Assembly: GCF_001418565.1 (NCBI RefSeq)
Contig: NZ_LIQQ01000027.1
Span: 422 to 64,421, forward strand
Direction: 5' to 3'
Length of the DNA stretch: 64,000 nt
Source of the DNA: Streptomyces graminilatus
GTDB lineage: Bacteria > Actinomycetota > Actinomycetes > Streptomycetales > Streptomycetaceae
In this document: positions 1-64,000 of the stretch, one piece after another
Layout: each line of letters starts with the position of its first letter
Position numbering within the stretch: the first letter of the stretch is position 1
Program-made: the position numbers and the translations under genes
Notes under the pieces: model-generated
The model's input: the letters and a program-made list of their open reading frames with translations, nothing else
What the model was told of the DNA's origin: nothing
Database searches by the model: none

Positions 1-2
1 CG

Positions 3-119
3 GTACGTACGTACCGGGGCGAGACCTGGGACGAGGTGGCCGTCTACCCCGGGGTGAAGGGCGGCGGCCTCGTGGCGGCAAAGCCGTCCGTGAGATTCTC
101 CAGCTCGGAGTTCCTGTGA
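3..119 (+). CDS. 3' end of an unidentified host gene (partial)
   Basis: The reading frame is open from the first bases of the window and stops with TGA at 117-119. The readable 38 residues end in S-S-S-E-F-L and look like a genuine protein C-terminus, with strong third-position GC. Too little is present to name a family. It is transcribed in the same direction as the downstream Yip1 gene, about 225 bases away. Bases 120-345 hold no gene I can support. Confidence 0.45.
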   Translation, partial: VRTYRGETWDEVAVYPGVKGGGLVAAKPSVRFSSSEFL

Positions 120-345
120 GCCGTAGACGTACACATCACGCATGGCGCCCGACCTGACATCGGTGCCGCAAGGCCTGGTGAACGGAATTTTTCCGTAGCG
201 CACAGCGCAAAACGGGAGACTTCCCTGATTCCGCTCCGGGAAGATGTGAAGGACCCCTTAAGGGATGTCACAGGTCGGCAGCAAAGGGGGCCCGGACAGC
301 CCGGGCCTCGCCCGTCACTCTCCGGGACCAGGTACGTTCGATGAC

Positions 346-1359
346 GTGGCTGGATTCAGGATCGGACGCGGCGACCGCAACAACCGTGCACCGCAGGCTC
401 GCCCGCAACAACAACCGCGGCAGCAGCCGTACGGCCAGCAGCCCCCACAGGGCGCCCCGTCGTACGGCTACCCGTCCGCGCCCCCGCAGCAGCAGCCGTA
501 CGGTGGCGGACAGCCGTCGTACGGCGGCCCGGGCGGCGGCGCCGGACGGCAGTGGCCCCCGCAGGGGAACGCGGGCGGCGGTTACGGCGCCCCGGGCGGC
601 GGACACGGCGAGCCGGAGTACTTCGGCGACGACGGCCACGGACACAGGCCGGGCCAGGGGCAGGGCCGTGGACAGGGGCACCCGAACGCCGGCGCCGTCC
701 CCGTGGACCCGTACGCGGCCAACAACCCGGGTCACACTCAGGCGTTCACGACGGGCGACGACCCGTACAACCAGGGCGACACCTACCGCGCCGGTACCGC
801 CCCGGCCGCGCCGACCGGTCCGCGCCTGCGCTGGAAGGAACTGCTGCGGGGCATCGTCACCGCCCCCGACCGCACGTTTCTCCAGATGCGCGACTACCAG
901 GTGTGGGCGCCGGCCATCGTCATCACGTTCGTGTACGGCCTGCTCGCCGTCTTCGGGTTCGACAACACGCGCGAGGACACCATAAAGGCCACCCTCAACA
1001 ACGCGATCCCGATCGTGCTGACGACGGCCGTGGCGATGGTCCTGAGCGCCTTCGTCCTGGGCGTGGTCACCCACACCCTCGCCCGCCAGCTCGGCGGCGA
1101 CGGCGCCTGGCAGCCGACGGTCGGCCTCTCCATGCTGATCATGTCCATCACGGACGCCCCCCGCCTCCTCGTGGCGATGTTCGCGGGCGGCGACGCACCG
1201 GTCGTACAGATCCTGGGCTGGGCAACCTGGGTAGCGGCGGGCGTACTCCTCACGATCATGATCCGCCGCTCCCACGACCTCCTGTGGCCGAAGGCGCTGG
1301 GTGCGTCGGCGATCCAACTGATCGCATTGCTGTCGATCGTGAAGCTGGGCACGTTCTAG
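346..1359 (+). CDS. Yip1-family integral membrane protein with Pro/Gln/Gly-rich N-terminus
   Basis: A 337-residue protein. Residues 1 to about 165 are low complexity, rich in Pro, Gln, Gly and Tyr (repeats of the type QQPYG). Residues about 190-337 contain four to five hydrophobic segments, typical of the Yip1 domain, which in actinobacteria is an uncharacterised membrane module. The GTG at 346 is chosen because the resulting start (V-A-G-F-R-I-G-R-G) matches the usual beginning of this streptomycete family; an upstream in-frame ATG at 265 would add 27 unlikely residues. The gene is followed by a strong terminator and belongs to the host, not the prophage. Function is unknown beyond the family assignment. 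Confidence 0.8.
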   Translation: MAGFRIGRGDRNNRAPQARPQQQPRQQPYGQQPPQGAPSYGYPSAPPQQQPYGGGQPSYGGPGGGAGRQWPPQGNAGGGYGAPGGGHGEPEYFGDDGHGHRPGQGQGRGQGHPNAGAVPVDPYAANNPGHTQAFTTGDDPYNQGDTYRAGTAPAAPTGPRLRWKELLRGIVTAPDRTFLQMRDYQVWAPAIVITFVYGLLAVFGFDNTREDTIKATLNNAIPIVLTTAVAMVLSAFVLGVVTHTLARQLGGDGAWQPTVGLSMLIMSITDAPRLLVAMFAGGDAPVVQILGWATWVAAGVLLTIMIRRSHDLLWPKALGASAIQLIALLSIVKLGTF

Positions 1360-1415
1360 AACCAGAAACAGTCCGGACTTGGACTGTTCGGACTGATTCG
1401 ACTGATCGGACTGAG

Positions 1416-1449
1416 GGGAGAGCCCCTGGCCTCGGCCAGGGGCTCTCCC
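1416..1449 (+). terminator. Intrinsic terminator after the Yip1 gene
   Basis: A perfect 16-bp stem (1416-1431 with 1434-1449), core GAGAGCCCCTGGCC, with a 2-base loop. It lies 57 bases after the Yip1 stop codon and is followed by TTT. Confidence 0.8.
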
Positions 1450-1469
1450 GTTTCGACGACACCCGGGGG

Positions 1470-1556
1470 ACGCCGGCCACGACAGGCAAGGTCGAGCGGT
1501 TCCATCAAACGCTGCGGCGTGAACTCCTCGACAGGGGGCATCCATGGACGGGGTGA
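1470..1556 (+). pseudogene. IS481-type transposase remnant
   Basis: The frame encodes a short piece beginning T-P-A-T-T-G-K-V-E-R-F-H-Q-T-L and ending at a TGA at 1554-1556. G-K-V-E-R-F-H-x-T-L is the conserved segment around the last catalytic Glu of IS481/rve transposases. Nothing of the upstream DDE domain and no inverted repeats are visible, so this is a decayed fragment directly after the Yip1 terminator. Confidence 0.6.
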
Positions 1557-2258
1557 CAGGCTGCCCCGCCCTACGCACCGGAGGAAGCACACTCCGGGGC
1601 GGAGGGGGCGCCGTACCGGGCTGCGGGTCTTGTAGTGGCGCGCGTTGGGAGCTTCCATCCCGACCGCCATCGCCCCAGGCAAAGCCGAGCGGACGAGGCC
1701 CAGGGCGTCAAGGTCGTTCGTACCGTGGTGGGTGAAGGTGGGTGGCGAAGCTGCGGCGGAGACGGGGAACCGTCATGGGAGCTTCCTCATCGCCCTCAGT
1801 CCGACCGAGTAAGCAAGGACCGCCACCGCGAAGCTGACGAGCACCGCGACCGTGTGTGCGTGGCGTGGGATCAGCTGCGTCGTCATTTCAAGAGCCGGCG
1901 GGTTGGCGAAGAAGAAGCCGGTGGTGGCGGCCAGGATGGCTCCAGCCGTGTCCTTGGTCCACCGCACGTTCGGCTTGGAAGCACTTGTCACCAGATGGTT
2001 GTATCGGGCGCCGGTAGGCTGTGCAAGACCGGCCCGACGCATGGGAGCCGCACTCCTGGTCGCGAGGAACGTCAAGCAGGCCGCTGATGTCTGACATCAC
2101 CGGCTGACACCAACAGCCACGAACAGCGGCGGTCAGCGCCGATCCCCCGACGACCGACCACCAGGATCGTATCGACGGTTGGCGCAGGTGATCAGCCACG
2201 CATGATCGACCTGAGGAGGATGAGGTCGCAGCTTCAAGCCCTGGGAACCGCAAACGAA
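1557..2258. other. Host intergenic stretch, no confident gene except one possible small ORF
   Basis: About 700 bases between the IS remnant and the phosphoribosyltransferase terminator. Open frames on both strands are short and mutually overlapping. Only the leftward frame listed at 1773-1991 has protein-like character. Confidence 0.4.
1773..1991 (-). CDS. Possible small two-helix membrane protein
   Basis: A 72-residue frame from a GTG at 1991. It has two hydrophobic stretches, around residues 14-30 (A-G-A-I-L-A-A-T-T-G-F-F-F) and 45-65 (V-A-V-L-V-S-F-A-V-A-V-L-A-Y), and a basic end. No clear ribosome-binding site is visible and I do not recognise a family. It could be a real small membrane protein or a chance frame. 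Confidence 0.3.
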   Translation of the reverse strand: MTSASKPNVRWTKDTAGAILAATTGFFFANPPALEMTTQLIPRHAHTVAVLVSFAVAVLAYSVGLRAMRKLP

Positions 2259-2286
2259 GATCCCCGGTCTACCAAGGCCGGGGATC
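2259..2286 (-). terminator. Terminator of the interrupted phosphoribosyltransferase gene
   Basis: GATCCCCGG (2259-2267) pairs with CCGGGGATC (2278-2286) around a 10-base loop, 17 bases past the stop codon of the leftward phosphoribosyltransferase fragment. Confidence 0.6.
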
Positions 2287-2302
2287 TATGCATAGCAGCA
2301 GG

Positions 2303-2632
2303 TCAGAGAGCTTCCTTAGACGGAGTGATCGGCTCGCCTGACTTACGTACTACAGGCAACACACTCCACGGGAAGTTGATCCATTCGTCGGTCCGCTTCC
2401 ACACGTACTCGCACTTCACGAGGGACTGCGTCTTCTCGTAGATCACCGCGGAACGCACCTCGGCGACCGCGTCCAGACAGAAGTCGTGCACCAGCTTGAG
2501 CGTCTTGCCGGTGTCGGCGACGTCGTCGGTGATGAGGACCTTCTTGTCGGAGAAGTCGATGGCGTTGGGGACGGGCGCGAGCATGACGGGCATGGGAAGC
2601 GTGGTGCCGACCCCGGTGTAGAACTCGACGTT
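2303..2632 (-). pseudogene. Phosphoribosyltransferase, C-terminal part, cut off by the prophage
   Basis: The host-derived codons start at the att core (N-V-E) and continue F-Y-T-G-V-G-T-T to the stop at 2303. They include the PRPP-binding loop V-L-I-T-D-D-V-A-D-T-G-K-T, which identifies a type I phosphoribosyltransferase of the purine/xanthine-like kind. The matching N-terminal part lies 57 kb away at 59963-60184. Joined at the core they give a normal protein of about 178 residues. A TTG at 2671 inside phage DNA could in principle supply a start, but it sits within a terminator hairpin. The fragment also lacks the N-terminal half of the fold, so it is probably inactive in the lysogen. Confidence 0.9.
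2624..2632. other. attL core
   Basis: CTCGACGTT is shared with attR at 59969-59977. To the left is the host phosphoribosyltransferase 3' part; to the right the sequence continues AAAAACC into the integrase terminator, which is phage DNA. On the gene strand the core reads AACGTCGAG, encoding N-V-E. Confidence 0.85.
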
Positions 2633-2640
2633 AAAAACCA

Positions 2641-2680
2641 AAGGGCCTCTCACCTGCGAAGATGCAGGCAAGAGGCCCTT
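2641..2680 (-). terminator. Integrase terminator at the phage end
   Basis: AAGGGCCTCT (2641-2650) pairs with AGAGGCCCTT (2671-2680). An inner CCTGC/GCAGG pair continues the stem. On the leftward strand it is followed by TTTGGTTTTT, so it should stop integrase transcription 9 bases before the att core and keep phage transcripts out of the split host gene. Confidence 0.8.
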
Positions 2681-2721
2681 GAACTCAGCGAAAACTCAGC
2701 ATTGGGGGTCAGCAACCCTCA

Positions 2722-3918
2722 TCAGGCTGCGTCATCGTCGACCAGCGTCAGGCGGTTCCGGAAGGCGTTCGCAAGCGACGCTTCGAAGGCCCCTGTGATC
2801 CGTTCATCGGCCCCGTCTACGAGGTGCGCGTACACCTGTTCTGTGACCTTCGTGGAGCTGTGCCCCATCCACCGCGCCACCTCGTACAGGGGTACACCCG
2901 CCGCTATCGCCATGCTCGCGAAATAGTGACGGAGAGCCTTCGGCGTGTACCCCGAGTCCTCCAGCTCGGCGCGCTTGAGAGCGTCGTTCCAGCGGTGCGT
3001 GTACGTCGTCCGTGAGGGATGACGGTGCTGGTAGGTCTCGGACTCGTAGTACCAACCTTCTTCACCCCACGGCTCCCAGAAGGCCCTGTGCTTCTCCAGC
3101 TCGTCAGACACCGAGGGAGGCACCGGCACCCAACGCCCCTTCCGGCTCCACTTCGGCTCGTTCTTGACGTTGGTCCCCCGGTTCGCCCCGCCGTTCTCTC
3201 CGAAGTTGGTGAGCTGGTTCTGAACGAAGTACCAGCCCCCTCGGCGGGTGAGATGCGACTGCGAGAAAGCCAGTGCTTCACCTACCCTGAGCCCGCAGCC
3301 CGCCTGAATCCAGATCGATGACTTGTAGACCGGGCGCATGGCCTCGTAGATGGCCATGACCTCAGCCGTGGTGGGGATCTCGTGGTCTTCGACCGGGCGA
3401 TAGGCCGACTCGTTCCGGCCGTTCACAGCGATGGTCTTCCCCGCGTACTTCGGAACGATCTCCGCCTCGTAGCAGTACTTGAGGAACGACTTCAGAACGA
3501 CCTTGCGGCCCTCGATGCCGTACGGCTTGTAACCGCGCTCCTTCTGGCCGTTCTCCCACGTCGTGATGTCCGAGGGAGTGATGGAGCCGATTCGGCGGCT
3601 GCCGAACATCGCCTCGAAGTGGTTCTTGTAGATGCTCCGGTACTGCGCAAGAGAGGAGTCCTCGCGCTGACCGAAGCCCAACCACTCCTTCCAGCAGTCC
3701 TCAAAGGTCCGCTTAGAGTGCTTTCGATCGACGTACACACCGAGGCGCTTGTCGTTCTCGACCTTCGTCGCAAGGTCTTTCGCCTCGGTCTTCTTGTTGT
3801 GCGGAAAGCTCTCTTCCGTCTGGTGACCGCCGGCATCCCGGAACCGGACCACCCACGAGTGCTTGCAGCGCGGCCACGCGCCGACCTTGCACTCACAGCG
3901 CTTGATGATCGAAGCCAT
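2722..3918 (-). CDS. int: Tyrosine-family site-specific integrase
   Basis: A 398-residue tyrosine recombinase that inserts and, with Xis, excises the phage. The N-terminus has a Cys/basic cluster (C-E-C-K-V-G-A-W-P-R-C-K-H) seen in actinophage integrases, followed by a core-binding helical domain. The catalytic domain shows the first Arg in G-L-R-V-G-E-A-L, then K-A-L-R-H-Y-F (the usual H-x-x-R has Lys in the first place), W-M-G-H-S-S, and the nucleophile Tyr in V-Y-A-H-L near residue 365. It is the phage gene nearest attL and reads outward toward it. The ATG at 3918 follows GGGAG with normal spacing. Unusually for a tyrosine integrase, the target is a protein gene with only a 9-bp identity core rather than a tRNA. 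Confidence 0.93.
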   Translation of the reverse strand: MASIIKRCECKVGAWPRCKHSWVVRFRDAGGHQTEESFPHNKKTEAKDLATKVENDKRLGVYVDRKHSKRTFEDCWKEWLGFGQREDSSLAQYRSIYKNHFEAMFGSRRIGSITPSDITTWENGQKERGYKPYGIEGRKVVLKSFLKYCYEAEIVPKYAGKTIAVNGRNESAYRPVEDHEIPTTAEVMAIYEAMRPVYKSSIWIQAGCGLRVGEALAFSQSHLTRRGGWYFVQNQLTNFGENGGANRGTNVKNEPKWSRKGRWVPVPPSVSDELEKHRAFWEPWGEEGWYYESETYQHRHPSRTTYTHRWNDALKRAELEDSGYTPKALRHYFASMAIAAGVPLYEVARWMGHSSTKVTEQVYAHLVDGADERITGAFEASLANAFRNRLTLVDDDAA

Positions 3919-3997
3919 GAGGCTTCAACTCCCTTACTGGACTGGGATCGGAGCCCAATCTCCGACCTCAGCACGATGTTTTACAGGTCAACTTGGC

Positions 3998-4183
3998 CTA
4001 GTTACAAGCCTGTTGGGCGATCCAGTGATCAAGGTCACGTTCGCGAAATCTGAGATGCTTTCCGACTTTAAAAGCGGGTATCCCCCACTCACGCCATTTC
4101 GCATATAATGTACGCTTCGATACGGCCAACCTTTCGGCTGTGTCTTCAGGGGTTAGGAGCCGGTTCGACCCGCCAGCAACCAA
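3998..4183 (-). CDS. xis: Excisionase / MerR-AlpA-like small DNA-binding protein
   Basis: A 61-residue protein with one winged helix-turn-helix of the DNA_binding 'excisionase' type: L-L-T-P-E-D-T-A-E-R-L-A-V-S-K followed by L-R-F-R-E-R-D-L-D-H-W-I. It lies directly upstream of the integrase, the usual place for Xis, which bends DNA and directs excision. The start is a TTG at 4183 with a weak ribosome-binding site, so expression may be low. Confidence 0.75.
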   Translation of the reverse strand: MVAGGSNRLLTPEDTAERLAVSKRTLYAKWREWGIPAFKVGKHLRFRERDLDHWIAQQACN

Positions 4184-4227
4184 TGCGTTTCCGTCTTTCT
4201 GGTAATCTCGCGGCGCCCGCGAGGGCG

Positions 4228-4263
4228 GAAGCCCCTTCGGTGCCCAATCACCGAAGGGGCTTC
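4228..4263 (-). terminator. Strong hairpin separating the early operon from xis-int
   Basis: A perfect 15-bp stem, GAAGCCCCTTCGGTG with its complement, and a CCCAAT loop. It lies just after the dCMP deaminase stop and before xis, so xis-int is probably insulated from lytic transcription. Confidence 0.8.
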
Positions 4264-4271
4264 TCAGGTAG

Positions 4272-4691
4272 CTAGTTCAGGGTCCGAGACACAGCGCCGG
4301 CCGCCGTGCGCCAGACGACTCGATGCACTCCAGCAGCCTCAAGACGAGGCATGCAGCGGTAGCAGGGAGCGCGGGTGACATAGACCGTCCCGCCCTCCAG
4401 ATCCTCGCGCCGCGCATGAATCAGAAGGTTCTCTTCGGCATGCAGGGCAACGCAGTTGGAGTAGTCGCCCCCGGCCGGAAACTCGGCATACGAGAGCTGT
4501 CCGCGAGGGCAGGCATTGTCTTCAAGGCATCCGGGCTTGTCGGGCACGCTGCCGTTGTGGCCGCTCATCACAAGACGGCCTCTGCGGTCGTACAGGACCG
4601 CCCCCACCTGGGACCGGATACAGTCCCCGCCAAGGGAGACTGCATCGGCCACACGAAGACGCCTCTCCTCCTTGGGGAGGCGCTTACTCAC
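4272..4691 (-). CDS. Deoxycytidylate (dCMP) deaminase
   Basis: A 139-residue zinc-dependent deaminase converting dCMP to dUMP, the substrate of thymidylate synthase. The catalytic H-A-E-E-N and the zinc-binding P-C-Y-R-C are present. An inserted Cys/Gly-rich stretch (C-L-E-D-N-A-C-P) before the active site is common in phage versions. The start GTG overlaps the previous stop as GTGA. It is the last gene of the early operon and works with ThyX and the ribonucleotide reductase to raise dTTP supply. Confidence 0.9.
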   Translation of the reverse strand: MSKRLPKEERRLRVADAVSLGGDCIRSQVGAVLYDRRGRLVMSGHNGSVPDKPGCLEDNACPRGQLSYAEFPAGGDYSNCVALHAEENLLIHARREDLEGGTVYVTRAPCYRCMPRLEAAGVHRVVWRTAAGAVSRTLN

Positions 4692-4936
4692 TCCTCGTCC
4701 TCCACCGCATGGTGAACGACCTCGACGGCCGGCGCCATCTCGGACACCCAGTAGTCCTGTGCCATCTCCTTCGCCATCTCGTACGGGATGCCGCCGTTCA
4801 GCGCGGCTCGGAGCACGGTGCCGGCCACGTCGGCTACGGCGACCGCTATGAGGGCGCGCTTCTCCAGCTCGGCCACTGCGAAGTCACTTTCGATGGACTT
4901 CATGACGGACTCAAGATCCTCGGGGTTGTCGTTCAC
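4688..4936 (-). CDS. Small hypothetical early protein
   Basis: An 82-residue, mainly helical protein (A-V-A-V-A-D-V-A-G-T-V-L core) with an acidic end. The GTG at 4936 overlaps the upstream stop as GTGA and has GGAGAGG at the right distance; an alternative GTG lies at 4942. It is translationally coupled on both sides. No family recognised. Confidence 0.65.
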   Translation of the reverse strand: MNDNPEDLESVMKSIESDFAVAELEKRALIAVAVADVAGTVLRAALNGGIPYEMAKEMAQDYWVSEMAPAVEVVHHAVEDEE

Positions 4937-5088
4937 TCGCACCTCTCCACGGCGTTGTTCTCAGCGCATTCGGCACACAGGCCGGTTTCTACGTCGTCCA
5001 GGCTGAACAGCCCCACGGAATCCTGGAGCTGGCAGTATTCACAGTCCTCAGTTACTTCGATGTCGTCGTACAAGGACTCAGCGCACAA
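4933..5088 (-). CDS. Small four-Cys putative zinc-ribbon protein
   Basis: About 51 residues from a TTG at 5088, with C-E-Y-C and C-A-E-C pairs about 25 residues apart, the spacing expected for one zinc ribbon. The start is uncertain; a second TTG at 5073 is possible. Overlaps both neighbouring genes. Unknown function. Confidence 0.55.
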   Translation of the reverse strand: MCAESLYDDIEVTEDCEYCQLQDSVGLFSLDDVETGLCAECAENNAVERCE

Positions 5089-5284
5089 CGTAGGCGAAAG
5101 GCACCTCGATGATTTCCTGCATCTCAACGTCCCACGCCTTCTGACCCTTCTCGACCTCGGTTTCGGCAGGATCGAAGACGTAGCCACGGCAGCAGCCGCA
5201 TCCGGTATCGGGGACTACGACAGGGATGTCTCCGTGCTCCTTGAGCGCCTTCTCTGCATCTGCGATCAGTTCCGTGAGCTGCAA
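5078..5284 (-). CDS. Small hypothetical protein with Cys cluster
   Basis: A 68-residue frame from a TTG at 5284 preceded by GGAG. It has an N-terminal amphipathic helix (L-I-A-D-A-E-K-A-L) and then D-T-G-C-G-C-C-R-G-Y, a Cys-rich turn that may bind metal. Lies between DNA polymerase and the zinc-ribbon gene. No family recognised. Confidence 0.6.
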   Translation of the reverse strand: MQLTELIADAEKALKEHGDIPVVVPDTGCGCCRGYVFDPAETEVEKGQKAWDVEMQEIIEVPFAYVVR

Positions 5285-5292
5285 TCTGTCTC

Positions 5293-7086
5293 CTAGTGCT
5301 TGCTGTCTTCGAGGTCGAGAATGGAGCCCCATGAGCGCTCTCCGATCTCTCCCTCGGCAGGGACCAGTACGCCCTTGACTGTGAACTCCATGATCTTGGC
5401 GGCCTGCTTTGTCAGTTCCTCCGCTCGCTCCTTCGGGAACGAGAAAACGATCTCGTCGTGAATCACGAGCCGCACCCAGGGAGTGAACCCAGCTCGGTCG
5501 AGATTCAGCACAGCTCGGGCAGTGATGTCCCGAGACCCGCTCTGGATGTAGTAGTTCAGAGCGGAGTAAGAACGACTGCGGTCTACCGGAAGCCGACGGC
5601 CGGTGACGGTATAGATGTAGCCGTATCGCCTGGCTTCGGCCATCAGCTTTTTCGAGAGCTTGTCCACCCAGGTGTAGGTGGAGTTGAACGCCGATATGGT
5701 CCGCCGGGCAACCTCTTCCGAGACCTTCGCCTGTTCCACGAGAGCTTTCCAGCCTCCGCCGAACACGATCAGGAAGTTACCCATCTTCCCGACCTTGCGA
5801 GGTACCCCGGCCGCATCTGCGGTGATCTGGTGCAGATCCTTTCCGTTCAGGAACGCATCCACCATGACCGGGTCTCTCGACTCGGCCGCGAGGAATCGAA
5901 GCTCCATGTTGCCGAAGTCGATAGAGACCGAGACATGGTCTTCCTCTGCCAGGAACGCAGAGCGCACATACCCGTCCCCAGCCGGGAACGTCTGTGCTGC
6001 GATGGCTCCCGAAATGGACATCCGAGCCGTCCTAGCCCCCATTGAATTCACCGAGGCATGTACACGCCCCAGAGAGTCCATTCCGTTGATGGCGGCCTCG
6101 AACCACGTCTTCCGCCACTTAGCGGCCTTCGTCGCCTTCTTGACTGCCTCGGCCAACGGGTGATCGATAGAGTCCAACACTTCGGCATCCATGCTGAAGT
6201 TCCCCTTGGGGGTCTTCTTCGTCAGCTTGAATCCGAAACCCTGGAAAGCCTCAATCAGTTGCTTGTCGGAGTTGACGTTCTCAACCCACTGGCTTGCAAC
6301 CTCGACCCACTTCTCTTCCTCGGCCTTCAACTCGGCAATACGCATTTCTGCATACGCCTCGTCGACGAGGTAGCCCGTCCGTTCCGTCTTCGCCATGACG
6401 TGGGCGAGCCTGTGTTCCCAGCCGATCAGGCCCTTTACCTTCGAGCGGGCCGGCACCTTCGGCAGAAGGATGTGCAGCAGTCGGTAGGCCCATATCGGGT
6501 CGGCTCCGGCGTACAGCAAATAGTCGTGGTCGAACGTCCTGACCACCGGCCAGATGTCCGCCTTCTTGACCTTGTACCGCTTGGCTATCTGAGTCATCGA
6601 GCCCTTGACCTCTTCGGCCGCAACGGGATCGATGTAGAACTTGATCAACTCTTCGAGTTTGAGGCCGGGCCCCTGTTCTTTGACCTGTCTCGGGTCAACC
6701 AGGTGAGCGAGGATCTTCGTATCGAACATCTTCGGGGCCAGCTCTTCGAGCGGGACACCGAGGCAGTGTTCGCTGACGTGCTGGTCGAAGGTGCCGTTGT
6801 GGGCGATGAGACAGCGGGCCTTGCGCAAGGCCCAGATGGCAGCGGCCTTGAATTCGGGGTTGGTCTCGACCGGCAGGACCCAGCTCTCACGGGCGTTGCC
6901 GAACTGGGCGAGGCGGATGCGGAAGCCGCGGCCGACGTTCCACCAGTCAAGCCCTGTTGTCTCCGTGTCGTAGCCCAGGATCGGGTTGGCGACGACGAAG
7001 TCAATGAATTTATCGAGGTCCCACGTGGTCTCAGCTACGTTGATCCGTACCGGCTGGTGCTTGATCTTGTAGGTTATGACCTGCAT
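5293..7086 (-). CDS. Family A DNA polymerase with 3'-5' exonuclease domain
   Basis: A 597-residue phage replicative polymerase. Residues about 35-190 form a DnaQ-like proofreading domain: Y-D-T-E-T-T-G (Exo I), L-I-A-H-N-G-T-F-D (Exo II) and Y-A-G-A-D-P (Exo III). The polymerase domain follows, with motif A (S-I-D-F-G-N-M-E-L-R), the O-helix region (K-M-G-N-F-L-I-V-F-G) and motif C (I-H-D-E-I-V-F). There is no 5' nuclease domain, as usual for phage Pol A. It sits in the early operon with primase and helicase. ATG at 7086 after GAAAGG. Confidence 0.95.
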   Translation of the reverse strand: MQVITYKIKHQPVRINVAETTWDLDKFIDFVVANPILGYDTETTGLDWWNVGRGFRIRLAQFGNARESWVLPVETNPEFKAAAIWALRKARCLIAHNGTFDQHVSEHCLGVPLEELAPKMFDTKILAHLVDPRQVKEQGPGLKLEELIKFYIDPVAAEEVKGSMTQIAKRYKVKKADIWPVVRTFDHDYLLYAGADPIWAYRLLHILLPKVPARSKVKGLIGWEHRLAHVMAKTERTGYLVDEAYAEMRIAELKAEEEKWVEVASQWVENVNSDKQLIEAFQGFGFKLTKKTPKGNFSMDAEVLDSIDHPLAEAVKKATKAAKWRKTWFEAAINGMDSLGRVHASVNSMGARTARMSISGAIAAQTFPAGDGYVRSAFLAEEDHVSVSIDFGNMELRFLAAESRDPVMVDAFLNGKDLHQITADAAGVPRKVGKMGNFLIVFGGGWKALVEQAKVSEEVARRTISAFNSTYTWVDKLSKKLMAEARRYGYIYTVTGRRLPVDRSRSYSALNYYIQSGSRDITARAVLNLDRAGFTPWVRLVIHDEIVFSFPKERAEELTKQAAKIMEFTVKGVLVPAEGEIGERSWGSILDLEDSKH

Positions 7087-7271
7087 TAAGACCTTTCAGT
7101 TGTCTCCTTGCACACGTGTTCTCGGGCTGCGTCCACGAGGTCGAGCAAAAGCACTTCGTTTTCGTCGCAGCAGTCACAGCCGCCCTGGCCGAATGACTCA
7201 TCACAGAGGAAGCAGAAGAGTTCGACTCCGCCGTTGTCCCACCCGATGACTTGGACCAGGCGCAGGTTCAT
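7086..7271 (-). CDS. Small putative zinc-ribbon protein
   Basis: 61 residues from the ATG at 7271, which overlaps the upstream stop as TGATG. Cys pairs F-C-F-L-C and C-D-C-C suggest zinc binding. It overlaps the polymerase start by one base, so translation is probably coupled. Unknown role. Confidence 0.6.
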   Translation of the reverse strand: MNLRLVQVIGWDNGGVELFCFLCDESFGQGGCDCCDENEVLLLDLVDAAREHVCKETTERS

Positions 7272-7405
7272 CACCGATGCATCACGCACCGCGCCGGCGC
7301 TTCCCCTGCCTTCGCGTATGTCCAGAGGCCACAGGGGGCCTGAAACCATGCGTACTGGACAAGAGCCAGGACTATGACAGTCACGGCTGCTGCGAGGATC
7401 TTCAC
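7271..7405 (-). CDS. Short single-pass membrane peptide
   Basis: 44 residues from a GTG at 7405 overlapping the previous stop as GTGA. Residues 3-20 are a hydrophobic helix (I-L-A-A-A-V-T-V-I-V-L-A-L-V), followed by a short tail with two Cys. It could be a membrane anchor or an inner-membrane inhibitor. No family recognised. Confidence 0.5.
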   Translation of the reverse strand: MKILAAAVTVIVLALVQYAWFQAPCGLWTYAKAGEAPARCVMHR

Positions 7406-7602
7406 TCGCCCTCCCCGAGCAGGAATCGGGGCGTGACGTCGCTCAGACCGTCGAGTGCGTAGACCTTGATTTCCGCGTCCGGGTACCAGCCGAGCAGCCC
7501 ATTCAGGATGTTGCGCACGTTCCGCTCGTCCGTGGCGAATCGGAACCGACCGCCGTGGTTCCAGCCGTATTTCGTTGACTCGATGATGAACTGGGGTATC
7601 AG
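7402..7602 (-). CDS. Small early protein with probable CTG start
   Basis: A 66-residue frame (I-P-Q-F-I-I-E-S-T-K-Y-G-W then a charged C-terminus) that fills the gap after thyX. The frame has no ATG, GTG or TTG near its beginning. The CTG at 7602 overlaps the thyX stop as CTGA and has AAGGG six bases upstream, exactly like the GTGA couplings in the rest of the operon. The downstream gene begins at its stop in the same manner. Codon use fits its neighbours. Function unknown. Confidence 0.6.
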   Translation of the reverse strand: MIPQFIIESTKYGWNHGGRFRFATDERNVRNILNGLLGWYPDAEIKVYALDGLSDVTPRFLLGEGE

Positions 7603-8297
7603 GGGGCAACCCTTCCGTGTGTGTCGAATGCGGCTGCCGTGAACGGCATCTGCGCCTCGAAGGCAGCTTCCATCTGGTCGGCAACCATCTGGATTTCGAG
7701 CTGAGGGAAGCTCGGCACCTTTGCGTTATCCCGTTTGGTACGCAGGCTCAGGAAGTGCATGAGACTCCTGGCGTTACACGTGGCGTAGAACGACGTGTAG
7801 ATACCAACAGGGAGAACCATTCGGGCAACTTCACGGGCGATGTCAGCAGCAAGCATGGCCCGGTAGTGCTCGTACGCCTCCCCATACGCCGTCTTAAGAG
7901 ACTCATTGACTCGCATGTACTGTCGGTAAGTGCCCGTCTGATACTCATACGCGCCAGGCTTACCGACCTGCACTAGCGGTCTTTCTGAGTGAGGCATATA
8001 GAAGACTGGTTGCAGTTCCTTATACCTGCCGCTTTCCTCGTTATAACTCCACCCAGCCCTGTGGCGGAAGAATTCCCGAGCCACGAAGATGGGTGCCTCA
8101 ATGTAGAAGGTGAAGCGGGTGTGCTCGAACGGGCTGCCGTGCCGGTCCCGCATGAGGTAGTTGATCAGGGGTTCCACGGGGAGGTTGAGGTCCAGGCCGT
8201 CAGCGCCGATGGTGGAGACTCGGGCTGCTGCGGTCACATCGAAGTCGGTTGCATCGGACTTCATGAGGTCGACGTACATGTCAGAGCGGAACTGCAT
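7599..8297 (-). CDS. thyX: FAD-dependent thymidylate synthase
   Basis: A 232-residue ThyX, which makes dTMP from dUMP using methylenetetrahydrofolate and FAD/NADPH. The signature R-H-R-A-G-W-S-Y-N-E-E-S-G-R-Y (residues about 77-91) is complete, and the R-S-L-M-H-F-L segment near the C-terminus is also typical. Located in the early operon between a Gly-rich protein and a coupled small gene. ATG at 8297 after GGAG. Together with dCMP deaminase and NrdJ it gives the phage its own thymidylate route. Confidence 0.97.
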   Translation of the reverse strand: MQFRSDMYVDLMKSDATDFDVTAAARVSTIGADGLDLNLPVEPLINYLMRDRHGSPFEHTRFTFYIEAPIFVAREFFRHRAGWSYNEESGRYKELQPVFYMPHSERPLVQVGKPGAYEYQTGTYRQYMRVNESLKTAYGEAYEHYRAMLAADIAREVARMVLPVGIYTSFYATCNARSLMHFLSLRTKRDNAKVPSFPQLEIQMVADQMEAAFEAQMPFTAAAFDTHGRVAP

Positions 8298-8313
8298 GAA
8301 TCTCCAGGGGAAG

Positions 8314-8337
8314 GGGGGCCGGATTTTTCCGGCCCCC
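8314..8337 (-). terminator. Hairpin upstream of thyX
   Basis: A 10-bp GC-rich stem (GGGGGCCGGA with its complement) with a TTTT loop, located after the stop of the preceding gene and 17 bases before the thyX start. No U-tract follows on the leftward strand, so it may act as an attenuator or RNA-processing signal rather than a full terminator. Confidence 0.5.
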
Positions 8338-8351
8338 GTCGCGGCATCTGG

Positions 8352-8870
8352 TTAGCGGGCCTTGAAGGACCCGTCCTTCTGCCGCCACAGCGGCTCGCAC
8401 TTGTCGCTGTCGTCCTGCGAGTTGCAGAAGAGGGCGGCCCAGTTCGCCTTCTCGACGAGGTTGCGGCCGTGCGGGCAGTCGTCATCCGCGACGGCCGGCT
8501 TCTTCGGCTGGACCTTGCCGCCCTGGAACTTCTTGGGTGCCGATCCACCGCCGGGGTTACCTGCGCCGCCTCTGAACTGACCTCGGGTGTACTCCGCAGC
8601 CTTGGCGTTGAGGTCGATCAGGCCCTCGGACTTCAGCGCGCCCAGCAGTTCGGCGCCCCGCTTCGCGGTCTCTTCGGCGGTGTGGCCCCACACGGAAGGC
8701 GTCAACCATTCCGCGTCGTAGCCACTCGCGGCCTTGAGGGTGAATCCAATCTTGAAAGGGGCAGGTCCGGGGGTGGCATCGGTCATAGGCGTGTTCTCCT
8801 TCGTCGAGGTCTGGTTTTCCGAGGGCTCATCCCAGGGGGACTTCTCCTCGAATGGGTCGGGGTAGCTCAA
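8352..8870 (-). CDS. Early protein with Gly-rich linker and C-terminal Cys/His motif
   Basis: 172 residues from the TTG at 8870, chosen because GAGGAGAGGA lies 7 bases upstream and because the promoter -10 at 8894-8899 excludes more distant starts. A folded segment (K-I-G-F-T-L-K-A-A-S-G-Y) is followed by a Gly/Arg-rich linker near residues 98-112 and a tail with D-C-P-H-G-R and F-C-N. The layout is reminiscent of an ssDNA-binding accessory protein, but I see no OB-fold signature, so the function is open. It heads a transcription unit with thyX. Confidence 0.6.
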   Translation of the reverse strand: MSYPDPFEEKSPWDEPSENQTSTKENTPMTDATPGPAPFKIGFTLKAASGYDAEWLTPSVWGHTAEETAKRGAELLGALKSEGLIDLNAKAAEYTRGQFRGGAGNPGGGSAPKKFQGGKVQPKKPAVADDDCPHGRNLVEKANWAALFCNSQDDSDKCEPLWRQKDGSFKAR

Positions 8871-8893
8871 ATGCTTTCCTCTCCTCAATTCTG

Positions 8894-8927
8894 ATATTGA
8901 CCGAGTTGCCTCACCGACTCAACTTTT
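8894..8927 (-). promoter_or_regulatory. Leftward promoter with conserved repeat (site 1)
   Basis: On the leftward strand the 17-mer AAAAGTTGAGTCGGTGA (8927-8911) contains TTGAGT, followed after exactly 17 bp by CAATAT (8899-8894). This fits a -35/-10 pair with transcription starting about 17 bases before the gene at 8870. The left arm TCACTGACT, just upstream of the motif, forms an imperfect inverted repeat with AGTCGGTGA, so a repressor could also bind here. Confidence 0.7.
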
Positions 8928-8946
8928 TAGTCAGTGAGGAATCCCA

Positions 8947-10998
8947 CTAGATAGGGCAAGCCCCGTTGGCACAGATTTCGTCGTACGACGTATCGGTGGA
9001 CTCCTGGCCCAGCTCGGCCACCAGGCGCTCGTACTCCTCGCGTGTGATCCGCTCGTAGGGCGCCTGTGCACGGCTCAGCTCGGGGAAGATCGTGCTGCCC
9101 TTCAGCCGGGGCATGAACTCCCGCAGGATGGCGGCCACATCCTTGGCGGTGTACTTCGCCGGGTCCACGGAGGCCGTGTAACTCACCGCTTGGTCTGCCC
9201 AGTACCGCTGATACATGGCCTGCACCCTGAGCATCTGCTCAAGCGTGAGCTGGCCCACGTGCTCGATGACGGATGGGTCCTCCACCTGGTCGACAAGCGG
9301 GTCCTTCGTCGGGATGCTCACCACCGCCGTGTTGGCCGCGTAGATGCAGTCCTCGACCGTGTAGCCCAGGTGCCGGTACTCCTCCACCTTTCTCTTCTCC
9401 TCCGGCTCCACGAGAGAGAAGCGGATACGACGAACGAAGTGATCAGCGAAAGGAGCATGGATACCCTCACCCGATACGCCGGCCACCTTGGACGTTGAGC
9501 CGGTCGGCGCTACGACCTTGTTCTTGATCGGGACCGGTACGCGCAGCTCCCTGGCGTACTCCGCTGCGGCGTTGTCGACGACCCTCGCCCAGAGTGCGAG
9601 GTCGGTTTCCACCTCCCAGTCGTCGGGAGCCTCCGAGTAGCGGATGCCGCGCTTGGCGAGGTAGTCAGCGAAGCCCAGATGACCGACGCCGATTCTCCTG
9701 TAACGCGCGATGGCAGCAGCTGACTTGGGGTCGTGGACCGGCGCGAACGTCGCTCGCAACAGGTACCGAGTCATGAGCCGGTGGGCCTCGTCCAGCGCAT
9801 CGAAGTCGGGCTGGCCGTCCTCAAGGACGAACGCCCCGAGGTTGACCGACCCGAGACAGCACGGCTCTCCTGGAAGCAACAGCGCTTCACCACACGGGTT
9901 GGTAGTGAACACGCCGTCGACCTCGCCAACGGCGCTCAGCGAGGAGTTCCAGAAACCCGGCTCACCGTTGCTCACCGCTCCCTGGGCAAGGGTGTCCAGT
10001 ACTAGTTGTGCCCCCTGGTGCCCGGAGTCGAGCGCCTTGAGGAAGCCGTCGTCCACCTCGACAGAGATGTTCGTCGTCCAGTGCCGCGTCATGTCTGCCT
10101 TGCAGGCCATGAACTCGTCGATGTGCAGATCCGACCAGTGCATGATGCTCATCCGCGCCGAACGCCGGACGCCGCCGCTGACTATGCACCGGGCGATCTC
10201 GTGATCGATCGCCATGGCGTCCATGCCTGTGAGCGGGCTCCCGATCAGCCGGACCAGGCCGACGGGGTCAGCATCGTCGATCTCCACCCGACTGGCGAGG
10301 ATCTTGCCGACCTCGATCAACATCTCGGCGAAGGGCGCCGGCCCGCTGGCCGAACCGCCGAACTTCCGCAGAGGAGCACCCTTCGGCCGGACTCGGGACA
10401 CGTCGAAGACCCTGTCCACGTGTCGGGTCGTCGGGGTGTGCGCGGTACGGATCAGGTCAGCCAAGGCGTCGGCCCAGCCCTGCCGACTGTCCTCTACTGG
10501 GTAGGCGCCAGCCCAGCCAGCGGCGTACTGCTGGGAGAGCAGGCCCGCGGCCTTCATCTCCTCGTAGTCCTTGTGCCAGGTGTCGCACACGATGTGAACC
10601 TTCACCGGGATGGCCACGGCCGGAAACTCCGCCAGGTACCGGGCCGAGTAGTTCGAGCCCACTCCTCCGCCCTCGGCGAGCCTGAGCAGAGTGAAGGTGA
10701 AGTGTTCGGCCGGGTCGTCCGGATTCCATCCGGCTGCCCAGCAGTTGTTGAGGGCGAAGTCGGTGACTCCGCTGGCCTTGAGGTGTCGACCGGCCGGGAG
10801 GATCTTCCAGGATTCGATCAGCTCGACCAGGCGGTCACGTTCGCCCGGCTCGATGTAGCGGGGATCGACGAGGTTGAGGTTCCCGTCGACAACCCGGCGG
10901 ACCGTCTCAGGCCAGGTCTCCAGTTCCCCGTTCGGCTTTTCACGGCGGTAGGTGCGCTCATAGACGGTCTGCGCGGTCTCGGTCTTCCAAGCGGTCAT
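8947..10998 (-). CDS. nrdJ: Adenosylcobalamin-dependent (class II) ribonucleotide reductase
   Basis: A 683-residue single-chain ribonucleotide reductase making deoxyribonucleotides. Key features are P-A-G-R-H-L-K near residue 70, a Cys in L-N-N-C-W, the N-P-C-G-E active-site loop, G-S-V-N-L-G-A-F, and a C-terminal redox pair C-A-N-G-A-C. The size, the absence of an NrdB partner and the absence of an ATP cone point to the B12-dependent type known from other actinophages; that class is inferred. ATG at 10998 overlaps the previous stop as ATGA and follows GGGAG. Confidence 0.92.
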   Translation of the reverse strand: MTAWKTETAQTVYERTYRREKPNGELETWPETVRRVVDGNLNLVDPRYIEPGERDRLVELIESWKILPAGRHLKASGVTDFALNNCWAAGWNPDDPAEHFTFTLLRLAEGGGVGSNYSARYLAEFPAVAIPVKVHIVCDTWHKDYEEMKAAGLLSQQYAAGWAGAYPVEDSRQGWADALADLIRTAHTPTTRHVDRVFDVSRVRPKGAPLRKFGGSASGPAPFAEMLIEVGKILASRVEIDDADPVGLVRLIGSPLTGMDAMAIDHEIARCIVSGGVRRSARMSIMHWSDLHIDEFMACKADMTRHWTTNISVEVDDGFLKALDSGHQGAQLVLDTLAQGAVSNGEPGFWNSSLSAVGEVDGVFTTNPCGEALLLPGEPCCLGSVNLGAFVLEDGQPDFDALDEAHRLMTRYLLRATFAPVHDPKSAAAIARYRRIGVGHLGFADYLAKRGIRYSEAPDDWEVETDLALWARVVDNAAAEYARELRVPVPIKNKVVAPTGSTSKVAGVSGEGIHAPFADHFVRRIRFSLVEPEEKRKVEEYRHLGYTVEDCIYAANTAVVSIPTKDPLVDQVEDPSVIEHVGQLTLEQMLRVQAMYQRYWADQAVSYTASVDPAKYTAKDVAAILREFMPRLKGSTIFPELSRAQAPYERITREEYERLVAELGQESTDTSYDEICANGACPI

Positions 10999-11558
10999 GC
11001 AGCTCCCTTTGCGGTGCGGATCTGTCGGTTCATGGCGAGGGCCAGGGCGTCAACGGCGCGGTAGGCGCGTCGTTTCTCGGCGTCGTCGGCCGGGGGCAGG
11101 CCGTAGACGAACTGGCGCATGAGCAGTTCCCGGTAGTCCGGGTTCAGCTTGTTCAGGGACTTCGAGGCGTCCAGGCGGGCGCTCATGATGTTGTCCGTGA
11201 TGGTGCAGCGGGTGAGGTCGTCCTTCTTGCCGATCTGGGTACTGATCTCGTCATCGGTGTAGATGAACGACCGCAGGACTCCCCGGACTTCTTCGGGCGT
11301 GTAGTAGTACTGGTCGTCCATGAGATCCCGGTAGGCCCGTTCTTTGGCGGCGTAGCGCCTGCCTGCCGTCCAGAAAATCTTCCGGATCAGGTCTTCGTCG
11401 TGCTGGTACCGCGCGAGGATGTGTCGCTCTTCCAGGGCGTGAACCAAGATCTCCTGCTTCACATCGTCGGCCTCGACGACTGCCCACTTCCCTGCGATCT
11501 CCCGTGCGACCCTGCCCGCCAGTTCGCCGAGTCGTTCCCAGTCCAGCTCTTGTGTCAC
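10995..11558 (-). CDS. Sigma-70-like regulatory protein
   Basis: 187 residues from a GTG at 11558 that overlaps the upstream stop as GTGA. The N-terminal part (A-R-E-I-A-G-K-W-A-V-V-E-A-D-D-V-K-Q-E-I) resembles sigma region 2. The C-terminal part (L-N-K-L-N-P-D-Y-R-E-L-L-M-R-Q-F, then a second helix) resembles region 4. Both are divergent and the linker is long. If it is a real sigma factor it could recognise the repeated TTGAGT elements of this phage; this is inference. An alternative is a structural or recombination accessory protein with a similar helical fold. Confidence 0.55.
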   Translation of the reverse strand: MTQELDWERLGELAGRVAREIAGKWAVVEADDVKQEILVHALEERHILARYQHDEDLIRKIFWTAGRRYAAKERAYRDLMDDQYYYTPEEVRGVLRSFIYTDDEISTQIGKKDDLTRCTITDNIMSARLDASKSLNKLNPDYRELLMRQFVYGLPPADDAEKRRAYRAVDALALAMNRQIRTAKGAA

Positions 11559-12364
11559 GCCGCCCCCTTCGCCGCGAACTTGCCGCGCGCCCCGCGCTTG
11601 ATCTCTCCGAACCGCTGTCCCTCGACCACGAACGAGCCGTCGTCCTCGACCGGGATCGCGTGGGGGACTGCGTTGTACTTGCCGACGTAGAACAGGCCAA
11701 AGCCTCTCTGCCAGTTGGCCGGGCCGTTCTTGAGGTAGCCGGCCTTCTTCACGTCCATGAGGTGACCGACCTCGAAGCCGTAGATGGTCTTCAACTTGCC
11801 GTTGTGGCCCGTGGTGTGGGGCGAGACGGCCAGCCGGTGAGTGTGGCCCATGACCACGCTCGTGCCTGCCTTCACGGCCTTCAGTCGAGCCGTAGCGCCG
11901 GGTACCTGGTTCATGCCGGGGCTCTCGTGCCCGTGGATGGCGACCCATCCGGGCGCGAAGTTGTAGTAGGGCTCTACCAGGTCCCAGCCGTGTGCATCGA
12001 GCTGAAGCAGGGTCTCCATCCTGTAGGCCACGTCCTCATGCCCGAGGGCTGGCGCCTTGCTGATGAGGTACTTCTCGGGGCGCTCGTCGTGATTGCCCTT
12101 GAGGATCTTCTTCGGGCCGGCGAACACCTCGCTGACGGGCTGGACGAAGTTGTCCACGCTGTACTGCGAGTCCCGGATCACTCCGCCTGCGAACTCGGCC
12201 CTGGTCCCCGCGGACCAGCGTGAGGGGGCCGGGTAGTCGACACAGTCACCGATCTGGATCACTTCGTCGGGCTGGTACTCGCCGATGAACTGGATGAGGT
12301 TCTTCACAGCCCGCTTGTCCTCGAAAGGCATTTGCAGGTCACTGACGACGACTATTCGCTTCAG
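11555..12364 (-). CDS. Calcineurin-like metallophosphoesterase with CTG start
   Basis: A 269-residue phosphoesterase with the family motifs in order: S-D-L-Q (replacing D-x-H), I-Q-I-G-D-C-V-D, L-K-G-N-H-D-E, I-H-G-H-E and G-H-T-H-R. The first ATG (12331) would remove K-R-I-V-V-V-S-D-L-Q, the first metal-binding strand. The frame extends upstream only through CTG at 12364, which overlaps the previous stop as CTGA and has GGAG five bases before it. No ATG, GTG or TTG is available upstream in frame. The substrate is unknown; phage relatives may act on nucleic acid ends or nucleotides. Confidence 0.88.
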   Translation of the reverse strand: MKRIVVVSDLQMPFEDKRAVKNLIQFIGEYQPDEVIQIGDCVDYPAPSRWSAGTRAEFAGGVIRDSQYSVDNFVQPVSEVFAGPKKILKGNHDERPEKYLISKAPALGHEDVAYRMETLLQLDAHGWDLVEPYYNFAPGWVAIHGHESPGMNQVPGATARLKAVKAGTSVVMGHTHRLAVSPHTTGHNGKLKTIYGFEVGHLMDVKKAGYLKNGPANWQRGFGLFYVGKYNAVPHAIPVEDDGSFVVEGQRFGEIKRGARGKFAAKGAA

Positions 12365-12762
12365 TTGGACTCCAGGCGGGTGAGTTCGAATTCGAGGTAG
12401 CGGGCGGCCTTCCGCAAGTCCTCTGCGGTGTCGCCCTTGCGGCCGGCGCGCATGATGTACTTCAGTGCGTTGCCGAGGTTGAAGTTGAAGTGCTGTGTGA
12501 CGTCGATGACTTCGAGGCCGTTGGGGAGCCAGGTGTAGTGAGCCGGGCTGTTGACCGGGTCACTGGTGGTTCCTTCGGTAGGCACTGGAGACAGCTCCTC
12601 TTCAGCGAATCCGAGAGTTTGACCGTTGCTGAACGTGACCTCGTAAGGGAAAGCCTCCATTGCGGCGACGTTCGTGACGACAGCCCTCGCGTCTTGGAAT
12701 TGCTGGGTGTAGAGAGTGGCGGGGTTGGAGACGGTGACGATTTGGCCGACCTCGAAAGTCAC
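12361..12762 (-). CDS. DUF3310-domain protein
   Basis: 133 residues from a GTG at 12762 overlapping the previous stop as GTGA. The N-terminal half is a small beta-rich part (G-Q-I-V-T-V-S). The C-terminal half is the DUF3310 domain: P-A-H-Y followed by L-E-V-I-D-V-T-Q-H-F-N-F and L-G-N-A-L-K-Y-I-M-R-A-G-R-K. This domain is frequent in phage replication operons, sometimes as a nucleotide-kinase-like annotation, but its activity is not established. Confidence 0.8.
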   Translation of the reverse strand: MTFEVGQIVTVSNPATLYTQQFQDARAVVTNVAAMEAFPYEVTFSNGQTLGFAEEELSPVPTEGTTSDPVNSPAHYTWLPNGLEVIDVTQHFNFNLGNALKYIMRAGRKGDTAEDLRKAARYLEFELTRLESN

Positions 12763-12959
12763 AGAGCCTCCAATTCGTTGTCGTAGAAGAAGGCGCCAGC
12801 GGCCTGGAAGTCTCCGTCCTCTGCGTCCAAAAGGACAGAGGTTGCTTCCTCTGCTCGGGCGTTGTTCACGGCTTGGATGGCTCCCGTCAGGCCAGCCGTC
12901 CCGTCCTTTACGGAGTCCTTCACCCGGACTCTCGTGCCAGGCTTCCACTTGCTCTTCAA
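12759..12959 (-). CDS. Small hypothetical protein, KOW/SH3-like
   Basis: 66 residues. The start W-K-P-G-T-R-V-R-V-K-D-S and the later G-L-T-G-A-I-Q-A-V pattern suggest a small SH3-like barrel of the KOW kind. Overlaps the genes on both sides by four bases. Function unknown. Confidence 0.6.
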   Translation of the reverse strand: MKSKWKPGTRVRVKDSVKDGTAGLTGAIQAVNNARAEEATSVLLDAEDGDFQAAGAFFYDNELEAL

Positions 12960-13657
12960 AGGCCGACCCTTTCTCGCATGGCCTCCGGGCCGTAGACGTG
13001 CATGAATGAATTGGAGTCGTGGCCGTCACCGAGGATGATGACCTTCGAGTTGTGGGCCAGCTCCGTGGCGCGCTTCTCTGCGGCTTCACGGCCGGGCTCG
13101 TCGTCGTCGGCGACCTGGTAAACGGTCTTGAAGCCGAGGTAGGCGGGAGTGAAGTAAGGGCGCCAGGCGGAGGTTCCTTGGTATGCGGTGGCCGGGACGT
13201 CTGCTACGGCCCACGCCATGGCGTCGAATTCGCCCTCGGTGTTCACCACGTATGGGCTCGGCGTGATGAGTGCTGGGGTGTTGAACAGACGCGGGAAGTC
13301 GCCCGCGATCGTCAGGTACTTTCCGTGCTTGTGGTGGGTTTCCTTGCGGAGCGGGGCCAAGTAGTTTCCGGCCTCGTCCTTCACGCACTCGTCTCGGATA
13401 CAGCGGAACCGCAGGGTGGCGACGCCATGAGGGCCACCCGCCGGCCTGAGGTAGGGGATGACCAGCGATCCTGTGTACTGCTCATGGCCAGTACGAGCCG
13501 AACCGACGAAGCCGATTCGGAACTTCTCCGCGACGCTGCCCAGGCCGCGGGCCTCCATGTACGCCTCTGCGGGACTCCCCTCGTACTGGCGGAAGTAGGT
13601 CTTCGCCGCCTCCACCGAACCGGGTATGTGCAAACTCTTGCGCTTCTCTGAAGCCAA
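12956..13657 (-). CDS. DNA primase, TOPRIM part
   Basis: 233 residues containing the linker region of bacterial primases (A-E-A-Y-M-E-A-R-G-L) and a TOPRIM domain: V-N-T-E-G-E-F-D-A-M-A-W with the catalytic Glu, and Y-Q-V-A-D-D-D-E-P-G-R-E with the acidic metal-binding pair. The zinc-finger part of primase lies in the preceding, overlapping frame. The TTG at 13657 has GAGGA upstream and could start a separate subunit. The two frames differ by +1, so a fused product would need a +1 frameshift. Confidence 0.85.
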   Translation of the reverse strand: MASEKRKSLHIPGSVEAAKTYFRQYEGSPAEAYMEARGLGSVAEKFRIGFVGSARTGHEQYTGSLVIPYLRPAGGPHGVATLRFRCIRDECVKDEAGNYLAPLRKETHHKHGKYLTIAGDFPRLFNTPALITPSPYVVNTEGEFDAMAWAVADVPATAYQGTSAWRPYFTPAYLGFKTVYQVADDDEPGREAAEKRATELAHNSKVIILGDGHDSNSFMHVYGPEAMRERVGL

Positions 13658-13865
13658 TGCCTTCCTCGCGCTGGATTACGTCGTAAGAGTCCTCGGAGAC
13701 ATCACACACGAAACAGGACCAGCGCTGCTTCTCTGTGCTGACCGAGGCGCTTGGATTCTCTTCGGCGTGGAGCGGGCAGAGCATCTTTTGCCACCCTGCC
13801 CGCTCCTTCGCCTCGATGCCGTAGAAGTGCTTCAGCACTTCGGCAATCGACGGCTTAGTTTTCAC
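13482..13865 (-). CDS. DNA primase, CHC2 zinc-finger part
   Basis: The first ~82 residues match the primase zinc-binding domain: C-P-L-H, then W-S-C-F-V-C, then V-I-Q-R-E-E-G-I-G-F-R-E-A. This is where the domain normally passes into the TOPRIM half. In this frame it instead runs on for another ~45 Arg/Gly/Pro-rich residues with no family character, overlapping the TOPRIM gene by 176 bases. A long out-of-frame overlap of this kind suggests either a two-subunit arrangement or frameshifting near 13650. GTG at 13865. Confidence 0.75.
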   Translation of the reverse strand: MKTKPSIAEVLKHFYGIEAKERAGWQKMLCPLHAEENPSASVSTEKQRWSCFVCDVSEDSYDVIQREEGIGFREAQEFAHTRFGGGGEDLLPPVRGESRRGVHGGPRPGQRRGEVPNRLRRFGSYWP

Positions 13866-13995
13866 GTGCCTGAGCCGTGGCCGGTTCGCCGACCTTGCGG
13901 GTAGTCACCGGGAAGTCGTACTTCCGATAGGCGGCGACCGTGAGTTCCTTCTCACCACGCCACTTGCGGTAGTCGAACTTGGCGGAGTCAGCCAT
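13855..13995 (-). CDS. Small basic hypothetical protein
   Basis: 46 residues from the ATG at 13995 (A-D-S-A-K-F-D-Y-R-K-W-R-G-E, then V-T-T-R-K-V-G-E), overlapping the primase start by 11 bases. It fills the only gap between the nuclease and primase genes with well-adapted codons. No family recognised. Confidence 0.6.
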   Translation of the reverse strand: MADSAKFDYRKWRGEKELTVAAYRKYDFPVTTRKVGEPATAQAREN

Positions 13996-13998
13996 GGA

Positions 13999-14409
13999 TC
14001 ATCCGGCCTTTCGCATTCTGCGCTCCTCTTGAAGGAGGCGCTTCAGGTCATAGTTCTCGCGGACCAGCTTGAGAAGCTGGTCGAACGGCATTACCGAATA
14101 CGCTTCCCCTACGCTCTTGAAGCGGGCCTTGATGATGACCGCCCCGTTCGATGCGTGGGGATTGTGCTCTAGCTCTCGCTTCAGCTCACGCATGAATTGG
14201 GCGAGGTCGAACTTCTGGACGTTCTTCATTTCGAAGAAGAACGCCATCGGGATGAGGGTGATGTCTCCGCGATCATTCACCCCGTACAAGGTCCCGTGCC
14301 TCTGGATCTCTTCCGGGTCGATGTCCGGGAATGTCTCCCGGAGGTGGTCAAGGCCCTGCTTCTCCCAGCGGTAGCCTTTGTCCTTATTGGCCCTGGCGGT
14401 CGAACTCAT
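13999..14409 (-). CDS. PD-(D/E)XK nuclease, Holliday-junction-resolvase-like
   Basis: 136 residues from the ATG at 14409, which follows a run of AAGGGGGGC. The start is fixed by the promoter at 14431-14464, whose transcript would begin near 14424 and miss the earlier ATG at 14451. The core shows D-R-G-D-I-T-L-I-P and F-F-E-M-K-N, a D...E-x-K active site, with an upstream basic helix (K-G-Y-R-W-E-K-Q-G) as in Hjc-type resolvases. It probably resolves replication or recombination intermediates. Confidence 0.65.
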   Translation of the reverse strand: MSSTARANKDKGYRWEKQGLDHLRETFPDIDPEEIQRHGTLYGVNDRGDITLIPMAFFFEMKNVQKFDLAQFMRELKRELEHNPHASNGAVIIKARFKSVGEAYSVMPFDQLLKLVRENYDLKRLLQEERRMRKAG

Positions 14410-14430
14410 CGCCCCCCTTCCCTTACTTTC

Positions 14431-14464
14431 AACATAGATCAGCACCGTCACCGACTCAACTTTT
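14431..14464 (-). promoter_or_regulatory. Leftward promoter with conserved repeat (site 2)
   Basis: On the leftward strand AAAAGTTGAGTCGGTGA (14464-14448) supplies TTGAGT, and TATGTT (14436-14431) lies exactly 17 bp further. The same geometry occurs at site 1. It sits between the helicase and nuclease genes in an otherwise overlapping operon, so it is probably an internal promoter. Confidence 0.7.
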
Positions 14465-14485
14465 TTGGTGGTGGAAATGTGTGAC

Positions 14486-15301
14486 CTAGAACTCAGAGGA
14501 GATGTCCGTCAGGCGCATGTTCGCGTTGTTGAAGTCGTAGCTGCTGAACGTCTGGCCGCTGCTGTCCTCGAACCCTTCCCGGTTCTTCACGTCGGAGATG
14601 TGCAAGATGCGCCCGTCCATGCCGTCGATTTCCTTGTGGATGGTCAGGATGACGCTCGGCACACGGCCGATCTTGCCCTTCACCCCCGACAGGGGGATTG
14701 GCTGGAGACCGTCAGAGAACTCGCCGACGACGTGATGGAGCCCGAGCACATGGGCGTTGGTGTCCCGAGCCATCTCCGACAGGTACTCGCACATCTGCTC
14801 CAACCCGAAGGTGAACGCCTCCGCATCACCCACCGCACCGCCATCCACGTTCGTGATGTTGTCCACCACGATGAGGTGAGGGTTCATGCCGAACACCTCG
14901 AAGTAGCAAGCGAGGTTGCGTTCGATGTCCCCAGGCGTCGGCCTGGCCTCGAAGTTCCACCGAATCCACCAGCGCTTCCCGAGATCGGCGTAGTACTCCC
15001 CGAACTCGTCCTGCACCAGCTTCCGCTTGATGTCCCTCACGTTCTGCCCGGTGATGATCGCCGTGGCCCGAGTCAGCTGCGTAGCCGCGTTGGAGTCGGC
15101 ACTGAAGTACAGCACCGGCATATTGCCGTACAGCGCCAGGTTCACGGCAAAGATGCTCTTGCCCGTCCCCGGCCCTGCCGCGACGAGTGACAGTTCGCCC
15201 CGCCGGAACTCCACTTCGAGCTTTCGGAGGCCCAAAAACGGTGACGGGATCGGCTCACCGGCCTCGCCTCTGGCCTGTTCACTCTGAATCAACGAGTACA
15301 T
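14486..15301 (-). CDS. DnaB-like replicative helicase (RecA-fold)
   Basis: 271 residues with only the ATPase domain: Walker A A-A-G-P-G-T-G-K-S near residue 45, Walker B L-I-V-V-D-N-I, the L-H-H sensor segment, and a C-terminal D-V-K-N-R-E-G region like the Arg finger of DnaB. The N-terminal domain of cellular DnaB is missing, as in several phages. The ATG at 15301 is chosen because GAGGAGG lies 7 bases before it; a GTG two codons earlier is too close. Repeat site 3 lies just upstream. Confidence 0.85.
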   Translation of the reverse strand: MYSLIQSEQARGEAGEPIPSPFLGLRKLEVEFRRGELSLVAAGPGTGKSIFAVNLALYGNMPVLYFSADSNAATQLTRATAIITGQNVRDIKRKLVQDEFGEYYADLGKRWWIRWNFEARPTPGDIERNLACYFEVFGMNPHLIVVDNITNVDGGAVGDAEAFTFGLEQMCEYLSEMARDTNAHVLGLHHVVGEFSDGLQPIPLSGVKGKIGRVPSVILTIHKEIDGMDGRILHISDVKNREGFEDSSGQTFSSYDFNNANMRLTDISSEF

Positions 15302-15319
15302 GTGCACCCCTCCTCGTGG

Positions 15320-15336
15320 TCACCCACTCAACTTTT
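15320..15336 (-). promoter_or_regulatory. Conserved TTGAGT repeat, site 3
   Basis: On the leftward strand AAAAGTTGAGTGGGTGA. It overlaps the stop codon of the Cas4-like gene and lies only 19 bases before the helicase start. There is no -10 at 17 bp, so at this site it looks more like a protein-binding site than a promoter. Confidence 0.6.
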
Positions 15337-16113
15337 GGCAGAAAAAAACGAGCACGCGTGCGCCACATCGCAGAAACGGCAGTCGTAGCCAGGCCGGGCG
15401 GGGAAGGAGCCGGCCTTCACGCCCGCGTCCATCGCCGCGTACCGCTCGCCTAGCTCGTCAGCGCTCACCTGGTCCAGCTTCACCGGCCGGGAAAGTCGTC
15501 CGTCCTTGGCGAGGTACCAGTCAGCATCGTTCACCTCGACGCCGTACAACTCCCGCACGGCGATGCCGTACGTCTGCAACTGGAACTTCGACTTCATGGA
15601 GCCGGTCTTGAGGTCCCGAGGCCGCACGGCATCCTTCACCGTGACGAGCTGGTCTATGTACCCGCGGACCTGCACGCCGCCCAGCTCCACCATGAAGTAC
15701 AGCTCAAGCGCTGGCACTCCATCAGGCGTCTTCCAGATGACCGGGCCCTTCTCCTTCGCCCACTCGACGTAGTAAGCCGTCTGCTTCTGCCCCAGGGCGT
15801 AACGGCGCTCGATGTCCTCGCCGCCGCTGTAGCGGCCAGCGGACAGCCAGCGGTCGGTGTTGCTCTCCTCGTCAAGAGCCTTGTTCGTCTCGGCCTCGTA
15901 CTCGTCCGAGAAGATCACCACGGCTTCCTCTGCGCTCATAGTCCGATCGGACTTCTCGTACGCTTCGGCAGCCGAGTGGAAAGCCCTGCCATGGATGGAC
16001 CAAGCCGCCGGGCTCGGCGTCACACGCTCTACGCGCTGAAGGTAGAACCTCCATCCACACTTCTCGTACTGCTCGGTCTGACTGACCGACCGGGGCTGAG
16101 TCTCAATACTCAA
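15328..16113 (-). CDS. Cas4/RecB-like exonuclease
   Basis: 261 residues. An N-terminal Cys (Y-E-K-C-G) and three C-terminal Cys (C-R-F-C and H-A-C) would hold a 4Fe-4S cluster as in Cas4/AddB. The nuclease core has H-x-x-A-E, G-Y-I-D-Q-L and R-D-L-K-T-G (the GxxD and DxKT motifs). It is expected to resect DNA ends during replication or recombination. The TTG at 16113 overlaps the previous stop as TTGA. No Cas1 or Cas2 and no CRISPR repeats are nearby, so it is a stand-alone phage enzyme. Confidence 0.85.
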   Translation of the reverse strand: MSIETQPRSVSQTEQYEKCGWRFYLQRVERVTPSPAAWSIHGRAFHSAAEAYEKSDRTMSAEEAVVIFSDEYEAETNKALDEESNTDRWLSAGRYSGGEDIERRYALGQKQTAYYVEWAKEKGPVIWKTPDGVPALELYFMVELGGVQVRGYIDQLVTVKDAVRPRDLKTGSMKSKFQLQTYGIAVRELYGVEVNDADWYLAKDGRLSRPVKLDQVSADELGERYAAMDAGVKAGSFPARPGYDCRFCDVAHACSFFSAKS

Positions 16114-16613
16114 GCAGATACCACCTTCGCGTAGCGAACGATCTTGAATGAATTGCTGCCTTCGATCCAGGCGTGCGGATGACCGAAGCTCTCACGCTCC
16201 AGCTCCATGAACGACCTCGCTCTCAGGTCCGCCTCAAGGGCGAGCGCTCGGACGTGACCCTCGCTGTCCACCTGGTCGGAGGCGATCAGGTCTACGTACT
16301 CGACACCCTCCTGCGGCTGCTTGGGGGGGTGGGCACGGGTGCTGATGATCAAGAGCCCCCAGGTTTCGTCATCCTCCGTGCACTGCATCCGAGTGCTTCG
16401 ATTGATCAAGTCATGCAGTTCGGCACGCAGTTGAAGCTCCCTCTCAACAGATGCAAGGAGTTCACTGAGAGTGCTGCCCCGCCTGAGTCCGTACAGGTCT
16501 GGAAGCCAGTGCTCGTGTGGCACATCTTCCTTGTCTCGCAGGTGATGAGCATGGCCTCCCAGGACCACCTTCGGAACCGCTCCCGAGTCCTCAATCCCCA
16601 GCTCAACAGCCAT
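16110..16613 (-). CDS. Hypothetical first gene of the early operon
   Basis: 167 residues from the ATG at 16613, preceded by GGGGGAG; a GTG at 16658 is possible but lacks such a site. Contains a helical middle (L-L-A-S-V-E-R-E-L-Q-L-R-A-E-L) and a beta-rich second half. It is the most upstream gene of the leftward operon, so it should be expressed first after induction. No family recognised. Confidence 0.6.
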   Translation of the reverse strand: MAVELGIEDSGAVPKVVLGGHAHHLRDKEDVPHEHWLPDLYGLRRGSTLSELLASVERELQLRAELHDLINRSTRMQCTEDDETWGLLIISTRAHPPKQPQEGVEYVDLIASDQVDSEGHVRALALEADLRARSFMELERESFGHPHAWIEGSNSFKIVRYAKVVSA

Positions 16614-17002
16614 AGCACTCCCCCGAGTCCCCACCCCGAAGGGCCAATGCACGTTCACAAACGAGGAGCAGGTGTGTTGCTCCTGTGAATCAACGTAGCA
16701 AGGTTAGAGATCGGTTAACACCCCCATTTTCGCAGGTGAGGGGCCCTCAGGTTCGACCCACCGACCAGTAACGGGTTGTTGTGGTCACTATTTGAAACCA
16801 AAACGATATGGATGGGACCAATCGGACAGAGCGCCATCGAGCAGAATAGTTAAGCCGGTTGACGAATACTTAGAGTAATGATCACGGGTAAGTAAAGTCG
16901 CAGCCCTACCGGCAGGCAGCCCGACGCGTGAGACGCAAAAAACCTCCCCGCGCCACATTGGCGGGGAGGTGTATACCAATCTAGCCGCGTAGCGCGAAGC
17001 GC
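16614..17002. promoter_or_regulatory. Control region before the early operon
   Basis: About 390 bases without a gene, more AT-rich than its surroundings, especially 16780-16890. It contains an AGGAGCA/TGCTCCT hairpin near 16662-16687 and the terminator of the regulator gene at 16943-16969. It must carry the main leftward promoter, but I could not identify -35/-10 boxes with confidence. Confidence 0.45.
16936..16969 (-). terminator. Terminator of the HTH regulator gene
   Basis: CCTCCCCGC (16943-16951) pairs with GCGGGGAGG (16961-16969). On the leftward strand the stem is followed by TTTTTT, a textbook intrinsic terminator 34 bases past the stop. Confidence 0.85.
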
Positions 17003-17506
17003 CTAGCTCTCCCCCCAGGGCTTCAGAGGGAGATCCAGTGCGGCGCGGTGCTTCTCGTCCGCTAGAGGCGGGCGTCCCTCGGGCCAGCGGATGACCATGC
17101 GCCCGTCCGAGTCGAGCCGGGGTTCCAGCACCCACGGACCCTCGGGCGCGTTCGGCATCAAGGCAAGGACCACGTCACCTTCACGGATCAGGGCCTCAAA
17201 GCGCTCAGACCCTCTCATCTCCAATTCCGTAAGCGCCTTATCGCCAAGCCGACGGCGCAGAAAATAGAAAAGGTCCCGCGCACGATTAAGGCGCATGAAT
17301 TTGGTTCGCTGAGTCTCAGCTTTAGGCCACACATGTTCAAGTATGTCCTGCGCCTGAGCCTTGAACGGAGCCCGCCAAATACCCATTTCCCTGAGCCGCT
17401 TATTCACGGCCTGGAAAGAAACGTCAAACATTGCGGCAATTTCCTTATCGGACTTGCCGTTTCTGTAGAGCTTCAGCAGCGCGGGGTTATCCGGCAGCTT
17501 GGTCAT
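17003..17506 (-). CDS. HTH regulator between early and late arms
   Basis: 167 residues. An N-terminal helix-turn-helix (K-S-D-K-E-I-A-A-M-F-D-V-S-F-Q-A-V-N-K-R-L) like that of resolvase/sigma region 4 proteins is followed by an alpha-beta domain and a proline-rich tail. It forms its own unit with a strong terminator, reads leftward, and sits exactly at the divergence of the early (left) and late (right) transcription. That place suits a lysis-lysogeny or late-gene regulator; this is inference, since no classical repressor is visible elsewhere except the XRE-TPR protein. Confidence 0.6.
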   Translation of the reverse strand: MTKLPDNPALLKLYRNGKSDKEIAAMFDVSFQAVNKRLREMGIWRAPFKAQAQDILEHVWPKAETQRTKFMRLNRARDLFYFLRRRLGDKALTELEMRGSERFEALIREGDVVLALMPNAPEGPWVLEPRLDSDGRMVIRWPEGRPPLADEKHRAALDLPLKPWGES

Positions 17507-18013
17507 GAAGGGCGGTCCTCATCACGCTGGAGGTCATCGCATGGCGCAGCGATCAAGTCTGAAGATACTTCCAACTCGTCACCGTTTCAAGTGTCTTGCT
17601 GGGCCTGACCAGGGGTGATCGGGTTGCAGAAGTTGAGTGTGTGACGTCCGTCTCAAGCCGGCCTCCGAGTGTCAGCAGTTCCACCCTTTGTCACCGACGT
17701 CTTTAGTGAGAGAGCGAGTGGAGCGAGCGAATGAACAGCTCAGAGATATTTTTCGAAAGACTGTTCGAATCCAGTCAAGGCGTCATGAGGGTTTGCCTCT
17801 TTGGGGGCAAACCGTAATCGCAACCCCTTTCAAAAGGTGGGTGGCTCGTACCCGTAACCGCTTCCTCTCAAACGTGAACATCCGATGACTGAACCGTCAC
17901 CACGTCTCCTGTTGACCCCCTCGTTGAGATCCGTCTCCGCGGAGTGCGCCCAGGAGCGGCCCCGGCCGCCAGACCAGCAACCGGCCGGGGCCCAAAGCCA
18001 TTGAAGGAGGGAC
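17507..18013. promoter_or_regulatory. Late-gene control region
   Basis: Around 500 bases before the HNH gene. It contains a rightward copy of the conserved repeat (17628-17644), a GGTTTGCC/GGCAAACC hairpin near 17793-17816, and a good ribosome-binding site (GAAGGAGGG) just before 18014. Open frames here are short and lack a ribosome-binding site. Confidence 0.5.
17628..17644 (+). promoter_or_regulatory. Conserved TTGAGT repeat, site 7 (rightward)
   Basis: AGAAGTTGAGTGTGTGA matches the consensus at 14 of 17 positions and points toward the late genes, whereas all copies in the leftward operons point leftward. No -10 box stands 17 bp downstream. Confidence 0.5.
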
Positions 18014-18331
18014 ATGCCCAGAGCAAAGAGCATCTGCCTTCGTACTGGGTGTCTCTCTACCACGGTCCGCGATGGCCGCTGCGCAGATCACCAGGTGCGG
18101 AGGAGCTGGGACCGGGTTTCAGCCCGCAACGCCAGCAGGCCGGCCGACTGGTCCAAGCGTAGGGCGCGGGTCCTGACGCGCGACCGCTTCCGCTGCCAGC
18201 TCTGTGGAGCCAGAGAGCAGCTCGAAGTCGACCACATAGTCCCGGTGGCCCGAGGGGGCTCATGGGAGCCAGACAACCTCTGGGTGCTGTGCAAGCCGTG
18301 CCACAAGCGCAAGACCTACAGCGAGAAGTAG
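18014..18331 (+). CDS. HNH endonuclease
   Basis: 105 residues with the HNH fold: C-Q-L-C, then V-D-H-I-V-P-V-A-R-G-G (catalytic His), then the Asn in D-N-L-W, and C-K-P-C-H. Phage HNH proteins placed immediately before the terminase genes assist packaging-linked cleavage in several siphoviruses, and that is the likely role. ATG at 18014 follows GGAGGG. First gene of the late operon. Confidence 0.9.
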   Translation: MPRAKSICLRTGCLSTTVRDGRCADHQVRRSWDRVSARNASRPADWSKRRARVLTRDRFRCQLCGAREQLEVDHIVPVARGGSWEPDNLWVLCKPCHKRKTYSEK

Positions 18332-18382
18332 TGACAGGTCCCTCCCTGGAACCTTCAAGATCATCCCTTCCTAGGAGGCCCT

Positions 18383-18712
18383 ATGGCGCGAGGCGTAATC
18401 CCCGTAACCGGCGTGAACCGGTCCGGCGTTCTGCTTCCCAATCCCACGACCGGTGACGCCATCAACAAGCACACCGTCGAGAACAACGGCCGGGTAGTGC
18501 TACTGGTCGAGAACACCGGCTCGACGGTGGCCCGCACCGTGTCCTTCCACCTTGCTCGCACGGTCGACGGCTTCAGCGTCACCCCCCGGACCGTGAGTGT
18601 CTCGGCCGGAGACACCAAGGCATGCGGCCCCTTCAACCCCAACGACTACGGCGATGACCTCCTGGTCGACGTAGACAACGCCGAGCTGAAGATCACGGCT
18701 ATCCGGGTCTGA
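18383..18712 (+). CDS. Beta-rich protein, possible decoration or head protein
   Basis: 109 residues, predicted all-beta: V-V-L-L-V-E-N-T-G, V-S-F-H-L-A-R-T-V-D-G and a D-L-L-V-D-V-D end look like an Ig-like or CARDB sandwich. Good ribosome-binding site (AGGAGG) before ATG 18383. It is followed by a strong terminator, so it may be produced separately in large amounts. Its position before the terminase argues for a virion or head accessory protein, but no family is certain. Confidence 0.6.
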   Translation: MARGVIPVTGVNRSGVLLPNPTTGDAINKHTVENNGRVVLLVENTGSTVARTVSFHLARTVDGFSVTPRTVSVSAGDTKACGPFNPNDYGDDLLVDVDNAELKITAIRV

Positions 18713-18724
18713 CACCGGACGCGA

Positions 18725-18760
18725 TCGAGCCCGCCCCCACGACTCCGGGGGCGGGCTCGA
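18725..18760 (+). terminator. Intrinsic terminator before the terminase genes
   Basis: A 14-bp perfect stem (18725-18738 with 18747-18760) of TCGAGCCCGCCCCC type, followed by TTCATTCATTCATTCAC. The ATTC tandem repeat after it resembles stretches in the AT-rich region around 53.1-53.6 kb. Confidence 0.75.
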
Positions 18761-18790
18761 TTCATTCATTCATTCACGAACGGAGAACGC

Positions 18791-18970
18791 ATGAGCGCCT
18801 GCAACGGCCACTGCGATGACTGCCCCTACACCTTCTGCACGCCGCCGGCGCCCAAGGCACCGAGGCCGAGCAAGGCACAGGAGCGACGCGGCTGGCGTCA
18901 GGACGCGCTCTTCGAGCTGGAAGACCTCGCGGACATCTGGGGTGTCGAACTGAGTCAGGTGAGGCTGTGA
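18791..18970 (+). CDS. Small Cys-rich protein before terminase
   Basis: 59 residues from the ATG at 18791. Four Cys in the first 16 residues (C-N-G-H-C-D-D-C then C) suggest a zinc knuckle, followed by a helical tail (F-E-L-E-D-L-A-D-I-W). Its TGA overlaps the GTG of the small terminase gene, so the two are coupled. Confidence 0.65.
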   Translation: MSACNGHCDDCPYTFCTPPAPKAPRPSKAQERRGWRQDALFELEDLADIWGVELSQVRL

Positions 18971-19398
18971 CTCGCGGACCACGACCGAAGGACAACGCGG
19001 TCCGGCGCAACAAGCACGAACACGCTCAGCAGCTCAGCAGCACCGCCACCGAGGGCCGAGCACTTCCCGCCGGCCTCGGGATCAAGAGTGCGGGAGCCCG
19101 CCGTTTCTGGAAGACCTGGGCGACGTCACCGCAGGCCGGAAAGTGGGCAGAGACCGACTGGGCCGAGCTGGAGATCACGACCAAGCTCGTGGACGCCCTG
19201 TTCCAAGGCGATCTGAAGTTGGCCGGTGAGATCCGCCAACGCGTCGCCAAGTGGGGCGCCACCACCGAGGACAGAGCGCGTCTCCGCATGTCCTTCGACG
19301 ACAACCAGGGCCAGGACGAGACCGCAGGCGAGGATGCCACAGCCGTCGCATCGACCACAGACATGGATGAGGAGCTGTACCGACTCCTAAGCGAATAG
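18967..19398 (+). CDS. Terminase small subunit
   Basis: 143 residues, placed directly before the large terminase. Basic N-terminus (R-G-P-R-P-K-D-N), then the actinophage pattern F-W-K-T-W followed by W-A-E-L-E-I-T-T-K-L-V-D. An acidic tail would contact the large subunit. It would recognise the packaging site. The family assignment rests on position and overall resemblance. Confidence 0.75.
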   Translation: MTRGPRPKDNAVRRNKHEHAQQLSSTATEGRALPAGLGIKSAGARRFWKTWATSPQAGKWAETDWAELEITTKLVDALFQGDLKLAGEIRQRVAKWGATTEDRARLRMSFDDNQGQDETAGEDATAVASTTDMDEELYRLLSE

Positions 19399-19410
19399 AG
19401 GTGACCGCCC

Positions 19411-20976
19411 TTGCAGACAGGAAATCTGCCCGCAGGGGTTCCGGCACCGAACGAAACGCTCGGGTACGAAATCATCCGCTGGGCACAGAAATACATCGTC
19501 CAGCCTGATGGCGAACGAGCAGGTGAATCTTGGCGATTCACCAGAGAACAGCTTCGCTTCGTTTTGTGGTTCTACGCCATCAACCCGGATGGCAGTTGGC
19601 GCTACAGCGCCGGCACTCTGCGGAGAGCCAAGGGCTGGGGCAAGACACCCTTGTTGGCTGCTCTCGCCATCGTCGAATTCATCGGCCCTTGCCGATTCTC
19701 ACACTTCAACGCTTATGGCCTCCCCGTAGCCAAACGGGTCCCGCTGCCCACGGTGCAGATCGGCGCCACGGCACTGGACCAGACCGACCAGACGCTAGAG
19801 ATGATCCGAGGAATGCTCTCGGAGTCTCCAGCCGAGAAGGAATTCGGTCTGGACATCGGCAAGTCCGTGATCCAGTTCAAAAGCGGTAAGCCCGGCACGA
19901 TCAAGCCGAAGGCGACTGCGGGAAGAACGAACGAAGGCAACCGTCCGACCTTTGCCCTGATGGACGAGGTTCATCACTGGGTCGGTTCGAATGGTGGCCC
20001 TGACTTCTACCAGGTCATCAAGCGAAACATCGAGAAGACCGCCTCTGCCGGTTCTCGATGGGTCACTACGACCAACGCGTACAACCCGAATGAGGATTCG
20101 GTCGCTCAGCAAATCCACGAGTCGGACATGGTCCGCCGGGGATTCTGGCTGTACGACTGCCTTGAGGGCGACATCGAGCATGACGAGCTGCGGGTCGAAG
20201 CCAAGGTCCGAGCCGCGCTCAAGCAGGCGTACGGGGATGCGACCTGGGCCGACATCGACGGTCTGACACGCACGATCCTCCACGACCGCACCACGCCTGA
20301 CAGCACCTACCTGCGGTTCTTCTGCAACAGGATCGCCGAGTCCTCCGACGGCTGGATGAGCCGTACCGAGTGGCTGGCCTGCCAGGACGACCAGGACCCC
20401 ATCAAGCCCGGCGATCAGATAGCCATCGGATTCGACGGCTCGATCCGCGGTGACGCGACGGGCCTCGTCGGGTGCCGACTCAGGGACGGAAAGTTCTTCG
20501 TCCTCGGACTGTGGGAAAACCCGAGAGACCCGAAGCAACCTGATTGGGAAGTCGATGTCCTGGCGGTCGAGGCCGCCGTGCATACGGCTTTCAAGACGTA
20601 CCGAGTCGAGTGGTTCTACGGCGACCCTCCCTATTGGCAGGAGAATCTAGGACGTTGGGCGCTGGAATACGGCGATGACTATGTATTCGAATTCTGGACC
20701 AACAAACCTACGCGCATGGTCCAAGCCGTTGAGAGGTTCCGCACCGCGTCTATGGTCCAAGACCTGAAGCACGACGGAAATGAAGGCCTCACCCGGCACA
20801 TTCTCAATGCGGTGACGCGTGAAGTCCCTCAGGGAATCCTGATCACCAAAGACTCTCCCCGTTCGAAAAAGAAGATCGACTTGGCGGTTTGTGCGGTGCT
20901 GGCATTCGAGGCTCGTGCGGACGCGATTGCTGACGGACGACTCAAGCAGAGGAGGCGGCGCGTCGTCGGATTCTAA
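19411..20976 (+). CDS. Terminase large subunit
   Basis: 521 residues. The ATPase has R-R-A-K-G-W-G-K-T-P (Walker A) near residue 70 and F-A-L-M-D-E-V-H-H-W (Walker B) near 185. The RNase H-like nuclease shows G-F-D-G-S and, near the C-terminus, K-K-K-I-D-L-A-V-C-A with the second Asp. It packages and cuts DNA at the procapsid. The start is TTG at 19411, 12 bases after the small subunit stop; the ribosome-binding site is weak. Confidence 0.95.
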   Translation: MQTGNLPAGVPAPNETLGYEIIRWAQKYIVQPDGERAGESWRFTREQLRFVLWFYAINPDGSWRYSAGTLRRAKGWGKTPLLAALAIVEFIGPCRFSHFNAYGLPVAKRVPLPTVQIGATALDQTDQTLEMIRGMLSESPAEKEFGLDIGKSVIQFKSGKPGTIKPKATAGRTNEGNRPTFALMDEVHHWVGSNGGPDFYQVIKRNIEKTASAGSRWVTTTNAYNPNEDSVAQQIHESDMVRRGFWLYDCLEGDIEHDELRVEAKVRAALKQAYGDATWADIDGLTRTILHDRTTPDSTYLRFFCNRIAESSDGWMSRTEWLACQDDQDPIKPGDQIAIGFDGSIRGDATGLVGCRLRDGKFFVLGLWENPRDPKQPDWEVDVLAVEAAVHTAFKTYRVEWFYGDPPYWQENLGRWALEYGDDYVFEFWTNKPTRMVQAVERFRTASMVQDLKHDGNEGLTRHILNAVTREVPQGILITKDSPRSKKKIDLAVCAVLAFEARADAIADGRLKQRRRRVVGF

Positions 20977-20988
20977 GTGAGGTAATGC

Positions 20989-22410
20989 ATGATCGTACCG
21001 CCCAATGGCTATACCGCCATGTCTCCGCCTTCCACTCCGAAGGAGTGGTTGCAGTACCTGTACGGGAAGCTGCCAGCCCCCAACTCGCCCGCCCGGATCT
21101 ATTCGCGGTACTACGAGGGAGAGCAACAGAAGCTAGCTTTCTCCCAGGCGCGATTCAAGTCCGCCTTTGCCGATGTCTTCGAGCAGTGGCGAGACAACTT
21201 TTGCGGGATGATCGTCGATTCGACGAATGAGCGTCTGCATGTCGACTGCTTCCGTCTCCCTGACTTCCCCGGCACGGACAAGGACTCTCGCGAGTTCTGG
21301 CAGCGCTCCAGCATGGATGCCTTCTCCAACAGCGTCCATCTGGACGCGCTGATCCAAGGCGTCTCGTACGTGCTCGTGTGGGCAGACCGCAACGGCGATC
21401 CGACCATCACTCCCGTCTCGGGCGAGCAGATGGCCGTGCAGTACAAGGCCGGCTCACTGACGGAGCTGGAAGCCGCGGCCCGCTTCTACCTGGACTCATG
21501 GGGCCGGCAGATAGCCACGCTGTGGACGGAGCGGTACGTCTACGAGATCCCTGTCGGTGAGACCGACTGGGAGAAGGGCACAGCAGCCCCCAACCCGCTC
21601 GGTGTGGTGCCGGTGGTCCCGTTCGCCAACAGGGTTCGGCTCGTTGGTGACCCGTACTCCGAACTCAAGAACGTCATCCCGATCCAGGACGCGATCAACA
21701 AGACGCTCATGGACGCGCTCACCGCGTCCGAGTTCGCGGCCTTCCCCCAGCGCTGGGTCACGGGCCTGGAAATCCAGGAGGACGAGCACGGCAACCCCAT
21801 AGAGCCGTTCCAGGTCGCGGTGGACAAGTTGCTCCAGGCCGAGGACCCCGGAGCCAAGTTCGGGTCCTTCTCCCCCGCTGACCTCAGCAACTACGCCTCG
21901 CTGGTCTCCCTCCTCCTTCAGCACATGGGCGCGGTCAGCCGAACGCCCCATCACTACTTCCTCGTCAACAGCGGCTCCGCCCCCTCGGGCGAGTCCCTGA
22001 TCTCTGCTGAGGCCGGTCTCGTGGCCAAGGTTAAAGAGAGAATGCTTCATTTCGGTGAAGCATGGGAGCGGGTTATCCGACTGTGTTTCGCGGTCAAGCG
22101 CGATAAGCGCCGACTCGCATACGGCATGGAGACCGTATGGAAGGACCCCGAGTACAGAACGGAAGCCCAGCACATTGACGCCCTGCTCAAGCTGAAGCTG
22201 CTCAACGTTCCGGAGGAGCAGCTTTGGTCTGACGCGGGTTACTCCGCTGCCCAGATCGAAACTTTCCGCGAAATGCGTAAGGAAGACGCGAAGGCAGCGG
22301 CAGAGGTTCAGAATCTCGGACCTCAACAGCCAGAAGCTACGCCGAGCGGCGCTAAGCCGCCTCAGGGCAATGCGGGCAACGTGAACCGCAAGCTCCACGA
22401 AACCAAGTAA
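20989..22410 (+). CDS. Portal protein (SPP1 gp6-like)
   Basis: 473 residues, the length and pattern of actinophage portals: A-P-N-S-P-A-R-I-Y-S-R-Y-Y-E-G at the start, P-V-V-P-F-A-N in the middle, I-P-I-Q-D-A-I-N-K-T-L-M-D, and a charged C-terminal tail. It forms the dodecameric ring at the head vertex. Located directly after the terminase. Confidence 0.92.
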   Translation: MIVPPNGYTAMSPPSTPKEWLQYLYGKLPAPNSPARIYSRYYEGEQQKLAFSQARFKSAFADVFEQWRDNFCGMIVDSTNERLHVDCFRLPDFPGTDKDSREFWQRSSMDAFSNSVHLDALIQGVSYVLVWADRNGDPTITPVSGEQMAVQYKAGSLTELEAAARFYLDSWGRQIATLWTERYVYEIPVGETDWEKGTAAPNPLGVVPVVPFANRVRLVGDPYSELKNVIPIQDAINKTLMDALTASEFAAFPQRWVTGLEIQEDEHGNPIEPFQVAVDKLLQAEDPGAKFGSFSPADLSNYASLVSLLLQHMGAVSRTPHHYFLVNSGSAPSGESLISAEAGLVAKVKERMLHFGEAWERVIRLCFAVKRDKRRLAYGMETVWKDPEYRTEAQHIDALLKLKLLNVPEEQLWSDAGYSAAQIETFREMRKEDAKAAAEVQNLGPQQPEATPSGAKPPQGNAGNVNRKLHETK

Positions 22411-22451
22411 CGACCCGCCGAAATGGCGTGTCCATCCGAAATGGAATCACC

Positions 22452-22973
22452 ATGACCGACGAGCAGAACCCCAAGGGCCCCGACGACCAGAAGCCGGACA
22501 ACGCCCCGGCGCCCACCGTCGAGTCCCTTCAGGCAGAAGTGGACAAGTGGAAGGCCCTTTCCCGCACGAACGAGAAGCGGTGGAACGAGGCGTCCACAGA
22601 GCTGGACACGTTCCGACAGGCGCAGATGACCGAGCAGGAGAAGGCCATCGAGGCCGCAAAGGCCGAGGCCCGTACGGCTGCGCTCTCCGAGGTCGGTACC
22701 TCGCTGGTTGCGGCAGAGATCCGTGCTCAGGCCGCGACTGCCGGCGTCACCGTGTCCACCGAGTTCCTCGACCTGAACCGATTCCTTGGGGAGAACGGCC
22801 GTGCTGACGGAGACAAGGTCAAGTCGTTCATCTCGTCTCTCCCGAAGCCCACTGCCAATCCGGAGTTCCCTCAGCTCATGGGGGCCGGACATCACCAGGC
22901 AGGCGGCAACGACATTTCCACTATGGACCCGAACGAACTCGCGGACATCATCGCGAACGGGTCGTTTATCTAA
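22452..22973 (+). CDS. Capsid scaffolding protein
   Basis: 173 residues, acidic and strongly helical in the first 90 residues (coiled-coil heptads around V-E-S-L-Q-A-E-V-D-K-W), lying between portal and capsid. The C-terminal helix would bind the capsid shell. ATG at 22452 is preferred; a GTG at 22428 is possible. No protease gene is nearby, so scaffold release may be non-proteolytic. Confidence 0.85.
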   Translation: MTDEQNPKGPDDQKPDNAPAPTVESLQAEVDKWKALSRTNEKRWNEASTELDTFRQAQMTEQEKAIEAAKAEARTAALSEVGTSLVAAEIRAQAATAGVTVSTEFLDLNRFLGENGRADGDKVKSFISSLPKPTANPEFPQLMGAGHHQAGGNDISTMDPNELADIIANGSFI

Positions 22974-22990
22974 GTCTCTCTTTCGCTTGG

Positions 22991-23012
22991 CCCTCTGCTA
23001 GAGGGGTTTTTT
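22991..23012 (+). terminator. Intrinsic terminator between scaffold and capsid genes
   Basis: CCCTCT-GCT-AGAGGG followed by GTTTTTT. Short but with a perfect U-tract, inside the late operon. Confidence 0.7.
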
Positions 23013-23030
23013 AGCACAGCCTCACAGTGC

Positions 23031-23065
23031 GCATAAAGACCCCCTCGCGGGGGGCTTCTTTATGC
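23031..23065 (+). promoter_or_regulatory. Long hairpin before the major capsid gene
   Basis: GCATAAAGA (23031-23039) pairs with TCTTTATGC (23057-23065), and CCCCC with GGGGG around a TCGC loop, with a three-base bulge. It ends 5 bases before the capsid ribosome-binding site. It may be a bidirectional terminator, or a 5' stabiliser of a processed capsid mRNA. Confidence 0.65.
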
Positions 23066-23080
23066 CCTCTGGAGGCCCCT

Positions 23081-24172
23081 TTGGCGCTTACCACGCACCA
23101 CTTTAATCTCGACCCCAAGCAGGTCACGATCGCAGCTCTCGGTCTACTCGACCGACAGCTCACTCTCGGCGGCATTCCGGCCCGATACTCGGAACTCAAC
23201 TTCACTGGCGGACTCGGTGACGTAATCAACGTCAATCGCCAGTCGCGTGGTATCCCTGTCGTTTCTCAGGGCATCTCTTCGCCGATCACCAACCCCATCA
23301 CCGGCGACAAGAACGTCTTCGCCGCGGCCTCCGACCGGCCGCTTCCGAGCGCCGACCGTAAGGCGCCGAACGGCTTCATCAACGAGTCGCGGTTTCCGGT
23401 TCAGTTGACCACCCTGGCGCAGAACGCTTCGACCCTCAGCATGGAGCAGGTTGCGTTCGACCTCAGGCAGTTCGGCTCTCAGGTCCTCTCGAAGTTGACC
23501 CGAGGCTTCGCCGAGTACTTCGACGACACCACTGCGGCGTTCATCAAGGCGAACGTCACTCGGTCCGGTCTGACCACCGGCCAGAAGAACGCCATCGGTG
23601 GCGATGTTGCAGTAACGATTCCCCAGGCGGACGGCACCGCAGCGAACATGACTCAGCGCGCTCTCGGCATCCGTTCCGCGCTGGTCGACGCCCGCATGGC
23701 GCTGAACATCGCCGACGTCCCCCAGAGCGAGCGGTTCCTGATCGCCGGCCCCGAGGTCGAGGCGATCCTTCTCAAAGACCCCGAATTCTTGGCCGTCGAC
23801 TATTCCGGCGACACGAACGCCCTGCGCCGGGCCGTCGTGGGCCGCATCTACGGCTTCGACATCGTGATCCACAACAGCTTCAGCCTGGAGATGTACCTCT
23901 TCCACCGGAGCGCTCTCCTGCTGGTCTCCGCGTGCCCCGCGATCCCGATGGGTGCCGTCAACGGTTCCACGCAGGACATCAGCGGCATCGCCACCCGCAT
24001 GCTCATCGACTACGACTTCGGGAAGAAGGCCGACACCATCGGTCTGGACACCATGTACGGTCTCGCGACCGTCAAGGAGGACCCCGACTTCAGCGTCCGA
24101 GGCACGGCCATCGGCGAGAAGTTCGTCCGTGGTTTGAAGATCAGCATCACCGAGGTTGCGCCGACCCCGTGA
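23081..24172 (+). CDS. Major capsid protein
   Basis: 363 residues from the TTG at 23081, chosen because GGAGG lies 5 bases before it and the protein then begins A-L-T-T-H-H-F-N-L-D-P, a natural capsid start. An earlier in-frame GTG at 23027 would translate through the hairpin. Length, position after scaffold, and the pattern of a P22/HK97-fold capsid (central A-N-V-T-R-S-G-L, then M-G-A-V-N-G and a beta-rich end) support the assignment. Confidence 0.88.
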   Translation: MALTTHHFNLDPKQVTIAALGLLDRQLTLGGIPARYSELNFTGGLGDVINVNRQSRGIPVVSQGISSPITNPITGDKNVFAAASDRPLPSADRKAPNGFINESRFPVQLTTLAQNASTLSMEQVAFDLRQFGSQVLSKLTRGFAEYFDDTTAAFIKANVTRSGLTTGQKNAIGGDVAVTIPQADGTAANMTQRALGIRSALVDARMALNIADVPQSERFLIAGPEVEAILLKDPEFLAVDYSGDTNALRRAVVGRIYGFDIVIHNSFSLEMYLFHRSALLLVSACPAIPMGAVNGSTQDISGIATRMLIDYDFGKKADTIGLDTMYGLATVKEDPDFSVRGTAIGEKFVRGLKISITEVAPTP

Positions 24173-24735
24173 TCCTCGCTACCGCAGGTGACGTAACTGC
24201 CCGCCTGGGCCGTCCTCTTGCGGACGCGGCTGAGACTGCGAGGGTCGCGGCGTTCATCGAAGACGCCACCGCCCTGGTACTCGACTGGTGCCAGAACGAC
24301 TTCGCGCAGCACCAGGACGAGACGTTCACGCTCCCCATCTCGGGCAGCGACATCGAGATCCCACGACGCTACCTCCCCGGCCTGATTATCTCGGCCGTCG
24401 AACTCGACGGCTACGAGCTGGCGGCCGAGGACTGGAAGCTCGTGGGACGCGTCCTCTTCCTGCGCTACGGCAGCACGGTCGGCACGGTCACCCTCACTGG
24501 TTCGTGGGGGTGGCCGGCGCCTCCGTCTGTGATCAAGCAAGTCATCTGCTCCGAAGTCATTCGGTGGCTCGCTGTCTCGCCCGGAACGGTTCTGGAGAAG
24601 ACGGGCGAACTCGAAGTCCAGTACGCCCAGACGGCAAACCATCCAGGTCTCTCCCAGTCCGCTAAGGACAGCCTCAAGCGCTTCAGGAAGCAGGCTCGAA
24701 GCCTCGACCTGTGGCGCCCCGTGACCCCCTTCTAA
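24169..24735 (+). CDS. Head-tail connector (adaptor)
   Basis: 188 residues from a GTG at 24169 overlapping the capsid stop as GTGA. The N-terminal helix pattern T-A-G-D-V-T-A-R-L-G-R-P-L and the A-F-I-E-D-A-T-A-L-V-L helix match phage gp6/gp15-type adaptors, which sit below the portal. Confidence 0.8.
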   Translation: MILATAGDVTARLGRPLADAAETARVAAFIEDATALVLDWCQNDFAQHQDETFTLPISGSDIEIPRRYLPGLIISAVELDGYELAAEDWKLVGRVLFLRYGSTVGTVTLTGSWGWPAPPSVIKQVICSEVIRWLAVSPGTVLEKTGELEVQYAQTANHPGLSQSAKDSLKRFRKQARSLDLWRPVTPF

Positions 24736-24748
24736 CCCCGGAGGTCAC

Positions 24749-25078
24749 ATGGCCCTGTTCAACGACCCCATCGAGATCCACCGGGCTCCGCTGGTGAAAG
24801 ACCCCTACGGCCAACACCGCGACTGGGACCAGGCCATGAAGGTCTGGCAAGGCGTAGGGGCTGCTCTCCCTTACCGGCGCTCATACAAACCGGAGCCTGC
24901 TGTCCGGGAGACGAGCCGCACACGCATCACGGTCTACCTCCCCGGAGCCGTCGCCTTCGACTCAGCCGATCGGCTCTTGATCCGCGATGAGTGGTGGGAG
25001 TCGGACGGCGAGCCGTGGCCCTGGCGGCTCGGCTCACGACAGTACACGCAGCTCTACGCGAAGCGGGTGACGAAGTGA
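24749..25078 (+). CDS. Head-tail stopper
   Basis: 109 residues, beta-rich, with W-Q-G-V-G-A-A-L-P and D-R-L-L-I-R-D-E-W-W-E-S as in head-completion (gp16/stopper) proteins. Order adaptor-stopper-minor tail-terminator is the classic one. ATG after GGAGG. Confidence 0.75.
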   Translation: MALFNDPIEIHRAPLVKDPYGQHRDWDQAMKVWQGVGAALPYRRSYKPEPAVRETSRTRITVYLPGAVAFDSADRLLIRDEWWESDGEPWPWRLGSRQYTQLYAKRVTK

Positions 25079-25482
25079 CCAAGCGCCCCATCTCCGAGCC
25101 GAAGCGCGGTAGACGCTGGACGAAGTCAATCCGGGATGGCGTCCTTTTCGAAACGGACGTCGGCTTCATGCTGCAAGAGATCCAACACGGCGGTAAATAC
25201 CGGGAGTTGGCCGCATATCACGCAGCGAAGATTGCCGCTGAAATCATCAAGGCAGCTCCCCGAGGCCCTCACAAGTTCACCGACGAATACTCGATCAAGA
25301 AAAATATCCACGCCAACGTGGAGAAGAACGTATCCGGCTGGATCGGTTACGTGACGATTGAGGAAAATCCCAAGGCTCGACACGCCATGCTGCAAGAGCG
25401 CGGATATCGCACTCGTGACGGCAAACGCCATGCAGGCCGCTTTTACATAAAGGGCGTACTGGAGAGGCAGCGTATTGAATGA
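25075..25482 (+). CDS. HK97 gp10-like head-tail joining protein
   Basis: 135 residues from a GTG at 25075 (GTGA overlap). Basic, with A-A-K-I-A-A-E-I-I-K-A-A-P-R-G followed by a Y-S-I-K-K-N-I segment, typical of gp10-like neck proteins. Placed between stopper and tail terminator. Confidence 0.7.
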   Translation: MTKRPISEPKRGRRWTKSIRDGVLFETDVGFMLQEIQHGGKYRELAAYHAAKIAAEIIKAAPRGPHKFTDEYSIKKNIHANVEKNVSGWIGYVTIEENPKARHAMLQERGYRTRDGKRHAGRFYIKGVLERQRIE

Positions 25483-25865
25483 AGGTTGACCCGATACCCG
25501 TGGTCGTCGACTACCTGAGGAATTGCCCAGGTATTCCGGCCGACGCACCTACAGGCACGATGGTCGGCCGAGAGCCCGGCGACACCACCCTCTACATCTT
25601 GCACAGCGGCGGATATCGCGTGGTCCGCGACGCGATGGACAAGGCCGAAATCTGGTACGACGCCTACCACAAGGACCGCGCCTCAGCCGCCGGCCTGGCA
25701 TACCTGACCCGTGAATTTCTCCTTGAGGATCTACCCGGCAAGGTGATCAACGGTGTCCAGATTCTCGACGTAATGGAAGTCTCCTCACCTCGATACATCC
25801 CCGACGAAACCTCTCTTGAGGACGTGTACGGGGGCGAGGTCTGCATTTTCTACGTCGAATCCTGA
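25479..25865 (+). CDS. Tail terminator / tail completion protein
   Basis: 128 residues: the P-I-P-V-V-V-D-Y-L-R start, A-E-I-W-Y-D-A-Y and the final beta hairpin fit the tail terminator fold. Position immediately before the tail tube gene supports it. ATG overlaps the previous stop. Confidence 0.75.
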   Translation: MKVDPIPVVVDYLRNCPGIPADAPTGTMVGREPGDTTLYILHSGGYRVVRDAMDKAEIWYDAYHKDRASAAGLAYLTREFLLEDLPGKVINGVQILDVMEVSSPRYIPDETSLEDVYGGEVCIFYVES

Positions 25866-25895
25866 CAACCCCACCGAGCTTAATTGCTCGGCCTG

Positions 25896-25924
25896 ACGGC
25901 CCCTACGGGGGCCGTTTTTGTTTT
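25896..25924 (+). terminator. Terminator before the major tail gene
   Basis: CGGCCCC/GGGGCCG stem with a short loop followed by TTTTTGTTTT. It stands between the tail terminator gene and the tail tube gene, mirroring the arrangement before the capsid gene. Confidence 0.75.
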
Positions 25925-25944
25925 CCCCTCTTCAAGGAGCATGC

Positions 25945-26529
25945 ATGGCCAATGACGCATCCAAAATTCGGTTCGCGCCAAATGGCGCCCTGTTCGTCGC
26001 GCCGGCCCCGACTGGTGGCGGCGGTACTACCCTCCCGACCACCGTCGGCGACGGGGGCACGACCGCCCCGTCCGGCTATAAGAGCTTCGGCTACGTCAAC
26101 GAGAGCGGCGTCACCATCACGCCGCAGATCAACACGGACCCCGTGAACGTCTGGCAGGCCGCGGTACCGGTCCTCTACAACGTCAAGGACGCCTCGTTCA
26201 GCATCAAGGCAACCTTCTCCGAGGTCTCGAAGATCACCACAGAGGCGTTCTTCGGCGCCACCTGGGTCCAGCAGGGCACGGCCGAACTCTGGAAGCTGGA
26301 CCTCTCCAGCTCCCCCGAGCTGACCGAACTGTCGGTCGTCGTCGACTGGCAGGACAAGGGCAGGAACTACCGCTGCGTGATCCCGCGCGCCATGGTCTCG
26401 GATCGAGGCGCGATCACCCTCCAGCGGACCGCGAACCAGGAGTTCGAGCTGACCTTTGAGGCGCTGGATCACCAGGGCGCCTTGGGCTACATGCTCACCG
26501 ACGACTCCAACGTGGACGACGGTTCCTGA
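25945..26529 (+). CDS. Major tail (tube) protein
   Basis: 194 residues from the ATG at 25945 (AAGGAG upstream). K-S-F-G-Y-V-N-E-S-G-V-T and the later beta strands are typical of siphovirus tail tube proteins of the lambda gpV/Bxb1 type. It precedes the frameshifted chaperone pair as expected. Confidence 0.9.
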   Translation: MANDASKIRFAPNGALFVAPAPTGGGGTTLPTTVGDGGTTAPSGYKSFGYVNESGVTITPQINTDPVNVWQAAVPVLYNVKDASFSIKATFSEVSKITTEAFFGATWVQQGTAELWKLDLSSSPELTELSVVVDWQDKGRNYRCVIPRAMVSDRGAITLQRTANQEFELTFEALDHQGALGYMLTDDSNVDDGS

Positions 26530-26530
26530 T

Positions 26531-26550
26531 CCTCACCCCTGCCGGTGAGG
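26531..26550 (+). terminator. Hairpin after the major tail gene
   Basis: CCTCACC/GGTGAGG with a 6-base loop, right after the stop codon. No U-tract. It forms the left border of the moron gene. Confidence 0.5.
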
Positions 26551-26573
26551 GCCCAGCTCTAGCGACTGAGTCC

Positions 26574-26849
26574 TCACCGCGTGTCGAATTCAGAGCCCCA
26601 CCTTTTAGCCTGATTGTTCATGGAACTTTGGTTTTCGTGTGTCGCGGAAGGGCCGTAGCGCATTCTCTGCGCTACCTCTTCGTCACTCGCCGCTTGCTCC
26701 CGAAGTCGCCTGATATCCCTTTCTTCCCACTCAGATGGCTTTTCCCCTCGCCGCCGTTTGGCATCTAGCGCTTCCTGCCGACGATCGGCCAATTCGCGAT
26801 TCTTCTGGGCCATCTCCTCTATCGACCTTGGGTCGTTGTAGTTCGTCAT
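26574..26849 (-). CDS. Moron candidate: small charged helical protein
   Basis: 91 residues, the only leftward gene inside the rightward late block. Highly charged and coiled-coil-like (Q-K-N-R-E-L-A-D-R-R-Q-E-A-L-D-A-K-R-R-R). Strong ribosome-binding site GGAAGGGAG. A possible promoter of its own is TTGCAT and, 17 bp further, GATACT (leftward strand, near 26920-26940). Flanked by hairpins at 26531-26550 and 26944-26960. This arrangement marks a gene expressed independently of the lytic programme, perhaps in the lysogen. No family recognised. Confidence 0.6.
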   Translation of the reverse strand: MTNYNDPRSIEEMAQKNRELADRRQEALDAKRRRGEKPSEWEERDIRRLREQAASDEEVAQRMRYGPSATHENQSSMNNQAKRWGSEFDTR

Positions 26850-26943
26850 GCCGTCTCCCTTCCGATTCGGGGCGGCACGCCTTAGTCGCTCAGGCGCTCT
26901 ACATCCAGTATCTGCCTCCGTTGGCGTAGATGCAAATGATCAC

Positions 26944-26960
26944 CCCTCTGCCGGAGAGGG
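26944..26960 (+). terminator. Hairpin bordering the moron on the right
   Basis: CCCTCT/AGAGGG with a GCCGG loop, followed by CTAAATAT. Similar in wording to the hairpin on the other side of the moron. Confidence 0.45.
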
Positions 26961-27015
26961 CTAAATATCCGGCCTCTCTCACCCTCAACCCCCTTTATTT
27001 TCATTGGAGTTACCT

Positions 27016-27270
27016 ATGTCTGCTGAGAACGTGGCCGCTGCCGAGTCCGAGGCCACCGAGGAGCCTCGCGTGATCGAGCACAAGGGCGCTGAGTACACCA
27101 TTCCCGCTCCGCTCGACTTCCCCCTCGAAGTCGTCTACGCGGAGAACGAAGTGGAAATCGTGCGCCTGATCCTGGGCGAGGTCCAGTGGCCCAAGTACCT
27201 GGCCACCAAGCCGTCCATCCGTGACTTCCAGGAGTTCTCTGAGAAGGTCAACGGTACGCCGGGAAACTGA
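27016..27270 (+). CDS. Tail assembly chaperone, short (G-type) product
   Basis: 84 residues, acidic N-terminus, then P-A-P-L-D-F-P-L-E-V-V-Y. ATG 27016 follows GGAG. It ends at TGA 27268-27270 immediately after the slippery heptamer, the standard arrangement of siphovirus G/GT chaperones that coat the tape measure. Confidence 0.88.
   Translation: MSAENVAAAESEATEEPRVIEHKGAEYTIPAPLDFPLEVVYAENEVEIVRLILGEVQWPKYLATKPSIRDFQEFSEKVNGTPGN
27261..27267 (+). promoter_or_regulatory. Programmed -1 frameshift site GGGAAAC
   Basis: The heptamer is read as G-GGA-AAC in the zero frame, the canonical X-XXY-YYZ pattern, and is followed at once by TGA. A -1 slip continues into the next frame, giving a fusion of about 221 residues. 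Confidence 0.88.
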
Positions 27271-27680
27271 TGTTGGCCGTCCGAACTGTGCGGGAGCATC
27301 CCGAAGAACTTGAAGCCGATCTACTTGAGTTCTTCGGGATCGATCTCCTCGACCTGTGGCGTGGACGGCTCTCTCTCCGGCGTATCGCGGTACTCGTGAA
27401 GTCACTCGGGCGCCGGCATGGCCGGTCCAGCCTTGCGGCCGTTCTAGACGAGTCCGCCGAATGGGCCGCCTCTGACTATCTGCTCGCGCGTATCTCTGAC
27501 GCGCTGGAGATGAGCAACTTCCTGTTCTTGAAGGCAAATTCCGAGGACAGTAGCTCGCTCACTCCGCCTGACCCAATTCACCGGCCCGGTGTCGAGTACG
27601 AAGACACCGAAGAGCCGGAATTCGACTACTCCTCCGGTGAGGAGGTTGCGGGCTTCTTCGCCCAAATGAGCAAGCTCTAG
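27270..27680 (+). CDS. Tail assembly chaperone, frameshift extension (T part)
   Basis: The -1 frame carries on from the slippery site (L-M-L-A-V-R-T-V-R-E-H-P-E-E-L-E) through helical chaperone sequence to an acidic tail. The ATG at 27270 lies at the junction but has no ribosome-binding site, so the natural product is the GT fusion. Confidence 0.85.
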   Translation: MLAVRTVREHPEELEADLLEFFGIDLLDLWRGRLSLRRIAVLVKSLGRRHGRSSLAAVLDESAEWAASDYLLARISDALEMSNFLFLKANSEDSSSLTPPDPIHRPGVEYEDTEEPEFDYSSGEEVAGFFAQMSKL

Positions 27681-27688
27681 GGGGCGAG

Positions 27689-30600
27689 ATGACCACGACA
27701 CCGCAGGGCATCAAGGTCGGCAACGCGTACATCGAGATCAACCCTCAGATGGACCAGGACCAACTTGCCCGGCAACTCGCCAAGTTCGAGGAAGCCGTAA
27801 GGGTCACCTACAAGCGGCAGTCGGACGTCACGAAGGCGTACGCCCGCCTTCAGGTCCAGCTCGAAGAGTGGGTCACGAAGAAGTACGGGGCCCAGGCAAA
27901 GGCGCGCCTGGCCATCATCGCCGACGGCATCAAGGCACGAAAGAAGCTCTCGCAGACCGAGTCCGCCGTTCTCCTCCAGGCCCTCGCCGAGGTCGAGAAG
28001 GCCGAGCTTGCGAGTGAGAAGCGCAAGACGGCCGCCAAGGAAGCTGCGGCACGGCGCAAGGAGCGGATAGCCCTGGCCGCCCGTGATCTTGAGATCAAGT
28101 ACGGGCAGGACGTTGCCAACGCCTTCACGGCCCAGATCGCCACCATGCAGGCCGGAAAGAAGAAGCTCACCCTCACCCAGATCGCCGAGACGAAGCGCTG
28201 GGCTGAGCTGGAACAGGCCGAGATCCGCAAGGTTGCTGCTGCCCAGCGTCAGGCCCAGCAGGCGGCCATTCGAGGTGCTCAGGTCGAGGCGACCGAGAAG
28301 ACGGCCGCGGCCAAGAAGGCTCAGCTCGCCTCCACTCGGACATTCGAGCAGGTGAAGAGTCAGCTCCTTCAGCAGATGCAGTTGGAGAAGATGCGGGAAC
28401 GCGCCCGTCTCGAAGGCGAGTTGGCGATTCAGTCCGCCTCCGGTCGGACCGCCGCATTGCAACTGGCCAGTGCTCGTTCGGGCCTTGCTCAGCTCTCCAC
28501 CCTCACGAGGCGAAGCACCGCCACCGTGGCGTCTGACTTCAAGAAGGTCGGCACTCGAATAGAGAACGTCGGAACGAACGCCTCTGAGCTGGGGCGAACG
28601 CTCATGACGGGTGTCGTCACGCCGATGGCCGCCGCTGGCACTGCGCTGACCGTCTGGGGCCTCAAGGCGGCCGACAACTTCCAGAACACCCAGACGTCGC
28701 TGAAGAACATGGGACTGGCGTTGAAGGACGCCAACGACCTCATGAACAACCTGACGACGTACGGCCTTCACACGCCGTACTCGATCGGCGACATGCTCAC
28801 GTACGGCACGCGGATCGCCCGTGCGGCCGGCGCCCACAACAAGGACTTCACCAGCGCCGATCCGACCCGTCAGGCCAGGGGCTCCGCCGAGGTCTCTCAC
28901 GAAGCGCAGAGCATTGTTCAGATGATCGGTGACCTCGCAGCGCGAGGTGGTATCACCGACTCGTCCATGGTCCAGCGCGGCTACTACGCGATGGAAAAGC
29001 TGATGGATGCCGACCGCGTCTCGCTGCGCGACATGAAGCAGCTTGAGTACGCGATCAACATGCCGGTGCAGGAACTTGCTCAGCTCCTGGGCTTCAAGGA
29101 CGGGCAGTACACCCAAAAGGAAGTAGACAAGTTCAGGGGCGTCAACCCTGGGTTCCAGGCGAAGGCCGGCGACGTCTTCCCGGCCTCCGGTCAGATGCTG
29201 CGCGTCATGGCCAACGCCAAGACCACGGGCGGTGTGCGCGGTCAGGACATGGTCAAGAACCTGCTGGCCTACTGGAACGGCGACAAGGCGGTACCCGGCG
29301 GCAAGCCGGACAAGAGCATTAAGGGCTCCGCCGAGCTGCTCGGTACAGCGACGTTCGGTAGCCGCATCTCGAACATGAAGGAAGCCAGCCAGCAGGGCCT
29401 TCGCAAGATGTTCCAGTCCTTCAACCCGAAGACGGGTGAGCTGGAGTACACGGGCCTCGGCCAGGCGATCATGGGCAAGCGCGTCCAGGTCAAGGGCAAG
29501 GACGGCACAGTCCGGAACGAGTGGCGTGGGGGTCTGCTCAACAAGGTCGCCGGCATCGGCTCCGACCTCATGGGCGAGAACGGCAACGGCGCTGTCCCTC
29601 AGATCATGAAGGGCACCGTCGAGGGCCTGTCCACAGCCGTTGACTGGATCAAGGAGTTCGCTGACGAGCTGGAGAAGCACCCCGAAGTCGTCGAGGCAGT
29701 CAAGGAGTTCGGCAAGCTCGCTGCTGTCGTAGCTCCGCTGGCTCTCGCCTTCGGTGCCACGGCGAAGATTTTCGGCAAGCTGATCAAGCTCTTCTCTCCG
29801 CTGGTCTCCCTGGGCAAGGGCGTCGTCTCAGGTCTGGTCGGTGGCGGCAAGATCGTGGGCCAGGTGGCGCGAGGCGTCCAGTCGGCATCTCAGGGAAACG
29901 GCTTCCTCAACGGCTACCGTGCCCAGCGCGGTGTCTACAACAACGGTGACACCCGGAGCCTCGGCCAGCGGACCGTAGATCGCGTTCGAGGCAGGAACAG
30001 CCAAGAGGAAACGCTTCGCCTCAACATCTCTCAGTACGACGAGCAGATGAAGAAGGCCAAGCAGGCGGCCGACCAGCTGAAGCGCAAGATCGCTGAACTC
30101 AACCGACAGGACCTGTCGAAGCTCGCGAAGGAAGCGGCTGGCAAGGACACCAGCGTCCAGGCCGCCGCGGCGAAGGCCGAGAAGGCAACTGGCAAGGCTG
30201 CAAGGGCAGTTCGCAACCTGAACAACGAGAAGCTGAAGGCCCTGAAGGACCAGGTCACCGGCAGCGTCTCCAGGGCCAACGCCCTCACCTCTGCTACAGG
30301 CAAGGCGACTTCAGCGGCCAAGACGCTGAACGGCAAGAGCCTGAAGAGCCTGAAGGGCCAGTTCAAGGACGTCGAGGACGCAGCAGACAAGGCGTACAAG
30401 AAGGCGTCGACCCTCACGGGTGAGGTCAAGACGCTCAACGGCAAGACGCTGGGGAGTGTCACGAAGGAGGTCAACCACCTCAAGGATGCTCTGTCGAAGA
30501 CCAACGACAAGGCGGTTGCCCTCAACCTCGCGCTCGACAACGTCGACAACCACAAGGGCGGCAGTAGCAAGAAGCCCAAGAACCCCAAGAAGCACGCCAA

Positions 30601-33241
30601 GGGTGGCGTCATGCCGGGCTACGCGCCCGGCGTCGACAACATCCCGGCCGTCCTGTCTCCGGGTGAGGCGGTTCTTCGTCCCGAGGTCACTCATGCTCTC
30701 GGCCCTGAACGAATCAATTTCTGGAACAGCATGGCCGTCAGAGGCAAGCTGACCAGGAAGTTCGCCAAGGGTGGTGTCGTCGGGAAGCTCGGCCTGGACA
30801 AGCTGATCGACCTCATGAAGTTCCGGGATCTCAGCCCGGACATCCTCTCGTCGTTCGCGACGATGCGGATGGACAGCACCTCGAAGTCAATCGGCGGGAC
30901 CGCGCAAGAGGGCGTCGTCGGATCTGGTACCAACGCCTCGAAGTTCGTCGGCACGGACCTGTCAGAGAAGTTCACCGGAATCTTCGACTTCGTCACGAAG
31001 GATTCGTGGAAATTCCTGAAGAAGATGCCCAGCGGCATCGGTCAGATCGTCGGAATTCTCGGTGGTGCCCTCGCCCCGATCAGCGGCCAGTATTTCTGGG
31101 ATGACGTGTGGAAGGGGCGTGGAAACGTCCTCGAAAGAGGAACAGACTTCCTCGACGACATGTTCTCGATGAAGACACTGAAGGGATTCGTCGAAAATCT
31201 TTTCGGGGGCGTCTGGGACTCAGTAAAGAGCATTTGGGACGTCGGCTCTGATCTGGTCACTGATCCGGTCGGGACTGTCTCAGGAGCCGTGGGGGGTGTC
31301 TGGGATCTTGTCTCCGCCGAGTACGGCGGCATGGTCGACATGGTCAAGGGCCTCAGAGAGATCGTAAACAGCCCACTCGACTACGCCAGTCAAGTCCTAT
31401 CAGATACCTACTCGACCGCCAAGGAAGCCCTTCCCAACACGGAAGGGCTTTTTGATTTCTCGGGCTCCGGACTGTCCTCGAAGAAGCCGGACATCTCTGC
31501 CTTGGTCGACGGACAGATGAGTACACCCGCCCCTACCGGGGACGCTGTGACTCGCTGGACGCCTCAGGTCAAGAGAGCCCTTGCCCAGCTCGGGCTTCCC
31601 CAGTCGTACGCGAACCTGGTACTTCACCGCATTCAGGTGGAGTCGGGCGGCAACCCCAAGGCCATCAACAATTGGGACAGCAACGCCAAGGCCGGTTACC
31701 CGAGCCAGGGCCTGATGCAGACGATTCCTCAGACGTTCGCGGCCTATGCCGGCCCCTACGCGTCGCGGGGCATCACCGACCCCATGGCCAGCATCTATGC
31801 CGGCCTCAACTACGCCATGCACCGCTACGGCGCCAACTGGTCCAAGGCCCTGTCAGGGACGAAGGGTTACGCCTCGGGCACCAGCGGCGCCGAACGTGGT
31901 TGGGCGTGGGTCGGCGAGGAGGGTCCGGAACTCGTACGGTTCAGCGGCGGTGAGACCGTCCTGAACAACCGGGACAGCATGCTCGCCACGGTCAAGGTGC
32001 TCAAGGGCTACGCCTCCGGTACCGGGGCCAAGCGCACCACGGGTGTTGCTGCTGACGCCGAGAAGGGCGTGTCCTCGCTCAACTCTGCGGTGAAGAAGCT
32101 CTACGAGATCATCACGCAGGCGTTCACCTCGGGCCGTATCGGCTCGGGCACTGCGAACCCCCTGAACAAGTGGCTGGACAAGGAGAACAAGCAGCTCCAG
32201 ACGCTCGTGCAGCAGCGCGCGGACCTGGCGCCGAAGCTGAAGGACGCGAACACCAAGCTGGCCGCGGTCAAGAGGGACGAAGCCGAAATGGCATCGTCGA
32301 TCTCGGGCCAGGCCAAGGAACAACGCTCGCTGGTCGGCGTCTTCAACTCGGATGGTGTCTCCGTCTCTTCGGCTCTCAGCGGGCTCAAGTCCCGTCTGGC
32401 GAACATCAAGACGTTCCAGGCCAACGTCAGTGCGCTGGTGAAGCGAGGCTTCTCGAAGTTCATCATTTCCGATATCGCCCAGGCTGGCCCCGAAGAGGGC
32501 GGCGCCATGGCGAAGGAACTGCTGAACGCGACGTCCGTTCAGGTCGGTGACCTGAACAAGACGTACGCGGCCATCGGTACTGCCTCGGATTCCCTCGGGA
32601 AGTCCGTTGCGGGCTCGTACTACTCCGCTGGGAAGAAGGCCGCTCACAGCCTTGTCGATGGCCTGACCGCCAAGGACAACAAGCTGAAGAAGCAGATCGA
32701 GGGCCTGGCGGACGAGATCACGAAGACCCTCAAGAAGAAGCTGCACTTCAACTCGAAGACTCCAGTTTCCTCGGGTCTGGCATCTCTGCTCACCTGGCTC
32801 ACTGGGGAATCGCAGGCTGTCAAGGGCGGCGGGTCCACCAGCAAGAAGAAGACGACCAGGGTTACTACGACCTATTCGACAGATTCCAAGGGCCGAAAGG
32901 TGACGACTGTTACCACCACAGTCACTGATCCGACAAAGGGAACCACGACCACCACGACCGAAAGGACTGTGGGCGGTAAGACCACGAAGACTAAAAAGGT
33001 GAGCAAGGTGAAGGGCTACTACACCGGTACCCTCTCAGCTTCTCCCGGAATGGCTCTCGTGGGCGAAAGAGGTCCTGAGTTGGTCAATTTCAATGGCGGT
33101 GAACGAGTCCATAACGCCCGGCAGACGGCAGAAATGATGGGCCCTCGCTACGAGATCCACATTCACGAAGCCAAGTCTGAGAACACTACTCAGGCGGTCC
33201 TTCGGGCGATGAAGTACGCAGAGGTGATGGCCGCCATGTAA
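27689..33241 (+). CDS. Tape measure protein with lytic transglycosylase domain
   Basis: 1850 residues, which sets tail length and helps DNA entry. Residues 1-300 are helical and rich in Ala, Lys, Gln. About 320-700 resembles the conserved phage tape-measure core (A-D-N-F-Q-N-T-Q-T-S-L-K). Residues 700-760 include hydrophobic stretches; 780-960 are coiled coil. Residues about 1286-1390 form an SLT/goose-lysozyme-like domain: R-I-Q-V-E-S-G-G-N-P-K-A-I-N-N-W-D, with the catalytic Glu in V-E-S-G-G, then G-L-M-Q-T-I-P. Repeated W-V-G-E-E-G-P-E-L-V / L-V-G-E-R-G-P-E-L-V and A-K-G-G-V segments occur in the last third. Largest gene in the window. Confidence 0.95.
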   Translation: MTTTPQGIKVGNAYIEINPQMDQDQLARQLAKFEEAVRVTYKRQSDVTKAYARLQVQLEEWVTKKYGAQAKARLAIIADGIKARKKLSQTESAVLLQALAEVEKAELASEKRKTAAKEAAARRKERIALAARDLEIKYGQDVANAFTAQIATMQAGKKKLTLTQIAETKRWAELEQAEIRKVAAAQRQAQQAAIRGAQVEATEKTAAAKKAQLASTRTFEQVKSQLLQQMQLEKMRERARLEGELAIQSASGRTAALQLASARSGLAQLSTLTRRSTATVASDFKKVGTRIENVGTNASELGRTLMTGVVTPMAAAGTALTVWGLKAADNFQNTQTSLKNMGLALKDANDLMNNLTTYGLHTPYSIGDMLTYGTRIARAAGAHNKDFTSADPTRQARGSAEVSHEAQSIVQMIGDLAARGGITDSSMVQRGYYAMEKLMDADRVSLRDMKQLEYAINMPVQELAQLLGFKDGQYTQKEVDKFRGVNPGFQAKAGDVFPASGQMLRVMANAKTTGGVRGQDMVKNLLAYWNGDKAVPGGKPDKSIKGSAELLGTATFGSRISNMKEASQQGLRKMFQSFNPKTGELEYTGLGQAIMGKRVQVKGKDGTVRNEWRGGLLNKVAGIGSDLMGENGNGAVPQIMKGTVEGLSTAVDWIKEFADELEKHPEVVEAVKEFGKLAAVVAPLALAFGATAKIFGKLIKLFSPLVSLGKGVVSGLVGGGKIVGQVARGVQSASQGNGFLNGYRAQRGVYNNGDTRSLGQRTVDRVRGRNSQEETLRLNISQYDEQMKKAKQAADQLKRKIAELNRQDLSKLAKEAAGKDTSVQAAAAKAEKATGKAARAVRNLNNEKLKALKDQVTGSVSRANALTSATGKATSAAKTLNGKSLKSLKGQFKDVEDAADKAYKKASTLTGEVKTLNGKTLGSVTKEVNHLKDALSKTNDKAVALNLALDNVDNHKGGSSKKPKNPKKHAKGGVMPGYAPGVDNIPAVLSPGEAVLRPEVTHALGPERINFWNSMAVRGKLTRKFAKGGVVGKLGLDKLIDLMKFRDLSPDILSSFATMRMDSTSKSIGGTAQEGVVGSGTNASKFVGTDLSEKFTGIFDFVTKDSWKFLKKMPSGIGQIVGILGGALAPISGQYFWDDVWKGRGNVLERGTDFLDDMFSMKTLKGFVENLFGGVWDSVKSIWDVGSDLVTDPVGTVSGAVGGVWDLVSAEYGGMVDMVKGLREIVNSPLDYASQVLSDTYSTAKEALPNTEGLFDFSGSGLSSKKPDISALVDGQMSTPAPTGDAVTRWTPQVKRALAQLGLPQSYANLVLHRIQVESGGNPKAINNWDSNAKAGYPSQGLMQTIPQTFAAYAGPYASRGITDPMASIYAGLNYAMHRYGANWSKALSGTKGYASGTSGAERGWAWVGEEGPELVRFSGGETVLNNRDSMLATVKVLKGYASGTGAKRTTGVAADAEKGVSSLNSAVKKLYEIITQAFTSGRIGSGTANPLNKWLDKENKQLQTLVQQRADLAPKLKDANTKLAAVKRDEAEMASSISGQAKEQRSLVGVFNSDGVSVSSALSGLKSRLANIKTFQANVSALVKRGFSKFIISDIAQAGPEEGGAMAKELLNATSVQVGDLNKTYAAIGTASDSLGKSVAGSYYSAGKKAAHSLVDGLTAKDNKLKKQIEGLADEITKTLKKKLHFNSKTPVSSGLASLLTWLTGESQAVKGGGSTSKKKTTRVTTTYSTDSKGRKVTTVTTTVTDPTKGTTTTTTERTVGGKTTKTKKVSKVKGYYTGTLSASPGMALVGERGPELVNFNGGERVHNARQTAEMMGPRYEIHIHEAKSENTTQAVLRAMKYAEVMAAM

Positions 33242-33257
33242 TCGACAGGAGTACTAA

Positions 33258-34247
33258 ATGCCGATTCCCGCAAGGCCACTAGTTCCGGTAAACGGGGCAT
33301 TCGCACGAAATCCGAGTGTCCCAGTTCCGGAGGACTGGCAGAACACCTATGTGTCGATCAAGGGAGCCAACGGTCAGGGGGAGGAAATCCCCCTGACCGG
33401 CTTCCTGTCCGCCTCGTGGCCGGCCATCATGCTCCAGCCCGGGGCCACCGGCCTCGATATGCCTCCCTTTGAGCTGCACACCGACGACTCCCCGAACCTC
33501 GATGGCTCGATGTTTCGAGGAGCCAGGGCGGCAACCAGGCAGATCCTCTTGCCGCTCTTCGTCTACGGCATCGACCGCAAGACACTGCGCTCGTTCAAGC
33601 GCAAGCTGGCAAATGCACTGAATCCCAAGCTCGGGTACTGCGTGCTGACCTTCGTCGAGTCTGACGGAGTTTCTCGACACCTTCAGTGCTACTACGCAGG
33701 CGGCATGGAGGGTAACGAGTCCGTAGACTCCGCTGGTTTCCGATGGATCTCGTACGGAATCCAGTTGAATGCCGTCGACCCGTGGTTCTACGGGGACAAG
33801 GAATTCTCTGACCGTTGGGCCTTCGGGGCTCCTCAGGCATTCCTCGGCAACCCTTTCTTCCCACTCACGCTCGGACATTCAACCGTCACGGCAGGGACCA
33901 TACAGCTAACCAATCCCGGCGACATCGAAGCCTGGCCGATTTGGACTCTCACCGGCCCTCTGAAGAGTTTCGAGTTCACCGGACCCGACGGTACAAGTTG
34001 GGGAATTCCCGCCCGGCTGAGCGGGGTGGATGCCCTTTTGAGTCATCGGACGCTCACCGTGGACTGCCGCCCCGGATACAAGACCGTAAAGGACGACGAG
34101 GGAACGAATTATTTCTCCCTACTGTCACCCAACCCGTCTCTCTGGTCGGTGCCCCCTGGCAAATCGACCGTTCAAGCCGATCTCGTCGCAGGCAGCGGAA
34201 CGCCGTCCGTATCAGTTTCCCTTATTCCTCGCTACACGAGCTACTGA
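33258..34247 (+). CDS. Distal tail protein (Dit-like)
   Basis: 329 residues following the tape measure, the normal place of Dit. The centre shows R-Q-I-L-L-P-L-F-V-Y-G and F-K-R-K-L-A-N-A-L-N-P as in actinophage Dit/minor tail proteins, with N-P-G-D-I-E-A-W-P near residue 217 in the galectin-like part. Confidence 0.82.
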   Translation: MPIPARPLVPVNGAFARNPSVPVPEDWQNTYVSIKGANGQGEEIPLTGFLSASWPAIMLQPGATGLDMPPFELHTDDSPNLDGSMFRGARAATRQILLPLFVYGIDRKTLRSFKRKLANALNPKLGYCVLTFVESDGVSRHLQCYYAGGMEGNESVDSAGFRWISYGIQLNAVDPWFYGDKEFSDRWAFGAPQAFLGNPFFPLTLGHSTVTAGTIQLTNPGDIEAWPIWTLTGPLKSFEFTGPDGTSWGIPARLSGVDALLSHRTLTVDCRPGYKTVKDDEGTNYFSLLSPNPSLWSVPPGKSTVQADLVAGSGTPSVSVSLIPRYTSY

Positions 34248-34259
34248 CATGAGGTATTC

Positions 34260-35492
34260 ATGGGTTATCGAGTGGAGGTGCGCGACGCTGCACTCAACCG
34301 AATAGGCATCATTGACACCTGGATCTCGATGGACCTGGTGGTCCGCTACTGCCAACAAGGCTCCTGGCAAATCCTGGTCGGGGCGGGAACTCCTCAGGCC
34401 AACCTTCTCCAGAAGGGCGGCGGAGTCGCAATCTATCAGGATGGCGTCGACCTTCCGATTCTCACGGGACAGATCGAGTCATTTCAGCATTACTGGACCA
34501 ACAGCCAACACACCTCTCTGGGGTCGCTGTATTTCGGAGGGAAGTGTGACAACAAGCTGGCTTACAACAAGCTGGCCTTCCCGGACCCGACGAAGGCCGC
34601 CACACAACAGTGGCAGGCAGACGACAGCGGCCGGAAAGTCTCCGGGCCGGCGGGCCACCTGATCTGGTCCGAGCTGGACCAGGCGATGGGCTCTGGCGCC
34701 CTCCCCAACCGCCAGGTGGCCGGCGTAGTGATCGGCGACGACGCAGCGTTCGGACAGTCCGTCTCGGACAACCTCCAGTGGGACGTCATCGGCACGAAGA
34801 TCGAGAGCTGGATCGACACCTCGACGACCGGTTACCGGTTCCTGTACGACCCCGACGCACAGGCCATCAACCTCCACATCTTCACTCCGCGGAACCTCTC
34901 CAAGGGCGTCCGCTTCAGCCGCGACCTGGGCAACCTCCGTGAATTCACATGGTCCTTGACCGCTCCGACCGTCACACGAGTCGTCGTCGCGTGTCAGGGC
35001 GCCGGTAAGAACCGCTACCTGTACCAGCAGATCGACACCGACTCTGAGGCCGAGTGGGGCCTTCAGATCGAACAGTTCCTCGACCGGCGGGACCTGCCCA
35101 TCAAGGCGGACCCGACGACGGGCCTGCCCGTGAAGGCCGACCTCTCGGTGACGGACGAGGACTTCGCGACGGCCAAGCAAGCCGTTCTCGATGCCGCCAC
35201 GGAGGCCCTGAACACCGGCGCCAAGAACGGGAACTTCCAGCTCTATCCGATCGACACCCCCCTTATCCAATTCGGCCGGGACTATTTCGTCGGCGACATC
35301 GTCACCGTCTCCATTGACGGAGTCGAGTACACGGACATCGTGCGCGAGGTCTCCATCACCGTGGATCAGGGCGGACAAACAGAGACTGTGTCTCCATCCA
35401 TCGGCGAGCAAGGATCGGGTAACCCACTAAACCTTTACAAGACGGTTTTTGAAATGCGCGAAAAGCTGCGCAAGCTAGAGGCGAGGATGTAA
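34260..35492 (+). CDS. Gp37-like minor tail / tail-hub protein
   Basis: 410 residues. The start Y-R-V-E-V-R-D-A-A-L-N-R-I-G and the L-T-G-Q-I-E-S-F-Q segment match the 'Siphovirus ReqiPepy6 Gp37-like' family, a baseplate-hub protein of actinophages. Its stop overlaps the next ATG. Confidence 0.82.
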   Translation: MGYRVEVRDAALNRIGIIDTWISMDLVVRYCQQGSWQILVGAGTPQANLLQKGGGVAIYQDGVDLPILTGQIESFQHYWTNSQHTSLGSLYFGGKCDNKLAYNKLAFPDPTKAATQQWQADDSGRKVSGPAGHLIWSELDQAMGSGALPNRQVAGVVIGDDAAFGQSVSDNLQWDVIGTKIESWIDTSTTGYRFLYDPDAQAINLHIFTPRNLSKGVRFSRDLGNLREFTWSLTAPTVTRVVVACQGAGKNRYLYQQIDTDSEAEWGLQIEQFLDRRDLPIKADPTTGLPVKADLSVTDEDFATAKQAVLDAATEALNTGAKNGNFQLYPIDTPLIQFGRDYFVGDIVTVSIDGVEYTDIVREVSITVDQGGQTETVSPSIGEQGSGNPLNLYKTVFEMREKLRKLEARM

Positions 35493-36571
35493 TGAGCAAC
35501 GAAATCAGTTACCCATTTACCGCCGATAGCGCTGGTGGCGGATCTCAGATGGTGACTCAGGCACAGTGGCAATACATGTCACGACAGTTCGCCAAGGACC
35601 GGGTTGACTACCGGCTTTCCGCTGCGAGCCTCGTCGCGTCAGATCTTCCTTTCTATGCCCAGGTAGTCAACGGCACCACGGTTTCCATTGCCCCCGGTAG
35701 GGCCTTGGTAGGCGGATTCTATTATCAGCTCACTGCCACGAACACGGTTACTATCGCGGGGAATACAGGCGCCCTCCCACGAATCGACCTGATCGTCCTC
35801 CGTGCCAACCTGACCGCCGGCGCTGTCAACCTGGCCGTCGTCCAGGGCCAGGCCGCGGCTTCACCAAAGGTTCCGGTGCTCACCAAGACCTATGGCGCCA
35901 CGTGGGAGATGCCTCTACACCAGGTGAGCGTTCCCGCTAACAGCGGTGCCATGGGCGTCATCAACGTCATGCCCTTCGACACGGCCGAGCATGTAGCAGT
36001 TCCATGGAACGTCACCGCAGCATCAGCCCTGCAATCAGTCGGCACGTTCGTGTACGACATGGACAACAATACGTCCGACACCCAGACCGAGTATTTCGTT
36101 GGGCGTGACGCCCTCGCAGTCACACGGGACCTGGGCCAGGGGCGCACCTATACCCCGTCTCTGGTCAACGTCAATGACGGCCTACCGTCCGCGAACAGGA
36201 CAGGGCGTTGGCGTTGGATTGCCCCTGGCGTCGTCTATTTCTCCCTCTCCATAGTCAACGACTACGAGGACCGGGGGATCGTACGCATAGGCTCGGGGGC
36301 TATTGGCATATCACTGCCACAGCCAGCCGCTAGCGCTACCGGGCAGTTTCTCGGTGGATGGATTTCGAATCCGCAAAGAGGCGGAAACATGCCCAACACC
36401 ATCGATATCAGCGCGCACATCAACAAGAGCAGCACTGCTCAGACGGTTGCGTGGCTCTACTACCCCAGCACTTCAAATCTCGCTGAGGGCCAGGACTGGC
36501 TACCCGCAATCCCGCTCAGATCGACCGTGACGATTTCCGGAGTGTACGAGACGAACACCTTCGGCAACTAA
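35492..36571 (+). CDS. Minor tail / baseplate protein
   Basis: 359 residues, beginning with a P-F-x-A-D-S-A-G-G-G pattern common in upper baseplate proteins of Streptomyces phages. Mostly beta-rich (V-N-G-T-T-V-S-I-A-P-G-R-A-L-V-G-G-F-Y). Located between hub and tail fibre, so probably part of the baseplate. Confidence 0.7.
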   Translation: MSNEISYPFTADSAGGGSQMVTQAQWQYMSRQFAKDRVDYRLSAASLVASDLPFYAQVVNGTTVSIAPGRALVGGFYYQLTATNTVTIAGNTGALPRIDLIVLRANLTAGAVNLAVVQGQAAASPKVPVLTKTYGATWEMPLHQVSVPANSGAMGVINVMPFDTAEHVAVPWNVTAASALQSVGTFVYDMDNNTSDTQTEYFVGRDALAVTRDLGQGRTYTPSLVNVNDGLPSANRTGRWRWIAPGVVYFSLSIVNDYEDRGIVRIGSGAIGISLPQPAASATGQFLGGWISNPQRGGNMPNTIDISAHINKSSTAQTVAWLYYPSTSNLAEGQDWLPAIPLRSTVTISGVYETNTFGN

Positions 36572-36586
36572 ATAGGAGGGTGCCTC

Positions 36587-38113
36587 ATGGCACGACAACT
36601 GTTCGGCGGAACAGCGGACAGCGTGGCCGAAGACGCAACCGGCGCCCGAGTAGCCAACGCCATAGGAACCGTCTGGAACGGACCCAGCGCAGGGGCCACC
36701 CGACTCGCTGACCTCACCGACGAGAGCGGCGCCCCGATCGACCACCTCACGGCAGATAGCAACGGCTACGTCGCAGCCTTCTACGGCCCGGACGGGTACG
36801 CGCGAGTGTGGGTGGACTTCGGGGCCGGGAAGGTGGCCCTGGTCTCCGTCACGGTCGGAGAGCGGTTCGACTCCCATCTCACCGCTGTTGACCCCCATGG
36901 GGACCGCAGCTATGTGGACTCCAACTTCGTCAAGACCAGCGATGCCGGGTGGGTGACCGAAGCGAACGCAGTGGTATCGCGTCAGAAGGGCATCCATGTC
37001 CCGCCTTCCTGGGGCGAGTTCTGGCGTCCGAAGCGCGCCGCCGCAAAGCTCGCAAGCGGCAAGGCAACCGTCGCCGTTGTTGGAGGCTCCGCGGCTGCTG
37101 GCTTCAACGCGTCCAACCTGCGCACGAAGAGCTGGCCGGGGGCCCTTGCCACCAACCTTCAGACCGTCTTCGGCGACGGCGGATCAGGCTTCTACAGCGC
37201 ACTCGTCAGCTCTCAGGGCATCGGCGGCTCAGACTCCGCCGCAATCACACAGTGGACCACTTCGGGCGGCCTCGTCACCCAGACCGGTACATGGACCATC
37301 GGCGGGTACCCGGCCGGACCCGGCTGGGGCTACCTCTACAGCTCGACCAACGGCAGCACGTTGACCTTCACCGTGCGAGGCTCCTCGGTCACGATCTACA
37401 CCCTCGGAGCTGACGGGGCGCACTCCCCCTGGACCTACAGCATCGACGGGGCTACGGCTGTCGCCGTCACCGACACCGCGACCACCGGTCTGGCCGTACT
37501 CACAAAGACCATCACCGGCCTGTCCACTGGCACCCACACGGTCAAGCTCACTCACACCGGTACGTCGTCTCAGTACCTCTCAGTCTGCGGAGTCACTGCC
37601 GAGAACGCGACCGGTGTCGTGGTCAACAACTTCGGCAAGCGCAATGCCAGCGCAGCCCAGTACGTCACGCCGATGAAGCTCGGCTGGAGCGGTGGCCCCA
37701 ACTACCCGGCCGACGTAGTCATTTACCAGGTCAGTACGGACGACATCGTGAATGGCACCTCAGCTGACGCATGGGCGACCAGCGTGCGCCAGCACCTCTC
37801 ATACATCCGTGACGGGGGTTCCGCCGTAGGCAACACGGACCTCGTCATCGTCCTGCCGCACATCGGCCAGGCCGACTTCTCGAACCAGCGCTACCAGGAC
37901 TACGTGGATCGCGCTCACGGTCTGGCGACCACCTTCGAAGCCGCCCTCATCGACCTGTGGGGCATAGGCCGAAATTCCTGGAACTACTGGAACTCACTGG
38001 GATATTGGTCAAACCCGGCGTCTCCCGGCGCCGCTGGCACTGACGCCGTCTTCATGTCGGACGCCGGCCACTCCTATGTCGCGGGAGTAATCAATTCGCT
38101 CCTCGCGAGCTGA
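36587..38113 (+). CDS. Tail fibre with SGNH/GDSL hydrolase domain
   Basis: 508 residues. The first ~125 are a tail-attachment part (A-D-S-N-G-Y-V-A-A-F-Y-G-P-D-G). Residues about 160-508 form an SGNH hydrolase: V-A-V-V-G-G-S-A-A-A-G (block I Ser in G-G-S), an inserted beta domain around 230-345, Y-Q-V-S-T-D-D-I (block III position), and M-S-D-A-G-H near residue 490 (the catalytic D-x-x-H). It likely deacylates or de-acetylates a cell-surface glycopolymer at adsorption; the substrate is unknown. Confidence 0.78.
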   Translation: MARQLFGGTADSVAEDATGARVANAIGTVWNGPSAGATRLADLTDESGAPIDHLTADSNGYVAAFYGPDGYARVWVDFGAGKVALVSVTVGERFDSHLTAVDPHGDRSYVDSNFVKTSDAGWVTEANAVVSRQKGIHVPPSWGEFWRPKRAAAKLASGKATVAVVGGSAAAGFNASNLRTKSWPGALATNLQTVFGDGGSGFYSALVSSQGIGGSDSAAITQWTTSGGLVTQTGTWTIGGYPAGPGWGYLYSSTNGSTLTFTVRGSSVTIYTLGADGAHSPWTYSIDGATAVAVTDTATTGLAVLTKTITGLSTGTHTVKLTHTGTSSQYLSVCGVTAENATGVVVNNFGKRNASAAQYVTPMKLGWSGGPNYPADVVIYQVSTDDIVNGTSADAWATSVRQHLSYIRDGGSAVGNTDLVIVLPHIGQADFSNQRYQDYVDRAHGLATTFEAALIDLWGIGRNSWNYWNSLGYWSNPASPGAAGTDAVFMSDAGHSYVAGVINSLLAS

Positions 38114-38126
38114 CTAAGGAGGATCA

Positions 38127-39107
38127 ATGGGAAACCCCCAGATGCCGCAGGTAATCGCTGTGGCCAAGTCACAGGTTGGGTACCGCGAGGGCTACGCCGA
38201 AGGCGGCTGGACCAACATCACGAAGTACGCGGCTGAAGTGCCCGGCCTCAGCTGGGCTCAAGGTCAGAGCTGGTGCGCCGTGTTCACGAGCTGGGTAGCG
38301 ATGCGAGCCGGCGTTCCGTCCCTCTTCCCTCGTACCGCTGACTGCTCGGCCGCAGTCACCTGGTTCTCCAGCGCAAGCCGCTGGAGCTGGTACCCCGCCG
38401 TAGGCGCTCAGGTCATGTACGGAACTTCCGGACAGGACCACACGGGAATCGTCTATGCCTACGACGCCACTTACATTTGGACGATCGAGGCAAATACGAA
38501 TGACAACGGGTCGAGCGAGGGTGACGGAGTCTATTTCCGCAAGCGCAAGCGCTCCGATGCGAATGTCTACGGGTACGGACTCCCTTCCTACTCGGAAGGC
38601 GTCACCACGGCAGACCCGGCCAAGAACGGCGTCAGCGGCTACACCTACGCCGTGAGCAGCCTCGGCCCTGGCCCGGCCTCGCTCCAGCCGGGCGGCCTGA
38701 TGACGAACAACCTCGTCGCCGACACACTCTCGGTCGACGGCACGGCCAACGCCGGCCGCGTGTTCATCCAGCAGAACGACACGTCGACCGTGGGCCTGGA
38801 GGTCGTCTCCGCATCCTCCTCTGCCACCAGTCTGGCCCTGTTCAAGGACGCCAACGGCAATGTGGTCTTCGAGATCACGGGAGCCGGAAACCCTGTCTCC
38901 CGCGCGACCCACTACTTCCCCGCCGCGCTCCAGCTCGGTGCGACCGCCGCGGACCTCGGGGGCTCCGCTGGCGCGGTCCTTTCGATGAAGAACGCGACCA
39001 CCGCCCCCACCACCAACCCGACCGGCGGAGGAATCCTCTTCGCCTCTGGCGGCGCCCTCAAGTGGCGAGGCAGCAGCGGGACGGTAACCACCATCGCACC
39101 TGCGTAA
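38127..39107 (+). CDS. Tail-associated CHAP peptidase with C-terminal fibre part
   Basis: 326 residues. Residues 1-160 are a CHAP/NlpC-like amidase with Cys50 in Q-S-W-C-A-V-F and His in Q-D-H-T-G-I-V-Y. Residues about 185-326 are a repetitive beta region ending G-A-L-K-W-R-G-S-S-G-T-V, the type found at the ends of phage tail proteins. The CHAP half is clearly paralogous to the lysin at 39446. It probably acts in DNA entry or as a virion enzyme. Confidence 0.75.
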   Translation: MGNPQMPQVIAVAKSQVGYREGYAEGGWTNITKYAAEVPGLSWAQGQSWCAVFTSWVAMRAGVPSLFPRTADCSAAVTWFSSASRWSWYPAVGAQVMYGTSGQDHTGIVYAYDATYIWTIEANTNDNGSSEGDGVYFRKRKRSDANVYGYGLPSYSEGVTTADPAKNGVSGYTYAVSSLGPGPASLQPGGLMTNNLVADTLSVDGTANAGRVFIQQNDTSTVGLEVVSASSSATSLALFKDANGNVVFEITGAGNPVSRATHYFPAALQLGATAADLGGSAGAVLSMKNATTAPTTNPTGGGILFASGGALKWRGSSGTVTTIAPA

Positions 39108-39116
39108 GGAGGACCC

Positions 39117-39380
39117 ATGGATGTTCAGGCCCTCATGGCTTACGCGGGGATGGCCGCTACTGCCATAGCCGCCGTTGTGATGACGAAGGCCGCATGGCGG
39201 ATCAATACCGCGAAGGTCTGGAAAGAGGAAGCCGAAGCCCAGAAGGCTCGCGCTGACCGCCTTTCGGAAGACCTGACTGAGATCAAGGAACGGCTGACTC
39301 GGATTGAGGACGAGAACAAGCGGCTTGTGGAGCTGCTGACTGCACTCGATCCCGAGAGAGTTGCCGCACTCCGTATCTGA
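39117..39380 (+). CDS. Membrane-anchored coiled-coil protein (holin-like or spanin-like)
   Basis: 87 residues: one hydrophobic helix near residues 5-22 (A-L-M-A-Y-A-G-M-A-A-T-A-I-A-A-V-V), then a long charged coiled coil (E-E-A-E-A-Q-K-A-R-A-D-R-L-S-E-D-L). Located in the lysis cassette between two CHAP genes. The layout recalls bacteriophage XhlA/Rz-like helpers. A ribosome-binding site AAGGAGG precedes the ATG. Confidence 0.65.
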   Translation: MDVQALMAYAGMAATAIAAVVMTKAAWRINTAKVWKEEAEAQKARADRLSEDLTEIKERLTRIEDENKRLVELLTALDPERVAALRI

Positions 39381-39445
39381 CAAACACTTCCTCGGAGGCC
39401 GGGTTTCTCCCCGGCCTCCTTTTTCATGCCCTGAAGGGGGTCATC

Positions 39446-40282
39446 ATGAGTGGTGCCGCAGAACTGATTCGCATAGCAAAGGCAGAAGTTGGCTACAAGG
39501 AAGGCTTCGCCAACGGCCACTGGGACAACACGGAGAAGTACGCCGGGCAGGTGCCCGGCATGGCATGGGTGAGCGCCGGCCACTACCCATGGTGCGCACT
39601 CTTCGTCTCCTGGGCGGCCCTGAAGTCTGGGAACAACGACCTCTTCCCGCGTACCGCGTCCTGCGCCTACGCGCTCGACTGGTTCCGAAAGAAGGGCCGG
39701 TTCAGCGAGTACCCGGCGATCGGCGCCCAGGTGCTCTTCGGCCCGAACGGCGGGACCCACACCGGCATCGTCTATGCCTATGACTCGACCTACGTCTACA
39801 CCGTCGAGGGGAACACCAACACCAGCGGTTCCCCGGAGGGCAACGGGGTCTACCTCCGCAAGCGTGCTCGCCGAGACGCGAGCACCTACGGCTACGGCCT
39901 GCCGAAGTTCCCCGAGGGCGTGACCACTGCGGACCCTGCTCTCAAGGGCAAGTCCGGCTTCACGTACGCCGCAAAGGCTGACGGCCCTGCGGCCAAGCAC
40001 GCGGCCCCGAAGGCGGGCCTGAAGAAGGTCATCGTGAAGTCCGGCATGACGCTTTCCTCGATCGCCCTGGCTGCGGGCGTCACCCTCGCGTCCCTGCTGA
40101 CGGCCAACCCGAGCCTCAAGAACCCGGACAAGATCCAGCCCGGCCAGACCATCACTGTGCCGGCGAAGCCGTCGCCGACCGCGACGAAGAAGCCTGCGAG
40201 CAAGCCCAGCGCGAAGCCGACCAAGTCGGCGACCGCCAAGGCGACTCCGAAGGCAACCAGCACCAAGCCCTCTTGCAAGTGA
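39446..40282 (+). CDS. Endolysin: CHAP domain plus LysM
   Basis: 278 residues. CHAP domain in residues 1-165 with Cys50 (Y-P-W-C-A-L-F) and His in T-H-T-G-I-V-Y. A LysM cell-wall-binding domain is at about 192-238 (S-G-M-T-L-S-S-I-A-L-A-A-G-V, then I-Q-P-G-Q-T-I-T-V-P). The tail is Lys/Pro/Ser/Thr-rich. ATG 39446 follows AAGGGGG. Sits directly before the holin, completing the lysis cassette. Confidence 0.9.
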   Translation: MSGAAELIRIAKAEVGYKEGFANGHWDNTEKYAGQVPGMAWVSAGHYPWCALFVSWAALKSGNNDLFPRTASCAYALDWFRKKGRFSEYPAIGAQVLFGPNGGTHTGIVYAYDSTYVYTVEGNTNTSGSPEGNGVYLRKRARRDASTYGYGLPKFPEGVTTADPALKGKSGFTYAAKADGPAAKHAAPKAGLKKVIVKSGMTLSSIALAAGVTLASLLTANPSLKNPDKIQPGQTITVPAKPSPTATKKPASKPSAKPTKSATAKATPKATSTKPSCK

Positions 40283-40301
40283 CCCCCGCTTAGGAGCCTC
40301 T

Positions 40302-40610
40302 ATGAAGGAATTCATTGCCCGGCACGCTGTCCGCCTGATCGGTCTGCTCGGCTCGATCACGCCCGTCCTGGTCGCTCGATACCCCGGCGTTCCGTGGGAA
40401 GCCCTGGTGGGTGTCGGAGCCGCGTTCCTCGGCCTCGGTGAGGTCGCTCAGCGCAAGCACGACACCAAGACTGCCGCCGCGTGGGCCCTGGCCGAGGCCG
40501 GTCAGTACGCGCTTCGCGAGATCGAGCGTCTCCAGAACAAGGCCGCTGCGGAGGACGAGTTCGCTGCGACTTCGCACGAGCCCGCTGCCCATCCGCCCTA
40601 CACGGCCTGA
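40302..40610 (+). CDS. Holin
   Basis: 102 residues with two hydrophobic segments (V-R-L-I-G-L-L-G-S-I-T-P-V-L-V and A-L-V-G-V-G-A-A-F-L-G-L) followed by a charged cytoplasmic tail. Last gene of the rightward late block, right after the endolysin; AGGAG before the ATG. Confidence 0.8.
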   Translation: MKEFIARHAVRLIGLLGSITPVLVARYPGVPWEALVGVGAAFLGLGEVAQRKHDTKTAAAWALAEAGQYALREIERLQNKAAAEDEFAATSHEPAAHPPYTA

Positions 40611-40660
40611 CGGCCCAAGAGCTGAGGTAGAGGGGTCTACCTCGGGTGAGAGATGAACTG

Positions 40661-40689
40661 CCCCCCAGCCTTCGGGCTGGGGGGCTTTT
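40661..40689 (+). terminator. Late operon terminator
   Basis: CCCCCCAGCC-TTCG-GGCTGGGGGG followed by CTTTTC. A stable UUCG tetraloop hairpin that ends rightward late transcription after the holin. Confidence 0.9.
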
Positions 40690-40713
40690 CTGCGTTCCGG
40701 CTATGATGTAGCT

Positions 40714-40750
40714 GCACGGCCCTGGATACTTTGGCGTTCCAGGGCCGTGC
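40714..40750 (-). repeat. ACTTTGGC-loop hairpin, copy D
   Basis: A 13-bp stem (40714-40726 with 40738-40750, GCACGGCCCTGGA type) closes an 11-base loop TACTTTGGCGT. It lies 12 bases past the stop of the small leftward gene. No U-tract follows on either strand. One of four hairpins with the same loop core and different stems. Confidence 0.75.
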
Positions 40751-40762
40751 GGCCGTTCGTGA

Positions 40763-40981
40763 TCAGAACCGGGTCAGCACCCCATCGACGTACCCGAGGG
40801 GCACCACATCAGTGTGAGGCTCTCGCGTGTCAGGGTCATCAATCCGGTAGTGATGTCTGCCATGCTGGTCCTCAATCAGGACCAGGGGATCAGCTCCGCA
40901 CCGACGGCACCGGAAAAAAGCGAACTCAGCCTGACTCGCCGACGGGCTTATATCGCTCGGGCTTTTGAGAACTGCTGCCAC
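40763..40981 (-). CDS. Small protein with Cys motif at the end of the right arm
   Basis: 72 residues from the GTG at 40981, with GGGAGGAG just upstream. Contains F-F-R-C-R-R-C-G-A-D-P and then H-G-R-H-H-Y, a possible zinc site. It lies beyond the operon terminator at 41043, so it needs its own promoter. Unknown function. Confidence 0.55.
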   Translation of the reverse strand: MAAVLKSPSDISPSASQAEFAFFRCRRCGADPLVLIEDQHGRHHYRIDDPDTREPHTDVVPLGYVDGVLTRF

Positions 40982-41035
40982 AGGGCTCCTCCCAACCTTG
41001 GGTTTTACTGAGATTCTGCCACTTGTAGGCCAGAT

Positions 41036-41061
41036 AAGAAAAGCGCCCTTGCACGGGGCGC
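41036..41061 (-). terminator. Terminator of the 41-44 kb leftward unit
   Basis: GCGCCC (41043-41048) pairs with GGGCGC (41056-41061). On the leftward strand it runs into TTTTCTT. Located 32 bases past the stop of the 602-residue protein. Confidence 0.75.
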
Positions 41062-41092
41062 ACTCTTCTCTGCTGAGGCATATCGGATGGAT

Positions 41093-42901
41093 TCACTTTC
41101 CCGTCCTCCGGTACTCCTCGCAACGGCGCTTCCAGTACGCCTTGGCCTGGTCCGTGTTACCTTCCTCAGCCAGTTCGAGGAAGTTGGCTGGCACCTCGTA
41201 GCCGCCAGGCGGCATCGTCTCCTCAACTGCCGCGGGCTCCTCCTTCCGCATGGGGGTCTGTGCGGGGGACCAGTGGATCTGAGAGACCAGGCTGCACGTC
41301 ATAACCTTCTGATCCGTCTTCACGTCGATCAGGTCGTACCGGCCCTCTCCGATGTAGATGACATTGACCTTCACCCACTGACCCGGCTGAGGGTTTCTCT
41401 TGCCTGCCTTGCCACCGAACCAGACGACCAGGCCATGTGAGTGGTACCGCCCTGGCAGGCCCATGACGTTCCGGAACTGGCCGGACTTCCACTCGTCCGG
41501 TCCTTCGTGCTCCTGGTCCTGGTGCTCGTCCTCGTCCAACGGGTCACCGCTGTACATCTCAGCGAGCTGCTTGAGCTGCTGCCCTATACCGCCCTTCAGC
41601 GGCGCCTCTGCGTCCGGCCAGATTTGCCGAGCCGCCTTCACGTACCTCTCTCCGCCGAGGACGGTGACCGTCGCGTTCTTCAGGCCCAGCTCCTCGACCT
41701 GTCGCTTCACGAATCCGAGACGGACACTGTCCTTGTCGCCCATCGTCACGTCGTAGTTCTCGATCTCCTCGGTGAGAGGGATCAGCCCGTACTTCGCGCT
41801 GAGGACCATCGTCACGCCGTCCATGACCTCTGAGGCCATCAGGCAGGCGGTGAAGTAGTTCCCGATGTAGCGCTCGCCGGCGGGGATCTTCCCCTGCCTC
41901 TGGGACTTCTTTCCGCCGCAGGCCACCAAGACCAGGCGCTTCGTCGCCTCCTTGGGGGCGTCATCCTCTTCGCCCGTCCCGAGGTAGCCGTTGATGAGTC
42001 GCCCGGTCTGCTCGTACGCCCCGGTGTGGGTGCCGATGAACTTCAGAGCCGCCCGCTTCACGGCACTGCTGTCGTAGTCCTTGAACCGGTCCATCTTCCC
42101 CAGGAGCCACCCCAGGGTTTCGGTGCGGACGCGGCCCGAGGCTCCAGTCTTCGCCCACGTCATGGCCAAGAGGTCTTCCTTCACGGCCTCCGGGATGCTC
42201 GTGTCCTTCGCGAAGTCCGAGACGTACGGACTGACCAGGCTGCCTGACAGGCTTGCGGGAAGTTTGATCTCGTGCCGGGTCTCGCGCGGGTCATCCGGCG
42301 CGTAGTCCATCTCATGACGGGCCAAGATGCTCTTCCCCGCCATCCACTCATTGTTGTTGTCGTTCTTGATCACCCACTTTCGGGCCTGCCTGATCAGCAC
42401 GCCGAGGGCGCTGTTCGTCAGGGGGACCGTGGTCGACCTCTGGGAGTTACCGAGTCCGAGCGCCTTGCAGGCGTCCATCAGATCCCGCTCGGCCTGGGTA
42501 TCCGCGTCCATAGTCCGTGTCGCCCACTTACGGGCCGTCGCCGGAAGGTGGACCTCGATCTTGTTCGTCATGCTGATCTCCACTTCGGTTTCATGACTGT
42601 CGTTGAGGATGTTGAGTACGGGCACGTCAATGCGCCCCGTGCATACGTCGCAGTCGCATTCGTGATGCATGCAGAAGCAGCCGAGTTCATCGCACAGCCG
42701 GTCAGGGCCCCTGCCATTTCCCTGGTCGTACCAAGTGGGGTAGACCACGTGCTGACGGCTATACGGATGTCCGTGAGGGAGGGGCCGGCCCTCACAGTCG
42801 GCCCGTGCTCTCTCTGCGTTCTCGGGCGCAAGAAAGGCCGCCCTGCACGTGGTGCACTGAAGGCGGCCTTCTGGTCGTTTCCTAAGGGTGTGTCTACTCA
42901 A
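41093..42901 (-). CDS. Large DUF6884-type protein with Cys-rich N-terminus
   Basis: 602 residues in one frame. Residues 1-95 carry Cys pairs (C-T-T-C; then C-F-C-M-H-H-E-C-D-C-D-V-C), a probable multi-zinc module. Residues about 110-320 are helical. Residues about 325-425 contain L-V-L-V-A-C-G-G-K-K-S, a middle Y-I-G-N-Y-F-T-A-C, and L-S-A-K-Y-G-L-I-P, the DUF6884/YaaA-like pattern found in proteins linked to nucleic-acid base metabolism. The last part is a small beta domain (G-Q-W-V-K-V-N-V-I-Y). An internal ATG at residue 110 could make a shorter form. No experimental function known to me; first candidate of this arm for host takeover or DNA modification. Confidence 0.7.
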   Translation of the reverse strand: MSRHTLRKRPEGRLQCTTCRAAFLAPENAERARADCEGRPLPHGHPYSRQHVVYPTWYDQGNGRGPDRLCDELGCFCMHHECDCDVCTGRIDVPVLNILNDSHETEVEISMTNKIEVHLPATARKWATRTMDADTQAERDLMDACKALGLGNSQRSTTVPLTNSALGVLIRQARKWVIKNDNNNEWMAGKSILARHEMDYAPDDPRETRHEIKLPASLSGSLVSPYVSDFAKDTSIPEAVKEDLLAMTWAKTGASGRVRTETLGWLLGKMDRFKDYDSSAVKRAALKFIGTHTGAYEQTGRLINGYLGTGEEDDAPKEATKRLVLVACGGKKSQRQGKIPAGERYIGNYFTACLMASEVMDGVTMVLSAKYGLIPLTEEIENYDVTMGDKDSVRLGFVKRQVEELGLKNATVTVLGGERYVKAARQIWPDAEAPLKGGIGQQLKQLAEMYSGDPLDEDEHQDQEHEGPDEWKSGQFRNVMGLPGRYHSHGLVVWFGGKAGKRNPQPGQWVKVNVIYIGEGRYDLIDVKTDQKVMTCSLVSQIHWSPAQTPMRKEEPAAVEETMPPGGYEVPANFLELAEEGNTDQAKAYWKRRCEEYRRTGK

Positions 42902-43172
42902 CCCACACTTCCGTCTCGCTGACGATGCGAATGCGGCTCGCGTCGCCCCCAGCGGCTCGAAGGGCCACCTTCATCACCACTGGGTGAACGCGGACCACAG
43001 AGACCGGCCCGTTCCGAGCACGGGCACGGCTCTGAGTGACAGCCCTACGCCTCTTGATCAGTTTGCGGCGCGTATCCCGCTCTTCGCGGTCCAGCCTTAG
43101 CCACTCGTCTGCCGCACGTTGAGCGGGCGTCGACGACATATCGCTAAGGCTGGTGGGCTGTTCCTGGTGCAT
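42894..43172 (-). CDS. Small basic protein
   Basis: 92 residues, strongly basic centre (R-K-L-I-K-R-R-R-A-V) then a beta-rich end (V-V-R-V-H-P-V-V-M-K-V). Overlaps the next gene by 8 bases. A second start at residue 12 is possible. May bind nucleic acid; no family recognised. Confidence 0.55.
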   Translation of the reverse strand: MHQEQPTSLSDMSSTPAQRAADEWLRLDREERDTRRKLIKRRRAVTQSRARARNGPVSVVRVHPVVMKVALRAAGGDASRIRIVSETEVWVE

Positions 43173-43183
43173 AGTGCGGCTCT

Positions 43184-44560
43184 CTACAGAAGGGCCAAGA
43201 TCGGATTAGTGGGTGCAGCAGGTGGGGCAACAGCCGCGACCTCACGGACCTTACGAGGCTTCTTTGGGGGCTTTGAATCCTGTCCGACGACCACCCTAAG
43301 CACAGGTTTGCCAGAATGTGGAGCCTTGGATTCCGTTTCAGTGGATTCCGGAACCTCCGTTTCGACTCCCTCGGTCAGCCGATACATGATCGGCTTTGCC
43401 CCTCGTCCGGGCTGTTGCAGCTTGTAGACCTCGACGTCATCCATGTCCGCAACAGCCTCCTTCAGGGCCGCCGCGTTGGCACGGGTGCCCAGGGCACGGA
43501 GAAGCGTGGTGCTGGACGCCTCGCCTCCGTAGCGAGTGAGGATTTCCCGAACCAGCTCTTCCGTGGTCTTCATCGGCCTCGCGCCCTGGTCGGCCGCATC
43601 GCGAACCAGCTGCTCGACAGATGCCATGGACTTCTGAACGAAGGCCCAGGCCGCCTCAACGGCACGCCTGCTGATCTTCGTCTTCTTCTCGGAGGCCGCG
43701 AGCACCGCGGCGATTCGCTGAACCTGCTCAGCGGCCCGTTCCATGTAGCTCGACAGCAGCTCGGGCATCTCTGCCATGCGCTGTTCGATGTAGGCCCTCA
43801 GCTCGTCGAACCGGCGGCCGGCAGGCTTGTCGAAGCTCATAACCCGCTCTTCCTCGGCCGCCCACTTAAAGGCCGCCGCCAGCGGCGCCACATCCGGGAA
43901 CGTCGGCTTGTGGTCGTACGGCAACATCTTCGAGCCCTGCACCAGGACCGGAAGGAGACGGTTGTACGAGCCGCCCAGGGCCTCGCTCGAAGACACGTAC
44001 TTGGCCCACTCACCAGGCGTGATGTGGCTGTGAAAGCCCAGCAGTGGCCGTTGGACCGACTGTAGGCCCTCCTTCTTCGTGCGATTCGAAATCGGCTTGC
44101 CGTCCCAAGCCGTACGGAAGAGGGTGCTGAACTTGCTGCACCGCTTCTGTGTCTTGAGGACGCTCGCCCACTCCTCTTCCACCAGCATGGCCCGGCCGTC
44201 GATCCCCAGCTCGGAGCCCATCGTTTCCAGCTCCAGCTTGGCCAGCATGTCCACCAGCGACGGGCCAGACGAGACGCCGTCACGTATACGAGCCTCCATG
44301 TACCCGCCGATGACCGGACGGAGGATTCCCCTCGCGGTATTGAGTGCGTAGCCCTTCCGGCCGATGGCCGATCGGCCCGCAAGGACGGTCCAGACCACGA
44401 CGGGCCGGCCGTTGTCCAGCCGGACCTTCCGACTGATCGCGGACGAGTACAGGGAAAGGCACGCTGCCCACACCCCGATCGGATCGGCCTCACTCGACGG
44501 CATGACCGCCTCAACGGCCTCGCCCAGAGGGCCGTACTTCATCGCTTCGAACGTGGTCAC
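43184..44560 (-). CDS. DUF3987-like primase-helicase-type protein
   Basis: 458 residues. The first 300 match DUF3987 layout: a P-loop-like V-L-A-G-R-S-A-I-G-R-K-G near residue 62 (a degenerate Walker A, with Arg in place of the usual Gly and Lys), V-E-E-E-W near 127, L-L-G-F-H-S-H-I-T, then G-G-S-Y-N-R-L-L and an all-helical tail. The last 100 residues have a winged-helix-like stretch (S-S-T-T-L-L-R-A-L-G) and a Pro/Lys-rich end. DUF3987 proteins occur in mobile elements next to replication genes. Confidence 0.65.
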   Translation of the reverse strand: MTTFEAMKYGPLGEAVEAVMPSSEADPIGVWAACLSLYSSAISRKVRLDNGRPVVVWTVLAGRSAIGRKGYALNTARGILRPVIGGYMEARIRDGVSSGPSLVDMLAKLELETMGSELGIDGRAMLVEEEWASVLKTQKRCSKFSTLFRTAWDGKPISNRTKKEGLQSVQRPLLGFHSHITPGEWAKYVSSSEALGGSYNRLLPVLVQGSKMLPYDHKPTFPDVAPLAAAFKWAAEEERVMSFDKPAGRRFDELRAYIEQRMAEMPELLSSYMERAAEQVQRIAAVLAASEKKTKISRRAVEAAWAFVQKSMASVEQLVRDAADQGARPMKTTEELVREILTRYGGEASSTTLLRALGTRANAAALKEAVADMDDVEVYKLQQPGRGAKPIMYRLTEGVETEVPESTETESKAPHSGKPVLRVVVGQDSKPPKKPRKVREVAAVAPPAAPTNPILALL

Positions 44561-44576
44561 TTCCTGCCTCCTCTTC

Positions 44577-44765
44577 TTACGCGGTCTGCGCGGCGAGCTG
44601 ACTGCTGCCGAGCGCTTCCGCGAACCAGGTCCGGAACTTCCCGCCGTGCTCCTCGCACACGTCGTACTCGTCGCCGAAGATTTCGAGCTTCCCGACCGCT
44701 TCGCGCTCCTCGCCCTTCTTTTCGCACGGGTCGCACGTCACAGACTTGATAACCTTGGTCGCCAT
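44577..44765 (-). CDS. Small zinc-binding protein
   Basis: 62 residues with C-D-P-C near the start and C-E-E-H in the second half, a C2CH zinc site. Good ribosome-binding site (AAAGGAG). The ACTTTGGC-loop hairpin A is 34 bases upstream, in its leader or promoter. First gene of the unit with the DUF3987-like protein. Confidence 0.65.
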   Translation of the reverse strand: MATKVIKSVTCDPCEKKGEEREAVGKLEIFGDEYDVCEEHGGKFRTWFAEALGSSQLAAQTA

Positions 44766-44798
44766 TCCAATAGGCTCCTTTGCGAATAGATCCGAACA

Positions 44799-44817
44799 CT
44801 CGTACTTTGGCTACGAG
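44799..44817 (-). repeat. ACTTTGGC-loop hairpin, copy A
   Basis: CTCGTA (44799-44804) pairs with TACGAG (44812-44817) around CTTTGGC. It lies between the terminator at 44826-44860 and the small zinc-protein gene. Confidence 0.75.
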
Positions 44818-44825
44818 CACCCATG

Positions 44826-44860
44826 ACGAAGGGCCGGGAATTCTATTCCCGGCCCTTCGT
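44826..44860 (-). terminator. Strong hairpin ending the 45-47 kb leftward unit
   Basis: A perfect 16-bp stem (44826-44841 with 44845-44860), core GGGCCGGGAAT, 3-base loop, 18 bases after the preceding gene. Confidence 0.8.
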
Positions 44861-44878
44861 TAAAGATGTTCGACCAAG

Positions 44879-45169
44879 TCAGCCCGCAGTACGCGCTGCC
44901 GCTATCGCTGCTGCGGACTCCTCTCCCTCACGGCGCACTTTCTCAACCCATTCCGGGTGAAGGAACGTGTTGTCATCTGGCCATCGGGGCTCTACTTCGT
45001 CCACCCAGGCAGACCAGACCTCCGCTGTCTGCTCAGCGTCAGACGGATGGTCGATTTCCCAGAGCAGGCAACGAAGGACGTGGGCTCTGTCTCCCTCAGG
45101 CTCGAACCCTGACCATGTTTCGTACTCCTTCGCCACGAGTGCACGAATACGCTTTGCCTCGTCACTCAT
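44879..45169 (-). CDS. Hypothetical phage protein
   Basis: 96 residues from the ATG at 45169, which overlaps the upstream stop. Mostly helical, with E-T-W-S-G-F-E-P-E-G and R-C-L-L-W-E-I-D in the middle. No family recognised; last gene of its unit. Confidence 0.6.
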   Translation of the reverse strand: MSDEAKRIRALVAKEYETWSGFEPEGDRAHVLRCLLWEIDHPSDAEQTAEVWSAWVDEVEPRWPDDNTFLHPEWVEKVRREGEESAAAIAAARTAG

Positions 45170-45390
45170 GACACACCTGCCAGTACTCGGCGGCCGGCCT
45201 GCCACTCCTCGACCACGTGAGCCACCAGAGCGCGGACAACCACGTCCGGGTCTGCGTAGGCGCCCGCTACGTGTCCGCAGTCTTGGAACACGCTCCGCAG
45301 GGCCACAAAGCTCTCGTTGAAGTCCGGCTTCGCAGCGGCAGCTTTGGCTCTGTCGCCCACCGAGGCGGAGTCAAGGAGGAAGTCCTTCAT
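45166..45390 (-). CDS. Hypothetical phage protein
   Basis: 74 residues from the ATG at 45390, helical, with R-S-V-F-Q-D-C-G-H-V-A-G-A-Y in the centre. Overlaps the downstream gene by four bases. No family recognised. Confidence 0.6.
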   Translation of the reverse strand: MKDFLLDSASVGDRAKAAAAKPDFNESFVALRSVFQDCGHVAGAYADPDVVVRALVAHVVEEWQAGRRVLAGVS

Positions 45391-45395
45391 CGCGC

Positions 45396-45737
45396 TCACT
45401 CGGCCGCCCCGAACTTCGCACGCTGCTTGTTGGACATGTCCACGGGCGCCCACCACTTGAAGTAGGCGAAGCCCGCAAGGCTCCGGACGAACCGCGCCGG
45501 GAGAGGGACGATGCTGACCAGGCCCCGGTACACGAGCATGTCCAGCTCGGAGTCATCCGGGGTGTAGCCGATCGGCCCCTTCCCGGTGGCGTAGTAGTCG
45601 TGGCCTTCGAGGACTTGCCCCTCTGCGGTGATCAGGGTCATGGCGTACTTCTCACTGCCAGGCGTCCACTCGACGACCACTCCGAGGTTGGTGAGGCCGT
45701 CGGGGACCAGGCCCACGGCCACATGTGTGTGCTTCAC
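45396..45737 (-). CDS. Hypothetical phage protein
   Basis: 113 residues, beta-rich N-terminal half (V-A-V-G-L-V-P-D-G; V-V-V-E-W-T-P-G-S-E) and a W-W-A-P-V-D-M tail. Overlaps the Lsr2-like gene by four bases (ATGA). No family recognised. Confidence 0.6.
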   Translation of the reverse strand: MKHTHVAVGLVPDGLTNLGVVVEWTPGSEKYAMTLITAEGQVLEGHDYYATGKGPIGYTPDDSELDMLVYRGLVSIVPLPARFVRSLAGFAYFKWWAPVDMSNKQRAKFGAAE

Positions 45738-46072
45738 GCATGTCCTTTCGCTTCGTTGTATGCCTCGATCACGCGCCGCGGAATGCGGCCCCGCGTGCCC
45801 ACGAAATAGCCGTTCTCACGGCCCCATTCGCGCATGTCCTTCATGAGCCAGATCTGATGCTCAGCCCGTTTACGATCTTCGGCGGCTTCTGCCCACATCC
45901 GCGTTTCCTTCTCGCGCTGCTCCGCCTCACGCTTCAAGCGCGCCAGATGGCGGGGGTAGTACTCGCGGAAGTAGCGGATCTCTGGATCGGTGGGCGACCC
46001 TCCGTCGTCGGCGCTCCGGAGCCTCTCGTGGACCATGAATTCCCGGACAAGGTCCGGGTCCGGCTCGGTCAC
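45734..46072 (-). CDS. Protein with C-terminal Lsr2-type DNA-binding domain
   Basis: 112 residues from the GTG at 46072 (GTGA overlap). Residues 1-70 are helical and charged (R-Y-F-R-E-Y-Y-P-R-H-L; R-E-A-E-Q-R-E-K-E-T), unlike Lsr2. Residues about 75-110 are the Lsr2 DNA-binding domain: M-R-E-W-G-R-E-N-G-Y-F-V-G-T-R-G-R-I-P, with the R-G-R hook that enters the minor groove of AT-rich DNA, then V-I-E-A-Y-N-E-A. The Lsr2 oligomerisation domain is replaced, so it could antagonise or redirect host Lsr2. Confidence 0.75.
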   Translation of the reverse strand: MTEPDPDLVREFMVHERLRSADDGGSPTDPEIRYFREYYPRHLARLKREAEQREKETRMWAEAAEDRKRAEHQIWLMKDMREWGRENGYFVGTRGRIPRRVIEAYNEAKGHA

Positions 46073-46251
46073 CTGACGATCAGAGGACGAGTGGTCACGT
46101 TTTCGTCCTCCTCCCACCGTTCGGCGTGCTCGTCACAGTGCGGCCAGGAGACGAACCGCTTGTCTCCGTATCGCTCGATGTCGACCCATCGAGTCGCGGG
46201 CCGGCCGCAGTTGGTCATGCAATTTCCGCTGTAGTCCTTGGGGTACGGCAC
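46069..46251 (-). CDS. Small Cys/His protein
   Basis: 60 residues with C-M-T-N-C-G-R-P-A-T and C-D-E-H-A-E-R-W, a possible C3H zinc site. Coupled to the Lsr2-like gene. No family recognised. Confidence 0.6.
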   Translation of the reverse strand: MPYPKDYSGNCMTNCGRPATRWVDIERYGDKRFVSWPHCDEHAERWEEDENVTTRPLIVR

Positions 46252-46254
46252 AGG

Positions 46255-46503
46255 TCACCAGCCTCGATCAATTCCGTGGTCTTGCCGAAGGTGATTGCCC
46301 TCCCAAAGGGTGGCCTGCCTGTTCATCCACGGGTGTTCCTTCTCCATGAGTGAGGAGGAAAGCGCCTTGAACACCTCACCGTGCTCGGAGCACGAGACCA
46401 CGACGTTGCCGTACGCCACCCAGTGGAGTCGGCCCCCATCGGAGGTCCAGCGCCTCGGCTTGGGGAACTCCACGAAAGTGAGCGTCATTTCCGGATGTTC
46501 CAT
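46255..46503 (-). CDS. Hypothetical phage protein
   Basis: 82 residues with a W-V-A-Y-G-N-V-V-V-S-C-S-E-H beta segment, then a helical part. Overlaps the upstream stop by one base. No family recognised. Confidence 0.55.
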   Translation of the reverse strand: MEHPEMTLTFVEFPKPRRWTSDGGRLHWVAYGNVVVSCSEHGEVFKALSSSLMEKEHPWMNRQATLWEGNHLRQDHGIDRGW

Positions 46504-46844
46504 CAGGCACGCACCTCCAACACGGCGTTGCTCGGGGAGATACAGCGGCCCATCCGGTAATCGCTGACCGTGATAAATCCGCCCTCCATACGGTCCATGC
46601 GGATGTGCGGGCCGTCCTCCTCAGACCACTCGGACGCGTCCTCCAGACGCTCAGCCGTCGTCGTCTCCGCCCACACCGTAAATTCGGCCCCGTACAACTC
46701 ACTCCACTGGTTCATGATGTTGAACAGGTGCTCGAACTTCTCCACGAGAGCAACCGCCCTCGCGTCCTTAGGGGCGGGCATCTCCGCATATCTCGGATTG
46801 TTGGAGTCGGTACGCTCGCCAAGGGCCATAATCCAGCGCGCCAT
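46503..46844 (-). CDS. Hypothetical phage protein
   Basis: 113 residues from the ATG at 46844 (GAAAGGAAAG upstream). A helix A-V-A-L-V-E-K-F-E-H-L is followed by a beta-rich half with F-I-T-V-S-D-Y-R-M-G. No family recognised. Confidence 0.6.
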   Translation of the reverse strand: MARWIMALGERTDSNNPRYAEMPAPKDARAVALVEKFEHLFNIMNQWSELYGAEFTVWAETTTAERLEDASEWSEEDGPHIRMDRMEGGFITVSDYRMGRCISPSNAVLEVRA

Positions 46845-46855
46845 TTTCTTTCCTT

Positions 46856-47140
46856 TCAGTTCTGGGCGAAGGGCACGTGGCCCTGAAGAACAGCGACGGC
46901 GTGCAGGTAAGAAGCCGATTCCCCGAACCGCTTGACCGCTTCCGACTCGGCCTCGTCCGAGGCGTTCGAGCCGCTGGTGGCCCACACGTGGAAGAGCTGG
47001 GGCTCATCCGTCATGTGAAATTGCTCCCACCCTTCAATGAATATTTCCGGGTCCCAGTCGCGGACGACAGTGAACGGCTTCAGGTTTCCCCGCTGACTGA
47101 TTCGTCCCATGACCGCCGGAATCACGCTTCTCCAGCTCAA
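46856..47140 (-). CDS. Hypothetical phage protein
   Basis: 94 residues, W- and F-rich (D-W-D-P-E-I-F-I-E-G-W-E-Q-F). ATG at 47140 overlaps the stop of the preceding gene. No family recognised. Confidence 0.55.
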   Translation of the reverse strand: MSWRSVIPAVMGRISQRGNLKPFTVVRDWDPEIFIEGWEQFHMTDEPQLFHVWATSGSNASDEAESEAVKRFGESASYLHAVAVLQGHVPFAQN

Positions 47141-47418
47141 TTTGCACTCTCCATTTCCAGAAACTTGCGCGCCTCTTCGGCGAAGGCGGTCCAGGTGTCT
47201 TGGGCATCGAACGCGAAGTTGGTGTCCCTCTCGTCGTAGACACCCATTTCCTCGTCAATACAGGGCTGGTCCCCGTCGACGGGGGCATACGAGGGGATCT
47301 CTCGAAAGGACTCCTCTCGGTCCTTCTCCCACTGGCCGTGTGCCTTGACGAGCTTTTCCAGCAACTCCCGTTGCACAGCACTCTGGAACTTCATTCGCTT
47401 GGTGTACTTGCGAGACAT
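47137..47418 (-). CDS. Hypothetical phage protein
   Basis: 93 residues from the ATG at 47418 (GAGAGGAGAG upstream), basic N-terminus (R-K-Y-T-K-R-M-K-F) then a helical, acidic body. First gene after the palindrome at 47452. No family recognised. Confidence 0.6.
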   Translation of the reverse strand: MSRKYTKRMKFQSAVQRELLEKLVKAHGQWEKDREESFREIPSYAPVDGDQPCIDEEMGVYDERDTNFAFDAQDTWTAFAEEARKFLEMESAN

Positions 47419-47451
47419 CTGCTCTCCTCTCAATCGGTTACCCGTGGCGAA

Positions 47452-47471
47452 CGGCCGGGAATTCCCGGCCG
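47452..47471 (-). terminator. 20-bp perfect palindrome, probable terminator
   Basis: CGGCCGGGAATTCCCGGCCG, centred on GAATTC, 20 bases past the stop of the upstream leftward gene. Shares CCGGGAAT/ATTCCCGG with the hairpin at 44826-44860. Confidence 0.6.
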
Positions 47472-47490
47472 CCACCAAACAGGAACCGCG

Positions 47491-47859
47491 TCAGACGGAA
47501 GCGGCGGCGTTGTCCTGGTCGTCCTCGGGTTCGCTGTCGTCGCCGGCGACCTGGTAGCGCTCCCAGAATTCAGCCGCATCGTGACGGCCGGCCGCGTGCA
47601 TCAATCCCGTGAGCGGTGCCAACTCCAGCTCGGACAGATGCGGTGCAACACCGTGCGCCAGGTTGGGGTCATCGAACTTGTCCACCAGCTCCATGGCGGC
47701 GATCAGCAGAACCTCACGCTTCGGGTCCCTGGCTCCCATCTGGAGACGAAGTTTCTCCAGGTCCTCGTGGAGCTGGACGTTCGACTGCACGAGCATGGTC
47801 AGAGCGGTGTCCCGCATGTCGCGGTGGATAAGCCAGTGGGTGATGAACGGGATACGCAT
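47491..47859 (-). CDS. Hypothetical phage protein
   Basis: 122 residues, helical, with a coiled-coil-like middle (N-V-Q-L-H-E-D-L-E-K-L-R-L-Q-M) and an acidic tail. It has terminator-like hairpins on both sides and so is probably its own unit. No family recognised. Confidence 0.6.
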   Translation of the reverse strand: MRIPFITHWLIHRDMRDTALTMLVQSNVQLHEDLEKLRLQMGARDPKREVLLIAAMELVDKFDDPNLAHGVAPHLSELELAPLTGLMHAAGRHDAAEFWERYQVAGDDSEPEDDQDNAAASV

Positions 47860-47878
47860 GCTGAGTCCTTTCGGGCAT

Positions 47879-47903
47879 GAAAAAAGACCAGGGGGATTCC
47901 TGG
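47879..47903 (-). terminator. Intrinsic terminator
   Basis: CCAGG/CCTGG stem with a run of TTTTTT on the leftward strand, 28 bases past the stop of the next upstream gene. Confidence 0.7.
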
Positions 47904-47930
47904 CCTCGGTTGGGGGTTGGGGAGGTGCGG

Positions 47931-48404
47931 CTACTCCGGCGAGGGCTCACGCTCTTTGAGCGCCTCAAACACCGCGAGGGCGGTCATGCCGATGAGTCCC
48001 GCCTCATGGCTCTTGTCGGTCATCCATCCGCCACCGGCCATGAACTCGGAGAATGCGCGATTGCTGTTCCAACTGCCGTGCTTCCGCTGGACGTCGAACG
48101 CGACCCCGGCGGCTCGGTCCATGACGTTGCTCGCGAACTCGATACGGTCCAGGCCGCTCCACGTCGCCGTGCCAGCGTGGTCCGTCACGTACTGCTGGGC
48201 CGCCTTACGCGCAGCCTCCACGTCGAAGAGGACGTAGGCCCCGCAGACGGAGCAACTCACGTCCTTCAACTCCGACGAGTAGATGGGCTCAGCCATGATG
48301 ACCGGGAGTCCGCCGTTACACGGCGTTCGGTCTCCCGAGAACGAGACGTGCGATTCGCCCGGTGTCTTCCGGCTCCAGCTCACCTGAAAATCGACCTTGC
48401 TCAC
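47931..48404 (-). CDS. Hypothetical protein with one Cys pair
   Basis: 157 residues from the GTG at 48404 (GTGA overlap). A short beta part is followed by C-S-V-C-G-A-Y-V-L-F-D and a long helical half (A-A-R-K-A-A-Q-Q-Y-V). No family recognised. Confidence 0.6.
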   Translation of the reverse strand: MSKVDFQVSWSRKTPGESHVSFSGDRTPCNGGLPVIMAEPIYSSELKDVSCSVCGAYVLFDVEAARKAAQQYVTDHAGTATWSGLDRIEFASNVMDRAAGVAFDVQRKHGSWNSNRAFSEFMAGGGWMTDKSHEAGLIGMTALAVFEALKEREPSPE

Positions 48405-48589
48405 TTGCTCTCCTCCAGGACTTCCAGGATCGAGGTGTCCTCGATCTCCCACTGACGGGGGTTACATGTCTTGCAGTAGCGGACGTGGGTGTTGCACATG
48501 CGGACCGTTCCGGCCGAGGTCGTGAACAGCGTCAGGAGCTGGGGACAGTTGGCCGCCTTGAGCGCCATTCCGTTGTGCCAGGCGTTCAT
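48401..48589 (-). CDS. Small Cys-rich protein
   Basis: 62 residues from the ATG at 48589 (TGATG overlap). C-N-T-H-V-R-Y-C-K-T-C suggests a small zinc site. No family recognised. Confidence 0.55.
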   Translation of the reverse strand: MNAWHNGMALKAANCPQLLTLFTTSAGTVRMCNTHVRYCKTCNPRQWEIEDTSILEVLEESK

Positions 48590-48834
48590 CACCACCCCCT
48601 CTCGCTCTTGAACTCGTCCAGGTCCTGGCCGTAGTTCTCGGTGACGACGTCTTCCAAGTCGGCCTGCATGTCGGATGTGAGGACGGTTATGGTCGCGTTC
48701 ACCAAGAGCGACAGCAGGTCTTCCATCTCCTGGTCGCACTCGATGTCCTGGATGACCAGGTCCATGGCCGCATTCGCGGCCTCGCTCACCCGATCCTCGG
48801 TGTAGGTCTTCTCGTTGCTCACGAGTTCGCCCAT
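48589..48834 (-). CDS. Hypothetical acidic phage protein
   Basis: 81 residues, acidic and helical (V-I-Q-D-I-E-C-D-Q-E-M-E-D-L-L). Overlaps its upstream neighbour by 16 bases. No family recognised. Confidence 0.55.
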   Translation of the reverse strand: MGELVSNEKTYTEDRVSEAANAAMDLVIQDIECDQEMEDLLSLLVNATITVLTSDMQADLEDVVTENYGQDLDEFKSERGW

Positions 48835-48992
48835 GCCTTTGCGTCGTCCGAGTTGATCCAGCCCTTCCGTCCGGCCTGGTCCTTGATCTCGATAAGGTCG
48901 TGAGCGGTGTACCGCACTACGGTCACCCGCTCCCGCCCGAGAGCGCTGCTGTCGTAGACCGCCTGGCCTCGCTTGAACTTCTTCTCGATCAT
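48819..48992 (-). CDS. Small SH3-like protein
   Basis: 57 residues from the ATG at 48992. K-R-G-Q-A-V-Y-D-S, V-T-V-V-R-Y and G-W-I-N fit a small beta-barrel. No family recognised. Confidence 0.55.
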   Translation of the reverse strand: MIEKKFKRGQAVYDSSALGRERVTVVRYTAHDLIEIKDQAGRKGWINSDDAKAWANS

Positions 48993-49363
48993 TTCTCCCC
49001 TTCCTTGATGCGGGTGGTGCTCACGCTGTAATCCGGCTGGCGACGCTCCACGTCGATGGGTGCGGGGCCGTCGAGGAAACCGCGCAGCAGATCGGCGGTG
49101 TTGCCGTGGTAGCCGATTCCCTCGTACGAGTAGGCGGCATTGCCCATGTAGATGTTGGCTTCGGGGTAGTACGGGCCGCACTCAGCCGCCCAAGTACCGT
49201 TCGCCCGGATCACCACACGGTCGTACTCGTGCGAGATTTCCAGGCCCTTGCGGTACTGCTCTTCCGCACGTCCGGGAACCCTGCCGTCGAACTCCGTAGC
49301 GAAGTCCTCAGGTTTCAGAAAAGCCTCAGGCGGAAGAGCAGTGAGTTCGGAGTAGGGGCGCAT
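48989..49363 (-). CDS. Hypothetical phage protein
   Basis: 124 residues, Tyr-rich (Y-Y-P-E-A-N-I-Y-M-G-N-A-A-Y-S-Y). ATG after GAGGAGG. No family recognised. Confidence 0.6.
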   Translation of the reverse strand: MRPYSELTALPPEAFLKPEDFATEFDGRVPGRAEEQYRKGLEISHEYDRVVIRANGTWAAECGPYYPEANIYMGNAAYSYEGIGYHGNTADLLRGFLDGPAPIDVERRQPDYSVSTTRIKEGEK

Positions 49364-49372
49364 AAATCCTCC

Positions 49373-49720
49373 TCAGAGGGGACGAACGTCGACTACGCCG
49401 AACTTCTTGGCGGCATAGGCTTCCATCACGGTGAACATGAATCGCAACTCCGTGTCCCCGAGGTCGATTACGTCGATCTCCTCCCACGTGGACGGTGTAC
49501 CACCCTGCGAGTTGTCCCAGTTGTTGAACCAGTAGGTTCCCTCGTCGATCATCCGAGAGACGCGGATGATCGAACGCTCATGCTCTCGCCACTGGAGTTG
49601 GTACTGCTCGCCACCTTCCTGGCTCTCCCAGACGTGAAGCGAGTTGTAGCCGTAATTCCCGCCGCGGATGGCGAGCGGGTAGGCGTAGGGCTTGCTTTCC
49701 GGCTTGTTCTTACGAGGCAT
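49373..49720 (-). CDS. Hypothetical phage protein
   Basis: 115 residues from the ATG at 49720 (AAAGGGG upstream), aromatic-rich (W-F-N-N-W-D-N-S). One-base overlap with the preceding stop. No family recognised. Confidence 0.6.
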   Translation of the reverse strand: MPRKNKPESKPYAYPLAIRGGNYGYNSLHVWESQEGGEQYQLQWREHERSIIRVSRMIDEGTYWFNNWDNSQGGTPSTWEEIDVIDLGDTELRFMFTVMEAYAAKKFGVVDVRPL

Positions 49721-49956
49721 CACGTTGCCCCTTTCACTGGGTAGGTGTTCTGGATGATCAGCTCCCATGCCTCATTCAGCTCGGACGTGGTGTCGTACTT
49801 GCGCAGCCAGACGTTCCCCTGAGAGTCCTCGGTGAGGATCACGGCTTCGAGCTGGTAGAGCCCGAACCAGGCCGGCCCCTCAACGCTGTCGCCTACCTCC
49901 TGCTCGGGCTGGAGGTAATAAAGTTCTTCGGCCTCGGGCGTTTCGAACTTGGACAT
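49720..49956 (-). CDS. Hypothetical phage protein
   Basis: 78 residues from the ATG at 49956 (TGATG overlap), starting with an acidic helix and continuing beta-rich. No family recognised. Confidence 0.55.
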   Translation of the reverse strand: MSKFETPEAEELYYLQPEQEVGDSVEGPAWFGLYQLEAVILTEDSQGNVWLRKYDTTSELNEAWELIIQNTYPVKGAT

Positions 49957-50120
49957 CAGCGCCCCTTCGCGGCGGGCTGGCAGGTACGGGTGAAGGTCGC
50001 GAGCTGGGCATCGGTGATCAGCCCCGTTTCTCGCCACTCGGCGAGGAAATCGGTTTGCCCCTTGATCACAGGGACAGCGGAATTTCCTCGGTTTCCCTTT
50101 TCGAGTTCGGCCTTACGCAT
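49956..50120 (-). CDS. Small hypothetical protein
   Basis: 54 residues from the ATG at 50120 to the TGA shared with the next ATG. A-E-W-R-E-T-G-L-I-T-D-A-Q-L looks like a short helical hairpin. It fills an otherwise empty gap in a fully packed operon. No family recognised. Confidence 0.55.
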   Translation of the reverse strand: MRKAELEKGNRGNSAVPVIKGQTDFLAEWRETGLITDAQLATFTRTCQPAAKGR

Positions 50121-50397
50121 GAAACCGCCTTTCTCTCAGAGGCCAGCCGCGCTCTATCAACTCCGCGGGGAATCCAAGGTGTCCGGCCCGCTTGCGGTTG
50201 ACTAGCCGAATGGCTTCCCAGTCCGTTGGCACCTTCGTCACGAGGCGCAAGATCTCGTCCTTGAAGACGGCCATCTCTGCGCACTCACCGTGATTCGGTC
50301 CGTCGAAGCTGCACACAATGCGCCAATTCGGATTGACGATGAACTGGCAGCCACACGGCCAGGAATTCCACCCGAGCCGCAGTTCTTTGGGCTCCAT
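50113..50397 (-). CDS. Hypothetical phage protein
   Basis: 94 residues from the ATG at 50397, one base past the upstream stop. N-terminal W-P-C-G-C-Q-F and H-G-E-C-A-E-M suggest a metal site; the second half is helical and basic. No family recognised. Confidence 0.55.
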   Translation of the reverse strand: MEPKELRLGWNSWPCGCQFIVNPNWRIVCSFDGPNHGECAEMAVFKDEILRLVTKVPTDWEAIRLVNRKRAGHLGFPAELIERGWPLRERRFHA

Positions 50398-50398
50398 C

Positions 50399-50698
50399 TC
50401 AAGCCGTCCATTCCGCACGGCAGGTCACGCACTCAAAGCCGCCAGCGACCAGACGCTTTGCGCAGGACAGGCACGGGCCGACATAGGCAAGCGCCTTGCG
50501 CTCGTACTCGGCCTTGCTGATGGCGTCTATGTGCGCCGCCCAAATCGGCTTCGTGGCCTGGCACTCCCAGCACATGTATCCGCCGCAGGTCTTGCGCGTC
50601 TCGCGCTTGCAGAGCCAACAGGGCTCGTCACGTCTCTGCATCAGGTAGGCCGCCAACTCGTCTTCTTCGCGAGTCGACGGCAGGAAGAAAACAGGCAT
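50399..50698 (-). CDS. Double zinc-ribbon protein
   Basis: 99 residues with four Cys pairs: C-W-L-C, C-W-E-C (after T-C-G-G-Y-M), C-L-S-C and C-V-T-C, enough for two zinc ribbons. It is the first gene behind repeat site 4 and hairpin B, so its expression is likely controlled there. No family recognised. Confidence 0.65.
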   Translation of the reverse strand: MPVFFLPSTREEDELAAYLMQRRDEPCWLCKRETRKTCGGYMCWECQATKPIWAAHIDAISKAEYERKALAYVGPCLSCAKRLVAGGFECVTCRAEWTA

Positions 50699-50719
50699 GG
50701 ATGTCCTCTCAACTCGACA

Positions 50720-50751
50720 GGCTCGCAGGTACTTTGGCCTACCTACGAGCC
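50720..50751 (-). repeat. ACTTTGGC-loop hairpin, copy B
   Basis: GGCTCG-C-AGGTA (50720-50731) pairs with TACCT-A-CGAGCC (50740-50751), 11 pairs with one mismatch, loop CTTTGGCC. It directly adjoins repeat site 4 and ends 21 bases before the start of the zinc-ribbon gene. Confidence 0.8.
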
Positions 50752-50753
50752 GA

Positions 50754-50770
50754 TCACCGACTCAACTTTT
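50754..50770 (-). promoter_or_regulatory. Conserved TTGAGT repeat, site 4
   Basis: Exact AAAAGTTGAGTCGGTGA on the leftward strand. It overlaps the last two bases of the next gene upstream. A -10-like TAGGCC lies 18 bp downstream, inside hairpin B, but is weak. Confidence 0.65.
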
Positions 50771-51005
50771 ACGGCATGAAGAAGCGTGCCGGGTCTGCCG
50801 GACCGAACAGGCCCGACCCGTCGAGCTGCCATTCGAACCATGACATCTGGTCACGCTCGAACAGGACGTCGCTGATCATTCGAGCAGCGATCTTGTGCCA
50901 CTCCACATCACCCTGCGACATGGCCGTGTAGTCCTCGCAGAGCTGAAGAGTGGTCCTCTTGCGCAAGTGCTCAACAAGGAGTTGCGCGTTCACGTGCTGT
51001 GCCAT
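50769..51005 (-). CDS. Hypothetical phage protein
   Basis: 78 residues (Q-L-L-V-E-H-L-R-K-R-T; W-F-E-W-Q-L-D-G-S-G). ATG after GAAAGG. No family recognised. Confidence 0.55.
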   Translation of the reverse strand: MAQHVNAQLLVEHLRKRTTLQLCEDYTAMSQGDVEWHKIAARMISDVLFERDQMSWFEWQLDGSGLFGPADPARFFMP

Positions 51006-51090
51006 ATCGACCTTTCACACACACCGGTATCGCTCGGACGCTTACCGGATTCCACCGCGCCCCGAAGGGCGCGATAGGACCCGCCAAGTG

Positions 51091-51315
51091 TCAGACCGGG
51101 TTGAGGACACACGTGGCAGGGTTCTCGATCTGCTGCTGATACGTGCTGAGATAGACGGCCGGCGGGGAGGGTGCGACCCGCGAACGGACCTCGAAGCCTC
51201 TCGCCATCCAGTCCTGTGCGAGCGTCCCGGCCTCGTCGCCGCGGACAGTGTCAACCTCGCGCCAGACCGAAAACTCTTCGTCGAGCACGGACACGCGAAT
51301 CCAGATGTTGAGCAT
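51091..51315 (-). CDS. Small hypothetical protein
   Basis: 74 residues from the ATG at 51315 (GGAGG upstream): I-W-I-R-V-S-V-L-D-E-E-F-S-V-W, then helical and beta parts, one Cys near the end. No family recognised. Confidence 0.6.
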   Translation of the reverse strand: MLNIWIRVSVLDEEFSVWREVDTVRGDEAGTLAQDWMARGFEVRSRVAPSPPAVYLSTYQQQIENPATCVLNPV

Positions 51316-51341
51316 GGGGAGTCCTCCGTAGCGGTAGCGAG

Positions 51342-51641
51342 TCAGCGGGTCTCGACGAGCCAGGAACATGCGGGCGTGAACCCCTGGTCGCAGTCGTCTT
51401 GCTTGCTGTCCCTGAAGCCGTCGTTGAAGGTGTCCACGTAGGCCACATTTCCGGCCTGGTCGACGACGAAGGACATCCCGCGCCCGTTGCCCTGCTTGCC
51501 CGCGTCCCAGTAACAGTTCACCGACTCCTCGGACTTGCACGGCTGGAGCTGGGGAGCTGTGGCGTCCCCGTAGATCGCACCGCCCGTGAACGCGGCAGCG
51601 GCCAGCACCAGAGCCGACAGGGTCATTCCACGCTTGCGCAT
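51342..51641 (-). CDS. Secreted or membrane-anchored small protein
   Basis: 99 residues from the ATG at 51641. R-K-R then T-L-S-A-L-V-L-A-A-A-A-F-T-G-G is a clear signal peptide or anchor. The mature part has four Cys (P-C-K; N-C-Y-W; D-D-C-D; A-C-S-W), suggesting two disulphides outside the cytoplasm. It could act at the cell surface, for instance in superinfection exclusion; this is speculative. Confidence 0.6.
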   Translation of the reverse strand: MRKRGMTLSALVLAAAAFTGGAIYGDATAPQLQPCKSEESVNCYWDAGKQGNGRGMSFVVDQAGNVAYVDTFNDGFRDSKQDDCDQGFTPACSWLVETR

Positions 51642-51666
51642 GTTGGGTCTCACTTTCCAAAACTCC

Positions 51667-51683
51667 TCACCGACTCAACTTTT
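51667..51683 (-). promoter_or_regulatory. Conserved TTGAGT repeat, site 5
   Basis: Exact AAAAGTTGAGTCGGTGA on the leftward strand, 25 bases before the secreted protein's start. The -10 at 17 bp would be AAGTGA, which is poor. Confidence 0.6.
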
Positions 51684-51692
51684 AGGACAGGG

Positions 51693-51854
51693 CTATGCAC
51701 AGGGCTTGACCACGATGCGGGCCCGCAGCCCGCGAGTGATCGGACGCGCAGCCATCGTGCCGCGCTTCTTGGACTTGCGCTTATTGGGCAGTCGCTCACC
51801 CGGTCGACCCCACACGTCCGCCCCGTGAGCGCGCGTGGTATTGATCGAAGCCAT
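51693..51854 (-). CDS. Small very basic protein
   Basis: 53 residues from the ATG at 51854 with GGAGGGG upstream. Centre K-R-K-S-K-K-R-G and R-G-L-R-A-R-I-V-V-K-P; probably nucleic-acid-binding. First gene of the leftward block after the long non-coding region. Confidence 0.6.
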   Translation of the reverse strand: MASINTTRAHGADVWGRPGERLPNKRKSKKRGTMAARPITRGLRARIVVKPCA

Positions 51855-52183
51855 CGAATCCCCTCCGGACATGAACCAAGCGCACTGAGCGAATTCTCAG
51901 TGCGCATGGAGCCACTTCCGACTTGGGGCCGCCCGTCCAGCTTTCCGAGCGGCATCACGTACGGCGCATCATCGTTGTGCGCCTGATTGGGTTACCCGTC
52001 CCTGCTCGCGCTCCCGCTACGTACCTCCGACGTAGCCTCACTGCGCATTGGTCATTGCGTCACGCCCCACAAGGGCGGCTCAAAGGTTCCTTAGGTAACC
52101 CGCTGGTTTTCCGGCCACGGGCAGAGTTGCTAGTCCTGCCCGTGCCTTCGTGTGGTGTGTGTCTTCCCCTACGCTTTCCGCTT

Positions 52184-52208
52184 AGCGTGCCACTTTGGCC
52201 AGCACGCT
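52184..52208 (-). repeat. ACTTTGGC-loop hairpin, copy C
   Basis: AGCGTGC (52184-52190) pairs with GCACGCT (52202-52208) around CACTTTGGCCA. Confidence 0.75.
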
Positions 52209-52598
52209 TCCGGCCGCCCTAGATGCGCCGTCATTGCACACACCTAAAAACGGGTTCTCGCCCTCAGGATCGTTCGCCGAAGCGCACTTCTCCCCACACG
52301 GTCGTCTCGATTACGGGCGGTTGCTAGTCGCCCGACGCGAGATCCCTCTATTCAGTTCACAAGTAGCCAGGGGTCCCTTTGCGCGGCCTATCGGCCAGCA
52401 CCCTCCACACGTTCCTGTGTGGAGGAGCCGCGCACCCTCACCCGCCGGTGTGGGTGCGGCCCGCATGTAAGCGGGGTCGCTCCGGTCCCCTGCCCGAACA
52501 CTTGGGATGCGAGCCCATGTGATCGAGCGGGTGTCGCGCCCTGCGCCCCGTGTGTCCGGGCCGCGTTCGGCGACAGGCAGAACACTCCACGAATTCCG

Positions 52599-52615
52599 TC
52601 ACCGACTCAACTTTT
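52599..52615 (-). promoter_or_regulatory. Conserved TTGAGT repeat, site 6
   Basis: Exact AAAAGTTGAGTCGGTGA on the leftward strand, at the border between the AT-rich and the structured non-coding stretches and 745 bases before the first gene. No convincing -10 at 17 bp (GAGTGT). Confidence 0.6.
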
Positions 52616-52640
52616 GCCGCACAGAGAGGGTGGGTGGACA

Positions 52641-53537
52641 CAATTAATTAATTCAGACATCAAGGCATGGATCGCCCAGGATCAATTCGGGCAATGCAGG
52701 CTAGATAGGGGCGAATGTCTGTGATGGGCGTCACATATAGGGGTGCTCACAAATACCCGCAACATGGACACGTCTAGACCAATTCTAGATAGTGGTCTAG
52801 CCCAATATGGAGTGGTGGTTTAGACCAGTGCGTTATGAGCCTGTTACTGAAAACGGCTGTTTGTAATCATCTTGCGCACCCAAGCGTTATTAATTCGTGT
52901 CCGAATGCAGAGCGACCGCGCGCATTGGATTCCCCACAATGCGGGTCAATTCAGACACTTACCCAATCTAACAATTCGCTATTCGCATTAGCAGGTCTAA
53001 ACCATTTACTATTTGCGATTCACGAATGCGTGGGTGCGAATTAGTTTGCTATTCACTGATGCATGCTTTGCATTACACGCTGAATATCTGAGTGCCAGTC
53101 AGGGATGCCCCCGCATGACTGTATTCATGAATTAATTCCCCCTCGAATTCATTCATTCACTCGGCCGTTTAGGCTGAATGGGGGGTAATCCATATATACA
53201 TTCAGAAAGGACCCACCGGGGGTGCTGTCCTTCCAGCGTGTACGGGTATTAATTTTTCGAAGCTCTGTGCGTCCCGTAGACGGCCGCGTAGCGAACCCTA
53301 CCACACCAGGCCCCAACTGACCCCTCCCAAGCCCGTACAGCAGCTCTCAGAGGCTGGGAGGTCGGTCAACCGGCTCTGTTGCCCCCTCACTCGCCCGTCT
53401 TGAATGAATGAATTAGGTCAACAGGCGTGAGCTGAGCCTCAGTTGAGGGCTCGGGTGTCCAGACATGGCCAGATTGACACCGACATCTTTTTTGGTGGGG
53501 GTTATATGCCCTCTATGGTGCCTAACCGAGTTGCCTA
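52641..53537. other. AT-rich non-coding region with iteron-like repeats
   Basis: About 900 bases far more AT-rich than the rest of the window, with TTAATTAATT, GAATTCATTCATTCAC and GAATGAATGAATTA runs and no supportable gene. Related sequences of TGGTYTARACC type recur: GTCTAGACC (52772-52780), TGGTCTAG (52793-52800), TGGTTTAGACCA (52816-52827) and, inverted, AGGTCTAAACCA (52993-53004). Candidate roles are a replication origin, operator cluster or Lsr2 nucleation site next to the phage lsr2 gene. Confidence 0.5.
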
Positions 53538-53560
53538 GCCCCCTCCACCGGAGAGGGGGC
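53538..53560 (-). terminator. Terminator of lsr2
   Basis: GCCCCCTC/GAGGGGGC with a 7-base loop, 36 bases past the lsr2 stop. Confidence 0.7.
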
Positions 53561-53595
53561 CCGCAATTCATTCACGAATAGCTCGTATCAGGGCC

Positions 53596-53952
53596 TCAGC
53601 CATTGGCCTTTTCGTAGGCTTCCTTCACTGAAGCCGGAACTCGACCCCGGTCATTCACGTCGTGGCCATTTTCTTTGGCCCAGGCCCGAATCTTGGCCGT
53701 GTCCGAGGCGCCGGCCGTTCCCCCAGCTCGGCGCTTTGCCTTCGCGCCAGCAGCCGAGATGCCTCCTCGCACCCGCCGAGCGCCCTCAGCGCTCAAGTAG
53801 GGCTTCAGAAGCTCCAGCAGGGCGTCATGACTCTCCGTGGAGAGGTCAATTTCGACCCCAGCCCCGTCGATGAGGATGGTGTGAGTACCGATCTCCTCAG
53901 ACTCTTCGCCTGTGAGATCGTCCGAGTAAGTGATAACAGTCTTCTGGGCCAT
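53596..53952 (-). CDS. lsr2: Lsr2 nucleoid protein, phage copy
   Basis: 118 residues from the ATG at 53952. N-terminal oligomerisation domain: A-Q-K-T-V-I-T-Y-S-D-D-L, then H-T-I-L-I-D-G-A-G-V-E-I-D-L-S. A basic/Ala/Gly linker (A-K-A-K-R-R-A-G-G) follows. C-terminal DNA-binding domain: I-R-A-W-A-K-E-N-G-H-D-V-N-D-R-G-R-V-P with the R-G-R hook. Lsr2 silences AT-rich DNA like H-NS. Here it lies beside the most AT-rich part of the prophage, so it may silence phage genes in the lysogen or act on host DNA. Probably translated from a leaderless mRNA. Confidence 0.92.
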   Translation of the reverse strand: MAQKTVITYSDDLTGEESEEIGTHTILIDGAGVEIDLSTESHDALLELLKPYLSAEGARRVRGGISAAGAKAKRRAGGTAGASDTAKIRAWAKENGHDVNDRGRVPASVKEAYEKANG

Positions 53953-53958
53953 GCCCAG

Positions 53959-53964
53959 ATTGTA
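53959..53964 (-). promoter_or_regulatory. -10 box of lsr2, leaderless promoter
   Basis: TACAAT on the leftward strand ends six bases before the lsr2 ATG, so transcription should begin at or next to the start codon. No ribosome-binding site is present. The -35 is not clear. Confidence 0.55.
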
Positions 53965-53995
53965 GGGCCAACCGGGACCCTCTTTAGCACCCAAA

Positions 53996-54023
53996 GAGGC
54001 CCTGGCTTGACGGCCAGGGCCTC
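53996..54023 (-). terminator. Terminator between the XRE-TPR gene and lsr2
   Basis: GAGGCCCTGGC/GCCAGGGCCTC, a perfect 11-bp stem followed by TTTGGG on the leftward strand. Confidence 0.75.
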
Positions 54024-54041
54024 TCAGTGACAGCTCACACG

Positions 54042-55226
54042 CTAATCAGCCAGGCCAGCCCTCTTGGCCATCTTCATCAGCTGGGGACGCGCCCTCTGGT
54101 GTAGCACGAAGAGCACTCGGATTACCTCTCTGGACATGGGATGGACCTCGGCCATCTGAGGTGCGATCAGGAAGGCTTTCTCAAGCGCCTCTTCCGCGCC
54201 GGCATAGTCCTTCGTGTCGAGCCGGGCCCGAGCGATGTCGATGAACATGCGGCCCAGTCGGCTCGGCGTCAGTGTCGAGGGCGGAGTGGCTAGGAGAGGC
54301 TCCCCCATCTCGGCAGCGCGGTCCGGGTTCCCCATCTCGATGTGTGCTGCCAGCTCGTACAGAGCCGTGTTCTCCTGTCCAAAGGTCAAGTTGTGCCTGA
54401 GAACATCGTTCGGGATTCCGAGGGCGTACTTTTTGGCCCTCGCAAGGTGGTCCGCGGTGGCCTGCTTGTCCTTGTGTCGAGAGGCGAGGACGATCCCTCG
54501 AAGGTGCAGGGAGCCAAGGGAGAGCGCTCGGGCAGGCGTATCGCTCGAAGACGCGCTCTCGTACTTGCTGATGGCCCTCTCCACGATGGCAAGACCATCG
54601 TCGTACTGTCCGGCTGACTGGTAGGTGCCGGCCTCATTCCAGGCCGCTGCGACTTCGGCCTCCGGGTTCCAGGTCTGCTGGGCCGCCCATGCCTGCCGAG
54701 ACACGATCATGTCGGCAAGGTCCGGTTGCGCAAGCCGATGAGCCGCTGCGTAGGCGCAGCCGTAGACATCAGCCACCTGAGTCCAGGCGCCAGCCTCTCC
54801 AGACGCGGCGGTGAGGGCAGTCGAAGTGACTTGGTCCAGGAGCTTCGGGAGCATCCCGAGCAGTTCCAGGTACTTGGCCCCCGCCCGCAGGTTCATGGCC
54901 TTCTCCACGTCGGCCGCCAACTGCGCCGGGTCGGGTACGTCTTCCTTCGGCAGCGTGTACCGCCGCACCGAGCCACGGAGGTCGTTGAGAAGGTCAGCTT
55001 GTTCGGATGGCCCCAGGAACGGCTGACCGTAGATGCGCTGGGTGGGGACCTTCATGGCCTTTGCCAAGGCCGCAACCAGCGGCGGCGTAACTGGCCGCGT
55101 GCCTACCTCGATCTTGCTGAGGTAGGACACAGAGATACCAGCCATGCGGGCGAGCTTGCTCTGCCCGAGTCCTCGTGCCTTGCGCAGTACGGCGATGTTC
55201 GAGCCGGGTGCGGGGGTGCTCTCCAT
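54042..55226 (-). CDS. XRE-family regulator with TPR-like C-terminal domain
   Basis: 394 residues. Residues about 10-65 are an XRE helix-turn-helix: L-R-K-A-R-G-L-G-Q-S-K-L-A-R-M-A-G, Y-L-S-K-I-E-V-G-T-R-P. The rest is an all-helical, Ala/Leu-rich array (S-A-G-Q-Y-D-D-G-L-A-I-V-E-R-A-I and similar) like the TPR-type sensors of streptomycete XRE proteins. Divergently transcribed from the cargo genes at 55363, with their promoters in the 136-base gap. It is a candidate for lysogeny control or for regulating that cassette. ATG at 55226 (GGAGAG just before). Confidence 0.85.
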   Translation of the reverse strand: MESTPAPGSNIAVLRKARGLGQSKLARMAGISVSYLSKIEVGTRPVTPPLVAALAKAMKVPTQRIYGQPFLGPSEQADLLNDLRGSVRRYTLPKEDVPDPAQLAADVEKAMNLRAGAKYLELLGMLPKLLDQVTSTALTAASGEAGAWTQVADVYGCAYAAAHRLAQPDLADMIVSRQAWAAQQTWNPEAEVAAAWNEAGTYQSAGQYDDGLAIVERAISKYESASSSDTPARALSLGSLHLRGIVLASRHKDKQATADHLARAKKYALGIPNDVLRHNLTFGQENTALYELAAHIEMGNPDRAAEMGEPLLATPPSTLTPSRLGRMFIDIARARLDTKDYAGAEEALEKAFLIAPQMAEVHPMSREVIRVLFVLHQRARPQLMKMAKRAGLAD

Positions 55227-55362
55227 GCGCCCACTGTCGCACGCGGGCCGATATACGCACCGTCAGATTCATTGCCTGCGTGGCCCGTTGTGCAAGGTTT
55301 GTGTTAACTGATCTTGGTCTCCGGCGGTTGTCTAGTAATCAGGCAACCAAGGGAGAAGCGCG

Positions 55363-55731
55363 GTGGCGAGCGTGACCAAGGAACCTCAGGCGAGCGTCGA
55401 CAGCATGCCCATCGACACGGTGACCATCCTTGCCATTGCTGACCAGGCGTTAGCCATGAGCCTGAGCACGTCGACCCGAGAGGATATCGACCTCAGGACG
55501 ACTCGCCTCATCGGCTGCTTGGGACTGCTGCTCGCCGAAGACCTGGGGGCGGAGCAGGACGAGGACGTCCTCAAGCTGTTCCAGATGGTGTACAAGCACC
55601 TGGACCTGCCGGGCCGGCCGAGTAGATCGACGCCAACGTTCGCGGCATTCGAGTATATGACCGACACCGCGACCTTCACCAAGGCAGTACTGAAAGCGTA
55701 CGCGAAGAAGAACGAGATCAGCCTCCCATGA
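55363..55731 (+). CDS. Conserved streptomycete protein, paralogue of 63335
   Basis: 122 residues from a GTG at 55363 (GGGAGAA upstream). Helical; shares with the host protein at 63335 the pattern S-T-R-x-D-x-D then I-G-x-L-x-L-L-L-x-E-D-L-G-A-x-x-D and L-D-L. The host copy also lies beside an XRE-type gene, which suggests a regulator-linked family. Function unknown. Confidence 0.7.
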   Translation: MASVTKEPQASVDSMPIDTVTILAIADQALAMSLSTSTREDIDLRTTRLIGCLGLLLAEDLGAEQDEDVLKLFQMVYKHLDLPGRPSRSTPTFAAFEYMTDTATFTKAVLKAYAKKNEISLP

Positions 55732-55967
55732 GTCCCACTAGAGTCTTCCGCTTCGTGAACTACACAACCAGGCGCGACCCTGGCGGGGCTCTGACATGGG
55801 CTGCTGTCTGCGTCACCGGAGAGTCCGCCGACTGTGGCGCGGCGTCCCCGGAGAACGCCGACGAAGAAACGGCGAACCGGTGGATGGTCGAGCACACAGC
55901 CCAGACCCGGCACCAACGGTTCCAGCGCACCTTCAACGACTTCGCGATCGTGGAGCCGAAAGCGTGA
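55728..55967 (+). CDS. DUF7848-like small protein
   Basis: 79 residues. F-R-F-V-N-Y-T-T-R-R-D-P and the ending R-H-Q-R-F-Q-R-T-F-N-D-F match a common streptomycete small family usually with a Cys pair (here C-V-T-G-E-S-A-D-C). ATG overlaps the previous stop (ATGA). Part of the cargo cassette. Confidence 0.65.
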   Translation: MSPTRVFRFVNYTTRRDPGGALTWAAVCVTGESADCGAASPENADEETANRWMVEHTAQTRHQRFQRTFNDFAIVEPKA

Positions 55968-56152
55968 CGGCCCAGACCTGGGCTGTAGGTCTCTGCTGGC
56001 TCTGCCGGCGCGCAGAGTCCGTGACCTTCATCGGCCCCATAACCGTTAACGGCGTCACCGCACCCGGCTACGCATGCCAAGGATGCTGCGACTGGTCTCG
56101 TGAGTACGTCGCGACCTGGGCCCAGCAGCACGACATACGAGCCGCTTCATGA
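55964..56152 (+). CDS. Small Cys-rich protein of streptomycete regulatory cassettes
   Basis: 62 residues from the GTG at 55964 (GTGA overlap). C-W-L-C-R-R and Y-A-C-Q-G-C form a four-Cys zinc site; tail W-A-Q-Q-H. Coupled to the DUF7848-like gene. No biochemical role known to me. Confidence 0.65.
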   Translation: MTAQTWAVGLCWLCRRAESVTFIGPITVNGVTAPGYACQGCCDWSREYVATWAQQHDIRAAS

Positions 56153-56180
56153 CACCGTCCAGCGATCGAGAGGCTCCAAG

Positions 56181-56612
56181 ATGACATTCCGATGTCCGGC
56201 CACGATCCAGGTCGATGACAGTGTCCGAGCTAACGCAGCGAAGATCCCTACGCCCCATGGCTCGGTCGATTGGACGTTGTCCACGGACCTTCAGTGTCTG
56301 GTCGAAGACGTGCCCCACGATTTCCACGCCGCCTTCCTCCGTACCGGCTCTCGCACCGAACCGGATTCAGATGTGTTCTTGTGCTGGAAGGAAGGCTCCT
56401 CGGCGCAGAGCTTGGCAGATCTTGAATGCTGCTTTAACCGGCGTTTCGAGTTGGGCACGGGGTGCACGATCTTCAAGAACCATCCCGGACGGTGCGATTG
56501 GGCATACATCGACCCTGAAGTCGTAGCCGTTCAGGCGCAGGCTGATCAGCTCGTCGAGGAGCTGGATTTGTCGCCGATCTGGCGTGACGCATTGAGACCC
56601 GAAACCCCCTGA
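56181..56612 (+). CDS. Hypothetical cargo protein
   Basis: 143 residues from the ATG at 56181 (GAGAGG upstream; an earlier GTG at 56100 is possible). Contains several Cys (F-R-C-P; L-Q-C-L; F-L-C-W; E-C-C-F; T-G-C-T; R-C-D-W). No family recognised. Confidence 0.55.
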   Translation: MTFRCPATIQVDDSVRANAAKIPTPHGSVDWTLSTDLQCLVEDVPHDFHAAFLRTGSRTEPDSDVFLCWKEGSSAQSLADLECCFNRRFELGTGCTIFKNHPGRCDWAYIDPEVVAVQAQADQLVEELDLSPIWRDALRPETP

Positions 56613-56720
56613 AATCCCGCCCTGCTGGTCGACTTCCGATGGTCTCCCACGTCTATCGAGGACCCCAGCAGGGCGGGGCTGAACCTCGCCTCACGAGGAA
56701 CACCCGCACTAGATCCCCAT

Positions 56721-56817
56721 CCCCTTGTAGCTCAAGCGGTAGAGCGCTGTTGACTTGTCGCTTTAGTCGAACGGCCACGTCCAACAGAGGTTCCGGGTTC
56801 GATCCCCGGCAAGGGGA
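56721..56817 (+). tRNA. Abnormal tRNA-like sequence (97 nt, expanded anticodon arm)
   Basis: A perfect 7-bp acceptor stem (CCCCTTG/CAAGGGG), a D arm GCTC/GAGC with AAGCGGTA loop, and a T arm CCGGG-TTCGATC-CCCGG are all intact. The anticodon arm is 41 instead of 17 bases, from CTGTT to AACAG, so no normal anticodon can be assigned. No CCA is encoded. It could be a tRNA pseudogene, an intron-containing phage tRNA or a tRNA mimic; the preserved arms favour something still under selection. Confidence 0.5.
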
Positions 56818-56871
56818 CTGCTCGCCCTGGGCGAGCGGCAAGGCACCACAACTCTGACCAGAGGAGTGAGT

Positions 56872-57318
56872 ATGTCTGCACCTGTCATCGAGCGAGTGTC
56901 GGCAAGGACACTCGTCGAACCGGCGTTCTTCACACGGCTCAGCCGCCGTGTGGCCACGGTCAACGGCCTGGGTCAAGAGGAGGCGGAGCGGGTCACGGAT
57001 CAGGCTCTCGCCTATCTCGCGGCCAGCGCGCTGAAGGGGCCCGACGTCGGGGCCTTCGGCCCGAGTCCGGCCGTGGACAAGGGCGTGCACGCCTTCCTGG
57101 AGTACACCCGTCAGTATGACCACTTCTTCGCGTCACGTGGTTGGAAGAAAGTGCACCACAACCCCACGGACGTGCCCGGCCGGGAATACGAGCCCGCTGC
57201 GGTACTCATCCCGCGCACGCTGCGAGGGATCGAGTCGGCCGGGTTCGTGATCGACCCCGAGCTGTGGGCGGCTGACAAGGCCGAGTGCAACGAGCTTCCG
57301 TGCGGGGATCACGGCTGA
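56872..57318 (+). CDS. Conserved streptomycete hypothetical protein
   Basis: 148 residues from the ATG at 56872 (GAGGAG at proper distance). S-A-R-T-L-V-E-P-A-F-F-T-R-L, D-Q-A-L-A-Y-L-A-A-S-A, and D-K-G-V-H-A-F-L-E-Y-T-R-Q-Y recall a widespread streptomycete family of unknown function, often annotated as 'glycine-rich domain' related. Directly follows the tRNA-like sequence. Confidence 0.6.
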   Translation: MSAPVIERVSARTLVEPAFFTRLSRRVATVNGLGQEEAERVTDQALAYLAASALKGPDVGAFGPSPAVDKGVHAFLEYTRQYDHFFASRGWKKVHHNPTDVPGREYEPAAVLIPRTLRGIESAGFVIDPELWAADKAECNELPCGDHG

Positions 57319-57387
57319 GCCGAGATCACTGTCTGACGTCGGTCCCCGCCCTACTGTGGGCGGGGACCGGCTGCGTTAGGAGAGAAG

Positions 57388-57843
57388 ATGGCCCAGACCC
57401 TCACTGGAACCGGACGAGTGACGATCTTCCCGTTCTTACATGACTGGAGCACCGGTTCCCGGTGCGTTCTCGCATACTCAACAACGGACGGGGGCCTAAC
57501 TGCTGTCATGGGGGTCATCCCCATCGAAGGCAACGTGTTCGAACCGGGGGACCTCTTCGCCCTGGCCGGAAGGCACGGCTTCGTCGGCGAGTGGAAGGGC
57601 GACCACAAGCAGCGGTGCGGCTGCTGGCTCGCCTGCACCGGCTACAGCTCGCGGACCGTGAGAAAGCCAGGCACCATCGATGTGCCTAACGCCCCGTGGG
57701 CAGTCGATATGGCGTCAACGGTCGTGATGGACAGCTCGTACTACGGCCACAAGTCGGTGTTCGCCGGCCGCTTCAGCTCCGTCGACCAAGATCTGATGAC
57801 ACAGGCCCGTGCACTCGTCCCGGTACCTGTACCTGCTGCATGA
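57388..57843 (+). CDS. Hypothetical cargo protein
   Basis: 151 residues (AGGAG before ATG 57388). Beta-rich, with R-C-G-C-W-L-A-C-T-G in the middle and D-S-S-Y-Y-G-H-K-S near the end. Last gene of the rightward cassette; a strong terminator follows. No family recognised. Confidence 0.55.
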   Translation: MAQTLTGTGRVTIFPFLHDWSTGSRCVLAYSTTDGGLTAVMGVIPIEGNVFEPGDLFALAGRHGFVGEWKGDHKQRCGCWLACTGYSSRTVRKPGTIDVPNAPWAVDMASTVVMDSSYYGHKSVFAGRFSSVDQDLMTQARALVPVPVPAA

Positions 57844-57892
57844 ATGAATTACCCTCGGCCTGGCCGAGGGGACCATCCGAGTCCCGGAGGTC

Positions 57893-57929
57893 AGAGAACC
57901 CCCCCACTGACCCTGTGGGGGGGTTCTCT
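57893..57929. terminator. Bidirectional terminator between convergent genes
   Basis: AGAGAACCCCCCCAC (57893-57907) pairs with its complement at 57915-57929 around TGACCCT. It separates the rightward cassette from the leftward gene at 57943. Confidence 0.85.
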
Positions 57930-57942
57930 GCTTTCCGGCCTG

Positions 57943-58740
57943 TTATGCGCTCAGAGGCAGCATGCCGGCCGTCAACTGAGGTTCGGCAGGCCTATGGCGG
58001 TAGTAGGTGGCTTGAGAGATGCCAACGCTCTTGCAGACGTTCTCAACAGTCGCCTTCTCTCCCTTCGCAGCGAGAGCCTTTCGGGCCTGGTCGATCCGCT
58101 GAGTGAGAGCCAGCGTCCGAGGCTGGGCCTCCTCCTCCCTGAGAGAGTCGTCCAGGACCCCAGTGACTTTCGCGGCTGCCGCAGACAACTCCTCTGCGGT
58201 GTCGGCAGCTCTCACCACCTCGACAAGGACCGCACCAGCACGAGAGACCAGAGCCGCGCTCTCTGAGGCAACGAGAGCCGTCGTGAGGCTCTTGATCGTC
58301 TCTCGGGCCTCAGTCAGTTCCTCAGAGGCAGAACGGACCTCGGATGGAGTCTCAGCCATGTGAATGAGGTGGGCGATCACGAGAGGCGGAATGCAGGAGA
58401 CAGCCACCACCAGGGCCGCGGAAGTCCCCATGTAGCTCTGCTCGATCAGGTGAGAGATCGACTGGGCAGACATCGCGAGAACGAGAGCCAGCACACCGCC
58501 AATGAGAGCTGTCCTCTCGCCGGACAGCCGCATCTTGCGGCGGTACCACGAGATGGCACCAGCCGCGAGGGCGTACACCGAGAGGCAGACCGGCATGGCG
58601 GGGGCATACCTCTCACTCCACCCAGCGGTGCGAGCTAGGGCCACTTCTCCGGGGATGGAGAGGTATAGCGCTGCGAGTACAGCGGCGGGGATGGCGACGT
58701 ACAGGACTGCCTTGATGTACCAGGGCACAGCTCTAGACAT
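57943..58740 (-). CDS. DUF2637-like membrane protein with C-terminal HTH
   Basis: 265 residues. Four hydrophobic segments in the first 130 (A-V-L-Y-V-A-I-P-A-A-V-L-A-A-L; V-C-L-S-V-Y-A-L-A-A-G-A-I; I-G-G-V-L-A-L-V-L-A-M-S; A-A-L-V-V-A-V-S-C-I-P-P-L-V-I-A) match the DUF2637 type encoded by streptomycete plasmids and integrative elements. A coiled coil (about 140-180) and a small HTH (T-V-E-N-V-C-K-S-V-G-I-S-Q-A-T-Y-Y-R-H) follow. Unusual content for a siphovirus; suggests exchange with integrative conjugative elements. Confidence 0.75.
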   Translation of the reverse strand: MSRAVPWYIKAVLYVAIPAAVLAALYLSIPGEVALARTAGWSERYAPAMPVCLSVYALAAGAISWYRRKMRLSGERTALIGGVLALVLAMSAQSISHLIEQSYMGTSAALVVAVSCIPPLVIAHLIHMAETPSEVRSASEELTEARETIKSLTTALVASESAALVSRAGAVLVEVVRAADTAEELSAAAAKVTGVLDDSLREEEAQPRTLALTQRIDQARKALAAKGEKATVENVCKSVGISQATYYRHRPAEPQLTAGMLPLSA

Positions 58741-58771
58741 GAGTGTCCTCTCAAATGTGCTTGGGGGGGAG

Positions 58772-59638
58772 TTAGACGCCGAGGAACGAGGCGGCGCGGC
58801 CCATCTCGTCCTTGCAGTTGCGGCAGACGCCGCCGTGGTGGCCGAGAGGGAAGATCACCGCACAGACCTCGCAGGCAACCCGCTCAACGGGCTTGGAGGT
58901 CTGCTGATGACGGACAGACCTCTCCGGGGTGAAGTGCTTCAGCCGGTGAGAGATCAGACCTGCAACCGAGTCGATCGGACCAGGGAGGGCAGCGGTGAGG
59001 CACTTAAGGATCTCGTCGCTTCGGTAGTCCTCGCGCAGCCACGGCACGACCTTGGGGGCCAGGCGGGCAATCTCCTGGTCCGTGAGAGGCAGGCTCTTGT
59101 GCAGGCTCAGCCGCTCAAGGATGCGGCGCCCTTCACGGGCCATCTCGCGATCGATCTTGTGCAGGAAGGCGGCTTCTCCCTCCCCGCCCTTCTCGGGGCT
59201 TTGGGGTGTGAGCGGAGCCAGGTCCTGAGCATCGCTCGGGGGTGGGGTGATGTCTTTCTTGCTCTTCGTCTTTCTCCCTATGGGAGAGGCGCCGACGGCC
59301 CGACCACTCGCCACACCGGCCGCCGGGAACCGGTCAGTCGGAGCTTCAGGGGTATCCGTGACAGTCGTGATGGTGACCCACCGGCCAGTCTCCGGGTCCT
59401 GCACCTTGGCGCGCTTGACGTAGCCAGCCTCGATCAGCTCGTTCATGGCTTTCGAGACAGAACGCCGGCCGTTGGAGACCTGCGCGGCGATCCTGTCGAC
59501 CGTCGCCCCGGCGCCATCAGGCAAGGAGAGCAAACGCGTCAGCAGGCCCACGGCCTCAAGAGAGAGGATGCCGTGACGTGCGATTGTGTTGGGTATCTGG
59601 ACATAGCCAGATGAGCGATTGGTACGCTTGACCTGCAT
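58772..59638 (-). CDS. Winged-helix protein with C-terminal zinc site (replication/regulation)
   Basis: 288 residues from the ATG at 59638 (start Q-V-K-R-T-N-R-S-S-G-Y-V-Q; a longer frame to 59665 exists). Residues 15-85 form a winged helix (L-S-L-E-A-V-G-L-L-T-R-L-L-S-L-P; G-R-R-S-V-S-K-A-M-N-E-L), like DnaD/replication-initiator or regulator proteins of streptomycete mobile elements. The C-terminus has C-E-V-C and C-R-N-C-K-D, a zinc site. Upstream lie two tandem copies of the conserved repeat. Confidence 0.7.
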   Translation of the reverse strand: MQVKRTNRSSGYVQIPNTIARHGILSLEAVGLLTRLLSLPDGAGATVDRIAAQVSNGRRSVSKAMNELIEAGYVKRAKVQDPETGRWVTITTVTDTPEAPTDRFPAAGVASGRAVGASPIGRKTKSKKDITPPPSDAQDLAPLTPQSPEKGGEGEAAFLHKIDREMAREGRRILERLSLHKSLPLTDQEIARLAPKVVPWLREDYRSDEILKCLTAALPGPIDSVAGLISHRLKHFTPERSVRHQQTSKPVERVACEVCAVIFPLGHHGGVCRNCKDEMGRAASFLGV

Positions 59639-59710
59639 CGAAGACCTAGACCTCTTCGGTTGCACTGACCCCCGCGAGGTACCAGCCTCAAGGGGGTCGC
59701 TTATGGGTGA

Positions 59711-59742
59711 TGTAGTTGAGTGGGTGACGGTTGAGTGGGTGA
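59711..59742 (+). promoter_or_regulatory. Tandem conserved TTGAGT repeats, sites 8 and 9
   Basis: GTTGAGTGGGTGA occurs at 59715-59727 and again at 59730-59742, 15 bases apart, pointing rightward, upstream of the winged-helix gene on the opposite strand. These are the only tandem copies. Confidence 0.65.
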
Positions 59743-59907
59743 GGACCGTAGCATGATCGACCGGCCTCCGGTCAACCCCCTACCGCGCCTCCTGTCCCCT
59801 GATGTGCCGCACTGGACCGTCGCGGGCTCCCTCCGCAGACTCAGCAGAATCTCAGCAGAGCAACCATCACGCACTACATCCAAGAGGCACGAACGAGCAC
59901 AACAAAA

Positions 59908-59943
59908 AGGCCCTGACCAGGGCGTTTGACCAGGTCAGAGCCT
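59908..59943. terminator. Hairpin at the right phage end
   Basis: AGGC-C-CTGACC (59908-59918) pairs with GGTCAG-A-GCCT (59933-59943), ten pairs with one mismatch, 25 bases before attR. Confidence 0.55.
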
Positions 59944-59962
59944 CGTGCTATTAACGGCCCGA

Positions 59963-60184
59963 TTAAACCTCGACGTTCACCAGGTGGATGTTCTTGCACT
60001 CAAGCGCGTACGCGAGACCGCCCGCGACGAACACACCACCGCGCGCGATGCTGAGGACGACATCGGGCTCGTACCCGTCGTCGGCGATGGTCTGTGCGAG
60101 CTCACGGACGGCGAGACCGAACTGCTCGTAGGAGAGGTTCTCCCGTATGACTGCCGGGTCTGCCGGGTCTGCCATGTCCGTCAT
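59963..60184 (-). pseudogene. Phosphoribosyltransferase, N-terminal part, truncated by the prophage
   Basis: 72 host codons from the ATG at 60184 (ATGA overlap with the dcd stop, so the two genes are coupled) to the att core, then phage DNA adds GTT TAA. The protein contains A-D-D-G-Y-E-P-D-V-V-L-S-I-A-R-G-G, the beginning of the phosphoribosyltransferase fold, and ends at N-V-E-V. The PRPP loop is on the other side of the prophage. Excision would restore the gene. Confidence 0.92.
59969..59977. other. attR core
   Basis: CTCGACGTT, identical to attL at 2624-2632. To the left is phage DNA (GATTAAAC), to the right the host codons for the N-terminal half of the phosphoribosyltransferase. Confidence 0.85.
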
Positions 60185-60756
60185 ACCTGCGTCCGGTGGA
60201 AGTTGAGGAAGGACCGGGAGGCGGTGGGGCCGCGCTGCCCCTGGTACCGGGAGCCGTACCGCTCGCTGCCGTACGGGAACTCGGCCGACGAGCTGAGCTG
60301 GAACAGACACAACTGCCCGATCTTCATACCGGGCCAGAGCTTGATGGGCAGCGTCGCGAGGTTGGAGAGTTCGAGCGTCACGTGCCCGGAGAACCCGGGG
60401 TCGATGAACCCTGCGGTGGAGTGGGTGACGAGCCCGAGCCGCCCGAGCGAGCTCTTGCCCTCAAGCCGGGAGGCAAGGTTGTCGGGAAGAGTGATGACTT
60501 CATACGTGGAGGCGAGCACGAACTCCCCGGGGTGGAGGATGAACGGCTCGTCGCCCTCGGGCTCGACGAGCCGCGTGAGGTCGGACTGCTCGATCGACGG
60601 GTCGATGTGGGGGTAGCGGTGGTTCTCGAACACCCGGAAGAAGCGGTCGAGGCGCACGTCGACGCTCGACGGCTGCACCATGGATTCGTCGTAGGGATCG
60701 ATCCGTACTCGCCCGGAGTCGATCTCGGCCCGGATGTCCTTGTCTGAGAGAAGCAC
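60181..60756 (-). CDS. dcd: dCTP deaminase
   Basis: 191 residues, full length. Converts dCTP to dUTP for thymidylate synthesis. Visible motifs: S-S-V-D-V-R-L-D, the active-site stretch [23 protein letters not shown] and the C-terminal Y-Q-G-Q-R-G-P-T. Host gene, coupled to the phosphoribosyltransferase that the prophage has cut. Confidence 0.97.
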
Positions 60757-60850
60757 GCCCCGAGGATACGCAAGACGCGCGAACCCGACACCACCGGCCG
60801 GTTCCGCGCGCCTGCCACTCCCTCTACCTACTCCACTTGGTGCTTCTACT

Positions 60851-61042
60851 TCACTTGGTGCTGGTGCTCCGCTGCTGTTCCAACTGCTGCTCCAACGTCA
60901 CTGGCACCACACTGCGGAGCCGCGCGCAGCGCGGACACCGGACCAGCCGGCCGGGGCCGAGCCGCTCGGCCTGCTGCATCGGGAACGAAGCGGTGCTGAA
61001 CACGTGCCCTTCGGCACAACGGACGACGGTGCGCTCGATCAA
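60851..61042 (-). CDS. Small zinc-finger protein
   Basis: 63 residues from a TTG at 61042 (GAGGA directly upstream). V-V-R-C-A-E-G-H and V-R-C-P-R-C-A form a four-ligand zinc site; [13 protein letters not shown] lies between. A conserved small streptomycete family next to dcd as I recall; function unknown. The frame continues upstream but without protein character. Confidence 0.65.
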
Positions 61043-61391
61043 GTCCTCAGAGTCCCTTCCCCAAGAGCCGTCGCCGGTCACTGTCGAGACCGACGAGGAA
61101 AGCCACATTACGGGACGAAAAGGGCCACCCCTCAGGCGGCACTCCGATCCCGCCCAGCCCCTCTTCCGCGCCCCCACCGTACGCCCCAACTCCGGCCACC
61201 CGCAGCCGGGTCGCGCCGCGAAAACGCGTCCGATCCGGGTTCGGCCGGGGCATGGTTCGCGCCCGTTTTCCACCTGGAACACCCTCGGAATCCCCCGGAA
61301 ACGGGAGCAGGCCCCACGGCTTCGAGACCGGGGGCCTGGCGTACGGTAGAGTGACTGAGCGTTCGGACATCGGTTCAGACCGGCGTCTTAC
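61043..61391. other. Host intergenic region before tRNA-Gly
   Basis: About 350 GC-rich bases. The TAGAGT near 61346 could be the -10 of the tRNA promoter. Otherwise nothing I can support; the overlapping frames look like shadows. Confidence 0.4.
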
Positions 61392-61465
61392 GCGGGTGTA
61401 GTTTAGTGGTAGAACATCAGCTTCCCAAGCTGAGAGTGCGAGTTCGATTCTCGTCACCCGCTCCA
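61392..61465 (+). tRNA. tRNA-Gly(CCC)
   Basis: Acceptor GCGGGTG/CACCCGC, anticodon arm TCAGC-TTCCCAA-GCTGA with anticodon CCC, T arm GCGAG-TTCGATT-CTCGT, discriminator U, and CCA encoded at 61463-61465. A normal host gene; not used as the attachment site. Confidence 0.96.
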
Positions 61466-61646
61466 TATTGAAACCCCAGGTCAGTGGCCTGGGGTTTATT
61501 TATTGTCTAGTCCAATCCTGGGCAGCGCGCCCTCCGCGCGGTCAGCTTCCTCACCCCTGGCAAGTTTCGGCAAGTTCCTCGCTCCCCGGCTCCGTCGCGG
61601 GCAAGCTCTGGCACAGCGATCGTTACCGGCATTCGAGGAGGACATC

Positions 61647-61877
61647 ATGGCCCTGCGTAAGCTCGGTAAGGACCCGGAGAGTCCCAGCGGCGGCTCCCCC
61701 ACCATCTACCTCGACGAGGAGAAGGACAGCTACCTCGTTCAGGGGCTGAAGGTGGAGAACATCGAGCGCCTCGGGCAGATGGACATCCCCGGTCATGAAT
61801 CGGTGGTGGAGATCCCCCGGCGCATGGTGCAGTTCTTCCTGGAGGTGAAGAAGGTTGACGAGGACCCCGACGTTTGA
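61647..61877 (+). CDS. Small conserved protein upstream of DUF6879
   Basis: 76 residues from the ATG at 61647 (GAGGAGGA upstream). A-L-R-K-L-G-K-D-P-E-S-P, then a beta-rich part I-Y-L-D-E-E-K-D-S-Y and V-E-I-P-R-R-M-V. Commonly paired with DUF6879 in Streptomyces; overlaps it by 23 bases. Role unknown. Confidence 0.75.
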   Translation: MALRKLGKDPESPSGGSPTIYLDEEKDSYLVQGLKVENIERLGQMDIPGHESVVEIPRRMVQFFLEVKKVDEDPDV

Positions 61878-62367
61878 GGAGTTGTTCCGCGACTGCCAGC
61901 GGACGGCCGTCCATCTGGAGATGCGAGACGCCTACATGAAGTCGGACCCGGCGTTCGTCGACTGGAAGGCCGGCGCAACGCTCGACCCGGCCGAGCGCTG
62001 GGGCGACTGGCTCAGCCTCGCCACGGAGGCGACTTCGCGAGGCGTCGAAGTGCGCCGGGCGCGTGTCGTCTCGACGCCCGTCAGTGAGTACATCCGCTTC
62101 GAGTACGACGTGACGGACGGCCTCAACATCGCCGCCGGCGAGGACGTGCACTGGCTCTCCCGACGAAACGCAACGGGCCTCGCTCTCCCGGGCAACGACT
62201 TCTGGCTCTTCGACTCCAGCCTCGTTCTCGTCAACCACTTCGATGGCGAGGGCGAGAACATGGAGATGGAACTCACGGAGGACCCCGAGGTCGCGAAGCT
62301 GTGCGAGTCGGCCTTCGAGGCCGTGTGGGCGCGAGCAACACCCCACGCAGAGTTCCAGCCGGACTGA
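61855..62367 (+). CDS. DUF6879 family protein
   Basis: 170 residues from a TTG at 61855. T-F-E-E-L-F-R-D-C-Q-R-T-A-V-H-L-E-M-R-D at the start and S-E-Y-I-R-F-E-Y-D-V-T in the middle are the family hallmarks. These proteins are usually encoded beside XRE-DUF5753 regulators, as here. Confidence 0.9.
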   Translation: MTRTPTFEELFRDCQRTAVHLEMRDAYMKSDPAFVDWKAGATLDPAERWGDWLSLATEATSRGVEVRRARVVSTPVSEYIRFEYDVTDGLNIAAGEDVHWLSRRNATGLALPGNDFWLFDSSLVLVNHFDGEGENMEMELTEDPEVAKLCESAFEAVWARATPHAEFQPD

Positions 62368-62394
62368 CAACTCGAACAGCATCAACCCAACGAC

Positions 62395-63240
62395 ATGACG
62401 TCGCCCTCTTCGAGCGTTCAAGAAGCCCGCAGGGCCCTGGGGAAACGCCTGAGCGAAATCCGGCTCGAAGCCGGGCTCACCAAGCGGGCGTTGGCCACCA
62501 GTCTCGGCTGGCACGAGTCGAAGTGTTCGCGGTTCGAGAGCGGCACCCGCCCGCCCTCGGAGCGCGACCTTCGTGCGTGGGCCGCTGCTTGCGGCGCACA
62601 GAGCGTGGCCGAGGATCTCGTCTCGACGGCCCGTGGCATCGAAGGCATGTACGTCGAGTGGCGCCGGATGGAGCGCACCGGCCTGAAGCAGGCCCAGGAG
62701 TCCGTACTCCCCCTCTGGGAACGCACCCAGCGCTTCCGTATCTACTCGCCGTGGCTGATTCCCGGCCCCGTGCAGACGGGCTCGTACATCACCGCGCTCC
62801 TCACCTCTATTCGCGACCGTCGCGGCCTCATCGATGACGTGCCGGCGGCTGTCAGGGTGCGCGTGGAGAAGCAGCAGATCGTGTACGGCAACCACACGTT
62901 CGCGATCCTCCTGGAAGAGGGAGCGCTCCGAAAGCGCATAGGCGGCACTGAGGTGATGGCCGGTCAACTCGGCTACCTGCTCAGCGTTATGGCGCTGCCC
63001 TCGGTGAGCATCGGCATCATTCCCGAGGACGCCGACCGTTCAAGCCTCTGGCCTGTCGAGGGGTTCTTCCTGTACGACGACCACACGGTCCACGTCGAAC
63101 TCGTCTCAGCCCACTTGGCTGTGACGCAGAAGCACGAACTTGCCATGTATGCCCAGACGTTCACGGATCTGGCCGAACTTGCCGTCTACGGCCCGGCAGC
63201 TCGCGAACTCATCACAGCAGCCATCGACTCCCTGGGGTGA
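62395..63240 (+). CDS. XRE regulator with DUF5753 (Scr1-type antitoxin-like)
   Basis: 281 residues. XRE domain at about 10-70 (L-G-K-R-L-S-E-I-R-L-E-A-G-L; W-H-E-S-K-C-S-R-F-E-S-G). The rest is DUF5753: F-R-I-Y-S-P-W-L-I-P-G-P-V-Q-T and L-L-E-E-G-A-L-R. Very common in Streptomyces, next to small effector genes; here with DUF6879. Confidence 0.9.
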   Translation: MTSPSSSVQEARRALGKRLSEIRLEAGLTKRALATSLGWHESKCSRFESGTRPPSERDLRAWAAACGAQSVAEDLVSTARGIEGMYVEWRRMERTGLKQAQESVLPLWERTQRFRIYSPWLIPGPVQTGSYITALLTSIRDRRGLIDDVPAAVRVRVEKQQIVYGNHTFAILLEEGALRKRIGGTEVMAGQLGYLLSVMALPSVSIGIIPEDADRSSLWPVEGFFLYDDHTVHVELVSAHLAVTQKHELAMYAQTFTDLAELAVYGPAARELITAAIDSLG

Positions 63241-63334
63241 ATGCCGGGCAAGTTCCGGCACACTCGTAGAGCCTCGACCACCGCCCTTTCTAGCGTTATC
63301 GGCACGGCTGGAACACGTGCGCTGAAGGGGCGAA

Positions 63335-63727
63335 GTGGTGATCACTGTGGCAAGTAGTGTCAAGGCGTCGAGAGCAACCGACAGCGCGGGAGCCGAAGTT
63401 CTCCCGGTCGACGTCGAGACGATTCCGGAGAGCACCGAGGCTGCCCTAGCAATGCAGATGGCCACCTCGACCCGCAAGGACATGGACGTGTCCACGCCGG
63501 AGATCATCGGGCACCTCAACCTTCTCCTCGGCGAGGATCTGGGAGCGGACGAGGACAACGACGTTCGGGAGCTGTTCCGCAAGGCGTACCGGCTCCTCGA
63601 CCTGAAGAATCGTCCGACCGCAGAGACTCCGGCATTCGGCACCTTCATCTACCTCCGGGATGCCGCCGACCTCACGCGAAGGCTCCTGTGGGTCTACACC
63701 CAGCGCCACGGGCTCGGTGCCCCGTGA
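63335..63727 (+). CDS. Conserved streptomycete protein, host paralogue of 55363
   Basis: 130 residues from a GTG at 63335; a GTG four codons later would align better with the phage paralogue. Shares S-T-R-K-D-M-D and L-G-E-D-L-G-A-D-E-D with it. Its stop overlaps the GTG of the next gene (GTGA). Function unknown. Confidence 0.7.
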   Translation: MVITVASSVKASRATDSAGAEVLPVDVETIPESTEAALAMQMATSTRKDMDVSTPEIIGHLNLLLGEDLGADEDNDVRELFRKAYRLLDLKNRPTAETPAFGTFIYLRDAADLTRRLLWVYTQRHGLGAP

Positions 63728-64000
63728 GTGTCACGGAACTGCTGAAACTCGCGGTCAAGCACGAGGTTCTGACCCCGCGTGGAGCGCTCCACACGGGGAT
63801 CGCGAGCCTGGCCACCGACCTCGGCGTCCCTGCGAGCGCCAAGCCCGTGCCGGTCGAAGACCTGCTCGCCCGCCTCAATGACGCGCCCGTCATCGTGTCC
63901 GTCACCGAGCAGTTCCCGGACGACGGCCGTTCCGGAGGACACCTCGTCATCCTTCGCGGCTACGAGGACGGTCCCGACCCCACCATCTTCATCCGGGACC
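63724..64000 (+). CDS. C39-like peptidase, C-terminal type, runs off the window
   Basis: From the GTG at 63724 the frame is open to the end (92 residues). A-P-V-I-V-S-V-T, S-G-G-H-L-V-I-L-R-G-Y-E-D and I-F-I-R-D match the His/Asp half of papain-like C39 peptidases. The part with the catalytic Cys is not encoded upstream in this frame, so it is either a short non-catalytic form or an N-terminally reduced gene. Confidence 0.6.
   Translation, partial: MSVTELLKLAVKHEVLTPRGALHTGIASLATDLGVPASAKPVPVEDLLARLNDAPVIVSVTEQFPDDGRSGGHLVILRGYEDGPDPTIFIRD

Follow-up and report, generated by a model that had tools for sequence, protein, structure and literature searches.

Why should four hairpins whose stems have nothing in common present one and the same loop? 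The question arises in a stretch of 64,000 nucleotides from Streptomyces graminilatus (hereafter the window), which carries a prophage. All four hairpins reported by a first-pass annotation were recovered (Table 1): the word ACTTTGGC occurs exactly four times in the 64 kb, always on the forward strand and always inside a hairpin loop, and a whole-window word count finds GCCAAAGT nowhere on that strand. The number of copies is in itself unremarkable (1.61 expected; at least four in 7 of 100 shuffles); the unusual point is that each copy is a hairpin loop. In a mismatch-tolerant scan of the window CTTTGGC is the top loop 7-mer with four hairpins, against three for the runner-up and a maximum of three in six shuffles. 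A scan for perfect stems scores ACCCTGT four times and CTTTGGC three times, the four entries of ACCCTGT being overlapping registers of only two loci. Folded as leftward-strand RNA, hairpins 1 to 4 reach -34.8, -8.3, -24.2 and -13.0 kcal/mol (z of -6.9, -2.8, -5.8 and -1.8), and the last of these values makes hairpin 4, taken by itself, unexceptional. None of the four matches Rfam 15 above a gathering score, the sole match in the window being a tRNA at 61392. A further hairpin, by the repressor gene, has one mismatch to the shared loop (CCCAAAG) and is an uncertain fifth member.

Table 1. Features of the window; "key" denotes a predicted antisense hairpin RNA and "lock" a hairpin in early mRNA that it would bind.
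Feature	Position	Strand	Basis	Neighbourhood
-10 element TATGAT (predicted)	40702..40707	+	consensus match	
Hairpin 1 (site D), probable key	40714..40750	+	13-bp stem	
Tail predicted for the key RNA, weakly T-rich: GTTCGTGATC	40755..40764	+	T count	
Small ORF, 72 aa	40763..40981	-		last leftward ORF, followed by hairpin 1 and the convergent late genes; stop 12 nt from hairpin 1
DUF3987 gene, 458 aa	43184..44560	-	PF13148, E 6.7e-20	
Hairpin 2, putative lock: 7-nt loop GCCAAAG	44799..44817	-	fold, ORF context	33 nt 5' of a 62-aa ORF (44577-44765, -)
Hairpin 3, putative lock: loop GGCCAAAG	50720..50751	-	fold, ORF context, ortholog	21 nt 5' of a 99-aa ORF (50399-50698, -); 3 nt past the repeat AAAAGTTGAGTCGGTG
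Hairpin 4, putative lock: 7-nt loop GCCAAAG	52184..52208	-	fold, ortholog	non-coding leader region
Near-match hairpin: loop CCCAAAGA on -, TCTTTGGG on +	17788..17815	. (undecided)		repressor gene

How far does the pattern extend? Relatives were found with the DUF3987 gene as anchor, and the prophage and about twenty of them each carry two to nine hairpins with differing stems and with one loop private to the phage: GCCAAAG in the window, and TCCTAAG, GTCGAGA, AAGGACA or GAGTAAG in other phages. At orthologous places the stem is kept and all the loops of a phage are exchanged together for another private word; the ortholog of hairpin 3 in one relative (L011), for instance, has TCCTAAG in its loop. 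Stems covary, and at site C 99.0% of cells are paired and four pairs are altered on both sides. Selection for structure together with loop identity, as the first-pass annotation had proposed, is thereby supported: relatives' stems covary and loops are swapped jointly within a genome. The same annotation held that loops not conserved at orthologous positions would speak against it. Literally they are not conserved, but because several sites of one phage change loop together, we read this outcome in favour of the proposal.

At least three strong hairpins with a common 7-mer occur in 17 of 23 phages, 22 of which were picked for sharing, against a mean of 0.73 and a maximum of 4 when loops are permuted (n = 1000, score at least 13). 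At a score of at least 11 the figures are 19 of 23 against a mean of 4.08 and a maximum of 10, and under both cut-offs the window itself has only two sharing hairpins. This test supersedes a weaker permutation of 6-mers over 2547 hairpins, in which 16 phages reached at least four against a permuted mean of 9.8 and a maximum of 14. At least four hairpins with a common 6-mer loop word were found at 12 of 58 loci, among which are L009 (the copy of the window itself) and nearly identical pairs such as L037/L038 and L030/L047, and 232 dinucleotide shuffles never gave more than three. Several stems of phage Success are strongly unlike each other, sites A and B of G003 have long stems in common, and three inspected sites of L026 bear three different loops. 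Phage Ponzi does not exceed its own shuffles in the mismatch-tolerant scan, because the arm filter merges near-identical stems. Fifteen of 100 hairpins lie well within a mechanically called early-strand ORF of at least 150 aa, and some of these, such as that at 9874 of Ponzi within the DUF3987 gene, may be chance. Separate location counts used loose patterns and had no random control. We found no description of hairpins of this kind in open-licence papers.

On which strand might the hairpins act? Among 15 phages, exact loop words in opposite-strand hairpins of score at least 9 were absent. Wobbles in the lock stems, read on the early strand, are G·T in 74 cells and A·C in 9 (p = 8e-14), against 356 and 264 (ratio 1.35) in 590 control hairpins, and since G·T exceeds A·C, the stems indicate that most hairpins function as early, leftward RNA. 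In the window, a U·G pair in the stem of hairpin 3 is valid in leftward RNA only, and the loop of hairpin 4 is closed by wobbles in leftward RNA.

A minority of hairpins, however, look like RNAs of the opposite strand, a preference that the wobbles suggest for the candidate keys. Eleven keys, curated ahead of the wobble counting and including three hand-added cases (hairpin 1 of the window, G009 with CATACT and G013 with CACACT), have G·T in no cell and A·C in five on the early strand (Fisher 5.1e-5, resting on those five cells). Of 100 hairpins, 12 have TANNNT 3-11 nt ahead of them on the antisense side and none has it on the sense side, against 1.4% at random (binomial 1.9e-8, ignoring the kinship of orthologous sites). 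These strict 12 have G·T in no cell and A·C in four, and the others 74 and 10 (p = 4.3e-4). Such a hairpin occurs in ten of 22 phages and is lacking in 12; beyond the strict rule, G006 and G008 have partial candidates only, and none was identified in the rest. The -10 of the candidate promoters is a consensus match, and no conserved -35 was seen by eye. Antisense-side T per 10 nt is 4.18 in the 11 curated keys, which are T-rich on the sense side too (3.18), against 2.12 in the other 89 hairpins (p = 5e-6). T-rich tails and antisense wobbles are equally compatible with plain rightward terminators.

Of the window's four hairpins, the first is probably the key and the other three are putative locks. 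The loop of hairpin 1 reads ACUUUGGC on the forward strand, where 40708-40770 folds at -39.4 kcal/mol, and GCCAAAGT on the leftward one; the stem's single wobble is A·C on the leftward strand, hence G·U on the forward one. The first base of this 37-nt hairpin lies 7 nt past the end of TATGAT, which has no -35 match upstream. The stem allows extension to 40710, which cuts the gap to 2 nt and puts the element outside the strict -10 rule; it was added by hand. TANNNT is retained at the orthologous place in relatives, site D, even though flanks differ; it is kept also where the loop is not the one shared in the phage (G006, at 12 nt; L028; L031), so the promoter does not mark loop matching. In G003 the end of a gene similar to the 72-aa ORF precedes site D. 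Site D is followed by a leftward start in Ponzi, G004 and G005, so that in these phages it could be a lock too. The window's match to the strict rule is TACGCT, 8 nt ahead of hairpin 4 on the forward strand, and since it adjoins hairpin 4, that hairpin is a second key candidate; its ortholog in G001 has the loop TCCTAAG and an identical TACGCT.

How might one loop be read at so many sites? Our best reading, which we hold at close to even confidence, is that a tiny antisense hairpin RNA, the key, has a loop complementary to those of the early-mRNA hairpins, the locks. Each phage would encode one such key and several locks in its early leftward mRNA, typically right behind a stop codon, with the next start some tens of nucleotides further on. 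Read from their sequences, the locks have a shared loop, a common orientation, covarying stems, concerted replacement and early-strand, RNA-type wobbles. One hairpin locus would be transcribed on its other strand to give the key, whose loop would then match, by exact complementarity, the 6-8 nt common to the locks. The key could kiss every lock in trans despite their unlike stems, and its binding would set the termination, translation or decay of early transcripts. Since the loop alone would decide the match, a change of loop would have to reach all sites, giving each phage a private address. Some relatives, L026 among them, go against this reading. We infer synthesis of the key RNA, its binding, a repressive effect and private addresses as the basis of immunity groups. 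Somewhat more tentatively, a promoter-plus-hairpin RNA of about 40 nt may be a master key that reads a private 7-nt address in up to eight mRNA hairpin loops, the address varying by phage like an immunity type.

Predicted duplexes of a phage's loop with its own anti-loop average -8.7 kcal/mol and cross pairs -1.6, with 4 of 460 cross pairs within 1 kcal of the phage's own. As far as sequence goes, the two RNAs would have loops of about 6-8 nt that complement each other; such complementarity is trivially true of any hairpin read both ways, and the informative part is that separate loci have the same loop. The first-pass annotation's surmise of a trans-acting partner, protein or RNA, holds up, the partner we propose being a candidate. 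RNA pairing is somewhat favoured of the two, because some of the hairpins seem to operate from the other strand, on which the loop is the exact complement. A free-standing antisense RNA was considered and rejected, since among 15 phages the complement of the phage's own loop has no conserved location and in general is not over-represented. The window has one copy on the leftward strand, within a long ORF at 11696; counts are above average in Ponzi (62 against 46.9), G004 (79 against 53.5), G008 (42 against 28.5) and G012 (40 against 17.9), and average or lower in the remaining phages. Elsewhere no recurrent type of hairpin with complementary loops was found, and the near-match hairpin, complementary across 6 nt on the forward strand, had no counterpart.

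A phage RNA-binding protein, an antiterminator of the N/boxB kind or a repressor, could instead read the early-mRNA loop, its specificity varying by phage and the loops following. We judge this rather unlikely, although the loop sharing and RNA-type wobbles of the locks fit it equally well and the 54.6-kb G001 record has no match of either loop-complement 6-mer outside hairpins, and so encodes no free-standing antisense RNA. Such a protein would leave the complement in antisense-acting hairpins unexplained, and no family stands out as tracking the loop: across 123 families and 22 phages the best partial correlation is 0.37 (p = 0.013, uncorrected, for a 62-aa ORF of doubtful reality), and two structural families at 0.28-0.29 (p = 0.003) probably reflect residual relatedness. 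This test has little power, because similar loops occur in few phages. Candidates examined one by one gave no clear support. They comprised a small helical early protein, a 53-aa basic peptide that is the first leftward gene past hairpin 4 and has a clear homolog in G001/L011 only, and proteins sought by best-hit analysis; a 178-aa gene beside ribonucleotide reductase was likewise unsupported on follow-up, including in the family-wide correlation.

Two readings dispense with a reader of RNA. It is improbable, in our estimate, that these are ordinary intercistronic or bidirectional terminators whose loops are homogenised within a genome by recombination between similar hairpins: many are terminator-like and some sites of one phage, such as A and B of G003, have long common stems, but the window's stems are alike in the loop only and several in Success are very different, which leaves little homology for recombination. 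The unshared loops of site E, which drift between phages of the window/Ponzi group, show that terminator loops change too, and equally provide the picture of drift without a reader. Less probable still is action as DNA, whether through cruciforms and single-stranded hairpins or through a duplex of 7-8 bp recognised by a DNA-binding protein. The palindromes and their shared orientation would suit it, whereas the G·T excess in lock stems (74 against 9; control ratio 1.35) is a mark of RNA and the repeat AAAAGTTGAGTCGGTG is a better fit for a repressor's DNA site.

If the key-and-lock reading is true, these phages would offer a natural one-to-many, re-addressable RNA regulator that takes its specificity from a loop of about 7 nt and exists in some twenty largely orthogonal natural versions. 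Phage immunity groups would then have a new basis, the joint change of a trans-acting RNA and many targets a simple test case, and Streptomyces genetics an orthogonal parts set. Key aside, the concerted replacement of phage-private loops over differing stems requires a trans-acting reader.

How do these hairpins compare with known systems? In lambdoid N/boxB, phage-specific hairpin loops in early mRNA are read by a phage factor, a protein, and boxB stems are conserved within a phage; here, the window's stems are unrelated, several in Success are very different and no protein was found. Cluster A-type stoperators are conserved, asymmetric sites of about 13 bp in duplex DNA without structure, and cluster K SAS/ESAS elements are conserved in sequence; unlike stoperators, our elements share only 6-8 nt, lie in hairpins and have RNA-type wobbles. 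The Streptomyces temperate phage phiC31 likewise has intercistronic stem-loops in its early region, terminators that, from work by Ingham, Hunter and Smith in 1995, reportedly lack poly-U tails; our scans of it gave a palindrome, CTACTCACGTGAGTAG, in repeated copies, and weak hairpins in which words such as ACGCTGA recur. In the immunity of satellite phage P4, the small CI RNA, which derives from its target leader and pairs with few sites, binds early leader RNA and causes early termination; a small RNA would act on early RNA here too, but on many hairpin loops. The phage antisense c4 RNA is required for P1/P7 heteroimmunity, with complementary sequences that are probably placed in loops (PMC12197685); c4 acts on the ant message, whereas here many hairpins along the early operon would be addressed. 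In ColE1, sense and antisense loops of RNA II and RNA I interact and loop diversification can yield compatible (orthogonal) origins (PMC9458437). Here too each element has its private loops, about 7 nt long, and possibly an antisense RNA off the opposite strand, but ColE1 has one locus and one target with stems complementary too, whereas the phage early operons would combine one key with several locks on differing stems.

The window is included in a prophage-like stretch whose kin are the Streptomyces phages Ponzi, Success and Ibantik. The four hairpins described by the first-pass annotation are genuine and lie where it placed them, and their common loop likewise withstood scrutiny: ACTTTGGC occurs four times in the window, every copy on the forward strand and within a loop, which on the leftward, early strand reads GCCAAAG(T).

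Features of the window and their positions
Feature	Position	Strand	Remark
Hairpin 1	40714-40750		site D
TATGAT	40702-40707	+	predicted start of RNA at ~40714, where hairpin 1 begins
Hairpin 2	44799-44817
Hairpin 3	50720-50751		loop GGCCAAAG; matches L011 3567-3597, whose loop has TCCTAAG
Hairpin 4	52184-52208
Site E hairpin	57892-57930		terminator-like
Repeat AAAAGTTGAGTCGGTG	8912, 14449, 15321, 50755, 51668, 52600	-	G001 counterpart of 50755 is AATAGTTGAAGTTGTG
Repeat AAAAGTTGAGTCGGTG	17628	+
Repressor gene	17003-17506		PHROG 357, E 1.2e-5
178-aa protein	8352-8888	-	near ribonucleotide reductase gene
53-aa very basic peptide	51693-51854	-	encoded by the first leftward ORF past hairpin 4
Palindrome CTAGACCAATTCTAGATAGTGGTCTAG	52772-52802		non-coding region

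Other elements accompany the hairpins. Five copies of the repeat are exact, one has 1 mismatch and one has 3 (shuffles expect 0.36); several stand directly 5' of leftward genes, and the repeat may serve as the repressor's binding site on DNA. The palindrome looks like a site for a dimeric protein. In phiC31 (L002), CTACTCACGTGAGTAG-type palindromes occur more than 10 times, mostly between annotated genes. The basic peptide has a clear homolog in G001/L011 only (73% over 44 aa), and the 178-aa protein has homologs in 15 phages, with a central domain of a different type in G007 and G012.

Loop sharing recurs among relatives, each phage with a word largely its own. With the DUF3987 gene, which lies between hairpin 1 and hairpin 2, as anchor we recovered 58 loci, one of which (L009) is the window's own phage. 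At least four strong hairpins with a common loop 6-mer were found in 12 of the 58, near-duplicates among them, and exactly three in a further 12; 232 shuffles never gave above three. Several three-hairpin loci (e.g. L016, L041, L066) reflect plain tetraloop or coding words and were left out as support. Among 23 longer stretches (19 records plus the window, Ponzi, Success and Ibantik), 22 of them picked for showing loop sharing and Ibantik without a shared loop, 17 have at least three hairpins with a stem score no lower than 13 and a common loop 7-mer, compared with a mean of 0.73 and a maximum of 4 in 1000 loop permutations; the window falls outside the 17 because only two of its hairpins reach that score. 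The 22 phages use 21 distinct words: GCCAAAG in the window, TCCTAAG in G001, GTCGAGA in Ponzi, AAGGACA in Success, GAGTAAG in G003, GTCGATG in G004, AGGCGAG in G005, GTAGCAG in G006, ATGGTGC in G007, TTGATGT in G008, TGAGTAG in G009, AGGGGTA in both G010 and G015, and others in further phages. In total, 100 hairpins carry their own phage's loop (2 to 9 per phage); 15 fall within long mechanical ORFs, and a few of these may be chance.

Orthologous hairpins retain the stem and exchange the loop. At site C, eight phages align gap-free save at the very end, and the stem GGCCCGGACA...TGTCCGGGCC with its paired changes encloses a 7-nt loop that is unlike in each; 99.0% of cells are paired and four pairs are altered on both sides, against at most one in slid controls. 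In two of these phages, L026 and L031, the site C loop does not recur elsewhere, and in L026 loop sharing is absent altogether. The nine sequences of site D behave in the same manner, with L028 and L031 as rows without the shared loop. At site E, the window, G001, G004, G005, G006 and Ponzi have a terminator-like hairpin with similar stems and a 7-nt loop unlike per phage; within each genome, no other strong hairpin was found to have exactly this loop. TAGACT stands ahead of the G005 hairpin on the antisense side.

On which strand do the hairpins act? RNA stems tolerate G·U and not A·C, and the strand acting as RNA should therefore show G·T mismatches. Read on the early strand, the stems of the own-loop hairpins other than the candidate keys described below, which we term locks, have 74 G·T and 9 A·C (p 8e-14, both penalised equally), compared with 356 and 264 in a control set of 590 further strong hairpins from these genomes. 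By loose patterns used without a control, an ORF stop lies at most 90 nt upstream of 89 of the 100 own-loop hairpins (median 14), and for 96 a start accompanied by a sequence resembling a ribosome site is found no more than 150 nt away (median 35.5).

What reads the loops may be a protein or a second RNA. A protein reader is possible, and we found no protein family clearly tracking the loop. Nor does the G001 record (54.6 kb) hold a free-standing complement of either loop 6-mer; the sole RNA option found is thus a hairpin locus transcribed in antisense. Consistent with such candidate antisense RNAs, or keys, a promoter-like TANNNT precedes 12 of the 100 hairpins by 3-11 nt on the antisense side and none on the sense side (random positions, 1.4%). 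The 12 strict matches are spread over 10 of 22 phages: site D of G001, Ponzi, G003, G004, G005 and G018, site E of Success and G015, site C of G004, a G002 hairpin ahead of an Lsr2-like gene, and window hairpin 4 with its G001 ortholog. Among strong hairpins, TANNNT at 4-10 nt marks 9 of the 83 that bear the main loop versus 13 of 958 others (p 1.8e-5). In window hairpin 1, TATGAT lies 6 nt ahead of the 37-nt hairpin, or 2 nt with the stem extended. A conserved -35 was not seen by eye in the candidate keys.

Mismatches and tails also set the candidate keys apart. A curated set of 11, chosen ahead of the wobble count, comprises the site D and E matches, window hairpin 1 and, as hand additions, the orthologous site E hairpins in G009 (CATACT) and G013 (CACACT). 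On the early strand its stems have no G·T and five A·C, the opposite of the locks; for the strict 12 the counts are 0 and 4, versus 74 and 10 in the remaining hairpins (p 4.3e-4). Antisense tails of the curated keys hold 4.18 T per 10 nt versus 2.12 (p 5e-6), and their sense sides 3.18. If the candidate keys act on the opposite strand, their loops are complementary to those of the locks, which would be explained simply by base pairing. Their surroundings vary: Success site E has a rightward pair of HTH genes on one side and a convergent membrane gene on the other, and site D comes after the last leftward gene in the window and G003 but is followed by a leftward start in Ponzi, G004 and G005.

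Not every phage fits. Twelve of the 22 have no strict match. Apart from the hand-added G009 and G013, they yielded partial candidates at position 2565 of G006, with a strong T tail and a single A·C, and at 22415 of G008, also with a single A·C, and we identified no key in the others; several of the records cover a truncated prophage. Site D retains TANNNT despite a loop unlike the shared one in G006 (at 12 nt), L028 and L031. Of the additional site D hairpins (G·T/A·C), L032 (0/0) has a loop matching one other hairpin, L029 (0/2) has no lock within reach, the loops of L028 (1/0), G006 (L035; 1/0) and L031 (0/0) do not match, and L026 (0/0) is from a phage without sharing. L024, L056 and L059 have, some 600 bp past the DUF3987 gene, a conserved promoter-like GTTGGTACAATGTGGGCACAAA on the antisense strand that abuts a terminator-like hairpin, a possible source of a very short RNA; the hairpin's loop is TCAT or GCTAG, not the AGTTGGG-type loop of L024.

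We envision a scenario whereby a key RNA of ~40 nt would contact each lock's loop while the lock is being transcribed; early genes would likely be repressed as a result, either at a late stage of infection or in lysogens. Private loops would bar related phages from controlling one another.

Our search of open-licence papers returned no description of comparable hairpins. Loop-loop antisense control is of a known kind, and in pairs of the RNA I/RNA II type ~7 bp formed by the two loops can be enough. To our knowledge, one key serving many locks with private addresses is new. Loops play a role in ColE1 compatibility (PMC9458437), and the c4 RNA of P1 and P7 has been described as a case in which related phages are kept from mutual control (PMC12197685). 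The private loops described here would likewise separate related phages.
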